A stretch of 64,000 bases of DNA, taken from Filosporella fistucella. Taxonomy: Eukaryota; Ascomycota; Leotiomycetes; Helotiales. The position numbers and the translations under genes are program-made. How positions within the stretch are numbered: position 1 is the stretch's first letter; every line of letters begins with the position of its first letter. This document shows, in pieces, positions 1 to 64,000 of this stretch. The stretch is from the NCBI GenBank assembly GCA_030077755.1, contig JAQJZZ010000015.1, forward strand, positions 1,178,001 to 1,242,000, read 5' to 3'. Below the pieces are notes generated by a model, which saw nothing but the letters and a program-made list of their open reading frames with translations, did no database searches and had not been told where the DNA came from.

Positions 1-1803
1 ACTTCTTGCTCTGGGTAGGCGATTAGACAGTGCAATGGGAGTGAATACTTATTCACGTGTTAGCCTACTTGACTTTTAGCTTTCCCATCCTGATGTTGTC
101 AGATTTAAGTCAGATTACGCTCTTAGATCTTTTAGCAAGTTCTAGCAATATCCTTCTTCGATTGCCAGATCGAAGCCAGACTACACTCTTGAATATTTCA
201 GCACGCTCCAGTAATCTTCTTCTTCATCACACCAATCATTATGGCCTCTGAAGATGTCCTCTCGCAGCTATCTTTCAATCATTCGATTTTGTGATTGTGC
301 CGTGCCGCCTTCTCTTGAAGCTATGGCGGGATGAAGATGCAGCGCACCAAGATTGAGTGTCAAAATGGGCATCAAGATCACGTCGAGCAAACTCGAGTTT
401 CATCGCAAATGCACAGTCAAAAATTTCTCCCTCATTCAGCAATTCCATGAGATTTACATCAATTACCTGCCAGATTCCATGGCCATCATCATCAATCACC
501 GCGGGTGTTATTGCGCTGAGCAGAATCAATACTGTTGTGGCGGGTGAAAATGTGTGCGGATGTCCATATAATTTATGATAAGCCCTCAAATGTTACCCAA
601 AAACACACTGAGTCTCAATGGCCAAGGTGGTAGATTACTCGATGGGGGCGATTGAAGGCTACGGCTGTCCTCGGGTATAGGTTCTGAAGTGCCCCGAAAA
701 TTGGGTAAGGGCCGGTTTCTCTACGGAGAGCCTAGGAATACTATGCTGCTAATTCCGCATCCCTTCAGCTATGACACAATATGTGTCTTCCCTTTTTTTC
801 TAATTTTTTTTTTTTTTTTGATTCTATTAAATGATGCTTTGAGGGAGCAATGAGGTTTTGCGTGGAAGGTGAGATTTTTGGCTTTGTTTTGGTGGAGTCG
901 GGAAGTGAGGCTATTCCGAGGTTTTTTTCACCGCTTTGGAGTGGAGGTTTTAGTGCCAACGCCAGTGATAGGACAGCCTGATAAGCACTCTTCAAACTCT
1001 CCGTTCATTTTGAGTGTTTCTCTTCATATCTCAACCTCTCCAGAGAGGAGACGCTTGGACGGAATATCGGAATATCAGTGGACAATACGAAATGTCTTTT
1101 GTAGAGGACGGATCTGAACTACAATGCGGAAATGTTTACAATCTTTTCTTTCCTGCCAACCTCTGTGTGATCATGAAACTGCAATAGTATCGGTATTTCC
1201 AGTTTTCTCTTGTTCCATCAAATTCTCTTCTTCCATCAAAGCTTCACATCCTCAACTCCATGTATGCTCCTGTTAAAACTTCGCCACAAGTCGTCCTCGC
1301 CAATTGCAAGTTCCCCCCTCCCATCTTTCCGACATATCACATCCGCATCATTGTATTGTAACAGCAAAACCATACCCCTCAAGTGCCAAGCAATATCAAG
1401 ATTGAATTCATTCAGCCTACTCGAAGTCACCGCCCAATGACGAATTGAATGCACATCACGTGCATAAAATCTTCATCCATCAACCAATCACATTTCGATC
1501 ATCACTATCAGGCTCCAGCATTTGAATCTCACAAAATGACGCAGCCAGAGATCAACAATTTGAGTGAAGCCTTAGCCTTTTGAATTCCTCATATACTTCC
1601 TCAGGGTATGCATGGATATCGACTCTGACAACGAACTTACATCGTGGCATCGACCGACCTCTTTTAGTGACGCTTATACCCAAATTTGTACGAATATCGG
1701 ATGGGTTATTTTCATCTCTCTCTATATTATCCGGAATCTCTTCTGGAAATACATTTTCAATCCAATACGTACCTGTTGCAGCCATCGAGACCAAGCTTAA
1801 AAA
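1..1803. other. Left intergenic stretch, no supported gene
   Basis: Short open frames occur on both strands but none resembles a known family, has a convincing start, or joins to another across introns. A T-rich run lies at about 788-820. The last 300 bases are the upstream region of the gene starting at 1804. Confidence 0.5.
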
Positions 1804-2751
1804 ATGGGATCCTCACAATCTCGAGGAGAACGGACTGAAAATTTCGAAGAAATACTCACCCCTCTCCCTAAAACCAAAGAGAGAAGGCTATCCATCAGCC
1901 AGAACACCACATTCACCAACCCAGTAGACCAACAAGATGTATCTCCCTTCTTCACCCTCCCCTTCGAGATCCGATCTCAGATCTTCTCTCTCCTCCTCAC
2001 AGATAAAGGCCCCGTAATCCACCTTTTCAAATCAGGGAAAAGAATGCGATATAGTCGCTGCCTAAGACAGAAAGACGGACTGGCTTGTACGTGGCAGAAA
2101 CCCTGCTCGGCTGCGCTACCGAGGAGAAGTCCGGTGTTGTATGGGGTTCATGAGGTGAGGGACAGGGTTGATAGAGGGTGGGATGTAGAGAGATTTCAGG
2201 ATTTGCATACGGGGTGGGGGGCTTTGGGGGCACTGAGAAGTTGTAGGAAAGTGTGAGTTTATTGGTTTCTTTTTTGTTGAATTTTGAGAGAGAAGAGGAG
2301 AGCTAATAAAGTTTGATGGGATAGGTATACTGAATTAATCCCGCTACTTTACTCTACACCTACTTTTCACTTCCCTAATCCCAAGTTTGATATCGAACAT
2401 TTCAGGGATACTATCTTATCTTCTCGTTTCGCAGCTATACGTTATCTCAGTATAGACTACTCAGATCGCCTGGTATCTTCTTTTCGAGAGATGGCCTTCC
2501 GATTCATATCTCAAATGGCTGGGTTAAGGGAGTTGGATATCTTGGTCAAGATGCGGTTTTTTGATGACTCGCTGAAAAAGATGAAGTTGCTTGGCGATCT
2601 GATACGGAATTTATTGAAAACTGAGGTGGGGAAGAGGTTGAGAGTGGTGAGAGTGGTAGTTATGAGAGAGCAGAAAGAGAGTTGGAGAGGGCTGTTGAGA
2701 GATCTGGAGGTGGTGAAAGTTCTGGTTGAGAGAGGTGTGGAGGTAAGATAG
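1804..2751 (+). CDS. 2EXR / F-box-like domain protein
   Basis: Two exons, 1804-2252 and 2325-2751. The 72-nt intron has a GTGAGT donor, a GCTAAT branch site and an ATAG acceptor, and restores the frame (phase 2) to give about 291 residues. Near residue 48 the motif FFTLPFEIRSQIFSLLL is the start of the 2EXR/DUF7730-type, F-box-like module common in ascomycete expansions. After the intron comes YTELIPLLYSTPTFHF, the usual continuation of that family. The C-terminal half is charged and without recognised domains. F-box-like proteins act as substrate receptors for Skp1-type ubiquitin ligases, but no substrate can be inferred. Start: ATG 1804 is the first ATG in the frame and leaves about 47 residues before the domain. 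Family assignment is fairly sure, function is not. Confidence 0.8.
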
Positions 2752-3200
2752 TTTGAGTACGGAGGATGAGAATTTCAAAGTCCTGAATCCACACCATAAG
2801 CTGCGGTTGACACGTCGACCTCGTTGAGATGCCAGTGACATTGGGCTTAATCTGCATGTTCAAGGAGAAACCACACTGAGCTTTGTGCTGATGATAGTTT
2901 TATCCGTACCAAATCCAAATCCACTTCCCCGCAGTGCTTGAAATGTACCCTCATTTTAAACAAGGTTGATAAGATGGGTTACCATGGTAAACAGAATGAA
3001 ATATGCTCACGTCCAAATGATTCTCCAGTGGACAAGGTTTATTCAACGGATTGGTGTACCCAAGGATACTATTCTTCGTCTCTCCAGACCATGACGTGTG
3101 AGCTGGAAGCCGAAGCCGGCTTGCGAGTAGACCATTCCAGCTTTAACTTACAAACAAAGTCTGCACATATGTAGTCTGCAAAGACTCATCAGCAGAATGT
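2752..3200. other. Intergenic, no gene seen
   Basis: Separates the 2EXR gene from the amidase remnant on the other strand. An open frame at 2938-3174 on the plus strand shows no family resemblance and is not called. Confidence 0.4.
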
Positions 3201-3750
3201 TTAGTGTTGACGACAGCAGGTATTAGGGACAATTTTGGAAATTAGAATTGCTCCTAAGCTCTCCACGGAAATTGCCTTGTTGATCCTACCAACGTATCCC
3301 ATTGACGTATTAACAGTCTTGACATGAAATCGATTTTCATGCTAACAGGAAGACCATGTAGTGGACCAACAGTCTCGTAGTGTTTTTCGTAGTATTTATC
3401 GAGCTCTTTCGCCTGCCTGGGAGCTGCTTCGAAGATGAACTCTAGGACATTGCCATTCTAGCAACATTCAGCGTGGTGAAGATATGACTGAGACTGACTC
3501 AAAAGTACAAGTTGATAGGCGTATGTCGCTCTCTTGCAAAACGCTGTGGTGACCTTCACTACAGTGTATGTTCCTTCACGGACAGGGGCCTGGATATCGA
3601 CTGAGTCCAAGGCTGTGATCTCAAAGGTTTCTGGATCTAGCATAAATTCAATGGAGTCTCCCACCAGCTTCGGCGTGATTTATGCTCGAGCAGCCAGTCC
3701 CTTGCGATGAGTTGATGAGGTGCCTTACGCTTTTCTGCAACAATTTCTTG
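3201..3750 (-). pseudogene. Amidase (amidase signature family) pseudogene, N-terminal half only
   Basis: Reading the minus strand from about 3750 downwards gives pieces of a fungal amidase in order but in different frames: EIVAEKRKAPHQLIARDWLL, then KVTTAFCKRATYAYQL (family: VTTAFCKRAAIAHQL), then RQAKELDKYYEKHYETVGPL and HGLPVSMK, which contains the catalytic lysine region, then NTSMGYVGR. It stops at a TAA near 3201 shortly after that motif. The glycine/serine-rich half with the two catalytic serines is missing. Frame changes occur between the first and second blocks and again near 3460. This is a truncated, frameshifted relic. A complete relative lies at 54493-56377 in this window, but the two are too divergent to call this a recent copy. 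Confidence 0.75.
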
Positions 3751-4527
3751 CTATGGGCGATCAACGGGGGTGGGAAGCTGTATGTTGAAGAGGGCTGGTT
3801 CGTTCACGATGTTTCAAGCGAACCACCAGAGAGAAAACAGATAGATGGATAGGAACGAGATGGAAATTTCGTATTCCATGTTCATAACTGATATTAATAC
3901 TCATCACATATGTATTGTATTGCGGTAAGGAGAGAAGTGCTCAAATGCAGGCCAAACTTGTTCTGCGTCACCTCAGTCTGTCGCGAATCGGGTAATATAG
4001 ATCACCTAAGCCCGATGGTCAGGAGAGGTTGGGATTCCAGTCAGGAAACAGGTCGTACCAGTGACGTGAAATTTTGCGGGAAGACAGGTAACAGGCATAA
4101 CTGTCTAGGGACACATGATAGCAACGGATTTCGGACCTCTTACATTAAACGCAAAATACCTCCCCCTAATGAAGCATTCGTCTTGAAGCTTGGGTACTAC
4201 TTCCATCATTGACTGGCCAACAGAGCAAACCACACCCATCTATTGCGCGAATCCTCACAGACGCATCTAATCTTGGGGGTGCGGCAAACACTTCCTCGCA
4301 AATGAAGGATACCACTCGACGTCGTTATACCCTTTTTGAGATCGCAAATTGTAGCGCCGTAAAGAACAGCCTTGGAAGTTGAAGTTGAAAGGACTATGTG
4401 GTCCGGTCCAAGGCTTTACAATATGTCTCTGTACCTCGGAGACTATGGCAGCAACTATCGTGTCAACCCTTTTAAATTCTTAGCAGGGAATCTAAATTTT
4501 CTCACCCACTTCTTCGTGGGGGATTTT
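3751..4527. other. Intergenic, no gene seen
   Basis: Between the amidase relic and the 3' end of the NLR gene. Nothing with family resemblance or splice-consistent frames was found. Confidence 0.4.
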
Positions 4528-7500
4528 TCAGTCGTTAGAAATCAATTCACCACAGTGGAGTCGTTTCCGGGATCCTTCAATTTCAATATTATCCGATTTG
4601 CGTTTCCTGGTGTCGTGTAATCTGCGCTTCTCCAAAGCAATCCGCAGAGCTGCTGCTAGATCGGGAAACTCAGGATCAAAAACTTCTCCGATGACTGAGT
4701 CAATGGAAACAGAACAAGGAGTGCTTTTTAATTCGGGATGTTTACTTCCTTTGTCGCAAGGATCAAGACTGACTCCATACCTCAACATGATTTGGATGAT
4801 GTCCGCATACTTGATGAACTCATGCGGGCCATTAGAAGAAAGGTCCGAGAACTCCGATATTTTATGGAGAAAGCAATACCAGATGCTGTGATTTGTTGGA
4901 CCGTATGCCTCATTCGGATTTGCTCCACGCAGAAGAAGAGCCTCCACCATCGGAGGACACATGACATATTCAGGAAACGTCTTAACTTCCGTTTTCAAAT
5001 CCAACGCATAGCACAGCAGTGGACATCCATCCCGTAGAGGAGGTAGTGATTTCTCTTTTTCGAAGTGAAGGTCGACAAAAGAACATAAACCCAAGCGGAT
5101 GACGATGGACAAGAACTCCGCTCGCCAGCTTGCGAAAGAGGGTGCATGGGATTTGAGTAACCATCCAGCCTTTTCCCACCAATGAAAGGCCAATTCATAA
5201 AAATCATGAAGCATCAGCTTCATTTCATCCGTCTGGGTAGCAATCCTTTGGGAAAACTTGAAGGCATCCCTCATTGTCATACGTATCCTTATATCGTCTG
5301 AAGCCCCGTCGTCAAGGTAGAAAGTGCAAAGATCTCGTCTCAAATTGCTCACATATGACATCAAAAGGGAAACATTTGGGTCGAATCCACCAACAGTTAA
5401 GGTATGACTCTGCAACCTGGTGCGGATCTCATCTGTCTTCAGGTAGTCCTTGACAGTTCGGTGCAAGTAAGTGACTTTCCAAAACACCTTGAATCTTTTT
5501 TGTGGGCCCCTCGGCGCTTCAGGGAAATTTCCCACAATTGAACTAAGCGAACGTAGTCCGCGCTGTTCATATTCAGCAACTGATTCCCAGGGTTGGTCGA
5601 GGATATCATGGACTTCAAGCAAACCCTGGCACCTGCTTTTCAAATGGGTTGTCAGTCGTTCACACCTATCTTCGATTTCAAGATCGGTCATTGGCGTCTC
5701 TAGCTTTCTCGTCTCTTCGAAAGTGGCGTTTACAGCTAGGTCGAGTTCCAAAATAGTCGGCCGAAGATTTAGGTCAGAGGCGGAATCATAGATTTGAAAA
5801 ATGCGACTAGCTTGCTCAATATATAGTGGATTGATGCAGCTTATCATATGGCCATAAAATGCGTCGAGATCTGATGGGAACGCCTCAAGCCTTTTTTGAA
5901 GGTCTGAGATGTCGTCTTGGTTTCTCAACCCATCAAGAAGAGACTTAGTGACAAGCGCCACCCAGAGGAAAACTCCATTAGCCTTTCTAACAATCTGAGT
6001 AATGAGAGAAGCTGCACCAGCCGGATTTGTTCGCTGAAGGCGTTGCATCTTATCGCTCAAGTCCAGCTTCGCTCGAACGTAGATTTGAATGTCATCGTAG
6101 GACAAGTCCTGAAGCCGAAGGCTCACGCACTTGCTAAACGCGTCTTCGAACACGATCCATGGTCGACTAGAAACGCACACTTTGATAAAAGGGGACTTCG
6201 AAGCCTCCTTGAAGAGCTTCATAAGGACTTCTGGATCTCCCTCGTACTCATCTAAGCCATCGACGAAGAAGCAGAGTCGAAAGCGGCTGGTAACAAGATC
6301 TGTTAAGCGAATAAAAGCCTCCTCCAGGCTTTTCATCGAGAAATCCCATTCCGGCAGGTGAATTCGATGAACATCATTGACACAATGGTATGTCCGAACT
6401 TCCTCCCATTCGTCAGGGAAGATAAGGCGAACAAGCTCGTGCCGATTTTGTAGCACATTCATTAATAATGATCGCAGGAGGCCTACATGGGATCTCTGTA
6501 ATAATGTTCCACTATTCCAAAAGTAGAAGCTCAAAACTTGAAGATCCGCATCTTGTGACCAGTATTGTAGATGAGAATGGGTCTCCGGATTTTCGCAGAT
6601 GAACCTCATCAGCGTCGACTTTCCTGACCCAGCCTTTCCATTTATCCAATAAAGGTCCCCATCGTTGCGAAGCCATTGGACGAAGTCACTCCATGGTCTA
6701 GCTCCTCGATTGAGATGGTTACAAGTGTGACCCTGGCCACAGTGGTGTAGGATCCACGAAAAAGTATCTCGGTGGGCTTCGGCAATCTCGAGTCGCCGGT
6801 GTGACATTGTCGAAAATCGAAGAGCCCGTAGGATAGAAGAATTGAACTTGTAGTCAAAGGTTTGGAATTTGGCAAGGGTATGTTCCTCCCCACAGCTACA
6901 GATCCTTCCACTCCTTGTTCTATTATCCCCAACTGTATGGTTTTGTGCAGTCACAACCTCGTCCAATTTCCGATGGATTTCAACGAGATTTCGGAGGAAG
7001 GGTTCGATAATTCGCTGCAGTGTAGTATCGAGAGAGGTGAACATTTCGTCGTGAAGGAGGGAAAGACTATTGAACCTCTGACTATCAATTCATATGTCAG
7101 CAAATATTTTTCCAAACTGTAAGCATTTGGGGCCCGACCTTAACGAGACTAGGATATGGGCATCCATCTCTCTTTGCAACGTATTTAATCGATGTGCAAT
7201 GTCGTCAATGGCTCTCTTTGACCAAACGCTTTTTAGTGCATGGCGTAAGCTCTTATATATTCGGTGCTTTTGGCCCTCTTGAACCTTCAGCTTCTCCAAT
7301 TGTAAGAGGAGTTCGTTCGATACTGAGATGCAAGTATCGCATATGGCCTGCAATGCTTGTTCCTCCTTGGGGACATTTTGCGAGTTTTGACTACTAGAGG
7401 TTTGTGATTCCTTTATTCTCCTACTCAGATCCACTAGTCGTCTACTAGCAGACTCCAATTCGACTTGCTGAATTGGAGCCCCATCGGCGGATCTGTAAAT

Positions 7501-7587
7501 TTCCTTGCTTTTTGAAACGAGGCTGGAGCCGAATTCGATGAACTGCGCGACGCTCGCCGCAACCGAAAGTGCGGATAGTCCATCCAT
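4528..7587 (-). CDS. NACHT-domain NLR-like protein
   Basis: Two exons on the minus strand, joined over a short intron ending at 7082 (donor at 7144 or 7138; branch CTGAC, acceptor GATAG), about 1000 residues. I start at 7587 because MDGLSALSVAASVAQFIEF is the classic N-terminus of fungal NLRs; an upstream in-frame ATG at 7611 is less typical. The N-terminal domain (about 1-165) is helical. The NACHT module follows, with P-loop GKAGSGKST, a Walker B-like segment FFVDGLDEYEGD and the downstream SSRPW motif. A conserved post-NACHT block carries YLHRTVKDYL. The C-terminus ends in a lysine/arginine-rich tail and shows no ankyrin, WD40 or TPR array. Such proteins act in non-self recognition and programmed cell death. 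No partner effector gene is obvious next to it. Confidence 0.88.
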
Positions 7588-8593
7588 AGGGCCAGTGAAA
7601 TACAGAATCACTGAATATGTTGAAGAGGCATTCGTGAGAGATATAGAGAGAGTTCGCCCTGCTGTTCGAGTCTTGCACTCTGCAGCCTTATCTCAAGGGT
7701 AGATGGACGCAGTTGAAAGGGCGTGACCGCCTTATTCTGCCCACATTCTGCCTTGAGCGGTGAGATCTTTCCCTACCCCTCCATCTCCAGCTGAGACTAT
7801 TAATAGCAGGCAGCCTTGCCAGAAAATGCTTGTGACAATTATTTCCTGCTTGTCCGGAGCAACCTTGATATACTAGTATTCTTGTCTGAGTATACCCTTC
7901 GCTGCCACCAGAAACGCAATTTGGAAAGTCTAGAATTTGAAGTTTACCTTCGTCTGTGATTAAAGAGGGATTGTCGATGGCCTTTTGACGTAGTTCATTG
8001 AGCGAAGCCATCATAAGGTGGTGCGTAAGGATGAGGAGAAAATTGCGGAGTGAAATAAAGTGTTCACTGTCATCGCTAAAGTGCGCTGTTCCTACGCTTT
8101 GTCAGCATGTCACTTCAATGAGGATTAAAAAGTTAAGCAGAGAAAATCAAAGGGCGCGAGAAGAATTGCAATATTCAATATCCATCGGCTTGAATGGTAT
8201 TGAGCTTTTTTGGCGGAATTACTTCACCCAAATTCCAAATAATGCTGTACGCATAAGTCCGCTTGGAGTGGAACGTAAAAAGACATGTCGAAATAACATT
8301 GTGAATTTGTAGAGGCATCCATCCCGAAGCAAGTGAGGCAGAGTGAAAATATCTTCAAATTCATACTACCAAGCCCATAACCTAACATCCCCCAATCATC
8401 TGATGCAGAAAGAATTCTTCTCTCGATAAACCACCCGTATGATCTTCAAACCAATAATTCGCCAAACACCAACGCTCGCAATGCCTGTCAAATGTTTTTT
8501 GCTCCTTCATTTGTCCCCTATGCATTCTCTGGCCTCGCAATGAATGCAAATGTACTTTTGAAATGCTTAAAACCAGTATGATAATAATTGATA
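7588..8593. other. Intergenic with one unassigned short frame
   Basis: A minus-strand frame at 7688-8014 begins MMASLNELRQKAIDNPSL and could be the first exon of something upstream of the NLR, but I could not join it to a second exon or recognise it. The 3' flank of the histidine-phosphatase gene ends at 8594. Confidence 0.3.
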
Positions 8594-10669
8594 TCAGCCA
8601 CGCTCGTTAACAGTCCACCGCCTCTTTGGTGCTATTTCGCGGATCTTCTCCGCATAGCCAGGAGGTCTGGGACTACCCCAAAGACCAAGAGGAGCTACAT
8701 CATCTTCCTCAATTTCCTTTTCTGTGACAGCTGGATTTTCTTTCTCTTCTTCTCCATTCTTGGCGTCACTGGTTCCATCATCCCCGAAATTCAAAATCAT
8801 GTCATCTTCAGGCTCTATTTCATCATCCTCTTCTGGTGCACGAGGTGCACTCCACAGCCCAATTGAGCTCTGTCTAGCGGGGGCGTAGTTTCTTGGTGTT
8901 GTACCTGCAATACTTGCAGTTCGCCGAATGCTTCCAAAACTGCTTGGTGTATTTATTGGTCGAGTTTTGCTAGTACCGGATCCGTCGAGAGCATTGATGC
9001 CTTGAAACCTCTCTCGAAATGCGGCAAGCCCGGCTACAGAAGGTGTCCTGGAACTACTCGGTGTAGATGTCGAACTTGTTCTCAAATGCTCAGTATTCGC
9101 GACCAGCTTAACATCATACTGATCCGAAATCGTTACAGTTCGTGACGAAGCACGTGAGTGCTTAGGAGTAACACCGGGAGTGTTCAGAGGTGAGTTGACA
9201 GGAGTCGGCTTACGAACAGCCATAGTCAATGAAGCCATTCCCACATCCAATAAAACAGGCTGATTTGTTAATGCTCCAATCAGAGCATTGCATCCTGCCC
9301 CGTGCGTAACAAGGATTATCACAAGATCTGTATCCGGATCCTCCCCATTCTCGTCGTGTGCTTCTTCCACCTGACTCGAATTACTAGTAACTCTAGTTAA
9401 AAGCTTTCCAGGGTCATCTTCATTGCTGTACCAGCCGACCATCTGTTGCAAGCCTTTTCGGAATCTTTTATGCATCGAGCTCCATTCTTCTCCGTACTCT
9501 CCTCCATCACCCCAATGCTGCGGTTCTCTCATGCTATCCCATTGATAGTCTACATCCACACATGCGTCTCTTGCATGTGCGACATAACCTGATGGGATAG
9601 GATCCGAACCTGAAATTGCATAAGCTGGGACTGGAGGTTGATATATGCCATGCTCTGCTGCAGGCTGTAATCTTGACCGGGAATTGCTCCGGTGACTGTG
9701 ACTATGGCGACTTCCATTGCTTCCAACACTACTCAAACTGCTTGTACGATCTCGTCTTGGTAGCGACTGGCTCAAAGTCGGCAACGTAGACAAAGCTCCC
9801 TCGTCTTTATCTTTCTCCGCCAAAACAACAGGACTTCCCCAACCACCTGGAAAGCCTTGATTAACTGGTGTGTCTCGAACCAACATCAAATTGCTATAAT
9901 CTTCTCTCCGGAGTAGATCTGCCTTGGCTCCAGCAACCATCATGATGGAGCTCGGAGGCGGTGTAATATGTTCGAAATAATCCGGTGACAGCCATTCTCC
10001 CAGGAATGCATCAACTCTAACTGTAGACTTTTTGATATTTTCCGGTTGCTCAATAGATTTTCCTTTGCCATTAGGTTTCAATGATCCAGCAGGCTCAGGA
10101 ATAGGTAGCAAAGCAGGAGAACCAGTACTACCCAACGGTCGAATCTTAGGAGAAGAATGCATCTGCGAAGCCTTGATCGCAGGGGATGGAGGAGCTCGAT
10201 GATGCGTATGACCAGGATTCTGTGCTAACCCCGCACTGATGGCAACTGAAGTTTGCACACATCGCAAGAACGGTGAGCTATGAATGATAACTTTATGTCT
10301 CCTTTTCCTCCTATTTCCTGTGGAATCTTCGCCCTCAGTTGCAGGAGGGATTTCATCATCTGTCTCTCGAGTTCGTAGGATACTCGCAATTCTCGATCCA
10401 AGAGCTCTAGATTGGGTCCAGCCGCCATATGTAAGAGGAGGATCGTATGGAGTAGGAGATGTCAAATGCCACTGTTTATCAGCAGCATCTAGTCGAGCGC
10501 CATGTCTGAATACTGTCAGTATATCCTCTCTGCCAAGGTGCGGCAACTCGAATTGCATAGCCAGCCGTGCGAATGAAACAATTCGAAAGGCATGGGAGTA
10601 CAACTAGAGAATGTTGCGAGAATGAACAACGTACCTGACGACAATAACTACAGCTGGTGGCCACCCCAT
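8594..10669 (-). CDS. Histidine phosphatase (phosphoglycerate-mutase-like) family protein
   Basis: A small first exon (10635-10669) encodes MGWPPAVVIVV plus two bases. A 129-nt intron (GTACGT donor, CAG acceptor) follows, and exon 2 (10505-8594) completes an arginine to give VVRHGARLD, the catalytic RHG motif at residues 12-14. Total 648 residues. The second catalytic histidine is in VTHGAGCN (His413). Between them lies a long Ser/Pro-rich linker, much longer than in a minimal 200-250 residue enzyme, and the tail is acidic. Pezizomycotina carry a conserved long-linker member of this family distantly related to yeast Det1 (YDR051C); the true substrate is unknown. Divergent from GPI8 with a shared promoter of 385 bases. 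Confidence 0.88.
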
Positions 10670-11054
10670 TACAAGAACATAATGAAATCTGTAGTGAAGG
10701 TTTCGAATTGAGTTTCTGAGACTTCAAGTATTAGTGACAAGTCGCAGAATGACTTGGAGATATTTCAATTTAAGCGGGGTCTAAGCAGTTGTTTGCTTTC
10801 ATGTGACGCTGTTTTGATGCCTGGCAAATTAAGGGTCTTAAGGCAGCAATGTGTCGCTGTGGCTGAGGTGAGGTTTAGATGTGGCTGACGAGCGATGAGA
10901 TGGATTGGTAAGACAAGTTAAAGTTCAGGGGAGCCGAAGTCGAGATCCATCAGCATTATATACCAATGACGAGCCCGTAACGTATTTCTACTCCTCTAAA
11001 CCACCAAATTCCTCAATCCTCCGCCCAAAGCCTTCAATCGAGAACACGCCGAAC
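10670..11054. promoter_or_regulatory. Shared divergent promoter, histidine phosphatase / GPI8
   Basis: A 385-base gap between two start codons facing outward. No strong specific element is recognised. An in-frame TTG-initiated extension of GPI8 upstream to 10905 is rejected because ATG 11055 opens directly into a signal peptide. Confidence 0.5.
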
Positions 11055-12265
11055 ATGAAGCTCAATAACCTTCTCCAACTTCCACTTGTGTTGGCTTCAT
11101 TATTGGCCCCCACGTCTGTTGTCGCAGAGCATACCAGCAATTGGGCCGTCTTGGTGTCCACATCACGGTTCTGGTTCAATTACAGACATCTTGCAAATGT
11201 GTTGTCACTATATCGCACGGTCAAGCGACTGGGTATTCCAGATTCGCAGATCATTCTAATGTTGCCCGATGATATGGCATGCAACCCTCGAAACGCGTTT
11301 CCAGGAACTGTGTACAGTAATGCGGACAGAGCGGTTGACTTGTATGGAGATAATATCGAAGTGGATTATAGGGGATATGAGGTTACGGTGGAGAATTTCA
11401 TACGGCTTTTGACGGATAGAGTGGGAGAAGAGATGCCTAGGAGTAAGAGGTTATTGACGGATGATCGGAGCAATATTTTGGTATACATGACAGGTCATGG
11501 GGGAAATGAGTTCTTGAAATTCCAGGACGCGGAAGAAATTAGTGCATTTGATCTCGCAGATGCTTTCGAGCAGATGTGGGAGAAGAAGAGGTATGTCTAA
11601 TCATTACTCCCAAATTGTAGCATCATTTTAACCATCCCAGATATCACGAGCTCCTCTTCATGATCGATACATGTCAAGCCAACACAATGTACAGCAAATT
11701 CTACTCCCCCAACATCATCGCCACTGGCTCCTCCGAAATCGATCAATCCTCTTACTCCCACCACGCAGACAACGACGTCGGCGTCGCAGTTATTGATCGC
11801 TACACATACTACAATCTCGATTTCCTCGAGACCCAAGTCAAAGAACCAAGTTCTAAGCAAACATTAGGACATCTATTCGACAGCTACGACGAGTCTAAAA
11901 TCCATTCACATCCTGGTGTCAGATGGGATTTATTCCCCGGTGGGGAAGCAGGTGGGAGAGAAAGATTAGTAATGGATTTCTTTGGGAACGTGCAGAATGT
12001 GGAGGTGGATAATCTGGTTAATGATACAGAATGGAAAGAGGATTTACTTGCGCTAGGGAAGAAGATCCAGGAATTGAGAGAGAGAGAAGTGGAATTTAAT
12101 GGTACAGCTGCCGTAGCTGGGAAAGATAGTCAGCCTACGAGGAAGATTAGAGCAGCGAAGGTGGAAGCTGATGATAGGTGGTGGGGGAAGAAGGCAGTTG
12201 GTGCTTGGGCTTTGGCTGGATGTTCGTTGGTTTGGTGGTTCGGGACACGATTGGAGTCTTCGTAG
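11055..12265 (+). CDS. GPI8: GPI-anchor transamidase catalytic subunit
   Basis: Exons 11055-11590 and 11641-12265 with a 50-nt intron (GTATGT...CCCAG, phase 2), 386 residues. A cleavable signal peptide (about 1-24, ending SVVA) precedes the C13 (legumain-like) peptidase domain starting [20 protein letters not shown]. The catalytic dyad is visible: His148 in TGHGG and Cys190 in DTCQA, 42 residues apart as in yeast Gpi8. Near the C-terminus a hydrophobic segment ([16 protein letters not shown]) anchors the protein in the ER membrane. The enzyme cleaves the C-terminal signal of proprotein and transfers it to GPI lipid within the Gaa1/Gpi16/Gpi17/Gab1 complex. Essential housekeeping gene; no oddities. 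Confidence 0.97.
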
Positions 12266-12734
12266 ATGAATGGCTCTCTTGCCCGAACTTTGAAAGCTAT
12301 TTAGATTATGTACATTTGTATCACCAGCGTTCTTCTATACCCTATCTCAATAGCAAACCTTTTTATTTAAATTCTCCTGCACCAAATTTCCTTGTATCGG
12401 CTTTCATGTCCTGACCCCATTCCTGTACCTTACCATTTCTGAACCTTTCTTGTCTGCCCTTGTGTGAATTGGGTAATATAAAATTCTCATGGAAGTAGCT
12501 CTACCGTCGAGAGAAACACGGATGGGCCCGGCTCAAATTATCCCTTTTTGAACTCTTTCGCTCAAACACTTCAAGCTCTCACCTAACAAGCCGCCATCCT
12601 AACATCGTAATGTGTTCCAATCACTCATAGCCGTCTCCTCTACTCCATTTTCGCTCCCTCTCACCCTTTTGCTTTCCCTTCCCTCCTCCACTCTCTCACT
12701 CCCTCTTCCCCTCCCTCCTCCTCACACCCTCCAA
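12266..12734. other. Convergent 3' region between GPI8 and the GNAT-like gene
   Basis: Pyrimidine-rich (strong CT strings at about 12640-12735). No gene or RNA seen. Confidence 0.4.
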
Positions 12735-13772
12735 CTAGTCCAGCCTCCCCTCCTCCACCTTAACCAAAACTAAAAACTCACACCCCTCTGGCAACAATCC
12801 AAGTGCCCACCCCCTCCCATTCTCTCTCAAAACCCTTAACGCCCTATCCGGTTCCCCATGATCGATATAAAAGCTCGTATGTGCACAACTTATCACTCCC
12901 TCCTTTTCTGCACACTCACCTTCTTTCTCGCCATCTTTACCAGATATCTCATCCCTAATCCTAGCTCCAGTAGCATCTTCAAAAGCCCTCCCCCTCAACC
13001 TCGCACACCTCACATACTCCACCCCCACACCTCTCATCACCTCCCCTACCCACCTTCCTCCCTCCTTTCCCATCTCTCTAACCACCCTCTCCGCCCCCTC
13101 TAGCCCACCAGAGAAAACGCGGAGGAGAGTACATATCGCAAAAGGATTACTACTTAAGATCCCCACTCTCTCTAACTTTTCCCCTTCCCTAGCTAGAGAT
13201 GTCTTGAGAGAGGATAGTAAGACGGCAGCGAGACCTTGGTTTTGATGTATGGTGGGGGTAAGGAGAAGGGTTATCCAGAGGGTTTTTGTTTTTGTTGTTG
13301 AGGGGGAGGGAGAGAGTGTACAGAATGCATTTGACAAAATTCTCTCGGTCATGGAAGTTGAGGTGCTATTGCTCTCGGGGGTGGTAGAGTGGGAGGGAGA
13401 AATAAGACGGATATAAATATATCTCCCCCCTTCCTTCTCTCTCTCTCTACTCAGAGGAGGTAGTAAAGTCTCTCGTAATCTTTTGGGTGAGATCTTAATC
13501 CTATCTCCTATGTGAAAAACACGTCAGCGAAATTTTCTCTCCGGAGGCTCTTTGAAAACTAATATCATCCTTTTCGTAGACCAGAAAGGAAAGGAGAATA
13601 GGGAAAAGATGTAAATGGGAAACAGAGACGAACCAGCTTTAACCCTCCCACCCATTTTCTCCTCTGCTACTTCACCCCAGACTCCGTAATTAGCGCTGAA
13701 TAACCTCGCTGCATCTTTTACCATCTCATCCGAAATCTCATTATTATCGAATCTCTGGAAGATAGGCACCAT
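12735..13772 (-). CDS. GNAT-like acetyltransferase, with an apparent frameshift
   Basis: Exon 1 (13772-13634) starts MVPIFQRFDNNEISDEMVKD and reaches YGVWGEVAEEKMGGRVKAG, typical of a fungal GNAT-like family. A 126-nt intron (GTTCGT donor, CTGAC branch, ACATAG acceptor) leads at 13507 to DRIKISPKRLRETLLPPLS in the correct phase. The rest of the domain (LWITLLLTPTIHQNQGLAAV, then SCAHTSFYIDHGEPDRAL and LPEGCEFLVLV) lies in a different frame that is open from before 13352 down to 12735. The change of frame falls at a CT/GA dinucleotide run (13436-13448); I found no GT-AG intron that repairs it. So this is a slipped allele, an assembly error or a pseudogene. Substrate unknown; related proteins are annotated as N-acetyltransferase-like. 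Confidence 0.7.
13436..13448. repeat. Short (TC)n dinucleotide run inside the GNAT-like gene
   Basis: About six and a half TC units on the plus strand. One unit more or less changes the frame by two bases, which is exactly the shift needed to join the upstream and downstream parts of the gene. Confidence 0.7.
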
Positions 13773-14675
13773 CTCCTTTGCGTATCGTTCGGTTTGAACA
13801 ATATGAAGGTGGTAGAGTTTTGAGATAGGTTATGACTTCCGTGATCACGGGGTTGAGGCGCGAGGCGAGGCGAGGTGATGTTGGAATTAGAGGCATAGGT
13901 AGAATACGAGACCAGAGTTAAAGACCTCAGGAAAGTGACTACAAAATCTGTTCTGTCTTCTAGACTTATGGAAGAGAAATTAAGGATATATAAGGTGGAG
14001 TTATGAGACGTGTCTTGAGACGAAAGATTAGAAATTAGAATTAGAAGGCAGAATACAATTCATGTTATATCTAAATTAAAAATTCGAGAAATCTCAAAAG
14101 ACTTTCCTTTTCTTAGAGATAATTTAGGCGAAGTACGTCAAATGCGAAACTATATAAGGGTCCCCCTGTTAGATCTCTTTGGACCATGTAGCATAATTTT
14201 GATTTTATATACAGGAGTGAGTAGGGAGAAAGACACATTAGGAAAGGTTGTGTACGAGGAGAGGTGACTCAAGATGTGATATCACAAGAGACTGCTGGTA
14301 GAATCCAGGGATTATTTTTCCATCTCGGTATCTTGGGCAGTCAGATCTTTTCGAAATTCTCTGGGTTTCTGAAAAGAGGACTTCTAGATATGTTTGATGT
14401 CACAATGGATAGGTATACGTCATACCCTGAAATCTATCCTCGCCATCATATCCTGAGTTTCCATGTCACGAACAAAATGTCTACTCAATCATAGCATATT
14501 ACATCTATTCTATTCTACATTTCATCTCATTTCAGCTCATCGCCTTTATTTTTCTCTATGCCGCGCACCATGGATCATAAACGCCAACGCCACGCTATGC
14601 AATTCCCGTTCATATTTTCTTTCCTCCCATCATCATACCCCTTATCTATCCCATCCCTCCAATCACAACCCCAAA
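13773..14675. other. Intergenic, no gene seen
   Basis: AT-rich upstream region of the GNAT-like gene and 3' flank of LTN1. Frames here lack family resemblance. Confidence 0.4.
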
Positions 14676-17600
14676 TTAATCCCCCCTACCACCTCTCTGT
14701 CGTCTAGGCGTATCCATTCCGAACGAGAAAGGTTGTCTACAAAGTGGACACTTATTCTCATTACTGCTCTGGAACCACTTTGCCAGACAGGAGCCATGGA
14801 AGAGATTATTACAAGTCGAGCATTTCTTGTCTGGAGTCTTCTTGTCGGAGCTGATAATGGAGTAACAGATAGAGCATTCGGTATGTCCTTTCATGGCACC
14901 GGTGATGTTTTTGCGGAGAATTACTAGGCCGTCGATTACGGAGCCGTTCTAGAGATTTGTTAGGTTGTGCAAGGGGGGAGAGGAAGGAGACTTACAGAAA
15001 ATGTAATGACTCCTTGAGTGGTACGAAGCCAGGAATTCCATTTTTCTTCATTGACTGCTACACGGTTGACGCTTTCGACCTTAACACCTTCGAGTGGATA
15101 GGCTTGTGGGAACTTGATCGATAAAGCCATCTGCATATCATCCACTTCATACGAGACCTGGATTTCTCTCGTATTGCTCGAGACTCTGACTTGTAGCGGC
15201 TTCTCATCATCAACGAGCTCTTGATCATTAGACCATCGTCTCACCTCCTCCATACTATCTTCTAGAATGAGATGAGAGAAGTATTTGGCTGTCCAACTCT
15301 CCACAGAGATGGTGGTTTGTCGCTTCTTGCATGCGAGCCACCAGGATTTCACGGCAGAGGGGGAATATTTGAGGCATTGGTAATAAAGATTGACCAACAA
15401 CCATTCCATATTTCTGGCATTCGTTTCCTGGTCATTCGCCTCCCAGAGATCATACTGTCGAATCTTTGATGGTGTAATACCAGCCTTATTAAGGTTCAAC
15501 GACTCGCTGTGTGAATGTCCGAGCAGAATAGCCATAACGTCCAACAACTTACCGATATCATCAAGCTGCAGGTAACTGTTGTAGTCATTTCGTACCTTGA
15601 TGGAAGCAGAAGCCAACGAATCGAAAACAATGTGCCAAGAAAACAGGTACGTTCGCAGGGGCGCAGGAAATTCGTCGGGATCCAAAGTATCTAAATTGGT
15701 ATCAAAGGCGAGCAGCGACAATAGTTCATCAGTGAGATGCGCCGTCTTGCCGCTTAGCGCAAGGTCAACTGAAATTTGTTGTTGAGCCTCTGGGAGTGCA
15801 CGGTGAAGGATATCATACGCAGCCATCTGCAAGAACTTGAATTTTGATCCCAGAAGATAATAAATTGTGGACAGATCAGTGAAGGCGCTTGTCGGAAGCT
15901 CATGAATCAGTCTCATTAACATGCTGTCAATGAAGTTGAGAGGCACATTTTCGTCATCTCGCTCGTAATGTAGGAGTTCAAGCAAAGCCTTTGTGCTTCG
16001 AGGCTTGACTTCCTCAAGAGCATCGACTAAATCGTCGTTGGAATCATCCTTCATGTTGGAGAGGATACTGAATAGCTTTAAAGACATGCCAATTGCAGGT
16101 TGGAATGCAGAGTGGACAGACTGTCTGCATTTCTCACCCTCAAAATGACTGATGCAAAAGTCTAATGCAGTGGTCCAGTGTGACCCGTACAATTTGCTTA
16201 TACGTGGAAGTAACTGCTGCAGAACGCAACATATCTGGGCGGAGTACTGAGTTGTCTCAGCAGGAGTCTGTAGGTCGACTTGGGCTGATGTGAAATACAG
16301 CTTCGATTTGCCATTCAAAAGGTCAGGAACCCACCCCAGAATGTGGTTGACAGCCGAAACGATTCTATTCTGGGCGACAGGAATTTCGCTGCCTTCATAG
16401 ACTCCTAGAGCAGCGTTGAGAAGAACCAGTAGTGGGAAGGTTTTGTTCGAATCCAAGCTGGCGCCCAGGACATTGCTGACGAGTTGATTGCAAAAATTTG
16501 ATACGACCTTGCTCTGGAGAAGAGCATCTTCAAGCCCAACGAGGATTGCTGTGACCCCAAGAACATTGCCTGTATAAGGTTTGAAGAGGTTGGTCTTGGT
16601 AAGCCACTCCTCCAAGCCGTCCGCTGACCACTCTTCACCAGAAACGATACTTTGCAAGAGCCGTGTCAGAGCTTTGGCAGCATAGTATCCTTTCCGTGTT
16701 TCATGTGTTGCAGCAGCAAGAAATTTTCCCAACAGACTGCGAGTGAGTTCTGCATACTTATCGTCAGTTTCGCTTTGGGGGAGGAAGAACCCCTCCCATT
16801 GTATTCCCGACCTCGCGAAATGTTGAATGATCTCCCGATATTCTGAGATGAAAATCTGCACCTCGTCCATAACCTCAAGATTCTCGCAAGATTCCAGAAG
16901 TCCCTCTCCATCCATGAGATCAATCTGGTCTGTAACCATCTCAACTGTCAAACCGAGTAAGAACAGCATTTCGACAGTTTTCTCGGGCGATATCAACCCT
17001 TTGAAATAATCATAACCATAGAATGGCCCATCGACAAAAAGTCGCGCAGTGTATAAAGCGATTCGCAATGGAATAGAGTATCCCTTGTTGTCTCGAGGAG
17101 TCGAAGAGAATTTTCTCAACATTGGCTTCCGAACAAGGAAAAGAGCTCCTGTAAAAGGCCTCATTGTGGCCAAAGCTGGGTTTGGAACACGGTGTAGAAA
17201 TGGTGATAAAGCATCTTCCCAGGTTTTGATATCAGGTAACAAGGCTTTGAGATGTTGGGGGTCTTCTGAGCCTTTGATCAAAGTATCTATTTGCTTGGTG
17301 AGAGTATATATGCTAGCTCTAGTTAGCACAATGCCAATTTTGAGTAGACATCTAACTTACCTTAATGCCATATCACCAACCTCGTAAAGATTATCATGAG
17401 CAACGTGCACAATGGCAGGCACATCATCTTTGTCACCGGCGTCCGGAAATACCAGCCGATCTCTGAGTGCGGCGGCTTGCTCGAGGTTCGTTTCGCACGT
17501 GCTAGCTTCGATGATGGCGAGTAGAACACTCAGAACCTCCACCTTGTAACGCGGATCTCTCATTAGATTTTTCTGCTCAGAGACAAACAAGTCAAGCGCA

Positions 17601-19837
17601 TTGAATGTAAAAGACAGGTCTTCCTTGGAAACATCTACATTAGAGATCAGTTTTTCGAGTAGTTCCACTAATGCTGAATGTGTGCAGGCTGATCGCTTCA
17701 AAACTATCATGAATAGCGGCCAAGTTTTGACGTTGCCATTGATTGCACTCATACAGGCCTGCAAGAGGAATGCCTGAAGGATATCATGTTTTCGCGCCAA
17801 TTCTAGAGTGTCTTTGTGCGATTGACTCAAAAGAGCTGTGATAATTCCTATGAAATCGAAGGAATTCAAGGACTTGCCCTCCTTGGTCAAGATCTCGTCG
17901 ACCTTCGAGTTCCATAATTCGGGGAAATCTTCTTTCACTTCGTTTCTGACGTAAAGATCGAGTATGGAGACAATGTATTTTTGTGACGGAGATTGGATCA
18001 ATACCAGAAAGTGATCCTTCAAAAGTGACTCAACTTCGGCCCACCAGAGCACAGGATGTAGCTGGTATCTCAAGGAAGACTCGATGATTGATGCAGCTGA
18101 GTAAGGCTTGCCATTCCTGTTTATCAGATTTTGATAAGATGCCTGAACGATCTTTTTACAGGCAGACAATATAGGCTCCTTACTGAGATTTTCAGTAACA
18201 CATTTCAGGGAGATATGATAACAAAGTTCAAACCATCGGGTGCCAATAGTTGCGACCGAATCTTGAGACTGTTTGTACTTGTCGGATTGCTCGGGTAATG
18301 ACTGGCCGATACGTAGAACCAACTCATTGGCCAATCGTGACCACTCCTTTGTCATTAGATCCACAACATCCTCATGTTTGATAGAAAGACAAATTTCGTA
18401 AGCTCGAACAAGTCCTTCGTGAGTGTAAACAGACCATTGACTGCGTGGATCGGTTCCAAAGAAATAGTGATCGAAAGCGGGGTAAATAGCATGTTGCACC
18501 AGCTTCAAGGCTTGCTCCTCCAGGGATATATCTGAATTTTGATCTGGAGTCAATTTGGACAAGAGGAAATCAACTAGTTCAAAATATTGAATCCAGCCTT
18601 CGCGGGCACCATTTCCTCCTTCGCGATGGTTGATTCCCTTTCGAAAGGCGTTTAGAACATCGATATTATGGTCCACATCTGACGGAATGACCTCAGCTGG
18701 GAGGATTCGAATCAGTTGGGCGACATGTACCCAGTAATCGTGTGGCCCAAGCTGCGAGCCTTTCTCTAGGAATCGGCAAATTCGCGAGAAGCCGTTTATC
18801 TTGGAGCTACTCATCCATACTTGAGGATACATTTGGGTCAGTTCTACCAAAGTCATGACATACTCTTTGGAAGTTGTATATTGTGGTGACTGTGTTCCTC
18901 GAACAATAAATGCGCCAGCAATGGCCTTGAGATCATTTTCGATGAATTGAGGGTATTTTAAGACGCAATTTTGTAATAGTCGAAAAGTGGCTTTCCTTAC
19001 CATAGGATCACCTGCTGTGCAAAATTCCCATAACTTCTTATTGTCGGATAATAGTTCAGTGTATTTGGAATACTCCTTGAGGATTTCAGACCTATTCACC
19101 TGCTCAAGAAGACAAGAAACCAACGAAAGACTGCTGCCGATAACATTGTGGTATTTCGAAAGAGATTCATCAGCGCTCATGGTTCTCTCGTCGCTCAAAG
19201 ATTCGGGTGTCTCAGCCAAAGCTGATATGGCATAATCCAGAATACGTGAGTGCAAGACATTCCACATTTTGGTTTCCTTTTCTTGAGTAGAAAAGTATAG
19301 CTTGAGGGCTTCTCTCGTGATTTTGACAACCGACCGATCCCGATCATACATGCCAGCTACCCAGCTACCGATTATAATCTGGATACGCTTTTGCATTCGT
19401 TTGATATTTGATCGAATTAGATCTGCAAGCAGACTTTGAGATAATTCTCTAACACGGCGGGAATTATCGATGGAGATGCGGGGGTAGTATTGGATCTTCA
19501 GAATGTTAGTTATGCTGTGACAATTGTAGATTCATAGACATACCCAAGCGTCCAGAATTGCATCTTCAATCGCTGTTTCGCCATCACCAGTGAGCTCATA
19601 GCCGTGGACGTGAGATCGAAGGTCCTCCAATGCCTTTGCCTTTGTCGTGCCATCCTTCTTCGATAGATTCTTGAATGAAACCTTTACATTCGCATCGCTG
19701 ATGGCATCCAGGTTTGGTGGCTCAGTGAGGTACGAAAGAGTGCTTGCAGAGGATGGTGAACGAAAGCCACCAAATCCTCCGCTGGCGGCGGCTGCTCGAC
19801 TGCTCGATGCCTTGGTTTTGAAGGTGTTCTTGCTCAT
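14676..19837 (-). CDS. LTN1: Listerin, E3 ubiquitin ligase of ribosome quality control
   Basis: Four exons: 19837-19544, 19495-17361, 17318-14996, 14948-14676, with introns of 48, 42 and 47 nt (GTATGT, GTAAGT, GTAAGT donors; CTAAC branches). All phases fit, giving 1674 residues. The N-terminus (MSKNTFKTKASSSRAAAASG, then LSYLTEPPNLDAISD and VSFKNLSKKDGTTKAKAL) is the conserved Listerin start. The body is HEAT/ARM-like helical repeat. The last exon carries the C-terminal RING-CH: ECSICYSII, KKCSTC, LFHGSCLAKWF, KCPLCRQPF. Listerin binds 60S subunits holding stalled nascent chains together with Rqc2 and ubiquitinates the chain for Cdc48 extraction. The length fits fungal Ltn1 (about 1560-1800). 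No defects seen. Confidence 0.96.
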
Positions 19838-22176
19838 GATCGACGGCGGTACTGAGTTCTTGACAGTGGAGTACTTGTGCCGGTCGATGGAGGGTTGCGA
19901 GAAAGGGCGAGCAGAGTTTGTAAATGTGACAACGAATCCTGTCGGAGGTGGTATTCGAGAGGTGTATTTTGCTAGTGGGGCAAAAGTAGCCGGTCAGAAA
20001 AGATGATGACAGTGTCAAATGCCTTGAAGCATCGGCAGAAAACAGGGTTTGTATGTGCGACGAAGAATGTGCAATAAGGAGGTTGTGATGAATGAAGGTA
20101 GGTAGCAGGTAGGTACTGAATTGAAGTTGTGAATGTGCTCGGAGGTAAATATAAATTTACCTCAAGCCTTGCGTAGCCTGAAGTCAATACCTCAATAGAA
20201 CCCCACCATCAGCTTGCATGGATCTCGGTTCGGTTCTACCCTTCGCCGGATGACGCTGAATGGCTTTCAAAGAGCGAAGAGTGATAGAGTGTGCCGCTGG
20301 TTTAAAGTGACTGACTGCCGCTCTAAGCGATAAGCTCCGGGTAAATGCGGAGGCAATGCAGTACCAAAACGGCTAAGCTGCTCTGAGGAAAGTGGGGAAT
20401 GTTACACCAACAGCGGCCACTTCTGAGCCACTTCCACTCCACTGTGCGTCGTACTTGCTACTAGTCTGTAGGGTATAGCGAGCTTACATAGTACTGCAGT
20501 ACCTACTTCACTACTTACCCCGCATGTGATGTGATTCAGCGCTGGACCACCACTAAAATGCGTCAACCTCACTGCTGGGCGGGCGGCTGATGGCGCTGAT
20601 GACGGCAAACTCGGAGCTGTAACAGGTGCCTGTCCTGTGCCACTTCCACTTAACCTTCTTAACCTTCCCCAATAATTCCAGCTTGTGGAGTGCTTGGTGT
20701 TGTGCTCTGTTGTACAGCTTCTGACCTTGGAATATATCAGATCTTTGTAATACATAAAATATGATCATGAGTGCATACCTAGGTAATGTATTCAACTTAC
20801 GGAAATCACTTGAAAGAAGTAATTATTCCGGAGTATTTCCCTGCCCTCGAATCTGGTACGTCTCCAGGCTTTCGGAGCGCTGCCTGGGTCCGTAAGCCTC
20901 CCTGTGGAGTGAGTCGCAGACGTGCGAGGGCACACCCTCGACGGTTTAGCTTCATCCAAGAGACCCCCATACCAAACGCTCCCCTCTTCTTCCCCTCTTG
21001 ATAAACCAACAACAACCACAAACTTCTTACATCTCGGAATCTGCTTCCTTTTCTCCCTTCAGCTGGGATGCTCGTCTTATCTATTCTTTAAGCTGTCCGT
21101 TTATTAGTTTTGTTTCTGAATCTCACCTCGCTGCATCCCGCTGTCTCAGATTACAGCTCCTGCTACCCCGCGCTTTATCCACATCCCCGTCCTCGTCCCC
21201 ACGTCCACGTCAACAAACGCAACCTGTGGCATCTTTCATCGAGATATTTGAAGCTTTCTCCCCGTTGGAAGCTCTCTGCCAGTTACTTCTATGATAGGAA
21301 TCGAATTGAAGGAGCTGTGCTGATCCCGGTTTTCTGTTGCTCATCAGTCTCCGCGTTCGAGTTCGACACAGCGAAGACGAGTTGACGACACTGGCCCTTT
21401 GAACGCAAGACTACCAATCTCCTAGGTATGTATGCGTCAAACAAATAATATTGCCTGCTGCCTTTCAATTCCTGGTCATCCATATAGAAGATTCGCCTCT
21501 GCTATCAGATCAGGTCCCAGTGGATGTATGACAAAAGAATATCCCACCAAACTTACGTGGCTCTACGGATCGAGTCAAACCTCACTCACGAACCATTGGA
21601 TGGGGCCTGAGAATATCCGTTGTAGTTTCTGAGTATTTGGATATCTGTATATGGCTGGCTAAGAACTCTACCATCAACCCAGCGGATGAATGGCTACGAG
21701 CATATAGCAACGGACTCGCGTCAACTCTCCATCACTTAACCGCTCCATCCGATGGTTCTTTGATTCTCGGTCGTACTTTCGAATATTGGTCATCTGCGAA
21801 CGACCTGGAACTCTACTGTCAGTGCAGCGAACGAACTCGCATTTCCCCACAGACTCGTATCAGCTCTGGTTTCACGAGATATACTTGGATCTTGAGCTAT
21901 TCCGTCGTGCCTTCCTCTTTTCTGGCTATCCTTATGCATCAGTTTTGGATTCTGCAATTGAATAGACTTAGGGGATCAGTGGCTATAAGTATATGCAGGA
22001 ACTCACGTTCCCTGAGAATGTCTCATCAATTCTCACTTACTAAGTCATTCTTTGGGTCTTTTGGTTTTAGTCGTATATTCCCAATCTCTGCAGTCAATAA
22101 ATGATATCTTATGTGACTGCGGCTAATTGAAATCACTTACAGACTCGAGTATGAAACGACGGTGATAGCTTTCACC
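19838..22176. other. Long divergent intergenic region, LTN1 / mitochondrial gene
   Basis: 2.3 kb between two outward start codons. A C/T-rich stretch with CGAGGG..CCCTCG symmetry occurs near 20928-20943. An open frame at 21637-22104 ends just before the next gene but has no recognised family; this stretch may hold a spliced 5' leader, with a CAG acceptor-like site immediately before 22142. Confidence 0.4.
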
Positions 22177-25100
22177 ATGCTCACTTCAAATATAACAAAC
22201 CTCCCAATGGGCTCGGCCATTTCCCCCAGAGTGTTAGCTGCATCCACAACAATACTTCGAGCATCAGGGAGTCTGCCACGGAGACCACGATCCTATCAAC
22301 AAGTTCGAGCATTTCGTTGGGGTATTTGGTCATCATATCTGGACCCTGAATTCCAACAAGAGCTTCGACGACGACATCGTGTCATCAAACACAAATATGC
22401 TAAAGCACTGAATCGAGATCTGTCTTGGGATCGGCATTTTCCTAGTCATCCCAAACACTTGAGCTTGAAAGGGTTTATGTGCAGTGCATGGAGGGGCAGT
22501 GACCCCAGACCAGGTGGACGATGGGTCAACTTGAATGAGCTGAAAAGTACCAATGATAACTCTGGTTCTACTCCTGGGAAAGGAATTGAGGACGTCGAGC
22601 AAAGCGCGGTGAACAAACTCTTTGTGAGGCGCATCCGAAAATTCAGAGACCCGGATCAAGACCTTCCTCAACGACAGAATGAATTACAACGCTTTGTGGG
22701 GTCAATTTGGTCAGATCGTGGTGCAGCGCCACAATCAGAATCTGTAGTATATGGCCAAGAAGGTTCTCGACGTATTCAGAAAGAACAAACAGCCAACACG
22801 GAGCTGGAGTATGAAATTGACCCAATTACCAACCGGAAAGTATTCAAAAATACTTCTCATCAGAACGAAATCCTAGATCCAATTCCCGTGAATACTTTCA
22901 AGGGATATCGCTCTCAATTCCAGAATCACGTTCCACCAGAGTCAACCACCAATATACCATCGTCGAGATCCAGGCAACGACAAGAGAAAAGTGATCAGAA
23001 GCTACCTCCATCAAAGGAAAGCCAAGATGGCCTTGAAGCATATGACCGAAAAGTAGATTATCAATCAGGCCGATTATATCGAGGAAATGACAACGAAATC
23101 GAGTCTCATGAGCAGGAAGCACATGCTCAGCAAGGCTTTTGGTCAAATTTTGCCGCTAAGGAATCGCAGAAAACACAAGAACAACCACAGCCGGACACAT
23201 TGCTAGATCCGGTTCTGAAATCAGTGAGGGACTATGAAAATTCGAGCTCACGCAAAGAATATAAGAAAAAGCAACATGGTGAAGCTCTACTGGAGTCAAT
23301 TAAAGAATTTCAGTCAATGAATCATGACAGGGTTGTGGACGAAAAGGCCTCTTCGGATCCCATACTAACAGCAATCCGGGAGTATGAATCTGCCATCGAG
23401 TCCTATTCTCGGCATGGGAAATCGCAAGATGAAATTCTCTATCCCGTTCTCCGAGCTGTCCGAGAGTATAATGCTTCTTTGGCACGGAAATTAGATTCCA
23501 ACGACTTGGTCCGCAATCAAACGATATATGAAAAATTGGTTGAACTCGATCCGCTGTTGAGGTCAATCCGAGAATATGAAGCTGATATGGCCAATGGACG
23601 CATCCTGGAAACTAACCCATCAGCTAACTGCCCCGTTCAGGAGGGCTTGAGAGCCTATGATGAAAAAGTTGCCAACTACTCCAAGCCTTGGAATTGGTGG
23701 AAGTCTGCCAAGGAAGATATCAAGATGCGACAACCATTTCGAGGAGAAATCGAGCAAGAGGATATGGATCTGTTACGAGCTAGTGATGTGCGGTCAGCTT
23801 CAGGTATTATGAAGAGTTCAAACAAGGAGACAGAAGCGGAGAAATCCGCAGCTCGACAGCAATTGGAGGAAAATTTCGACAAGGCTCAGCAGGAACGATC
23901 TGAAGCCGATGAAGAAATTGCTGCTTTGGAACGTGTCAAGCTCCATCGTAGACTAAATGATGAAGTCGAGGAGCTTAAAGACCTACATGCTGAAGCTAGA
24001 AGTCGTGTGGATGCAAAGATTGCAGAGGTCGAAGGCAATCCATCCGTGCAGGGCAGCAAACAAAGTAAATTGAGCGGGAACTTCGTCCGAGATTTTCCAG
24101 AAGAATTCCAGGCAACCTGGACGGATCAGGGTAAACAATGCCTGGTTCCTAAAGATTCCGTAAATCTCACAGGGAAGCTTAGCAAGCAAAATGGAGACGA
24201 GAACGGATTTATTAGTGGACGTGCCTCTTCAGATGCATATAATCGCCGAAGCGATACACAGAGGCTTCAAACATCCTTGGACCGAAGCAAAGCTGCCTCC
24301 ACGGATACGGAAAATCGTAAGGCTCTTATTGATCCCTTGCAACAAGGCGAAGGTGATCTTTCTGCCTCTGTATCGTCGTATGGATTCCCCAAGGAGAAAC
24401 GTGCCGGTGAGACATCTGATAGCAGCAATCGTAAGCTTCGGAGACAAGCACAAGCTGCTAGGTGGCAAGGCGAGCAAGATTTCGTCCGCGAAATTCGTAG
24501 CATTTATGAAGACGCGTATGGAGTAATCGATACTAAGCACCGACAAGTCGGACCAGATGTCAGTGAGACTGCTACGAAATCAGCAGTTAAGACAGAAGCT
24601 CCTCCAGCGGAACCAACTCTTTATAGAATTCTTGCATGGGATCCTACCTCGCAGTCGATCAGCCAGGCTGAAACCTCATCCATTGTACCAGATGCTTCCA
24701 GTCCACTCACTCCAACAGAAGTGCTGCTACGTTTGTCCAATCCTGCCAAGTTTTTCGAATACTTTGGTGCTCTCCAAGCTGAAGGCTTCGAGATTGTATC
24801 AGGTGGCGGAGACATGCTCGTATTTCGAAAGGTGCGACCTCAAGCACCGCCTGGTACGAAGATCAGTGGAAGATTCAGATATCAGTCTCGAGATACAACA
24901 ACTACTAACCCCATCGATGGTATGCAAGGTAGTCCAAGGCCTGCCACTGGTGACTTTGCCAGCCCAACTGGCTTCGTCAACCATGATCTTCCCAGATGGG
25001 TTGATCCACCATTCAAATCCAATATAGATGTTCGTCGAGAGGAACCTGTCTTCAGCGGTAAGAGGAATTGGGAGGACGAGAACGAACACAAAGGTCGAAA

Positions 25101-25230
25101 GGGTGGTGGGAGGGCGAAGAAAGTTGTCATCGGCGCTGCTTGGGTGGCTGCTTGCTCGTATGCCATCGGTGTCGTCGCAGACTTCTTTAAGACAGGTGGG
25201 AAGGATGGTAAAGGTCCTCAGGGCTTCTGA
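22177..25230 (+). CDS. Large Ser/Thr-rich conserved fungal protein, probably mitochondrial membrane
   Basis: Single exon, 1017 residues from ATG 22177 (the frame extends five codons further to a GTG that I do not use). The N-terminus is basic, serine-rich and free of acids (VLAASTTILRASGSLPRRPR), like a mitochondrial presequence, then RAFRWGIWSSYLDPEFQQEL, a conserved block. Residues about 340-520 contain imperfect repeats of a D-P-x-L-x-x-(I/V)-R-x-Y-E motif (DPVLKSVRDYEN, DPILTAIREYES, YPVLRAVREYNA, DPLLRSIREYEA, CPVQEGLRAYDE). A coiled-coil-like acidic stretch follows (EENFDKAQQERSEADEEIAA). A conserved globular C-terminal block (TLYRILAWDP...FFEYFGALQAEGFEIVSGGG) precedes one predicted membrane helix near the end (VVIGAAWVAACSYAIGVVA). 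Homologues across Pezizomycotina are usually listed as serine-threonine rich protein; function unknown. Confidence 0.85.
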   Translation: MLTSNITNLPMGSAISPRVLAASTTILRASGSLPRRPRSYQQVRAFRWGIWSSYLDPEFQQELRRRHRVIKHKYAKALNRDLSWDRHFPSHPKHLSLKGFMCSAWRGSDPRPGGRWVNLNELKSTNDNSGSTPGKGIEDVEQSAVNKLFVRRIRKFRDPDQDLPQRQNELQRFVGSIWSDRGAAPQSESVVYGQEGSRRIQKEQTANTELEYEIDPITNRKVFKNTSHQNEILDPIPVNTFKGYRSQFQNHVPPESTTNIPSSRSRQRQEKSDQKLPPSKESQDGLEAYDRKVDYQSGRLYRGNDNEIESHEQEAHAQQGFWSNFAAKESQKTQEQPQPDTLLDPVLKSVRDYENSSSRKEYKKKQHGEALLESIKEFQSMNHDRVVDEKASSDPILTAIREYESAIESYSRHGKSQDEILYPVLRAVREYNASLARKLDSNDLVRNQTIYEKLVELDPLLRSIREYEADMANGRILETNPSANCPVQEGLRAYDEKVANYSKPWNWWKSAKEDIKMRQPFRGEIEQEDMDLLRASDVRSASGIMKSSNKETEAEKSAARQQLEENFDKAQQERSEADEEIAALERVKLHRRLNDEVEELKDLHAEARSRVDAKIAEVEGNPSVQGSKQSKLSGNFVRDFPEEFQATWTDQGKQCLVPKDSVNLTGKLSKQNGDENGFISGRASSDAYNRRSDTQRLQTSLDRSKAASTDTENRKALIDPLQQGEGDLSASVSSYGFPKEKRAGETSDSSNRKLRRQAQAARWQGEQDFVREIRSIYEDAYGVIDTKHRQVGPDVSETATKSAVKTEAPPAEPTLYRILAWDPTSQSISQAETSSIVPDASSPLTPTEVLLRLSNPAKFFEYFGALQAEGFEIVSGGGDMLVFRKVRPQAPPGTKISGRFRYQSRDTTTTNPIDGMQGSPRPATGDFASPTGFVNHDLPRWVDPPFKSNIDVRREEPVFSGKRNWEDENEHKGRKGGGRAKKVVIGAAWVAACSYAIGVVADFFKTGGKDGKGPQGF

Positions 25231-25399
25231 GGACTCTCCTGGTATGAAAGCACGTTAGCATGGCGTTTGTGTTAGGGTATCTGGAGTTTGAGGGGGTGGT
25301 CGCCTGGCGAGACTGTACTTAGGATGGATGTTGTTTGGGTTCGCGCTTCACATACGGGATGCCGACGCAGGAGAGCAATGCTGTTTTTTCTTCGCATCC

Positions 25400-25692
25400 T
25401 TCTCCTCTCTTTCTACCATAGGTAGATAAGTCCACTCTCAATTAAGATTATCTTTTACTTCATCGTGCACAGGACTGTCAAATATATGGTGACTTAGTTG
25501 CTCTTCTCACTCCCCTCCCCCTTCGCACTAGGTAGGTGCCTTTCCTCCTCGAGCTTGCAAGCGACCCCGCGCCTGCGAATTCAACCTAATCTTTTGTTTT
25601 CCTCCTCCTCTTCCTTCCCTTTCAATTTCAATCAACGCAACTCAACTTAATTTCATCGAACTTGAAGGCCTCAACAATCTTCTTCCATTGAG
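25400..25692 (+). promoter_or_regulatory. Pyrimidine-rich promoter and leader of the modular locus
   Basis: CT-rich runs at about 25501-25520 and 25600-25625 are followed by an A/C/T leader low in G (about 25619-25660) and by ATGAG|GTAAGC at 25693. This arrangement is typical of well-expressed ascomycete genes and marks the likely 5' end of the plus-strand unit that follows. No TATA box is assigned. Confidence 0.45.
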
Positions 25693-26931
25693 ATGAGGTA
25701 AGCTTCTCTCTTCTCTGTAAGATGGCCCTTCTTCTCTTGATGGTTGATTCGAATTAGATCTCTTGAGAACTCTCTCGAGTCCTCTCCTCTCCCTCTCTCT
25801 CTCTCCTTTGGCACGCAGGCTACAAATCTTTCTGCCCAAGGGCAGCGCCACAGCGCGGAGGTCAATGGAGCGATAGCAAACACATGGACACATCGTCCTG
25901 CGTCCTCCATTGACCTCCCGCTCCTGGTGCTATTCCCGATAAGATCGCTCAAGGTGAGTCTTCTCATTCTTTCCACATCACTTCTACCCAACGCAATCAA
26001 TCTACACGATGCTGGTAAAGTATGACGACGAACTCATGGCATGTATCTAATGAATCACAACTCGCAGTCAATACGCCTTCCTTCTATCTCTGGGGGCCAA
26101 CAGATGGCTTACAGCTCGTCTTCGGACAGCCACGCCATTTGGACACATCGTCCTTGCCTCTGTTGGTCCCCACCATCTCACGAGCTGAATTCGAATCGAG
26201 TCACAAGTAAGTCTTCCATCTTACCCTTCCTTCACTGTTATGAGTCAAGACTTGTGGGTGGCATCTAATAGTTTGCGTAGAAGGCCACACAATACTCAGC
26301 ATGCGGGGGCCAATGGATGGCATGCCATTAAGCCTCCATTGGGCTCTGCAAGACTCTTCGTGTCAACCAAAGTAAGTTCATATCTCCATCTGCTCTGTCT
26401 TCGTACGCCTACGTCTCTTAAAATTTATGATCTAATCTATCCGCAGAGGATACAGATGGCAATAGAACCACTGTCGTCGCTCCTTCTTAGACTATTCTTC
26501 TACCGGGGGATTCAATATCATGTAAGTCTCTTCTCAACTCTCATATTCACGGTTGTTGACCGATATTATAGACACCTGTAACCACGTGCGGTCATCACCA
26601 TCAGCAGTTACATCAACCGTTGATGGCACTGGATACGCTAGTGTCCGGTGCCATCGCTTCTACAAAACCTTTCGACGCTCAGCAATCGACAACACCCTTA
26701 ACTCGTTCTTGCCTTCATCTTGATTTTTTCAGAGGTCAAACAACAATTTCACATGTGGTTCCCAACTGCTACATGGTCAAGCCTACTCGAAGTCAAGTCC
26801 GAGTTAGATGGGCAAGTGTCATATCTCACGTCACATGTCATACCTCAACATATACAAGTACTTGATTGATACTTTGTTGCAGCACAGCACGAAATCATAT
26901 GAGGTGGAAGGTTTGAAGTTCAGGAATTCAT
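25693..26931 (+). CDS. Candidate spliced reading frame through the hairpin exons
   Basis: Starting at ATG 25693 the exons 25693-25697, 25758-25953, 26068-26206, 26281-26371, 26449-26521, 26572-26811 and 26883-26931 can be joined without a stop, to TGA 26929-26931, about 262 codons. One acceptor must be taken two bases downstream of a CAG (CGCAGAG). No domain, signal peptide or known family is seen. Against coding: the homologous hairpin arms of the second, third and fourth exons fall in different frames of this join (their shared segment would read EVNG, GANRW, GANGW in a common frame, which this join does not keep), and the hairpins explain the conservation better. Kept as a low-confidence alternative. 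Confidence 0.22.
25857..25918 (+). ncRNA. Hairpin A1 (14-bp perfect stem)
   Basis: GGAGGTCAATGGAG at 25857-25870 pairs perfectly with CTCCATTGACCTCC at 25905-25918. The loop contains TGGACACATCGTCCT, itself a small GGAC/GTCC hairpin shared with hairpin A2. Sits inside the proposed exon 25758-25953. Confidence 0.7.
26091..26172 (+). ncRNA. Hairpin A2 (14-bp stem, one G-U)
   Basis: TGGGGGCCAACAGA (26091-26104) pairs with TCTGTTGGTCCCCA (26159-26172). The loop ends in TTGGACACATCGTCCTTGCC, sharing the 15-base TGGACACATCGTCCT with A1. Stem bases differ from A1 by paired changes (see findings). Proposed exon 26068-26206. Confidence 0.7.
26305..26346 (+). ncRNA. Hairpin A3
   Basis: CCAATGGA (26310-26317) pairs with TCCATTGG (26335-26342), extended outward across one mismatch. 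The loop starts with the 12-base palindrome ATGGCATGCCAT. The flanks align with A1 and A2 (GGGGGCC on the left side). Proposed exon 26281-26371. Confidence 0.6.
26622..26655 (+). ncRNA. Hairpin A4 (15-bp stem, 4-nt loop)
   Basis: GATGGCACTGGATAC (26622-26636) pairs over its whole length, with two G-U pairs, with GTGTCCGGTGCCATC (26641-26655), leaving loop GCTA. The core GGCACTGGAT/GTCCGGTGCC resembles the arms of A1-A3, so it is probably a fourth, shortened member of the family. Confidence 0.6.
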
Positions 26932-27204
26932 GACATACAACTCGATCTCAAGACATACTGACGTAGTTGAGTATTATATTTTGTCAAACAATATCAGGCA
27001 AGAGCAATTTGCTAACGTTATGCTATAGTATACAACGTCAGAATACTCGGGCCACGAAAGTGAAGGTTGTGGGCATAACTGGGTGGTGGGACTTGAGGAG
27101 GTTTATTTACAATAGGTACGTTGGTCAAAGCCTGCTATCACAACCTAATTCACTGTCTCCTTCCCTCGGACTCACATGTCACATACTGACACTCATAATA
27201 CAGG

Positions 27205-28260
27205 CTTAACTCACACATACTATCAATACCTTCGCAGACCTTTCTCAAAATCACAAGTGTTGATGTGCCAATCATAGTTCATCGTGCTTCATATACTCGT
27301 TTCTTTTTCTGGTCATCGTATTTCTTTTTCTCTTCTTTCTAATGCTATGATAGTATCATTTTCCACTGCAAAGTTTTGCGCTCTGTCCATGTTCTCTTCA
27401 TCTCATATAATTTCCCTTTTGAATATGTGCTGTAGTCATTCAGGGGGCCTCACGTACGCGAGGTTTAGCGAGCCTTCACTTCATCACTCAACTGTAGTGT
27501 GAATAGATGTGCTGTAGTAGTATCACGTTTCTGATTATTTAAGTAGATTTGAGTAGTGTCATTACGTTTTCAACTGTACAGGTTCCAGTAGTCTGGGATA
27601 TCTGTTTGCATAGATAATGGTGACGGCATATATTTGTGCTGCGTAGACTCGACAAGTCATATGTTTCCGATTGGTAGAGAGTAGTAGCCTTGATTTTCTG
27701 ATTTTGTGGAGTGATATTGATAAATTAGTATCGTAGTACTGATCTTGTAGACTCTATTTGGCTTCACAAATCTGATTGTGTAGAAAGCTGTGCATGAAGT
27801 AGTCTTCACAGTAGCCCTTCGCACCAGTGTCGCAAGCAGTAGATCCTTACTGTAGCTCTGCGCAGTGGTGCTTCGCAATGGAATTTCACAGTTCTTCATA
27901 GCAAGACTGTGTGGTATCTCATGAGCGAAGGATAGTAGCTTGAAGCAGCAGACTGAGGTTAGCCTTCACGTCCACAACTGCTGGCAGTTGTTGGGCTGGA
28001 GGTGGCAAGTGGTCGAGATTAGAATCCAACGTCTCGATCATACTTCAGTCTGCAAGATGGTGTGTTGTTTGAGCAAAGTTTGCTGGGGCTGGTCCCTAGT
28101 ATGCGAAGTGTGGAAGGTTCGTTATCCCTCTGCTGCTCCATTTGTCATGAGTCTTTCATTTGCTGGATATGCGCCATCACTATTCCCAGTTCTCATTGAT
28201 TACACGCTGTCACATTTAAGACCACAATGCTGACGCCTCTATTTTCGAAGTACTATAAAA
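27205..28260 (+). other. Part of the modular unit without a clear cassette
   Basis: Rich in GTAG/CAGTAG words between 27430 and 27900, which look like degenerate splice-site-like repeats, with partial symmetry around 27820-27875 (GCACCA...TGGTGC). A frame at 27940-28233 is open but unrecognised. No clean intron-exon alternation is seen here. Confidence 0.3.
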
Positions 28261-28540
28261 CAAGTTGGAGGGATTACAAAGAAAAAACACAGAAAAAGTG
28301 AGTAAGAAATGGACTTCGATAATGGTGATATTGCTAACGAATGCCGCAGAAAAATTCAAAAATACAAAAATAAAAATACAAGTAAGTCTCTAGCTTCCAC
28401 CCCCAAGAGTGTCTCCTGATGGATGTACAGGAAAAAAAGTTTGAAAATCGAAACAATACAAAAACACAAAAATTACAAAAAAGTGAGTATCAAAATTAAT
28501 ATAGTCCTGGGTTTTCCTGATGGTAGTAACAGAAAAAAAC
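28261..28540 (+). repeat. Three tandem A-rich mini-exons with about 50-nt introns
   Basis: A-rich segments ending at 28297, spanning 28350-28381 (32 nt) and 28431-28482 (52 nt), and restarting at 28533, are separated by introns 28298-28349, 28382-28430 and 28483-28532. All three have GTGAGT or GTAAGT donors and CAG acceptors; the last two end almost identically (TCCTGATGG, then ACAG). The exons are nearly free of T and C (words such as AAAAATACAAAAAT), unlike their introns, so exon and intron differ sharply in composition. This is strong sequence evidence that the plus strand is transcribed and spliced. Confidence 0.65.
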
Positions 28541-28595
28541 CCCCCATTGTACATAACACACTTCCCAGAAGCCAGACGACTTTCGAGCCTCTATT

Positions 28596-28671
28596 GAATG
28601 GGCTCTCTTGCTCTGTTGGCAACACACTGCCTTCAAGAAAGGGGAATCAGACGGAGCAAGGGAGCCCATTC
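28596..28671 (+). ncRNA. Hairpin D1, 22-bp uninterrupted stem
   Basis: Bases 28596-28617 pair without gap with 28650-28671 (22 pairs, three of them G-U), leaving a 32-nt loop. The stem core is GGGCTCTCTTGCTC / GAGCAAGGGAGCCC. The proposed exon is 28533-28693, ending at a GTGAGT donor. Size and pairing resemble a microRNA-like precursor. Confidence 0.65.
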
Positions 28672-28780
28672 CCTCAATCTCAAAAGCAACGCAGTGAGTG
28701 TCAAGACCGTTTCCTCCATAATTTTGATGATGAACGTTACTGAATTGAATTACAATTCAGAGCACACCAAGCCAGTATTT

Positions 28781-28979
28781 CCTCCCGGGGAAGGGAAGGA
28801 AGGGACCCTCAAACAAGTAAATAGACAACACACACGCAAATTGGTCCTCTTACCCAGGTTTTCAATATGGGCACCACCAGCTTTCCAGGAGTACTGGGTA
28901 AGGGGACCCAATTACCGTTGTCTCAGGCTTTATCAACGGCCCATATCCTCCCTTCTTCCCTTCCCCGATCCCTGGGAGG
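28781..28979 (+). ncRNA. Compound hairpin D2
   Basis: Outer stem: 28781-28786 with 28974-28979 and 28787-28800 with 28953-28966, separated by a 7-nt bulge at 28967-28973. Inside it, 28839-28857 pairs with 28894-28913 (core GTCCTCTTACCCAG / CTGGGTAAGGGGAC, one bulge, one G-U). The two stacked stems account for most of the exon that begins after the CAG at 28760. Confidence 0.6.
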
Positions 28980-29165
28980 TGACCGCAGTCTTGATCTGAC
29001 AGCCTAGGAGGGAACCATCATCCTTCATCTAGTGTTCGTAGATCGTCGCCTCCTGGGGATCAATTTACTTGTGGATTTGATGACCAAGTTTAAGGGTAGG
29101 CCATTACCTTTGATTGGAGAAAGAACTAACACATTATCTACAGATCGAAATTTCTTTTCGGACTG

Positions 29166-29215
29166 TAGGTGACCTCCCACGACACTAGACGAGCCGAGTC
29201 ATGGAAGGTCACCTA
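29166..29215 (+). ncRNA. Hairpin D3
   Basis: TAGGTGACCT (29166-29175) pairs perfectly with AGGTCACCTA (29206-29215), and CCACGAC / GTCATGG continue the stem with single mismatches. It follows the clean intron 29096-29143 (ACTAAC branch, CTACAG). Confidence 0.6.
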
Positions 29216-29825
29216 TAAATCAACGTGCGCGATTCTTAAAATGGAGATATCCGACTCCAATATCGGGTGGATCCTCTTCGTCAATGCCTCGACAATGCCC
29301 CTGGTCTCTTTCCTCTCCTATTTTAACTTTTCCCGCAGATTTTCAATTGCTAGGAAGAGACCTCAAGGCAAAGATATACTAATCAGGACTTGAGGCGTTC
29401 AGCCATTATCCAGCAGATGGTAGCCTCGCGGCATTGCCTTGTCTGACAGCTGCAAAACCAATTATCTGAATCGGCGGTTCCTCTCAGTTTTTTTGGTTTT
29501 TCTTTTTGGACCTGAACCAAGAGCTTTCGACACCATCATTGGGGCGAGGGGTAAGCTCGTTGAATCTTACTCTTCCGAGATTGGGCTAGAGCTACTTGAT
29601 GGCCGAATCCACAAGGCGACCATGTTCCGTGGCCAAACATACACAATAGCACAAGTAAGTTCCCTGCTCAGGAAGTTTCAACATTCTAGCTCTCTAACCA
29701 CTTTCCAGCGCATTGGCGTTGAAAGTCATTGACATTCTTCGTCTTCTTCGTGACTCGAGTCAGAGAACTCCCCCTCTACTTTTAAGCATTTCCTCTCCGT
29801 GGCGTGGGCGCCCAGAATACCCAGG

Positions 29826-29869
29826 GAATTCCAATCCATCTCTCCGGCGGGAGAGATGAGTGAGAATTC
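29826..29869 (+). ncRNA. Hairpin D4 in a TCAGAG exon
   Basis: GAATTC (29826-29831) pairs with GAATTC (29864-29869), and CATCTCTCC (29837-29845) pairs with GGAGAGATG (29850-29858) around loop GGCG. It stands at the 3' end of an exon that begins TCAGAGAACTCC at 29760 and ends at the GTAAGT donor at 29879. Confidence 0.6.
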
Positions 29870-30082
29870 ACTTGGAAGGTAAGTTGTGCTCAAATGTTTT
29901 GACTAAGCATTACGCTAACTAAATATTACAAGCACCGTCTCGTTTTTACCTTCTCGGTGCTGCTGAGAAGCCGGAAGGCAACGGCCAAAGTGAACATTTG
30001 AATATCAAAGTCATCGCTCGAAAACACACTCAATTCATACATCATGCCTTCATTCTTTCAAGTTTTCATTTCTGGAGCTTAC

Positions 30083-30385
30083 GGCGAGAGATCTTTTGAT
30101 CTTCTCTGCCAATGCTCGACAAGCACCAGATTCCATTGGACCACAGAAGTGGCGAGACGGAAAGCAATAACAAAAACAATGCCAGTCAGCACACCGCTGG
30201 CTGGCGAGGATGATGAATGCACTCAAGGGAGCGTAGGAGAAACCCCAAGAATTACAGTGAGTATCTCTCCGACCTTTTGGTTCCTGCGTTACTAAGAATG
30301 GCATTGATACAAGCTCACCTACTCAATTCATTCCTCATGCCTTAGACCCCTGTCCAAAAACTTTCTCCTGGTTATGAGGAAGTTT
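30083..30385 (+). ncRNA. Three further hairpins D5-D7
   Basis: D5 30083-30110: GGCGAGAGATC, loop TTTT, GATCTTCTCTGCC with two one-base bulges. D6 30181-30205: GCCAGTCAGC / GCTGGCTGGC, loop ACACC, one G-U. D7 30358-30385: AAACTTTCTC / GAGGAAGTTT with one G-U. D7 lies just after the acceptor at 30345. Confidence 0.5.
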
Positions 30386-30964
30386 CTGCTGTCTTCACAC
30401 TGAAGAACAGCTAGTCGTCGCCGCCTGCGGAACAATTGTTTGCCGATACCGTCGATGAGCAGGGCATTCCATATAATTTGAAGCCGCAACAAGCCCGGGG
30501 TCTTTGGAAAGTCTGGTAAGTCTTCAAATCTTCTCTCTGATAACTGATATACTCACTAGGGATATAGGACACTGGGTAGAAATCACATTGCGTCAATAAC
30601 ACTTTCTGGCTGGTTGAAAACTAGGAGTAGAATCAACGTCTTTACAAGAGTGCTGTGAGTGTTGTGCCGAAAGACCAGAAATCAAAGCTCAAGGGGAGCT
30701 ATCCCCGGCGGTCTAGTAAGCTGCTCCTTATAGGAATGTTTTCTTTACTGACTGGGAAGACTTACACAGATTTCACTTCCTTAGTTACAACTCAGATCTT
30801 ATATTTTTTCTTGGCACAGCCAAATATCAAAGCTCACTCAAGGTGTCAAATGTCTATTTAAGACATGAAACGGGGAAGGACAAGACGATAACATCATTTC
30901 TGCTTGGAATCATTTCACCACTCGAAACAGTGTCCCTTCACAACCATGAATACCAACAAAGACA

Positions 30965-31690
30965 GATCGATGACGGACGAGAATAGCACAACACTGTCGA
31001 TTTTTGTTCAGACGAAATCATCCTTTAAGACCTTCCATTCTCGTATACAAGACTATCCATTCGTCAGACGATATGCAAACATAGAGAAAAGACATCGGGT
31101 ACATGTACTCCTTCTCGAACAGTCCTTTGTGGAACTTTCACCAATCTCAGGGAGGCCATCACTAAGCGACAATGATTCATATACCTCCACATCTATTTGG
31201 TCGATTCTCTGTGGAAGATTCATCGAATGGATAAGAACGTTAGGGGATGAGGATAATCTTGTACTTGTACAAGAACATCAGCGGATGCGAAGATGCTGCC
31301 TCTTTACGCCGGAAATTCACTTATCGCAGTAAGAACTACAACGGACGAGAATGATTTTTTACAAAGATATTCGCCTCTGTCAAGATACTTCCTCCTCAAG
31401 CGAATATTCACTACGCGCAACAAGACTATCAACGGACGACAATGATATTAGACGTCTATACTTGTTTCGACAATTCCAATAAGGACCGAGGACGGACGAG
31501 AATGATTGTACACCAGATCATCAGTATTCGGAAAGATGCTTGCTCTATACACCGAGAACTCTCTCACTGCATCGAGACTATGAACGGACGATGATGATTC
31601 TAGTGCATCTATACTAGTTTCGACGATTCCTTGAAGGAGATTAACCAAGCGCAGCGAGACCGGGGACGGACGAGAATAGACCAAGTCATA
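30965..31690 (+). repeat. ACGGACGAGAATGAT cassette series (six copies)
   Basis: Copies of ACGGACGAGAATGAT or close variants at about 30973, 31335, 31434, 31491, 31583 and 31668. Three are preceded by a related CACT..GCGCA/CGCAG..AGACTAT stretch. Two copies share a further downstream segment (TCTATACT.GTTTCGAC.ATTCC). Spacing is 57-100 bases in the 31.3-31.7 kb part. No protein family fits. Confidence 0.6.
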
Positions 31691-31956
31691 AGTGTTTTTC
31701 TAGAGGACCAAGTATGCGAGACCAGGAATTCAAGAGAAAAGACTAAGTCACCAGTCTTTGGCAGGACAATTCTCCAGAAGCAGAACAATAGTCAGCACCG
31801 CGTCTTATTCCACAGCTTTTGACATCCTTTCTCACGAACAAGAAATCCTGAGGATCAGGCTTCTCTAGCTGCTTCTTCTGATGCAAATGACAGACGTTTC
31901 TTCATATACCTCGAGCGATCTTCCGTTAGGAAATTGGAGAAGAAAGCTTAGTTCTC

Positions 31957-32657
31957 GCAACAACAGGTTGTATCCTTGAGACGGAGAAGAAAAAGTCGTT
32001 GCTTTCTTCGCTGTTCTTACGTTCATTGTAGGAATCAACATGGATGGGTGCATTGACCTCCCGAATCTACTTTTACTGACCCCTCGGTATGATCTGGCGA
32101 GGGCGTCATGGTACATGGCGCCTGCCTCCGTTTGCATTCGGATATCCTGCGGGTTTTGGTGGTGTTGTGACAGGAAAACCTCCCTGCTGGGTCAGTAGTA
32201 TGAGAACACAAAGCAATTCCAGGACATCACTAATGTCTTTAAAAGTTTGATCCTTGAGAGGGAGAAGAAAAAAAGAATTCCATTTCTTTGATCCAAATTT
32301 TAATTGCATTGGTTGGAGAAGGAAGGTATGTATTTGCATGAATCCCATTGCAAGAACGAGCTAATATCTCAAACAGGTCTTATCCTTGAGACGGAGAAGA
32401 GAAGAGATTTGGAACTTCTTGGTCCCAACTCAATCTCGCTGAACCGGGAAAGGAGGTTCGCCGCAATGGCATCCTCCCTCAAAACAGCCCCCGTGAAAGA
32501 GAAACTCTTCTAGAGATGCTCAGAAGCAGCGGGCCCCCTTTCCCAGTTGAGAGAGTGCCTGGCTCTGAGCCCAAAAATTAAGGCAAATCACCAATTTGGA
32601 AGACGTTTCTCGACGAGTTCAACACAGGTCTTGCCCTTGAGACAGAGAAGAAAATTT
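31957..32657 (+). repeat. CCTTGAGACGGAGAAGA exon series (four copies)
   Basis: Copies near 31973, 32250, 32380 and 32633. Three directly follow an ACAG and one an AAAG, so the repeat marks an exon 5' end. The copy at 32380 follows a short GTATGT...AAACAG intron, and the copy at 32633 ends at the clean intron 32697-32757 (GTAAGA, CTAAC, TGCAG). In one frame the core reads LETEK(K/R), but one of the four copies reaches a stop within about 15 codons. Confidence 0.55.
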
Positions 32658-32794
32658 TTGTTTGCAGAAATTGGCGAGTTGGGGACTGCTTTGGTGGGTA
32701 AGAATATTTAGGCAAAATGGCCAATCTTTTCAATAGACATAACTAACGAGTGTGCAGAACATAGCACGATGAGGGCTGTGCCAAACATACAAAA

Positions 32795-33322
32795 GTGGTT
32801 GCTGGTGGTACCCTGGCTCAGGGAGTCGGCTACGGAATGACATTCCTTGGAATCGATGTGGTCAAGCTTGGCGCCAGTATCCTCGAGGCTGAGGCTTTGA
32901 ATTCAAACGTCATAGGAGCCATTCCAACAAAAGCAACACTAATCATGACGCTGGCAATTCGGACCCTAGATGGAAAGTCGCTCCGGGGGGCGACGCGAGG
33001 CAACTCCGACACTCAATATGACTCTTCAAGTCATGATGGCGCTTGGAAGCCTGGTGGGGATACAGAAGACAAGATGGAACATCGAACGTCGACCAAGAGT
33101 ACCAAGCACCCTGAAGCAGATGAAAATACCGGAAAGACAATCAATTTCATGCTTCCCTATCCGGATATCACCGGAGAATTTGGTCGTGGGCATGTGTGGG
33201 GAGAGTGTTGCGAGGCGACTCCGACAATGGAAAAGCTGCTCTGCAGTTTTAGAGTGCCGGGTTGGCCATTCAGCAACTTGGTACAATCATCGATAAAGTC
33301 CCTGCTCTCAAAACATAGTTAA
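32795..33322 (+). other. Open frame of about 175 codons inside the modular unit
   Basis: No ATG at its start (GTG) and no recognised domain. It begins like GGTLAQGVGYGMTFLGIDVV and ends in the first copy of the 168-bp duplication. Its length without a stop is unusual for the region and may mark a coding remnant or an internal exon. The frame also runs through the first GGCAACTCCGACA element. Confidence 0.3.
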
Positions 33323-33503
33323 TGGGGCTTCGGCCGTCACTATGAATTTGGACGTGGCCATTTGATCAGAGAGTATTGTGAGGCGACTCCGACAATGGAA
33401 AGGCTGCCCTACAGTTTTAGAGTGCCGGGTTGGCCATTCAGCAACTTGGCACAATCATCGATAAAGTCCCTGTCCTCAAATCATAGTTAATGGGGCTTCG
33501 GCC
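33210..33503 (+). repeat. 168-bp tandem duplication
   Basis: 33210-33335 and 33378-33503 align with no gaps at an offset of 168, differing at about seven bases in the first 126. Both start GAGGCGACTCCGACAATGG and end GGGGCTTCGGCC. Related single motifs occur at about 32993 and 33531. A possible GAG-GCGA-CTC tetraloop hairpin lies at the start of each copy. Confidence 0.8.
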
Positions 33504-36500
33504 ATTGACGCAAAGATTATCGCGAGGCGACTCCGATACTCACTGCCAGTTACTCTTGTCAAAGATGGCGGGTGCCATCTCATCACCAACTGATGGGAGA
33601 GATTCTTTCTCTATCATGAGGGGAAGATGAAGGAGGGGTCAAAGTTATGGTTGATTCACAATACCTTGAAGTGAGATTTGGGCCGGGGAGAAGATGGAGG
33701 AGCTGTGCGGAAGTGTATTGTACAATGTATGAAGTTAGCTTAGCCAATAAACAGACCGTCAAACTTAGCCGCTTCGGCGTGCATGGTGTTGTGTGAGGAT
33801 GCTGAGAATACAAAAGACACAGGTAAGAAACCTCTTGGCTATATATATAACCTGTCCATACTCATGAGATATGCTATGTACAATACATACTGACAAACAA
33901 CTAGAAAACAAATATTACCAAAACATTTCAACAGCCAACATGTTGGGAAGAGAACATCTTCCGCGTTGAAATCAAGCATAACCTACTGCTCAATTCGTTC
34001 TTCATGCCTTAAGATACCTAGCCTGCCTTGAGGAGAGGTTTGGGGGTTTCAATTTGAATCACCTCCTTTCAGTATCCTCACTCAGTGAGGATGTAAGTTG
34101 CTGATATTTTAGAAAATGTAATTGCTGAGAGACCCCGTTAACTTGACTCCACAGGCACCTCTTTGTTCAAGATCAAAAAGATTTCGGACAATTGTTTGCG
34201 GCCGGGTCGGTATTTGCTTTACTCATTCAATATTGAAGATCCGTTGTTCGACGATATACCGAATGATCTTTGAAGAAGGCAGTGTTCTCGAGACTCGCCA
34301 ACTTCCCGGTACCATTGAACATCTCGACCACATCATTGTTAAGGACAAGTCCAACTTCTTTTTGCGGAAAGATTTTGGTGAGTAAACCACCATCCAGATT
34401 TTACTTTCTTTGGGCATCTTGGTGGCAGAAGCTATCTCGATGGAAATCTTCTCTAACTATGGCAAAGCTCCTTCATTAGCCTGTGATCAGCAAGATACTG
34501 TTCGTGAAACTTATCGAACAGCCACTAGCTTTGATAAGAATAAGTTTGACGGCCATGTCAGACGAGTTTCGAGCCTCCTTACCGAAGGAGCGATTCTCTA
34601 GCGATAGCGAAGTGGAAGGGAGGGCGACTATTAGCTGATGAATTCGGCAATGCCGCATCCATGAAGATTCGGGCTTTGGATGGAAAGGTATGCAATACCT
34701 GCTTTCATGGTTTTCCATGTTTGCTGATGTCTTCAGTCTCACGATGGTGCTACACTCTCTTGTAAAGAAGCATGCCTTGACAAGCAAACAATGGCAACTC
34801 CACATCGGTGGCCATTTCAAGTTTTGCGACTGAATTGACTGTAAGTTATCACCATCCTGAGTGCAGAAAAGTGAAGGTTGTCGATGGCCAACTTGCTGAT
34901 GCCATAATATAGCCTCCTGGAAGCATCGCTCTAGCCTAGTTGTGCCTGCCCATTCAATGGCTCCCATCTGCTATTCATTAGTAGTCATGCGTGGATTTCG
35001 CATGTACTCACCAAGAGAGTCAACGGAAGAAGCGGAGCCAATTCCGAGGTAAGATAGCACAACTGTCATCCCACTCTTCTCTAAACAACAATGATATGAG
35101 CGTCGGCATTCAAATGTACAATGCTAACAACGCAAGTGACAGCCCATCCAAGCGGAATTAAAAAGCGTCGCTCGATCTGTCGTCCGGCGAAAAGTGACCT
35201 CCCTCCAGGCTACCCCTCCAGGCTCTCCCTTTTCCCTTCAGGCTTCTCTTCCAGGCTTCGGCTCCAGGCTAGATTTCTTGAGCATGTCAAGGCACTACGC
35301 AATGGCTTTTGTCTGGCACTCCCTGCCTTGCAGGATTTGCCAATATCAAGAGACTGGCAGCCCTTATCGATATCAATTTGGGCATCGACGACTATTCGGA
35401 CATGATAGTTGGGCTTTCGAAACCCACTGAGAAACCCCTTTAACTCCCAAGCTGTGCATGATCACGTCCCATACTTTCAGGATTCGCCAACGGTTTTTTA
35501 CATCGACCCCCGCAATAGATCTTGCAGCCACAAAGATCTTCTTCGAGAGACAAGGAAAGGGATATTGCGTGGAAACTATTCCTTCCCGCGGATTTTCAAG
35601 GGACATCGAGAGCGCATCGGACCCGACAAAGGTGTCGAGCCTATATACTTACTCACACCTCACGGACTCGAACATTCTATTCTTCAGAATCTAGTCGATG
35701 AGCACCACATCAATTTGCAGGAAAGTGCTGCTTGGAATTGCCACTCCAAACTCCAACCCAATGGCGGGGGTGCCCTGACTGGCCTGAGTGCCAGTCAGCA
35801 GCGCTCAGGAATATAAGCGCGAGTATCTCTCCTTGGAAGGCAGCGCAGTGGCCAAATGACCCGTGGTGGAGATAAATGGTTCCAAGGGACCGGTGAAGCA
35901 TATTCTAAAGCATAGTCCAACTGTTGGTCTTTGGAATGGGCAAACACAATGATGGCACTTCTGGCCACTGGAACATTATTTTCACGCCAATTCTCTTACA
36001 CAGCTTCACAGCTACAACAGCGATCCCAGCGAACACTTCATCAACAAGCACTGATGCAACAATCTCAGATGCAACAAGGTCTCAATGATAGCCTGGTGAC
36101 TATCTGGCTCTTATTGTATGCTTCCTAAACTTAAATTTCATCATAAAAATAGAGGAGAAACTGACATCAGATAGGGTATGAATCGGAGCCCACTACCCAA
36201 GGTATTCTTGGTGCCTCACCGATAGGCTCCATGCTCGAAAAGCAAGTGTGCCAATTGAGCATATGCTTCTGGAGTCTGACGGCGCTCATTTCGAGGTTTT
36301 GACATAGGGGAGTGAATTTGGTTGTTAATTGTACGCCGGACCGAAGCCTGCCATGGCCGTCAGTACCCCGTGAAAGTTATCCTGAGGGATATCATGGAGT
36401 TTTGCTGGTGCCAGAGACCAATGGGCACTACAACTACCACAAAGCCCGGGGAGCACGACTCTTAAGATATTGGGGGCGAAAGTGGTGGATTGATGGCGAT

Positions 36501-36740
36501 CTCTCTCAAAGTGAGTTTCTTAATAAATCTCAAGCAGCAGCATTAACCCAAGAAAAGGACGGGACGAAGTATAGAGGGAATTTCATTACTTAGCAATTCA
36601 CGAATCTGACGGAAGCTCGCCTCGGCATGCCAGCAAGCCAATTCCTTTAGCACGATACACACGTTATCTGCATCCTTACTTGTCGTTGTTGTTTTTGTCG
36701 CCATTCTGAGAGCTGGTCTCTACGGACAACTTCCGCGTAA
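33504..36740 (+). other. Modular unit, mixed segment
   Basis: Contains a clean intron 34378-34428 (GTGAGT...GGCAG) joining two open frames of about 87 and 63 codons, neither recognised. A short tandem repeat CTCCAGGCT/CTTCAGGCT (five copies) lies at about 35203-35271. CTCAATTCNTTCNTCATGCCTTA occurs near 33990 as it does before the acceptor at 30345. GTTAATTGTACGCCGGAC near 36324 recurs near 38518. Confidence 0.35.
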
Positions 36741-37308
36741 AGAAACTGACGGAGGGGGCGACCCTTTCCACTATGTCAATACCTGGAGAACTCTTCCTTC
36801 TCCTTCTCCATCAGTTGTTTTAGTATTGGATTGGATGTGCTGTCTTGTTCTTGTTCTTGTTCCGGTCTTCAGCTGGGCTCCACGACAAACCCACTGTTGA
36901 GAAACTGACGTGAGGGGGCGACTCCTCGAACCGAAGTGATCGTTCTGTAGTACACGTTATTCTCCTGCTTCAAGCTTGGTCTCTGTTTCTTTTCTGGAAA
37001 TATTGAACCTAAACTCATTGCAACGGACCCAAGACGTTTCAAAGGCTCCGGCCTTTATAAATGGGAGGATTCTCCAGGATTGGGTTTGTCTCTTATTAAT
37101 CTCGTAGCAACTGCGCAGATATTCTGACTAACGGGTCTACAGAGCACCATTGAGGAGTGTGCGCTACACAGGTCAGCGGCCATTTCTCTCATTGAGAAAA
37201 TGACGGGAGGGGGCGACTCCTCCCACCAAAGTGTTTGTCCAGGAGTACACTTCGTTCCCCTCTCCGAATTTCACGCTGAAAACCTGACAGGAGGGGGCGA
37301 CTCCTCCT
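36741..37308 (+). repeat. AACTGACGGGAGGGGGCGACTCC series (four copies)
   Basis: Copies at about 36741, 36899, 37194 and 37278. The last three end GGGGGCGACTCCTC and can form GGAG/CTCC stems. Core GGCGACTCC is shared with the 33 kb duplication, which suggests related families. An intron 37084-37142 (CTGACTAAC branch, CTACAG) precedes the third copy. The frame from 37200 to 37481 is open. Confidence 0.55.
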
Positions 37309-37524
37309 TGCAATGTCAGTCGCAAATCAACTCGAAGATCAAGTCACTGCCCGTGTCAACTATCCCCCCAACATTGGAGGTACCGCAAAGCTCAATGAGT
37401 GCATCCGCGAACTTTTATCCATTCTTTGCAAGTCTTGAACTTCGCGATAGGCTGGGCCCCCTGATCTTGAAGAACAAATAACGTAATCAAGTTGAAGAAT
37501 CCTTACAACAACACGAACTTAAAG

Positions 37525-39621
37525 TCAGAGAACTTCCCCTCTACATATGCCTCTGCATTCGAACAAACTATGAAGGGGATCCAATCTCCATTGGAGATTT
37601 GATACTACCTGAATAGCACAGGGATCATTCAAATACAGATTGCTTGCGATCTTGTGATACTCTGCCACCAAGCTGCAGCCAGATTGGTGACCAATGGAAG
37701 CACTGGCAACCTCAATTCCGAATGAATAAGGCCAGAGAACTCGCCCTCTATTCAAAAGGCAGAAAATACCCAAAAACCAATCAGTCTTCGAGAACTTAGA
37801 CCTCAAACCTTCAGCTTGAGCATTGAGTCTTCCTGGCATGCATTTAGAAGACCTTTCTGCGTCGTTGTATGACCCCGTTCCGAGATTCCCATTGTAAATT
37901 ACATACACATCAAGTTGGGCCGTTCAACGCAGTTTCGTTATTCTACACTCTATTCCTGCTCTCAGGTTGATCCATACATGTCATCGTGCACTGTTTGCCC
38001 AGATTTACCGCTCCAATCTCTATCGCTGCGACTTAATAAAACGACGAACATCCTACGCTGTGTTCATACAGTATCACGACCTAAAGCTTTCTTTCAGCTA
38101 TTGAAGTTCTGGGAAGCCTTGTACAAATCGCTTTGATCTGGATACCTCATACAACAAGCTCCTGGTCTCGCAGTACGACTCTTTTCATCACAAGCCCAGA
38201 CTCGTGTTCTTCAGCTTTGATGGTACGAAAAGCTGCATTTGGAATTTTGGTGCTTGCAAATACAACCAAGTTTAAGAAATCACTCGAGAACAAGCACCTG
38301 CCATCAAGCATTCAGATAAACAACTTAAGACATATAAGACTTTGTTTGCCGCTTCGACTAACAACACCACGATGCTCAAGTATTCCTGCCGAAAGCAGAG
38401 CTGAGTCTGAGAATCACCCTCTAACGCCAAAGCCAGCCTGCTGCCCCAAGAGAGCCCCTCCCCTTATGAGACCACTCTATACAGAACTCCCAGCCCGTAC
38501 CAGTTCTAAGTCGGTTGTTAATTGTACGCCGGACGGCCGAGGCCTGCCAAAGCCTCAACAAGATTCCGCAAGAACTCGATTGACAATACTGCCACCAACC
38601 AGCCTTGGCCTCTAATCATTCGCTTCCCCGGTAATAATTCTGCTACAAGCATTCTTTACTTGATCATACAACAAACCAAAAGCCGTGGGAGCGATCCCGC
38701 GTAATGCACACCAGTCAGAGAACTCCCCCTTTATCACCAAGCAAAAGTTTGTTACCCAGCTTTCAAATCTCTGCTCTCCTGGTACGGACAAGCGCTACAC
38801 GCTTAAGCGTGAGCTGAGTTGGGACCTCGTGCGTTCGGATGAGAGTTCCTGGCAATAATGCTGAAATGAAGTCAGAGAACTCCCCCTCTATCTGCTTTGA
38901 CAAGATCAAATATCCAGGGCTCATGGTCCCGGAAAGCCAGCTCCGTGCTATGCTAGCTTTTAAGCAGAAAGTGGATGAGGCTTTTCGGGATGTTTCTTCT
39001 CAAACATGACTTTGTCAGGGTGTCTTATGGGAGGGAGGGATATTCGAGGGGATATTGGCATGGTTTCCATTTTTTCCATCATGAAGAGGCGTGGTGGCGT
39101 CTGCAGAATGAAAGCAACCACCAAGATCTGCACTAGAGGCCATTCTACCCAGGATCGCTCCCAAGTCTTCGTCACAGACCTCCAAGTAAGCATCATCTTT
39201 TTCTTCTCTATGGAAGAGAAGACAGGATACCAAAAGTCAGAGAACTCCCCCTCTACCAAGCTAAATTTACTGTTTAGCAGGAGCTTTTCCACATCAGACC
39301 AGTTTCACCTGATATGCAGGACCGGGCTCGACATCCACCAAGCTAGTCAAGAGCACTCGCTGCGAAGCGATGCTTTGAAGATTGAGGCCTGATGGTCGGA
39401 ACTCAGCTGGTCTAGTCAGATAGCTAAGAGAACTCCCTCTCTACATATTCAAAGTTCCTGCTCAGCAATCAAATCAAAGCTCCCAAATCCCGATGAGCAG
39501 GTAGCCAGCCCAGTCGCAGATGATAGCCAATATGAGGACGAGCAGCCCACGGATAGCACAAGTGGTGGTAGAAAACAAAAGGCTACGAAGAAGATGGGCG
39601 CCGAGAGAACTCCCCCTCTAC
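37525..39621 (+). repeat. TCAGAGAACTCCCCCTCTA exon series
   Basis: Copies at 37525, 38715, 38872 and 39237, plus one at 29760, each immediately preceded by AG (AAAG, CCAG, GAAG, AAAG, CGAG). Variants lacking the exact start lie near 37731, 39424 and 39601, and a weak one near 38408. The copy at 39237 follows intron 39186-39236 and that at 38872 follows 38829-38871. Following sequence is private to each copy and often holds a palindrome: AATCTCC/GGAGATT at 37583-37599, CACGCTTAAGCGTG near 38796. In frame SENSPS the exons stay open for roughly 25-50 codons. Confidence 0.6.
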
Positions 39622-39760
39622 AAGCTTTCGGTCATCAAACCAGCCCTCAGTCATCTCCTGCTCCCAGCTCCGAGGACCGGTGTCGAGGAATGGTTTTGGA
39701 AGTTAGGGTGGACGTCCTGACACCAAGTGAGGCAGGGAGTTTGTGTGTGCTGTGGTAAAA

Positions 39761-39780
39761 GTTGAGGCGCGAGCCTCAAC
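39761..39780 (+). other. Hairpin with GCGA tetraloop near the 3' end of the unit
   Basis: GTTGAGGC (39761-39768), loop GCGA, GCCTCAAC (39773-39780): a perfect 8-bp stem capped by a GNRA loop. It follows the last cassette copy by about 140 bases. Confidence 0.6.
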
Positions 39781-40522
39781 ACAGCTACGTTCTTCTATCC
39801 TCAGAGTACCTAGCATCACGAATTGATCCGGTAGCTGTATGGAGTGTTGTAAGAGTACGGAGTGTGTTGTAAGATTAAGTATATGATTATGGAAGATTGT
39901 ATGATTACGAGAATATTGTGTCTAATCGAGATTCTGAATCAGAATGTGATGATATCAACTGTGATCTGTAATTGCAGCTAGATATAAGACCACCAATGTT
40001 TTAAAAACTAACAAACAGCCTATCCTCCCACCTCAGTTCCTTCTGACGCTTCAATTCCTCCTACCTCAACAGGATACTAACTTCAGCGACATTTCTAGAA
40101 CATCCAAAAACATGTGATAACTTGATGGTAGGTGAGTCCTGCAACTCGTTGACACATCACTTGAACAGAACCTCAAAACTCTAGGCGGATACTAATACCA
40201 CAGCGGAATTACTTTCCAAACTCCAATCCCTCCTCCCCGAGAAAGTTGGGCCATAATAAAACAAACAGGCATACGGCATTGCAAACGGCATCTGAGAATT
40301 CTCTTCCTTTCCTCCTATACCTATATGTATCGGAAGAGAGCCAGTGTGTTATCCGCATTTTCGGATGTGGGCTGGTCACGTTTTTAGGGGTCTTACCCCC
40401 TGAATTGACATCGCAGAACGAAAATTTGACAGGCAGAATTGATGACTATATGGAAGTTTGGACGAGAAAACTTAATTTCATTGCAGTGATCATATTTGAA
40501 TTGAAAACTCCTGACTAGATGC
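39781..40522. other. Intergenic, no gene seen
   Basis: AT-rich. Repeated GTGTTGTAAGA words near 39845-39875. 3' flank of the dioxygenase gene. Confidence 0.4.
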
Positions 40523-41584
40523 TTAATGCGATTCCCCCTGTGGTGCAAGCACGACTGGATAATTGAGCTCCAGGCCCGCCTGATCGTTACCACTTAGTGG
40601 CTTGAAATCAACCACCAGAGTGTCCTTTACAGCGAATACGGAGTCATTCTCCAAGTATGAGCATTTTCGGTCAAAAATTTGGGTAGTAACTGGTTTGTAG
40701 CCATCTTTTTGGACCTGGCCACTTGTGTTAGTGGAAATTCGCGGAGTATCAATGTTGAAACTTACAATGAGATGGATATGGGCTGGTCGATATGGGTGTC
40801 GGTCAAGGAGTTCGAGAAGTTTTCCAGCAGGTCCTAGATACGTCAGATGCTGAGATTCTTTACACATAGGTCAGATCTTACCATCATTAGGAACTGGGTA
40901 TGGTGTTGGTCGAAGACAATAGAAAGCATAACGTCCATTATCATCCGTCTTGAACTTTCCACGCAAGTTGCAATCCGCCTGATCCTTGTCTTGCTGTTCA
41001 TATAAGCCGTTTGTTGAAGCTTGCCACACATCTATCCAAGCACCAGCAACAGGTTTTTTCGTGACCAGGTCTGTTACCGTCCCGTACATATATGTAGTCT
41101 GGCCATCTTTGGCTGGTGTCTTGATAATAGTAGACTCGTTCTCCAAGATTGGGGCATCGTGTCGGAAGAAGGGGCCAAGGATTGCACTCGCCGTAGCAGC
41201 GTCTGTAGTCTCTGCTGCCAGTTTGAATGTGATCTCGTCGACGAGTCTGTGAGACAAAAGTCAGCAGATGCCTGATTTCCCGAAAGATAAAACTCACGAT
41301 TCAAGTCCGATAACATCACACAATAGCTGTCCCTCGTTTCTCTTGTCATCACTCATCTGCCCTGCCCAGTTGATCATATTCACCCCCTGCATCCACTCGT
41401 CCACGGTAAGTTCATTCTCTCTAGCAAAATCATGAACATGTCTGATAAGACCGCTCATCAATTGACGCAATCGTGGAGAACATTTTGGACCGGTAGCAGC
41501 AATAACGCTCTCAGTAAAGTTGGGATCGAATCTTGAGACATCTCCCACTGCAGCTCCGTTCGTCTTGCCATTAACTGCTGCCAT
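40523..41584 (-). CDS. Intradiol ring-cleavage dioxygenase (hydroxyquinol/catechol 1,2-dioxygenase)
   Basis: Four exons: 41584-41298, 41246-40882, 40833-40766, 40714-40523, with introns of 51, 48 and 51 nt. All phases fit, 303 residues. The helical N-terminal dimerisation domain (about 25-100, FTESVIAATGPKCSPRLRQL) precedes the beta-sandwich catalytic domain. Expected non-haem Fe(III) ligands are visible: Tyr178 (NGLY), Tyr212 (TPYPVP), His236 and His238 (RPAHIHL), with spacing close to known catechol 1,2-dioxygenases. It cleaves a catecholic ring between its hydroxyls. The RPTPYPVPNDGPAGKLL stretch resembles fungal hydroxyquinol 1,2-dioxygenases, making maleylacetate, but substrate choice is inference. 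No signal peptide, so cytosolic. A flavin hydroxylase lies 2.5 kb away. Confidence 0.93.
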
Positions 41585-43118
41585 TGTTCTAAATTCTGTG
41601 GGCGATTTGCAAGTATGCGATGAAGTCGTCCAGAATGTGTTTAAGTGAAGAAGTGCTTGAATATGTCAAGATGAGGTTGACAGAAGCGTGGATATAGAAG
41701 CACTATGAATTGTCCGTCGTCCCTTACCCGATGTTTGAGAGCTCCGGAAGCATTGTGAAGGAGCAGCTAGCTATGCATAGCATGCCCCGCACTGGGGCCC
41801 AAGAGGGCAAACAGGTGAGGGAAGACTTGCAGCTGTGGAGGGGTAATGTGGATGTGATGTGGATCTGGGCTATCGGTTGCTGCGGAGGGAGCGAGGATGG
41901 TCATCAGAGAAAGAAGGAAGTGTAATTGGGCGGTTGAGAACGAGCTGTTGGTAGTTGGGGCGGCTTTAGCTCCGCTTCCGTTACAACCCGCTACTAGAGA
42001 GAAGTGGGATTAGATAGTGCTTATGTCAGCCATATGTATTGAGCAACAACAGCAACCAACAGAAGCAACTGAAGCAATAGAAGATGCTGATAAAGAGCCA
42101 ATTCCCATATTTTTCTAAGAGTATCAACAAAAATATGACAGGTTGTACAAGTCTTGCTACCAGTGACTTCAAAGGAGCATTTCATGAGATTCCATGAGAG
42201 TACATGATCGCTGGACTTCTAGACGGTATACTTTCTACTTGACCAATTCGGATACCGAAACAATACATCCGGTGCAGCAAGTGCTGCAGAAAACACACCA
42301 CTTCGGCGCTTTACAACTCAGGCAGGGTAATTGCATGCGTCGTTGTCTGTTTGTAGCATATACCACTTTCCAAGTTTGGTAAACTTTTCATTGCTGCAAG
42401 AATCTTCCAACCATAGTGGGGCTGTTGCATAGGAATGAGTTGGCAAGTAGCCATTCTGATCTTGAAAATCATGTTGCACAAAGAATAGTTTGACTTTCAA
42501 GCCCTCCAAGTCAAGACACCTTATATACGGGACAGAATTGGATGAGAAAGGAGTGAGAAAGAAGAAGAAGCAGAATGGACAATAAAATATACGAAAAGTA
42601 TCAATCAGAAGCTATCAGAATTAAATACCCAATATCCTCCCAACTCCCTCTCAAATCACCAGCCCTTCAAACTTCTCCCAAAGTAAGTACCTCCGTACAA
42701 ACAAAATTTTGTTGCACATCGCACTCCCTCTAACGCAAACCTCGTCGCGTCCCCTTGAAAATCACAAACGCGTCTACCTATCTCTCGACACCATGCTGTG
42801 ATGGACCCTATTCTATAGCTGGAAGAAACCAAAATACCCTCAACTCTCCTCCGAAAATCACCAACCTGTTCGAACTTTTGCATAAGTACCTCCGTACCAA
42901 CTAAACTTTGTTGCACATCGCATTCTTTCTGTTGCAAACCTCGTCGCGTCCAAACCCTTGGATGGGTGCCCTTAAAGCTTCGATTTCGACTTCGAGAACG
43001 TACCCTATTCACGTGGCAAAACTACTCTTCGCTTTTATTTATTATCACACTCCTGACGCGAAAATCTAAAACTTTTTACTTCGAAGCGGCAACCACTCTC
43101 TCAATACCAAAGCATACG
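41585..43118. repeat. Intergenic with a direct repeat pair (42627-42752, 42830-42951)
   Basis: Two copies of a roughly 120-bp segment about 203 bp apart share CTCCGTAC.AAC.AAA.TTTGTTGCACATCGCA and CAAACCTCGTCGCGTCC. No gene is seen between the dioxygenase start and the orphan frame at 43119. Confidence 0.6.
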
Positions 43119-43701
43119 ATGCCATATGGTGTAGAGAAGGGAAAATTAGTTCCAATCTTCCCGTTGTCAAGATCCCAGGGCAACGTATCATCAATGGTGG
43201 ATAGTCGCAACGTTCTTCTCAGCGATTACTTCTCAAGCACCCAAAACCAGACCAACTCTGAGTACGATTCCAACGACGACCGGTCTAATTACGATTCGAA
43301 CGACGGCCAGTCTGATAACGACGAGTCATCGGACACCACATTAATGGATCACACAAAGGAGTCGGCGCGCAAGCATCGTGCAAAGGCCAAATTAGCAGAC
43401 ATCCTCCTTACGAAGCGATTTGATATGGATGAGAATACGATAACTATCAAGCTCTTATTGGTTGCAATAGGGTAGCAAAGGATCTAGCTTTATCAAAAAC
43501 GATCCTAAGAACACGTCGCTTAGTGACTATGCCATTGGTATCTTAGTATTGGGGAGGGAGTTAAACAAAATCACAGGCTCTGAGATTAAGCGATTTCGAG
43601 TGGCATTTAAGACGCTTTTCAGGGTGTTCTATTCACTTTATAAAAAAGATATAGGAATAGGAAGGATGGTCGAAGGATACTTACGTTTTGAGTGGGAATA
43701 G
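43119..43701 (+). pseudogene. Frameshifted orphan gene
   Basis: From ATG 43119 the frame encodes MPYGVEKGKLVPIFPLSRSQ, an Asp/Asn/Ser-rich stretch (SEYDSNDDRSNYDSNDGQSD) and ends IKLLLVAIG at a TAG (43473). One base forward, the sequence continues as protein-like: GSKGSSFIKNDPKNTSLSDY, AIGILVLGRELNKITGSEI, FRVFYSLYKKDIGIGRMVEG, to TAG at 43699-43701. A single extra base in the GGG at 43470-43472 would explain it. No intron of reasonable size fits there. Family not recognised. Could be a sequencing error or a recent loss. Confidence 0.5.
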
Positions 43702-44120
43702 GGTGTAAATAGCATAAAGAGTTCACTTTAAGCACGAATTGCGCGTGGCGCGCCCAACACGGTGGGGGTGGAATTGGAAGAGGAACTTGATGTGCCAGCA
43801 AGGGACTGAGAGATATTCCAATGCTAGATATACTCCGTATTTTGAGCCTTTGAGATATGCCAGCTTTGTTGGAAAATATTTGAACTAATTTAAATTGTCC
43901 ATCTTTTCATCATGGCCATCAGTGGAACAAGTATCGTTCCTGAGATATGCGATATACAATCAAAATAAGTCGAGAATGATAATTTTTTGCCACACCTCTT
44001 CTTATTCTCTATCTTTAGTGAGAGTATATCATATCGAGAAGACAAAAGAAATCAATCATCCTAGCATAAACAGCAAATCATATCCCATTTTCCATCCTAA
44101 CCTTCTCCTTTCATGTCGTC

Positions 44121-46573
<2,453 letters not shown>

Positions 46574-47965
46574 CTTGACGACGATAATTCAACTCGGTTT
46601 TTCTATAAGAAATGAACTGACGTCGACAAACCCAAGCGAAGTGGTACGAGGTGCGTTAATGGTTCAGTGAAAGGTACCTATGGCGATATATGACAGAGAA
46701 CAAGATTGGAAGGAGTATCTGAGCCGTCCTACTTCTCTACATGAGATATACATCGATAGCAAGGAGCTGATAAGCAAATATATACACCACTTGAAATGAA
46801 CCAACATCATACGCGCCGGATATAAGACGCGGGGTCCCCATGTTCTCTCGTTGGGGTAGCGGATGCATCTCAGTGACCTGCGTGGGGAACTAAGCTGCCC
46901 CCCTGTCATAGGGTCACTGGAGATTCTCTTGAGAGCGGAAGTGTCCCGCTACTTGCCTTTGGGTATTATCGATCTTTCTGTCGGAGCCAACATATTATTA
47001 ATATGTTTGGTTGTCAAACTAATTCGGCTTACTACCAAATTCTAAAACAAAAACTTTGGGTACCAGAAGTTATCATTTGCATTCGTACTCATTTGATTCG
47101 GATCCCTCCTTTGCATTTGGCCAGGGAATTTCTCGCATGAGGAGGCAATGCATATGCATGTGGGTGGTGCAGATGTCAATATATTGTCCATATCTGGATG
47201 TGTGGGTGACATTGAGATTGTCTCTTCTATCTATTCCCTCTGCTCCAATATTCGCAAGAAGAAGAAAAACGACTGTGTACTAGAGATTGTTGGAACTTTC
47301 TTTCGAGCTTATTTCAAAATATTTGAAAAACTTGAATAAGTTTGGGTTGCAGGCTGTACGCGACAAAAGAACATGAGGTATCTCATCTGTTTGACTCTTG
47401 AGTCTCTCATGAAGCTGCAAAAATACAGGCCACCCTCGCTACACACTGCTTAGTCCTGAAAAACCATCAGTAGTGAAATTTAATGAATGGCAATCATGGC
47501 AACGAAGCAGAAAGAGACCCTTTTAAGCAATCTGCACATCAATAGGAGAACAATTAATAGAGCTCACTTGAAGCCTACCGAGACCGTGATCCCGAAGCAC
47601 TAGAAGCCCGGATTATACTGATATAATTCGTTCGACATATAAATATGATTGATCCAGGGAAGGAAACACAGCCTTTCCATGCTTGAGGAAATAAGGTATC
47701 TCCTAAGTCCTATGCATAGAATATGCTGTCGGTGATAATGTATACGAGCATACGCTTTACGCTGCCTCCGGGTAGCGTCATCCTGTCGCCTGCCAGAGAG
47801 GCTACCGCCGTTCGGCGCAACATCATTCCATCCAAATACAAAAGCAACCAATTTTGCTTCGAAAATGAGACTCAACCACGCAAAGACAGGTCGAATTGAC
47901 AAGTCAATAGATATCATCAAATAGTTCCCAGTCATCCGCGATATCTTTATTAATCAAAATTCAGC
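46574..47965. other. Divergent intergenic region, flavin hydroxylase / SDR
   Basis: 1.4 kb between outward starts; likely promoter region for both. A few short frames, none recognised. Confidence 0.4.
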
Positions 47966-49121
47966 ATGGTCGCCCTCGAAATTGTCCATGCATCGAATGC
48001 TAGACTCCGTGAACTTGGACCTGGTCTGGTAGCTCTTTTTGGTAATTTAAATCCCATCCAATTCACAACTATTCTAATATAAATAGTCGGCGGAACCAGT
48101 GGTATTGGAGAATTCACACTCAAAGCCTTTGTTCAAAACACAACGTCCCCTAGAGTCTACTTAGTTGGAAGGAATGCGACAGCTGCAGACCGAATTATCG
48201 ACGAATGCCAGCAACTGAACAAGGATGGAAAGGTGGAATTCATCAAGGCAGATGTCACGGAGCTCGCAGAAGTCGATCGAGTATGCGCCGAAATAGCGAA
48301 GAAGGAACCCAAGATCAATCTGCTTGTACAGACACAAGGAAATTTGAATATGAGGGGTAGAGATGGTATGTTCTGCACATGCTTGGTTCCTTAACACAAA
48401 TCGCCTGACCGTAGTAGAATCCTCTGAAGACATACCGCGGAAAATGTCCCTAAATTACTATTCCCGAGCCCGCTTCATCTACAATCTCCTCCCTCAGCTT
48501 CGGTCTGCCAGTGCTTCTGCACCACATTTCTCTCGAACACTCAGCATCCTCGGTGCTGGACAGGAGAAATCGATGAATCTCGACGATATAGATCTTAAAA
48601 CCACCTTCAGTGGTAGAAATTGTGCGAATCACACAACTATCATGAACGATGTCATGGTCGAGGAGCTGGCGGCCCAGGAACCAGGGATCTCATTCTTACA
48701 TTCGTTCCCGGGACTTGTCAATACTGGTGCCGCAAGAGAATTGCCGTTCTGGGCACGTGGGTTGTTGAAGGTTGCAACACCATTGATCTCGCCATTCTTG
48801 GTAGGGAGAGACGAGACTGGCCAACGTCAACTGTTCCATGCTACAAGTGGTATGTATCCACCGGCTAAGCCAGCCGCAGGTGCATCACTCGCTGGAGGAA
48901 TACCTTTGCCTACAGGAATGGAGGTCGGTACTGGGTCGAATGGTCAAGCAGGTAGTGGAGGCTATCTTGTGCATTGGAATGGCGATATTACAGGTAACGC
49001 TAAGCTATTGGCGACTTATAGATCGCAGGGAGTCTCGAAAACTATCTGGCAGCATACTTTGGACACGTTTGCCAGAGTAGAGAAGCTGAATTCCGAAAGG
49101 AAAGCTGCTGGCTCCTTGTAA
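47966..49121 (+). CDS. Short-chain dehydrogenase/reductase-like protein
   Basis: Exons 47966-48041, 48087-48365, 48415-49121 with introns of 45 and 49 nt; the second acceptor is a TAGTAG tandem, so 353 or 352 residues. A Rossmann start (LVALFVGGTSGIGEFTLKAF) is at about residues 22-41, then RVYLVGRN and FIKADVTELAEVDRV. The active-site region reads LNYYSRARFIYNLL, so the canonical YxxxK becomes YxxxR; this is usual in this fungal subgroup, whose members are often listed as oxidoreductases of unknown substrate. No targeting signal. Gene neighbours suggest catabolic or secondary metabolism. Confidence 0.85.
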
Positions 49122-49556
49122 TCATTTCCACACTTTTGTTCGCATGTTTTTCGGGGTTTAGCAGGGCGTTTGCGGAGGTCTATTCCCCTCTAGTTTCTGT
49201 ACACTGCCAAGGACTGCCTTTGATATATCTATAATTTTCAATCATTTCCTTCATCTCTGAATGTTAGCTTGGCAAGCTCTTATCAGAAGAAATTATCACA
49301 CGTGACGGCCTTCAGCCACAAAGTCTCTTATCTCTGCCAGTCCACCCCGCATCTACGAAATACGAATCCAACGCTGGTGATCTTCATCCAGGGCTAAGAG
49401 CGACTATCTATCGGCAAATCATATTTGTGTATTCCATATATCTCTTCTATCACGCTGTCTCGCAGACGTGAACATACCTGTTCACTACGGCAAGTGCACC
49501 TGTTGAAATTACACCCCACTTTTGAATCAGAGCCACACCTTGGAAGGGAAAAGGAT

Positions 49557-51549
49557 ATGAATAATTCAGAATTTCAGACTATAGCATCAGTACCAAAAGA
49601 GCAGCTCTTGTCTCTGCCTGGGGCAGCAATCTCAAATCCGAGAAGGGCTCCAAAGAGTCGAAATGGTTGTGCTAGATGCAAGGCAAAACGAGTACTTTTT
49701 TCCACTCCCGAGGTATAAAACATGCTAACGTTCAAAGTTGAAATGTGATGAAGGGAAGCCGGAATGTTATAATTGTGCTCGAAAGAATATCTCATGTCCA
49801 GGATACAAATTGAAAGCCTTAGTCTGGTCGACGAAGCATGAAAAAGTGCTCGTTCCTAGCTCGAAAGCTGATTTACCTGCTCAATCAACCGCACTTGCCA
49901 TAAATTTGGCGAAGACCATTTCGGGAAAGGATCCTGAACAGAGCCAGGGCCAAGAAAATGTAATCACTTCAAAAGAATCTGAGAACGGTATCACATCATG
50001 CATTTCAGATCCCCAGTCACCTATCGGCATTTCAACGCCAAGGAGAGACTCAATTCCTACTACCGACAGTCTCGCTGCAATTCGGCAGCAGCTACATCGC
50101 TCTACAGTGCCCGAATTTCTACTGCATCTACCGACAATGCTAGTTGAATATTATTTCAGCTATGTATGTCAGATCTTTTCATCCTTCGATGGAACTCTGA
50201 ATCCGTTCCGGTCGACCGTGGGAAGACTCTGGGATGGGTCAGCTCCTATTTACTATGCTATACAAAGTATGGCAGCGGCATATCTTGCAAATCACTTTCC
50301 TAGAATGTCGCCAGTAGGAGTACAAATGCAACGAGAGACATATCGATGTCTATACCAAGTTCCTCAGGGAGGCAAAGATCCGAGTGAGAACTTGGACAAG
50401 ACTCTTCTGACTGTGCTTCTCGTTGGGCAGACGACAGCTTGGCATGATCCTAAAGACCTGGGATTAGTCCATTTGAAGACCGCAAAGAGACTGAATAGGA
50501 GACGATTGGAGGCACAGGCAGGAGGAATTGATAGCCGAGCACAACGTCAGAATGAGTTTTTTGAGCAATGCATTCTCTATTGGGATATGCTTGCCGGATT
50601 TGTTGAAGACGATGTTGATGAGTTTGGATTTGGGGAGTTTGATATTCCATCATTAGCTGTTTGGTCTCCTGGAAGCGACTCTTCTTCGAGCGAGTCGAAG
50701 GATAAAGTGTTCCCTCATCCCTGGACAGGCGTCGCACCAAAGGTGCAAAAGTTGTTTGCTCAAGTTGGAAGGCTCATTCGAAGCTATCGCAAGATCACAG
50801 TACATGACTCGGGCTCATTGGACTTTTTGTCGCTCGACCTTGGATTCGATATGGAATTCCCTCAAGACTCAGCAGCTACAATCGAGGCTACGACCAAAGC
50901 ACAAGCATTAGAAGAGGAGTTACTGTCGTACGAACCGCCAGCAATGTGTAATCTTGTTGAACCAGGAGATGAGAATACTCCTGTACAACAATATCTCCTA
51001 CTGGCAGAGTCGTTTCGATGCGCTGCACTACTGGAGATATACAGAATTTTTCCTTCGATACTCTTCAAACGAGTTCCTTTCACCTCAAGCACATTCGGGT
51101 CATCATCAACAGTTCTCGATCAACAGCTTGAGGGTATTCTTCCCATACCTACCTCTCAGCCTCCGGATGATTTCCTTGTCTCTCTGGCTATGCACACCAT
51201 ATCCATACTCGAAAAGCTTCCTGCGACATCAGGGACGCGATGTCTTCAGCCTATCGTTTTGATTGCAGCAGCTAGCGAGCTACGATTTTCAACGGCCGCA
51301 ACATCTGATCCTTTGATGCCATCCACTTCTTCTATCTTCAGCAGCCTCACGAATAGAGAGGTTGATATCGCATCTGCAAGGAGATTTGTTACAACAAGGT
51401 TGCAAGAGTACCAATTAAGCTTGCCAGCAAAGCCTATTGCTAGAGCAGCAATGTTGGTTCAAGAGACGTGGGCAAGAGCAGACATGGGACAAGATGTATT
51501 TTGGATGGACGTTATGGATGAAATGGGTTGGAAAACTATTTTTGGATGA
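49557..51549 (+). CDS. Zn2Cys6 transcription factor
   Basis: Exons 49557-49691 and 49738-51549. The 46-nt intron (GTACTT, GCTAAC, AAAG) lies inside the zinc cluster, 648 residues. Cysteines 38, 41, 48, 55, 58 and 65 form C-X2-C-X6-C-X6-C-X2-C-X6-C (NGCARCKAKR then LKCDEGKPECYNCARKNISC). The rest resembles the fungal-specific regulatory domain 2 type (STVPEFLLHLPTMLVEYYFS...). Placed between the SDR and the hydrolase, it is a good candidate pathway-specific regulator of the surrounding oxidoreductase genes, by position only. Confidence 0.93.
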
Positions 51550-51911
51550 GGTCTTGTAAGGATCGTGAGTCAGTTTTCATCGGAAGGTGCACTTGGGCTT
51601 TAAAAAGCAGGATATATATTCATGAATTATGGGCTGCAGAATTATGACACTCGTGGGCATTTTGGAATTGCTGACGTATAAATTCAATTTGTATATAACT
51701 GCTATAACACGAAGATATCAAGACTGGAGGTCATGAAGAATGGCCTCTGATTGGTTGATATCAACTTCGTCCAGTTTAGTGGAGAAGTGGGGCACACCAA
51801 ATGTCACTCATCCGACGACATCAAGGTCTCTTATAAATCTAAGCTCATTGAACAATTCGAACATCATCTTTCTTAATATTCTAATCACCAACTCGATTCT
51901 TATCACACAAA

Positions 51912-52787
51912 ATGCCTTTCCAAATAATAAATTCCAAATCCCTCTTCTATACCCTGTCTCCTTCCTCCACCTCCAAATCAACAACCCTCCTCCTTCACGG
52001 CCTCGGTTCCTCATCCTGTTTCTACTCCACCGTCACACCTCTCCTTTCTCAACACACAACCTGCATCGCTCTCGACACACCTGGCTCCGGGCTCTCGGAG
52101 CTAGGAAAAGAGAAATTGAGTATCGAAAGTATAGCACGTGATGCAATAGCGCTCCTCGATGCTTTAGATGTGAAAGAGAAGGTGGTGGTGGTAGGACATT
52201 CTATGAGTGGGATTGTGGCTAGTTATTTAGCTGCTGATTTTCCGGAAAGGGTTAAGGGTGTGGTATTGCTGGGACCGGTGAATCCATCGCCGGCGCTGGC
52301 GGAACCTTTTGGGAAGAGGATTGAGGTTGTGAGTAGTGGTATGTTATCTCTCAGTGCTATTCTCCCATATTTCATATCCGGTTTGAGTTAGCTTAAATCA
52401 TTACTGATGCACTTTATAGAAGGTCTCGAAACCCTCGCCAACACAATTCCTAAAGCCGCAACAGGAAGCAAATCTACACTTCTCCACCACGCTTTTATCC
52501 GATCACTCATTCTGGGAACATCGTCAGAAGGTTACATCTCTCTCTGTAATGTCATTGCGAAAGCTCAGAAACCAGATTATTCAAAGATTAAAGTTCCACT
52601 TCTTATTCTAGCTGGTGAAGATGATAAGACGGCACCATTGGCAAGCTCAGAAGCTATTGCAGATGGGTATGGAACAGAGAAGGGAAATAAGAAGATTGAG
52701 GTTTTGAAAGGAGTGGGACACTGGCATTGTGTTGAGGCTGGTGAGGAGGTTGGGAGGGGAATTGTAGAATTTTTGAAGGGGCTGTAA
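51912..52787 (+). CDS. Alpha/beta hydrolase, enol-lactonase-like
   Basis: Exons 51912-52338 and 52420-52787, intron 81 nt, 264 residues. Oxyanion-hole HGLGSS, nucleophile elbow GHSMSG, acid in LILAGEDDKTAP and final His in VLKGVGHWHCVEAGEE give a complete triad. No signal peptide. Closest general resemblance is to 3-oxoadipate enol-lactonase-type and other small esterases. In an ortho-cleavage setting a lactonase would make sense, but hydroxyquinol cleavage does not need one, so the role is open. Confidence 0.9.
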
Positions 52788-53313
52788 GGATTTATGATTT
52801 AGGCTGAAAGTCTATAGGAGCAAACTTCGAAGATTTTGAATCTTAGATTCCAAAAAAACAAAAATTTCATTCATATAGGCCTCTACAGACAAGTCTTAGC
52901 TATGTTATTCATGCGCGATAGACACGGGTGTATGGAACGGAGACCGAATCTCCACTTGCTAAATGATTGGGCGTGGTAAGCACTTTACTTTGTGCCACTG
53001 AGATATATTCGGTAACGCACCGAATACGCATTACGCACCCTGCAACATTGCATCGTGAATTTACATGCTGCGTATTCGTATGCTTTCATATTGATAAAGC
53101 GGTCAAAAGTCTCGACTTTGCAGTATACACATCTGATTGGAGGTCTTTAGAGCCTTGTGAAAGGGAGCAATTTATCTCTATAAAGAAGCCAATGTGTTAG
53201 AACATGGAGGTTTTTGTCTTTTTCATTAACTGAAATTCACTTCATTTTCTTCCTCTTGAGGACGAAGTCGTCGATCCTCCAAATCCGTATTGTGTACTCC
53301 CTTCAAGACCACA
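52788..53313. other. Intergenic, no gene seen
   Basis: 3' flank of the hydrolase and promoter of the small secreted-protein gene. Confidence 0.4.
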
Positions 53314-53875
53314 ATGATGAACCTCTTTCTCATTCTGGCCGGGATAACCCCAGCCCTGGCCTGTCTGCGCTTGTATGGCTATATAGTAGGAGTTTACCTC
53401 TCTTCTCTCCCCACAGTCTATGATATGTACGCAAGCACTGTCTGTGATATCATACATCCGTCAAACTGACGTCCAGTGGACTCCTGTCATCTTCCCACCC
53501 GAGAAATGATTACAAAGCGATACATAAACTGATATACTCACTCAGGTCACATACCCCAGTATAACAGGCATGAGTCCAACAACCGATTCTGCTGCAGCAA
53601 TAGACAACGGCGTGGTAGTTTGTGACTCTGCGTGGGGTGTTTTCATCGATCAAGACGATCACTTCTCTATAAAGTGTCTCCCTGGCTACGTTTATGCATA
53701 CAGCAAGACCGGGGGTACTGTTTGGTACAAGAATCCAAGCATCGCGCCTGGGAATGAATGGCGGTTCGCAATCCCAAACTGGAAAACACAGTATTGCTGT
53801 CAAGGGCCGTGTCTGGATAAGGGTCCGACGTGGGATTGTGTAGACATTCAATGGGATTTTTGGCACTTTTGCTAG
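53314..53875 (+). CDS. Small secreted cysteine-rich protein
   Basis: Best model: exon 53314-53385 (MMNLFLILAGITPALA signal peptide, then CLRLYGYI), intron 53386-53545, exon 53546-53875, in phase, 133 residues with about 117 mature. Eight cysteines in the predicted mature chain (ACL, VVCDS, IKCLP, YCCQGPC, DCVD, HFC), aromatic-rich end (WDFWHFC). The intron is long (160 nt) and holds a GTACGC...CTGAC...GTCCAG pair, so an additional exon cannot be excluded. The layout matches Leotiomycete candidate effectors or apoplastic proteins. No known domain. Confidence 0.6.
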
Positions 53876-54492
53876 AATTCATAGTTTGCTGTGGAGACGG
53901 ATTTGTAGGGTGGTTTTGTTGACGTTTTTAAAATAAAGGTGCTGTCGTATTTCAAGTAAGACATTGCTTTTGGAAGTAGGTAGCGAGTGTAGAGGTGGTG
54001 GGAGTCATTCGACGGTCCAGAGTAGCCGACCATTTGCTATTCCATCTGCATATGAAATTGCAAATCGAGGATTTCTCGAGTAACATTGGTACTTCCTCCC
54101 TGTAGATTGCAAGTCAATATCTTCCATCAATAAATACCAGGGGCCCCACACAGAAAAATGATGAAGTTGATACGTCGGTGGCATTGTGCCTCTCAAGCGA
54201 GTTGCAAATGTGATCAATACTTCAACGACTAGAAGCGCCGTACAAACACTAACTCCCAAACATTTCGGATCAGTGATCCGAGAGTATAGCAACCTCTCTC
54301 CTGGCAGGAATCGAAAATGGGGAGATAACTCCTTACAGGATAACAAGATCCCACTCTTGAAGTTGGGCGATCTCCTTATCAGCGACGAAACGCAGCTATT
54401 TGCTTCCCCCCTATGTACAAGTACATTGTCTTTCCTCACCCTTTTCGTAATCTTTCAAAATACTTCTATTTCAAAAGTTCACAGCAGAAATC
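53876..54492. other. Intergenic, no gene seen
   Basis: Frames on both strands are unassigned. Promoter of the amidase lies in the last part. Confidence 0.4.
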
Positions 54493-56377
54493 ATGGCTCC
54501 CCAGCCATGGGAAATCAAAGCCCAAAAATGCCGTGATATTCTCACCAACTCCATCCCGAAACAATGGATGGCACCAGCTGACAAGCTTCCGCCAAGCACT
54601 CAACCTGATGTCTCCAACTTTCCGCGTGAAAGTGGGATGTTGACTGAAAAGGAGTTGGATATTACCGAGACATCTGCTACTGAGCTGGTGAAGAAGATGG
54701 AGAATGATGAGTGGAGTGCTGAGGAGGTTGTGATAGCTTTCCTGAAGAGAGCTACTTTGGGACATCAATTGGTGAGTGAGAAGTGCTTGATAGGTTGAAG
54801 AAGATAATGAGAATCAAGCTAAAGAAATGTAGTTGAATTTCGCTACGGAATTCATGGCTGATGAAGCGATTGCGAGAGCTAAAGAACTTGATGCGTATAA
54901 AAAAGAGACTGGGAAAATAATTGGACCTTTGGTATCTTATTTCCTATCAAGAAGTGGGCGTGATGGCTAATTGTATGCAGCATGGAGTTCCAATCAGCGT
55001 CAAAGAGCATGTTGGTCTAAAGGGTAGAATTTGCAATACCGGTTATGTAGAGTGGTAAATTAAGAACCACATAATCCAACTCAAATTCTCACATAAATTA
55101 CACAGGATCAAAAATGTAGCAACAGAAGATGCTCTGCTAGTCCAGCTCCTCAAAAAAGCAGGAGCAGTGTTCCACGTTCGAACAAATCAGCCCCAATCCC
55201 TCATGGTACCGATCTCCCGCTCCATGATTCCTATCATACTAAGTTTCATAGCACCTCGATTGCACAAACAACATTACTGGGAAAACCGTTAACCCTTACA
55301 ACCGAAACCTTTCCCCGGGTGGTTCATCTGGCGGCGAAGGAGCTTCAATGGGCTTTCGCTGCGCCGCTCTCGGGATAGGAACGGATATCGGTGGTTCTAT
55401 CCGCGCGCCAGCTGCTTTCAACGGCGCATACGGATTCCGTCCTACCGCCTTACGGAATCCCTATAAGGGCGTGGTTTTGGCAGGAGACGGACAAGAGTCT
55501 ATCAAATGTGTGATCGGACCTTTAGCTAGCACTTCGGTGGAAGATTTAAATTTGTTTATGAGCGCTGTGATTGATCAGGAGCCGTGGGAGATAGAGACGG
55601 GTCTTGTGCCGTTGCCGTGGAAGAGGGTTACTGCTCAAGTGGCCGCGAAGAGGGATTTCACAGTGGGGATTATGTGGGATGATGGGTATGCTCCCCCTTC
55701 CTCGCATTGAATACTGCTAATATCATATTAGCATCGTCAAGCCTCACCCACCCATCATCCGTGGTCTACAATATGCCAAAGACAAGCTTATAGCAGCAGG
55801 TATTAAAGTTGTAGATTGGGAGCCATACAAACATGATCATGGCTGGGACATAGTATCAGCTCTCTACTTTCCTGACTGTGCAAAAACTCAGAAAGATATC
55901 CTCGCCGCTTCCGGTGAACCAATTCTTCCACTCACGCAATGGGCATTTGACTATGCTCTACCGAAACCGCTTTCAGTGACCGAGAATTGGGAATACAATG
56001 TCCAGCGAGAGACTTATCGAGCTGAATATCACGCTTTGATGAAAGCTCGAGGAGTGGATTATATTCTCTGCCCTACATACGTTGGTGTAGCGGCTGAGCT
56101 AGGCAAATCTCAGTACTGGAACTATACCGCTATTTGGAACATCCTAGATCAGCCTTGCGTTATTTTCCCGACCGGATTGAAGCAAGAAGCTGACGTAGAT
56201 AAAGTGGATGAGGCACTCAAGGCACGAAATGAGGTTGAGGAAAGAGAATGGAAGAAGTATAATCCTGAGAAAGGCGTGGGTGCTCCTATTGCTTTGCAGT
56301 TCACTGGCAAGCATTTTAGGGATGAGGAGACAATCGCTGCGGCTAATATTGTTTCTAATATTGTGAGGAAACTTTAG
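54493..56377 (+). CDS. Amidase, AmdS/acetamidase-like
   Basis: Six exons: 54493-54771, 54833-54931, 54981-55054, 55106-55205, 55252-55685, 55732-56377; introns 46-61 nt, all phases fit, 543 residues. Amidase-signature Ser-cisSer-Lys triad: Lys in HGVPISVKEH, the serines in LSPGGSSGGEGA and TDIGGSIRAPA. N-terminal block ITETSATELVKKMENDEWSA and C-terminal NILDQPCVIFPTG are typical of fungal acetamidases/general amidases. It hydrolyses short amides to acid and ammonia. No signal peptide. Stands alone as intact; a broken relative is at 3.2-3.75 kb. Confidence 0.94.
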
Positions 56378-56505
56378 ATTTAGTCAATTACACCGTATTG
56401 TTTATGGCTAGTCAATTCTGACAATTGATTCGATAATTTTTGAAGTGAGAATTTCTTCTGGACACGGTAAAGAGGAGGATATTTTGCATTACGGCCGCAG
56501 GAGCT
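56378..56505. other. Short gap before HET fragment
   Basis: A GCCGCAG acceptor-like site lies just before the ATG at 56506, consistent with a lost upstream exon of the HET gene. Confidence 0.3.
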
Positions 56506-56949
56506 ATGGGATTATTTCCAGCAGGATGCCAAGTTGGAGATACTATATTCTTACCGCTTCGCGGGACTACACCCTTACTTCTTCGGAATCCTCCCTGCCA
56601 GCCGCATTCTCATCAATTGGTGGGAGAGTGTCATGTTCGCGGTTTCATGGAAGGAGAAGCCTTTCTGGGTCTACTCCCAAAATCTTGGAAATTCGAACAT
56701 GTTACGCCGCATTTTGACAGAGTATACCGAAGTCCTGAGGGTATCTTGACACTCGACGATCCAAGGTTAGGGGAACTTCCTGTTGGATGGAAATTGAGAT
56801 ATCGTGACGGATCACAATTTGATGAAAAAGGGAAGCTGAATCATTTTCGGTTTGAGAACGAAATCACCAAGGAGATCTCACTTCATGATACCCGAATGAC
56901 AGAAGACGAGGTACTTAGGAGAGGTGTTAAATTAGAGAATTTGCTATAG
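56506..56949 (+). pseudogene. C-terminal fragment of a HET (heterokaryon incompatibility) protein
   Basis: 147 codons: GLFPAGCQVGDTIFLPLRGT then PLLLRNP...HQLVGECHVRGFMEGEAF, the conserved C-terminal part of long fungal HET proteins (family pattern P-GD-I-x-x-G...LR...LVGE-Y-HG-M-GEA). It continues LTLDDPRLGELPVGWKL. The HET domain itself, hundreds of residues upstream in full proteins, is absent: the preceding sequence is the amidase. So it is a truncated relic, or a small stand-alone derivative. Its frame is intact. Confidence 0.65.
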
Positions 56950-58663
56950 TATAGTAACGATGTGAGAAATGGATTCTTATGTACTGCATTCTAACAAAGA
57001 TATTAATAATTCCTAGAACTTCAGCGGTAACCAAGCGGGAAGATAGTACAGAGTCCTCGTAATTACATCCTGCCAGACCCCCTCTGTAGAGTATAAACCA
57101 TAATATTTAATGATTAAAGAACAAATTCCAGGCCCGAAGCTCTCTATCCAATACTAATTTGCTAGTCCCTCTCTATCTATATAGTTATAGTAACCCTTGA
57201 TGCGTGCGGAACCGCATTTGGGACGAGGAGGGCGAGCCCCTATTTGGTAAGCGAGAGTGAACTCAATTGCCGTGAACTCCCTCACTGTATTAAATTTGCG
57301 TTGATGAGCTTAAAACTAGCGTTCAAACTCGTTACTGATCTTCTCACATTGATTATTGTTCTGTATCTCCTAGTCTTGAATTTGAGGCTACCTCCAACAA
57401 GTGACTAGTAGCATAACAGTTGAACAAGCCAGGCTCATTTTGATGCATGACTACCACTAGATGAACAATTAAGTATGGCAAAGAGTGCTTTTGAAAACTC
57501 GTATATTTTGATTCATCCAATCACGCGGATTTGTGCACAGCGAGAAAAAAGACATTATCGGAGATGCTACTCTCATTCGACGTGTTGGTAAGACCTTACG
57601 TTTACATATAGATACCTGGAGCTCTGGAGACAAACCGAGGAATGGTGGATTGGGTTGTTAACACGTAAGATGAAGTTAGAAGGCAACAAAAGAGGTGAAG
57701 ACAACAAGGTATTGCGAAAATGTCATTTTGGACATCAGATGTACTCTTGGGGTACTTGAAATGAGAAATTTACTACAGGAAATGGAAAAATTAGGATCAA
57801 TAAACCTTAAGATGTCTATATAACGAGTTCTAAAACGCTTCACAGCCCAGAAATACTGTCGACACACTCGACCCCGTAAAGAAGTTGGGAAAGGTGTTGG
57901 TGGCAGATATTTCTGTAATCACAGGGAAATACTGTATGCCTGCCCTGAAAACACGGAACAAGCCGAAATGAATACTTGCTAAGATTCTAGCTGTCACTTT
58001 TATGAACATCAAAAACTAACAAGTGCATGGAGTCGGGCAGTTTTCTACACTTATGGAAATGGAATGCTCATAGAGTCACGTGTGGTACGTTTCCTGAAAA
58101 GGGAGGTGCTACAATTCCTTCGTCTATAGCTACTGAAATCCAACCTGGAACCTTGTTCATCGCCTAGCCTCAGAATATGTACCTCGAGATGCTTAGAACA
58201 CTTTCCTTTCATCACGGTCTTGCATAGCTAAACCACATAATCAATCTCTGAACATTCCCAAGTTTTCTTCCAATTTTTCCAACCCGCCGGACACATAATC
58301 TCGATCGCCAACGTACGAGAGTGACACGAAATTGCTCTTCGCACTTGTTGAGGAATCACATCGCAATATTCCTACTATTTTTGGCGAGGTGCATGCAGTA
58401 GTCTCGACTGAGGATGGTCTTGCATGCTTCCTTGCGATCCTTACTCTAGTGTTAGTGCAATCTTCAGCCTTCTCGTTGACTTTTCTATCGAATCTGCTAC
58501 CATTCAATCTCTGACTTCAATAAGATCTCGACGCATAAGTCGTAGCCCTGATATTGAGAACTTGAACCCCGTGGAGATTAAGTGTGGAACCTGAGAGGCT
58601 ATTAACAGCTTGAAGTCAGGAGTGGGGAACTACTGAATTGTGGGCAGAATAACAGCATCCAAC
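56950..58663. other. Long intergenic region, no gene seen
   Basis: AT-rich, short frames only. No repeats of note. The promoter of the flavin monooxygenase is at the right end. Confidence 0.4.
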
Positions 58664-60698
58664 ATGACGGTCGATAAAAACGAAGTCAACGGTTCAGAAA
58701 GGAACTACCCCGCCAATTGGGTCCCAGTACTGGAACAGACAATTTTTACGCCGAGAAAGCTGAGAGTCGTCGCTGTGGGTGCGGGGTTTTCTGGTCTGAT
58801 GTTCGCGTACCACCTGAGAAATATGAAGATGGAATCATTCCTCGATCTTCGAATATATGAGAAGAATAGTGATGTTGGTGGAGTTTGGTTCGAAAACCGA
58901 TATCCAGGAGTAGCTTGGTAGGTTTCCTTGCGACGGAGAGTGTCCACCAGCTGATAGCAGAAAGCGATGTACCAGCACGTGAGTCTTATGTCACAAGATT
59001 CAATTTCAGTGGCTCACTTTCATTTTCCAGACATTTATACATTTTCATTCGAGCCAAATCCAGGCTGGTCTTCGTTCTATGCTTCTGGTGATGAGATTCA
59101 GAAGTATATCAAAGATGCTGCAGTCAAGCATGACCTTCTCAGGAACGTCCAATTTGAATCCCAGGTCATGGAGTCAAAGTGGGATGAAGTTTTGAAGAAG
59201 TGGAAGATTAGAATTAATCATCAAGGGACTATGATCGAAGATGAAGCAGACGTACTGGTGAACACATCTGGCGCTTTGAAGTAAGATATGCCAATTCGGT
59301 TGCCGCACTTGGCTGATACTTCCAGCGCATGGAAACTCCCCAAAATCGAGGGATTGCAAAGTTTTCAAGGCAAGCTTGTTCATACTGCAAGTTGGTATGA
59401 GGGTCTTTTTTGGTGCCAGAGCTAAGCTGACACCAAACTGAAGGGACGATACCATCAACTGGGAAGGTAAGAAAGTTGCAGTAATTGGAAATGGTGCATC
59501 TGGACTTCAAGTATTCCCCAAACTACAACCGGGTGCCTCAAAAATCGTCCACCATATCCGCTCACCTACATGGATTACTGCGAATTTTCTCTCCGACTTC
59601 GCAAAAGACGGAAGGAATTTCGCTTACACAGAGGAAGAGAAACGAGGCTTTCGAGAGAATCCCGAGAAGCTACATAAGCTCCGTCAGGATATTGAAGATG
59701 TGTAAGTAATTGATTCACGTTAAACCCCGATGTGATAATGGGGCTGATAAAATTTTCATAGATTTAACAAATACTTCTACGCTTTTCTAAAGGATCATCC
59801 TGTTCAAGGTATTGTGCGAGATGCCTTTACACAGATCATGCATGAGCGACTCAACAACGATCCGGAATTAATCAGGCAGCTCGTACCTGAGTTCTACGTT
59901 GGTTGCCGTCGCATCACACCATCTGATGGATATCTTGCATCCATTCAAGCACCTAATGCAACTTTTGACTTCGGTCCCATTCTACGTGTTACTGAGAGTG
60001 GGATTGAAACGGAGAAAGGCGTTGATGATTTCGATCTCATTGTCTGTGCCACAGGATTCGATACCTCTTTTAGACCACACTGGGATGTAGTTGGCCGGAA
60101 AGGGATATCATTGAATGAAAAGTGGAAAGAGAATGCAGATGCTTATCTGGGAATTTGTGCGCCCGATATGCCAAATTACTTCATGTTCGTTGGGCCAAAT
60201 AGTCCAGTGGGTCATGGTGACAGTTTAGCATGTCAGGAATGGACTGCACAATATATTTTGAAGTGGTGTCGAAAGATTTCTACAGAGGATATTAGGTTAG
60301 TGGCAGATTTTCCTCTACAATTTATGCTAATGATATTCTGAATAGGGAGACCACAGTGAAGCAGAAGGTAGTTGACGACTATAATGTTTATACTCAAGAA
60401 TTTCTCAAGAGAACTGTTTGGTCAGCTGCAGGTTGTCCTAGTTGGTACAAAGATGGCAAAAGCGAGGGGAAGGTGACTGCCATGTATGCGGGGTCTATCT
60501 TCCATTTTCAAGGTTCTCTTAATTCCTCCTCTATTCCAGCTAGTACTGACACTGATACTTCCAGAAATGTTGGAGAACATTCGCGGAGAGGACTTTGATA
60601 TCTGCTACAATTCAAAGAATATGTTTAGATTCATGGGCAACGGACTCACCTCTAGGGAAGAAATTGGAGGAAATCTGGGATATTATCTCAGTAAGTAG
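58664..60698 (+). CDS. Baeyer-Villiger-type flavin monooxygenase
   Basis: Eight exons: 58664-58917, 58965-58978 (14 nt), 59031-59280, 59326-59394, 59444-59701, 59762-60295, 60346-60512, 60565-60698; all phases fit, 559 residues. FAD-binding GAGFSGLMFAYHL, then the conserved YPGVACDVPAHIYTFSFEPNP assembled across the 14-nt microexon, the BVMO fingerprint FQGKLVHTASW, a second Rossmann motif GNGASGLQ and LIVCATGFDTSF. Class B flavoprotein: inserts oxygen next to a ketone with NADPH and O2. The sequence resembles fungal secondary-metabolism members such as StcW/MoxY-like enzymes. Its link to the aromatic genes is only by proximity. Confidence 0.93.
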
Positions 60699-61157
60699 TC
60701 AACTCCACATATTACTGTAAGGGTACCCTCACCCGTTCGAGAGAGGAGAGCAAAGAAATATGGCATTCAGACTTCCCAGAGCCGTACCTAGCAAGCTGTT
60801 AGTTATTCTTAGGTTAGATTGATTCATGTCCGTGATAATTTAGTCTTACTGGCGAAACCATAACACAATGGAACGGCTCGCCATCTTTACCCTCCGCGGT
60901 TTTTATGTAGACATCGATCGTTACAAGCAACTCCTCATATATAGAAACTTGGTTGTATAGCTTTTAGTGATCAAAAGCTCCAATACAATGAGCTGATTTA
61001 TCCATCTTCCTCGAGCAGCGATTTCGCAGACACAACTCGCTGGTATCCAGATCTTTTATACCAGACTAGATGCCAAACGAGAGCTTCCCATCTCAATCTC
61101 CTCCTTCTCCTTCCTCCCCAACACATTCTTCAGAAACTCTTGTATATAATCTCGCGC
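60699..61157. other. Intergenic, no gene seen
   Basis: 3' flanks of the monooxygenase and of the FSH-type relic. Confidence 0.4.
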
Positions 61158-61690
61158 CTACTTACCCTTCGGCACAAAATGGGAACCAGGCAATCTCCAC
61201 ATTCTCGAGTGACGTTGCCATTTCCAAGGTATGAGCATGCGGATTAAGAGTATCAAATTCTCCAAGAAAAACTAAGGAAGGAGTCTGAGACTTTTTAGTG
61301 TAGAAAAATTCGTAGAGAGGATGACTCATTTTGAATCCACTACAGAGAGTAGCGAAATGGAAGTGTGGTGGTCAGTCCTGGCAGAAAATCAGTTGCAGTT
61401 CAAGGTAACTTATTTGATGATACCAGTCAATGCAGCTTTGCCCGTGTAGTCTCCAAACCCCCAAGTCCAAGCATCAAGCTCTTTGGTAACACCATGCTTC
61501 CATCAAAGGTCGCTGCGTGATTTCTGTGCGGCGCAGTTGGGTAGACAAGCTCAACGCCAAATGGAAAGACGTTGTTCAATAGGCGTTTCAGAAAGAGCGT
61601 CTTGATCTCGAAGTATTGTCCTGATTCCGCGTCGCCTATAATGTTGTCAGCAATTTCGCTGACTGGTTGAAAACCACCAGCCCTGGCCAT
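61158..61690 (-). pseudogene. FSH1-type serine hydrolase pseudogene
   Basis: On the minus strand from 61690: TLFLKRLLNNVFPFGVELVYPTAPHR, the conserved start region of fungal FSH1 hydrolases; then, in another frame, ELDAWTWGFGDYTGK; then GFKMSHPLYEFFYTKKSQTP and LVFLGEFDTLNPHAHTLEMA; then, after one more frame change, PGSHFVPKGK and a stop at 61158. The segment holding the nucleophile serine (GFSQG type) is missing between the second and third blocks. At least two frameshifts and one internal deletion make it non-functional. Confidence 0.75.
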
Positions 61691-63488
61691 GGGGCATCAG
61701 AATTTTCACTTTTCGTTGTCGCAGGCTGCCTTGGGGCTGCAACTTGGTTCCACCGAGTCTAGAGGCTATAATAGCAATCTTTCAGAATATTCAGCCTGCT
61801 TAGGAAACGTACTCCTCATCGCGCGAAGCAGTACCTTCGTCATTCGCCGCTTGTTCCATCCGGAAAGCTTGTAGGTGGAATGCCATCTCGGCAATAAATT
61901 ATATGTGCTCACTTGAATTTAACACATATGATACTTCGCAGTCAAAGGAAATAATCGCTGCTGCCTGATGCAATTCACTTCATGTTATTTCGTCACTGTC
62001 ATTTGATTCACCCCTTTGGAGGGCGTTCAGCGTTCAGCCTTAATTATATCAGTCGCTGCAAGGCTGTTGCTTAGAGTTCAGCAACTCGCTCTGTTGGGGA
62101 CATTCGGCAGCATCTTTAAATCGTTACTAATGATTTATCACCTGTGATGCCTTTAATTGTTGATGTACGAAGGATGAAGATATACTCGGGCCTGTAAACC
62201 TATTTCTGTAGTCTTTCTCACATCAGAATTCGGACGAATGAATGTGGTTTGAGATCTGTATCAGCAATACCCATCACCTCCTCTTGACAGTCAATCTGAA
62301 CAGCAATTTGCAATGAAAACGACTCGAATTTGTTATCAGAATCTACGAATACCTTCGTCCGAAATAATATCAGTTCGTCAAGCATCCAACGGTACTACAG
62401 GAGATTGAGTATCTGCCAATTAGTGCACAGGCAAAACAATACGAATCATGAATCAAAGCTGAATTAGCACAGCTATTCTGCCCATTGGCACTGGAGACTT
62501 GTAGGAATTCTAGATAGCCTACCCGGGTACCGGGTACTTGACAGGCTGACAATGAAGCTGACCGGCAACACTAGCTCCTGTATCCCTTCCAACTAACATG
62601 TCCCAATTGAAACTATGTCCAGGATAAGTATAAGCTTATATTCAGAGTAGTGGACCGAGCTTCATAGCATCCAATGATAGAATAATTATCGCTCATGTCT
62701 TTGATACGAGCTATAATTCATTGTTGCGTGCAGCCAAGCGTTCACGTCCTTGGCAGAGCCAACTCTGCATGATCAATCCAATTTACATTCGGACCTATAT
62801 GAAGGCAGTTTTGAGATGGAACTCTTAGCCGTAAGCTTCAAGCACCTTAGTTAATTGCTCTTGGATGGATTTTAGCGATCGTCTGGTGGAAATAGGGACA
62901 TCAATGTTAGCTAGCTTCACATTAAGTAGCCTTATGAGGGGCTAGACATCTTGAGGGGATCCAAAGGCTTCAGGGCATCGACTCCATAGATGATAGATGC
63001 GCACATGCACACGATCTGACCAAAGTTGAAATGATTTTCATGCGTTTTACCAACCAAAATAGTATCTAAAGTCAATATGGTAGTAGCTAATTATAGCCGC
63101 ACGAGATCCAATTCTATGTCTGAAATCACTTGTCAGCTATCAAGGGAGCCATCAATCCATTTCTGGACAATTGGAGAGGCTAATGGAACTGTAATAGGAG
63201 GGTTGGTGTTTGATCCTTACTCTTGTAGCCGCCTTTTTCAGCACTAGACTTGGACTGAATCCACTCTCACGAGAGTTCAGGCCAGGCTTCCCGAGCAACC
63301 GCGATACTACCCTACTGTAGTTTTTATTCGATACCTTAGGATATGACAGTCGAGGTATGAGAAAAGGACGAATCTTTGTATAAATATGTCACTGTCCCTC
63401 GTTCTTCTGGAATACTCAGTCAGTACATCAAATCCAATATTCACTTTAGCCTTCACACTTTATCTTCTCTGCTTCTACCTTTCCAAAA
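61691..63488. other. Long intergenic region, no gene seen
   Basis: Unassigned short frames only. TATAAA-like TATAAATATG at about 63379 stands about 110 bases before the last gene's ATG and may be its promoter element. Confidence 0.4.
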
Positions 63489-64000
63489 ATGCTACTCCTA
63501 CTCATTATCACTGCCTTACCGGCTCTTATCACCGCCATTGCACTGCCCTCCTCTCCAGAGGCAACACTCGATGCTTGCCGGGAGGCAGCTAAGTCTTCTG
63601 TCGAAGAATGCGCCTGCTTCTCATCATGTACTGCAATTGCAACTGAGAAAGGCTTCAATTTCACCATGGAATATGACAACTCTACCTCCGTGCTCACAAA
63701 GAGAGGCTGTGGTAACCCATCAGCACGGTTGACGGCATCTAAGACCGTAATCAACTTTGGAACATCCCTGCCGTGGTATGTCTCTAATTCAATGTGGGAA
63801 CAATGTGGTCAATATGGTTGTGATCCATCAGACGTCCAAGGCACGACTTTGACGATTGCTGCAAACAATCGGCCGGGAACCACAACAAAGACTCACACTA
63901 TCTCGAGAGGCTTTTATCGGGATTGGCCAGACCGTGATGCAGCCGCTACGCTCATTCGAGCCGCAGCTCAGGCTGGAGTTGAAAACCAACCTCGACGACC
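63489..64000 (+). CDS. Secreted protein with signal peptide and Kex2-like site (partial)
   Basis: Open from ATG 63489 to the window edge (170 codons, no stop). Hydrophobic signal peptide MLLLLIITALPALITAIA; then a propeptide-like part with cysteines (DACREAAKSSVEECACFSSC) and a Lys-Arg site (VLTKR|GCGN) before the putative mature chain. Mature part has few cysteines (WEQCGQYGC) and no recognised domain. 3' end lies outside. Likely extracellular. Confidence 0.7.
   Translation, partial: MLLLLIITALPALITAIALPSSPEATLDACREAAKSSVEECACFSSCTAIATEKGFNFTMEYDNSTSVLTKRGCGNPSARLTASKTVINFGTSLPWYVSNSMWEQCGQYGCDPSDVQGTTLTIAANNRPGTTTKTHTISRGFYRDWPDRDAAATLIRAAAQAGVENQPRR

Follow-up and report, generated by a model that had tools for sequence, protein, structure and literature searches.

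How does a genome come by a 14-kb locus that carries introns and families of repeated blocks but no recognizable protein? The question arose in a window of 64,000 nucleotides of Filosporella fistucella (contig JAQJZZ010000015.1), the whole stretch of DNA that was analysed. The appearance of the locus is that of a spliced RNA gene assembled from dozens of small snippets of host genes, nearly all of them in the same orientation. On its flanks lie a conserved 1,037-aa ORF (22117-25230) and, beyond 40 kb, further genes. On the letters of the DNA, we consider this anatomy (non-coding, spliced on the plus strand and bearing sense host pieces) very probable. In the literature that we searched, mostly outside subscription journals, we did not find a description of such a locus.

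Introns, repeats and hairpins

Protein-coding capacity appears to be absent from the locus, as the first-pass annotation of this DNA had supposed: no Pfam family was matched in any of the six frames, translated with X in place of stops, and stops and indels occur in the donor frames of the pieces described below. A protein-coding mosaic was rejected on the same in-frame stops, indels and lack of a Pfam match.

From the intron anatomy, a spliced non-coding transcript of the plus strand is plausible. A strict rule (GTRAGT, a branch-point match and YAG within 42-110 nt) found ten introns on the plus strand and none on the minus strand, against a mean of 0.86 and a maximum of 4 in 200 first-order Markov sequences. 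With GTRNGT the numbers were 13 and 0 (Markov mean 2.7, maximum 7), and with the loosest rule tried they were 14 and 3. The enrichment on the presumed transcribed strand exceeds chance. At least 20 introns throughout the 14 kb had been proposed; the enrichment stood, but the count dropped to 13 under GTRNGT and all introns lay between 25.6 and 34.9 kb, with none at 37.3-39.8 kb by these rules, which longer or unusual introns would escape. The A-rich mini-exons said to lie between introns are present at 28.3-28.5 kb. None of the 13 introns overlaps a donor piece, a biased count, since an insert would push an intron past the length limit.

The successive families of repeated blocks are real. The CTTGAGACGGAGAAGA, GAGGCGACTCC-type and GGGGGCGACTCC-type motifs have four copies each in the locus, and the ACGGACGAGAATGAT-type motif has six if its two listed families are counted together. 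Allowing one mismatch, AGAGAACTCCCCCTCTA occurs eight times in the locus and twice elsewhere in the genome (reversed control, 1), and all three genome-wide matches to GAGGGGGCGACTCCTC fall in the locus. At this tolerance ACGGACGAGAATGAT has three matches in the locus and eight elsewhere, compared to three for its reversed control, and the motif is therefore not clearly locus-specific. Local duplication, as a 168-bp tandem duplication and dispersed short motifs, accounts for part of the locus. A tandem-repeat lncRNA alone was rejected as leaving the donor matches unexplained, and a snoRNA host gene was rejected as the rRNA piece was the only Rfam match in the window at gathering thresholds.

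The locus had also been expected to present many hairpins. Strong hairpins are found at its 5' end, where H1-H3 are related to each other, but the locus overall is not unusually structured. Folding z was below -3 in 10 of 235 locus segments (4.3%) and in 2.4% of 250 control segments; eight of the ten lie before 30 kb, the strongest being at 25.84 kb (z -6.2), and the mean z is near that of the control (-0.35 vs -0.17). The inverted repeats that we list are those of 25.6-30.0 kb.

Pieces of host genes in the locus and elsewhere

The main point, missed by the annotation that had recognized the introns and block families, is the presence of host-gene pieces. Eleven donor genes yield 43 matches (20-201 nt), of which 41 are in sense orientation, and the sense matches to these unlinked genes account for about a fifth of the locus sequence. 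The donors include genes for a DNMT5-like protein, an RRM protein, a DED1/DDX3-like helicase, SUMO, BUB1 and a MIZ-finger protein, among others. Counted as 44, the donor matches total 3,061 nt, 49 nt of which lie beyond 39780. Of the two antisense matches, one stems from self-complementarity within a sense piece and the other (E 0.035) is at chance level. A degenerate copy of a known coding gene had been named in advance as an observation that would count against the first interpretation; what we found is a modified form of it, with pieces of many genes and not of one.

Three control windows, the later two of which share 5.2 kb, gave 1, 2 and 4 donor matches versus 41 for the locus, and the reversed locus gave none in each of 12 donor loci. 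A genome search returned 24 matches elsewhere for the locus and one for an equally long control stretch; it misses short pieces, as the RRM gene used as query recovered one of its about ten sites in the locus. Because the donors were chosen on account of matching the locus, the donor list is incomplete. Three additional low-identity tblastx matches to the donors were excluded from the counts. The donor strand is uncertain for two loci (L014 and L018), some contig 17 pieces sit 0.9-1.6 kb past the helicase ORF, and none of 7,999 scored candidates was, at E 0.001, a homologue of a 657-aa ORF that is a donor on contig 10.

Donor order is scrambled in the locus and insertions are nested (Table 1). 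The pieces look non-coding from their decay relative to the donors: in-frame stops occur in 8 of 26 rows and indels in 9 of 26, and divergence is 10.9, 9.6 and 20.0% at codon positions 1, 2 and 3. Another way to read the third-position excess would be that the pieces were once under coding constraint. We draw no conclusion from the apparent lack of overlap between pieces of different loci: chance values were 0.24, 0.06 and 0.74 for three genes, in a simulation that left out a second 19-nt contig 6 match overlapping a counted one, and two of the RRM pieces share 6 nt.

Table 1. Features of the locus, by position in the window
Feature	Position	Strand	Basis
Whole mosaic locus, presumed spliced non-coding transcript(s)	25640..39829	+	plus-strand intron enrichment, donor matches, Pfam-negative
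Exon with hairpin H1, 14-bp perfect arms 25857-25870 / 25905-25918	25820..25955	+	segment z -6.2
Two exons with related hairpins H2, H3; intron 26207-26280 between	26068..26371	+	arms 88% alike over 17 nt
RRM-protein gene sense piece, directly 3' of a 3' splice site	26447..26470	+	E 7e-4
Hairpin H6, arms 26622-26636 / 26641-26655	26611..26655	+	5' arm overlaps weak RRM sense match 26611-26636, E 0.03
Three introns around A-rich mini-exons	28298..28526	+	intron scan
Hairpin, 21-nt arms, 90% complementary	28596..28671	+	inverted-repeat listing
Nested hairpins with RRM (28862-28886) and DED1-like (28907-28944) sense pieces	28786..28967	+	inverted-repeat and donor matches
Hairpin, 3' arm DNMT5 sense, 5' arm antisense to DNMT5	29166..29215	+	inverted-repeat listing, pairing test
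DNMT5-like sense piece, donor-contiguous, broken by rDNA piece	29183..29625	+	donor match
LSU rRNA piece, antisense to presumed transcript	29387..29485	-	93% identity to rDNA copy, contig 17
SUMO gene sense piece, 96.6%	29955..30013	+	donor match
DNMT5-like sense piece with in-frame stop	30393..30497	+	donor match
ACGGACGAGAATGAT-type motif copies	30973..31680	+	motif listing
CTTGAGACGGAGAAGA motif, 4 copies	31962..32654	+	motif listing
Contig 9 gene (L019) sense piece	32122..32177	+	donor match
DNMT5-like sense piece, 90%	32761..32954	+	donor match
Contig 10 orphan-ORF piece with inserted block (GAGGCGACTCC motif and RRM pieces); 168-bp tandem duplication	33029..33503	+	
RRM sense piece across exon-exon junction; tandem copy 33222-33251	33390..33419	+	donor match
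RRM sense piece (33571-33594); piece of contig 19:512k (33730-33809), its donor strand uncertain	33571..33809	+	
L019 sense piece, 97%	34301..34338	+	donor match
L019 sense piece retaining probable donor intron	34667..34773	+	donor match
DNMT5-like sense piece, 92%	35266..35406	+	donor match
SUMO (35538-35560) and RRM (35794-35826) sense pieces	within 35538..36085	+	donor match
Contig 10 349-aa ORF (35856-35956) and MIZ-finger gene (36014-36085) sense pieces	within 35538..36085	+	
Two DNMT5-like sense pieces, donor order reversed	36236..36415	+	donor match
GGGGGCGACTCC motif, 4 copies	36738..37316	+	motif listing
Contig 15 gene piece, probable retained intron; donor strand less certain	37017..37167	+	donor match
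RRM (37234-37253) and L019 (37334-37421) sense pieces	37234..37421	+	donor match
AGAGAACTCCCCCTCTA motif, 7 of 8 locus copies; remaining copy at 29762	37525..39620	+	motif listing
DNMT5-like sense piece with in-frame stop	37541..37713	+	donor match
BUB1 sense piece split by insert: RRM 5'-leader piece (38636-38676) and AGAGAACTCCCCCTCTA motif	38545..38840	+	
DED1-like gene locus sense piece, ~73 nt interruption	38971..39212	+	donor match
DNMT5-like (39464-39560, 39772-39829) and RRM (39713-39733) sense pieces	39464..39829	+	donor match

Judged by such matches, snippets of several of these donor genes also lie in at least one further place in the genome. On contig 6, all six donor matches, from the DNMT5-like, RRM and DED1-like loci, lie on one strand, and one piece lacks the donor intron, matching across an exon-exon junction (8/10 then 15/15 nt). 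Contig 3 holds DNMT5 pieces, including a hairpin made of a sense arm and its inverted copy (arms of 27 nt that are 93% complementary, around a loop of 23 nt). Its antisense arm could pair with DNMT5 mRNA, with 26 of 28 nt paired at a predicted -40.1 kcal/mol and a minimum of -23.9 among 200 shuffles. When hairpin arms were set against their own donors, two of six beat all 200 shuffles; among the three from the window, one (29166-29183) did so, by a margin of 1.2 kcal/mol, and the reversed control of the hairpin-to-donor matching yielded 6 matches. The site on contig 9 (L046) has the AGAGAACTCCCCCTCTA motif in common with the locus and no donor signal (2 matches vs 5 in the reversed control). 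The one on contig 16 (L047) has four donor matches, two of which are the same 15-mer, against one in the control.

Origin of the pieces

We suggest, at a little under an even chance, that a non-coding locus spliced on the plus strand grew by repeated uptake of host transcript pieces in the sense direction. The pieces, of 20 to about 330 nt, would have been taken up repeatedly from some of the same genes. They would stem from spliced and unspliced RNA, either by template switching during reverse transcription or by RNA-templated repair, and would then have been joined into the locus; to this RNA derivation we give nearly, though not quite, even weight. Some pieces may have been duplicated in inverted orientation, giving hairpins with one arm antisense to the donor mRNA, and miRNA-like hairpins would be a by-product of RNA capture.

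The spliced-looking pieces are one in the locus and one on contig 6, and two locus pieces probably retain introns. The exon-junction match in the locus extends just 5 nt past the junction, in an RRM transcript assembled from splice consensus without cDNA. The probable retained introns count against an RNA origin because DNA copying would keep introns, and so does the antisense rRNA piece, because simple RNA template switching does not give antisense. Neither a long poly(A) nor a target duplication was demonstrated; for the duplications, the borders of the pieces are too decayed for calling by eye. Capture at the DNA level is possible.

A transposon such as a Helitron or Pack-MULE might have captured gene fragments as DNA, with the orientation bias arising from selection on the transcript of the element. 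The scrambled order and shared orientation of pieces from unlinked genes, the two probable retained introns and the antisense rDNA piece would all fit. We nevertheless think this unlikely, given the exon-junction pieces and the lack of a terminal inverted repeat (best local score 24 between 25.0-26.1 and 39.5-40.4 kb; shuffled mean 21.6, maximum 27). The 5' end has no second copy (25400-28500 matches itself only), 37300-40000 matches only donors besides itself, and the six-frame Pfam search of the locus found neither a transposase nor a helicase domain, nor a Helitron Rep/helicase protein. A TIR transposon as such was rejected on its absent terminal repeats. Templated insertions at a break-prone transcribed site, with antisense pieces purged as they would form dsRNA with donor mRNAs, could account for the nested inserts, the rDNA piece, the short piece sizes and the presence of both intron-bearing and intron-less pieces. 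This is improbable as well: 41 of 43 sense pieces would demand strong selection, and the same donors, not random ones, recur in the locus and on contigs 6 and 3.

The reading first proposed, a single spliced RNA that grew through repeated exon duplication and presents many hairpins, agrees with the intron enrichment, the motif families, the tandem duplication and the kinship of H1-H3. Duplication did occur but is not the main source; pieces of other genes form about a fifth of the sequence, and the hairpins are concentrated before 30 kb with a near-control mean; its chance appears slim. A decayed protein-coding gene or plain pseudogene cluster is very improbable. The coding-derived pieces and a coding-like signal (31% on the plus strand vs 18% on the minus at the lowest threshold; Markov controls 13-18%) lend it weak support, against which stand the scrambled order, the unlinked donors, the in-frame stops and indels, and the absence of a Pfam match.

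Known systems and possible roles

Young miRNA or hairpin-RNA genes can be made by inverted duplication of a piece of the target gene, and an inverted duplication with an antisense arm is the architecture proposed for newborn microRNA genes. The contig 3 hairpin, with its DNMT5 sense arm and inverted copy, resembles them; within the window the likeness is putative, as just one arm clearly beats its shuffles, and barely. The piRNA clusters and transcribed silencing loci rich in fragments produce a long transcript sampling other sequences, but their pieces are antisense and from transposons, whereas those of our locus are sense and from host genes.

In the MINE chimeric retrogenes of Magnaporthe, WEIRD RNA is fused with the MGL LINE, and the direct fusion of different cellular RNA copies is attributed to template switching during reverse transcription (PMC2104539). 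MINE resembles the locus in being fungal and in fusing cellular RNA copies, a non-coding RNA among them, but it is present in many copies, each of just two or three parts, with a LINE end and target-site duplications (PMC2104539). Here a single locus holds pieces of at least 11 genes with nested later insertions. At the protein level, no LINE-derived part or RT domain was matched by Pfam in six frames of the locus. The parts of LINE chimeric retrogenes are sense transcript copies, as are 41 of the 43 pieces here, the antisense rRNA piece being the exception. Gene-fragment capture by Helitrons (for fungal ones, PMC4289320) and Pack-MULEs likewise brings short pieces of unlinked host genes into one transcribed unit, but the locus differs in having no TIR, single-copy ends, no transposon protein and at least two spliced-looking pieces.

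If the locus acts, it would most likely do so by giving rise to small RNAs directed against mRNAs such as those of DNMT5 and the RRM protein, or by serving as a sense decoy for them; we regard such a function as somewhat unlikely. Rather doubtful, too, is a broader proposal, that a dispersed family of RNA genes, with spliced transcripts assembled over evolution from sense pieces of regulatory mRNAs (recurring donors: DNMT5-like DNA methyltransferase, RRM protein, DED1-like helicase, SUMO, MIZ-finger, BUB1), might form through inverted copies hairpin small RNAs against the same genes, as a self-written regulatory array. If the pieces are RNA-derived, information would have flowed from message to DNA many times at one place and with certain genes preferred, where single events are usually known. 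The locus offers testable material on the origins of new non-coding RNA genes and hairpin small RNAs, and it allows one to ask whether a DNA methyltransferase gene is the target of its own captured pieces.

Donor genes and strand of the pieces

The genome comprises 45.8 Mb in 19 contigs, and the window is 1178001-1242000 of contig 14. The 1,037-aa ORF that adjoins the locus has its best named relatives among helotialean fungi such as Cadophora, Rhexocercosporidium and Hyaloscypha (~40-43% identity, most of the length covered), which points to a leotiomycete-like ascomycete, and listerin exons, a C13 peptidase, a fungal transcription factor and a phenol-hydroxylase-like ORF also lie near it. 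The whole locus gave 24 matches elsewhere in its own genome, versus one, paralogue-like, for an equal-length stretch just downstream, and searches with thirds to fifths of the locus gave the same matches again. Its first 3.1 kb had no match elsewhere in the genome.

One donor, DNMT5-like, encodes a C5 DNA methylase that also has SNF2-type parts; its best PDB match, 7r76, was deposited as DNA repair protein Rad8 and corresponds to the Cryptococcus Dnmt5 structure. Domains identified further donors as a DED1/DDX3-like helicase, SUMO, BUB1, a MIZ-finger (SIZ/PIAS-like) protein and a 601-aa RRM protein; L012 (contig 10), L013, L014, L018 and L019 (contig 9) had no clear family. The contig 10 donor ORF is either an orphan or in the wrong frame.

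A relaxed search inside the donor loci recovered additional short pieces; at E ≤0.05 per donor there were 44 matches totalling 3,061 nt: 41 sense, two antisense and an rRNA piece. Two of the sense matches are copies in a 168-bp tandem duplication, leaving 39. The DNMT5-like gene accounted for 11 matches of 20-201 nt (10 from one stretch, one from the next), and RRM gene pieces of 20-41 nt occurred at 10 places. Three controls cut from the same 64-kb stretch, two of which overlap, gave 1, 2 and 4 matches versus 41 for the locus, and the reversed locus gave none in each of 12 donor loci at E 0.1.

Matches were searched without strand preference. Donor strand was set by a long ORF or domain for nine donors and was uncertain for L014 and L018. 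All nine donors with an assigned strand were represented in sense (~0.004, sign test), or nine of ten counting the rRNA piece. Of the two antisense matches, one falls on the self-complementary centre of a piece that is itself sense, and the second is pyrimidine-rich (E 0.035). Some helicase-locus pieces lie beyond the end of the helicase ORF.

Possible sources, nesting and probable decay of the pieces

Nuclear RNA and DNA are both possible sources of the pieces. Two pieces keep what are probably donor introns, and the rRNA piece lies antisense; both speak against RNA. However, an RRM piece runs across a predicted exon-exon junction, its match reaching 30 nt (E 4e-7) in the spliced sequence and 25 nt (E 7e-4) in the unspliced one. 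A piece on contig 6 crosses another predicted junction (25 nt, E 3e-5 spliced vs 16 nt, E 0.017 unspliced). Because sense pieces are in excess, we prefer RNA as the source.

The order of the pieces differs from that in the donors, and some are nested: an rDNA piece lies inside an otherwise contiguous DNMT5 piece, a motif block interrupts a contig 10 piece, and a BUB1 piece is split by an RRM piece with a motif. Divergence at codon positions 1, 2 and 3 was 10.9, 9.6 and 20.0%; in-frame stops occurred in 8 of 26 rows, among them one tandem copy and two rows whose donor frame is uncertain, and 9 of 26 had indels. We therefore read the pieces as probably decaying freely while the donors are under constraint. 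Former coding constraint on the pieces themselves could also explain the codon-position pattern.

Coordinates of features in the window and in other stretches (L numbers)
Feature	Position	Strand	Observation
NLR-like protein	window 4528-7089	minus	853-aa ORF, NACHT-type and DUF7791 domains
Adjoining ORF	window 22117-25230		1,037 aa
Intron-retaining pieces	window 34667-34773, 37017-37167		probable donor introns
Stretch common with contig 6 locus	window 34920-34966; L049:1935-1980		47 nt, 79%, E 2e-4
CTCCAGGCT-type repeats	window 35199-35258		similar to repeats next to LSU rDNA, contig 17 (79-85%, 39-59 nt)
Contig 10 donor ORF	L012:4713-6683	minus	657 aa; no homologue at E 0.001 (7,999 candidates scored)
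RRM gene intron 1, contig 4	L022:3757-4359	minus	~600 nt, long CCACTCACTCAT-like repeat; splicing predicted
AGAGAACTCCCCCTCTA motif copy, contig 9	L046:1256-1275	minus	beside TCGTCGTGATAG-like loose repeats, ~1440-1830
Small unit, contig 16	L047:1040-1900	plus	intron-like sequence, AGAGAACTCCCCCTCTA motif, strong hairpin

Introns, motifs and related loci

Plus-strand introns clearly exceed chance in the locus: a strict rule found 10 (0.86 expected) and none on the minus strand, a looser one 13 (2.7 expected) and again none, and the loosest 14 and three. The last lies at 34.9 kb under the rules applied. The block and motif families are real, and one is exclusive to the locus genome-wide at ≤1 mismatch. 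Strong hairpins are present, concentrated 5' of 30 kb. The features described in the first-pass annotation are therefore true, but its at least 20 introns were too many and the reach of its hairpins was overstated.

Querying the genome with the RRM gene turned up one additional place, a 2.2-kb locus on contig 6 with one DNMT5 piece, two helicase-locus matches and three RRM pieces, all six on the same strand; its reversed control gave two matches. The 47-nt stretch common to this locus and the window is perhaps from a further donor common to both. Using the initial 5 kb of the DNMT5-like donor stretch as query led to a locus on contig 3. It holds a 95-nt piece as well as a hairpin formed by a 65-nt DNMT5 piece with its own inverted copy. 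The antisense arm of this hairpin is predicted to pair with DNMT5 mRNA over 26 of 28 nt (-40.1 kcal/mol; best shuffle -23.9); two of six hairpin arms tested in three loci beat all shuffles.

The AGAGAACTCCCCCTCTA motif is the only feature common to the window and two more places, on contigs 9 and 16. The contig 9 place had no donor signal; its TCGTCGTGATAG-like units, spaced every 50-70 nt by eye, are similar to the window's ACGGACGAGAATGAT array. The contig 16 hairpin has 28-nt arms, 79% complementary, and a 15-mer of one arm matches RRM mRNA weakly (E 0.018).

Relation to known chimeras

The closest published case found is that of the Magnaporthe chimeras, which PMC2104539 describes as WEIRD RNA with LINE or SINE copies and attributes to template switching. 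By comparison, the window has no LINE protein, and its parts are far more numerous. Transposons carrying gene fragments are the other relative, and searches for terminal repeats of the locus and second copies of its outer parts found none. The mechanism proposed for the locus is a reasoned guess; the locus itself is a real, unusual non-coding mosaic.
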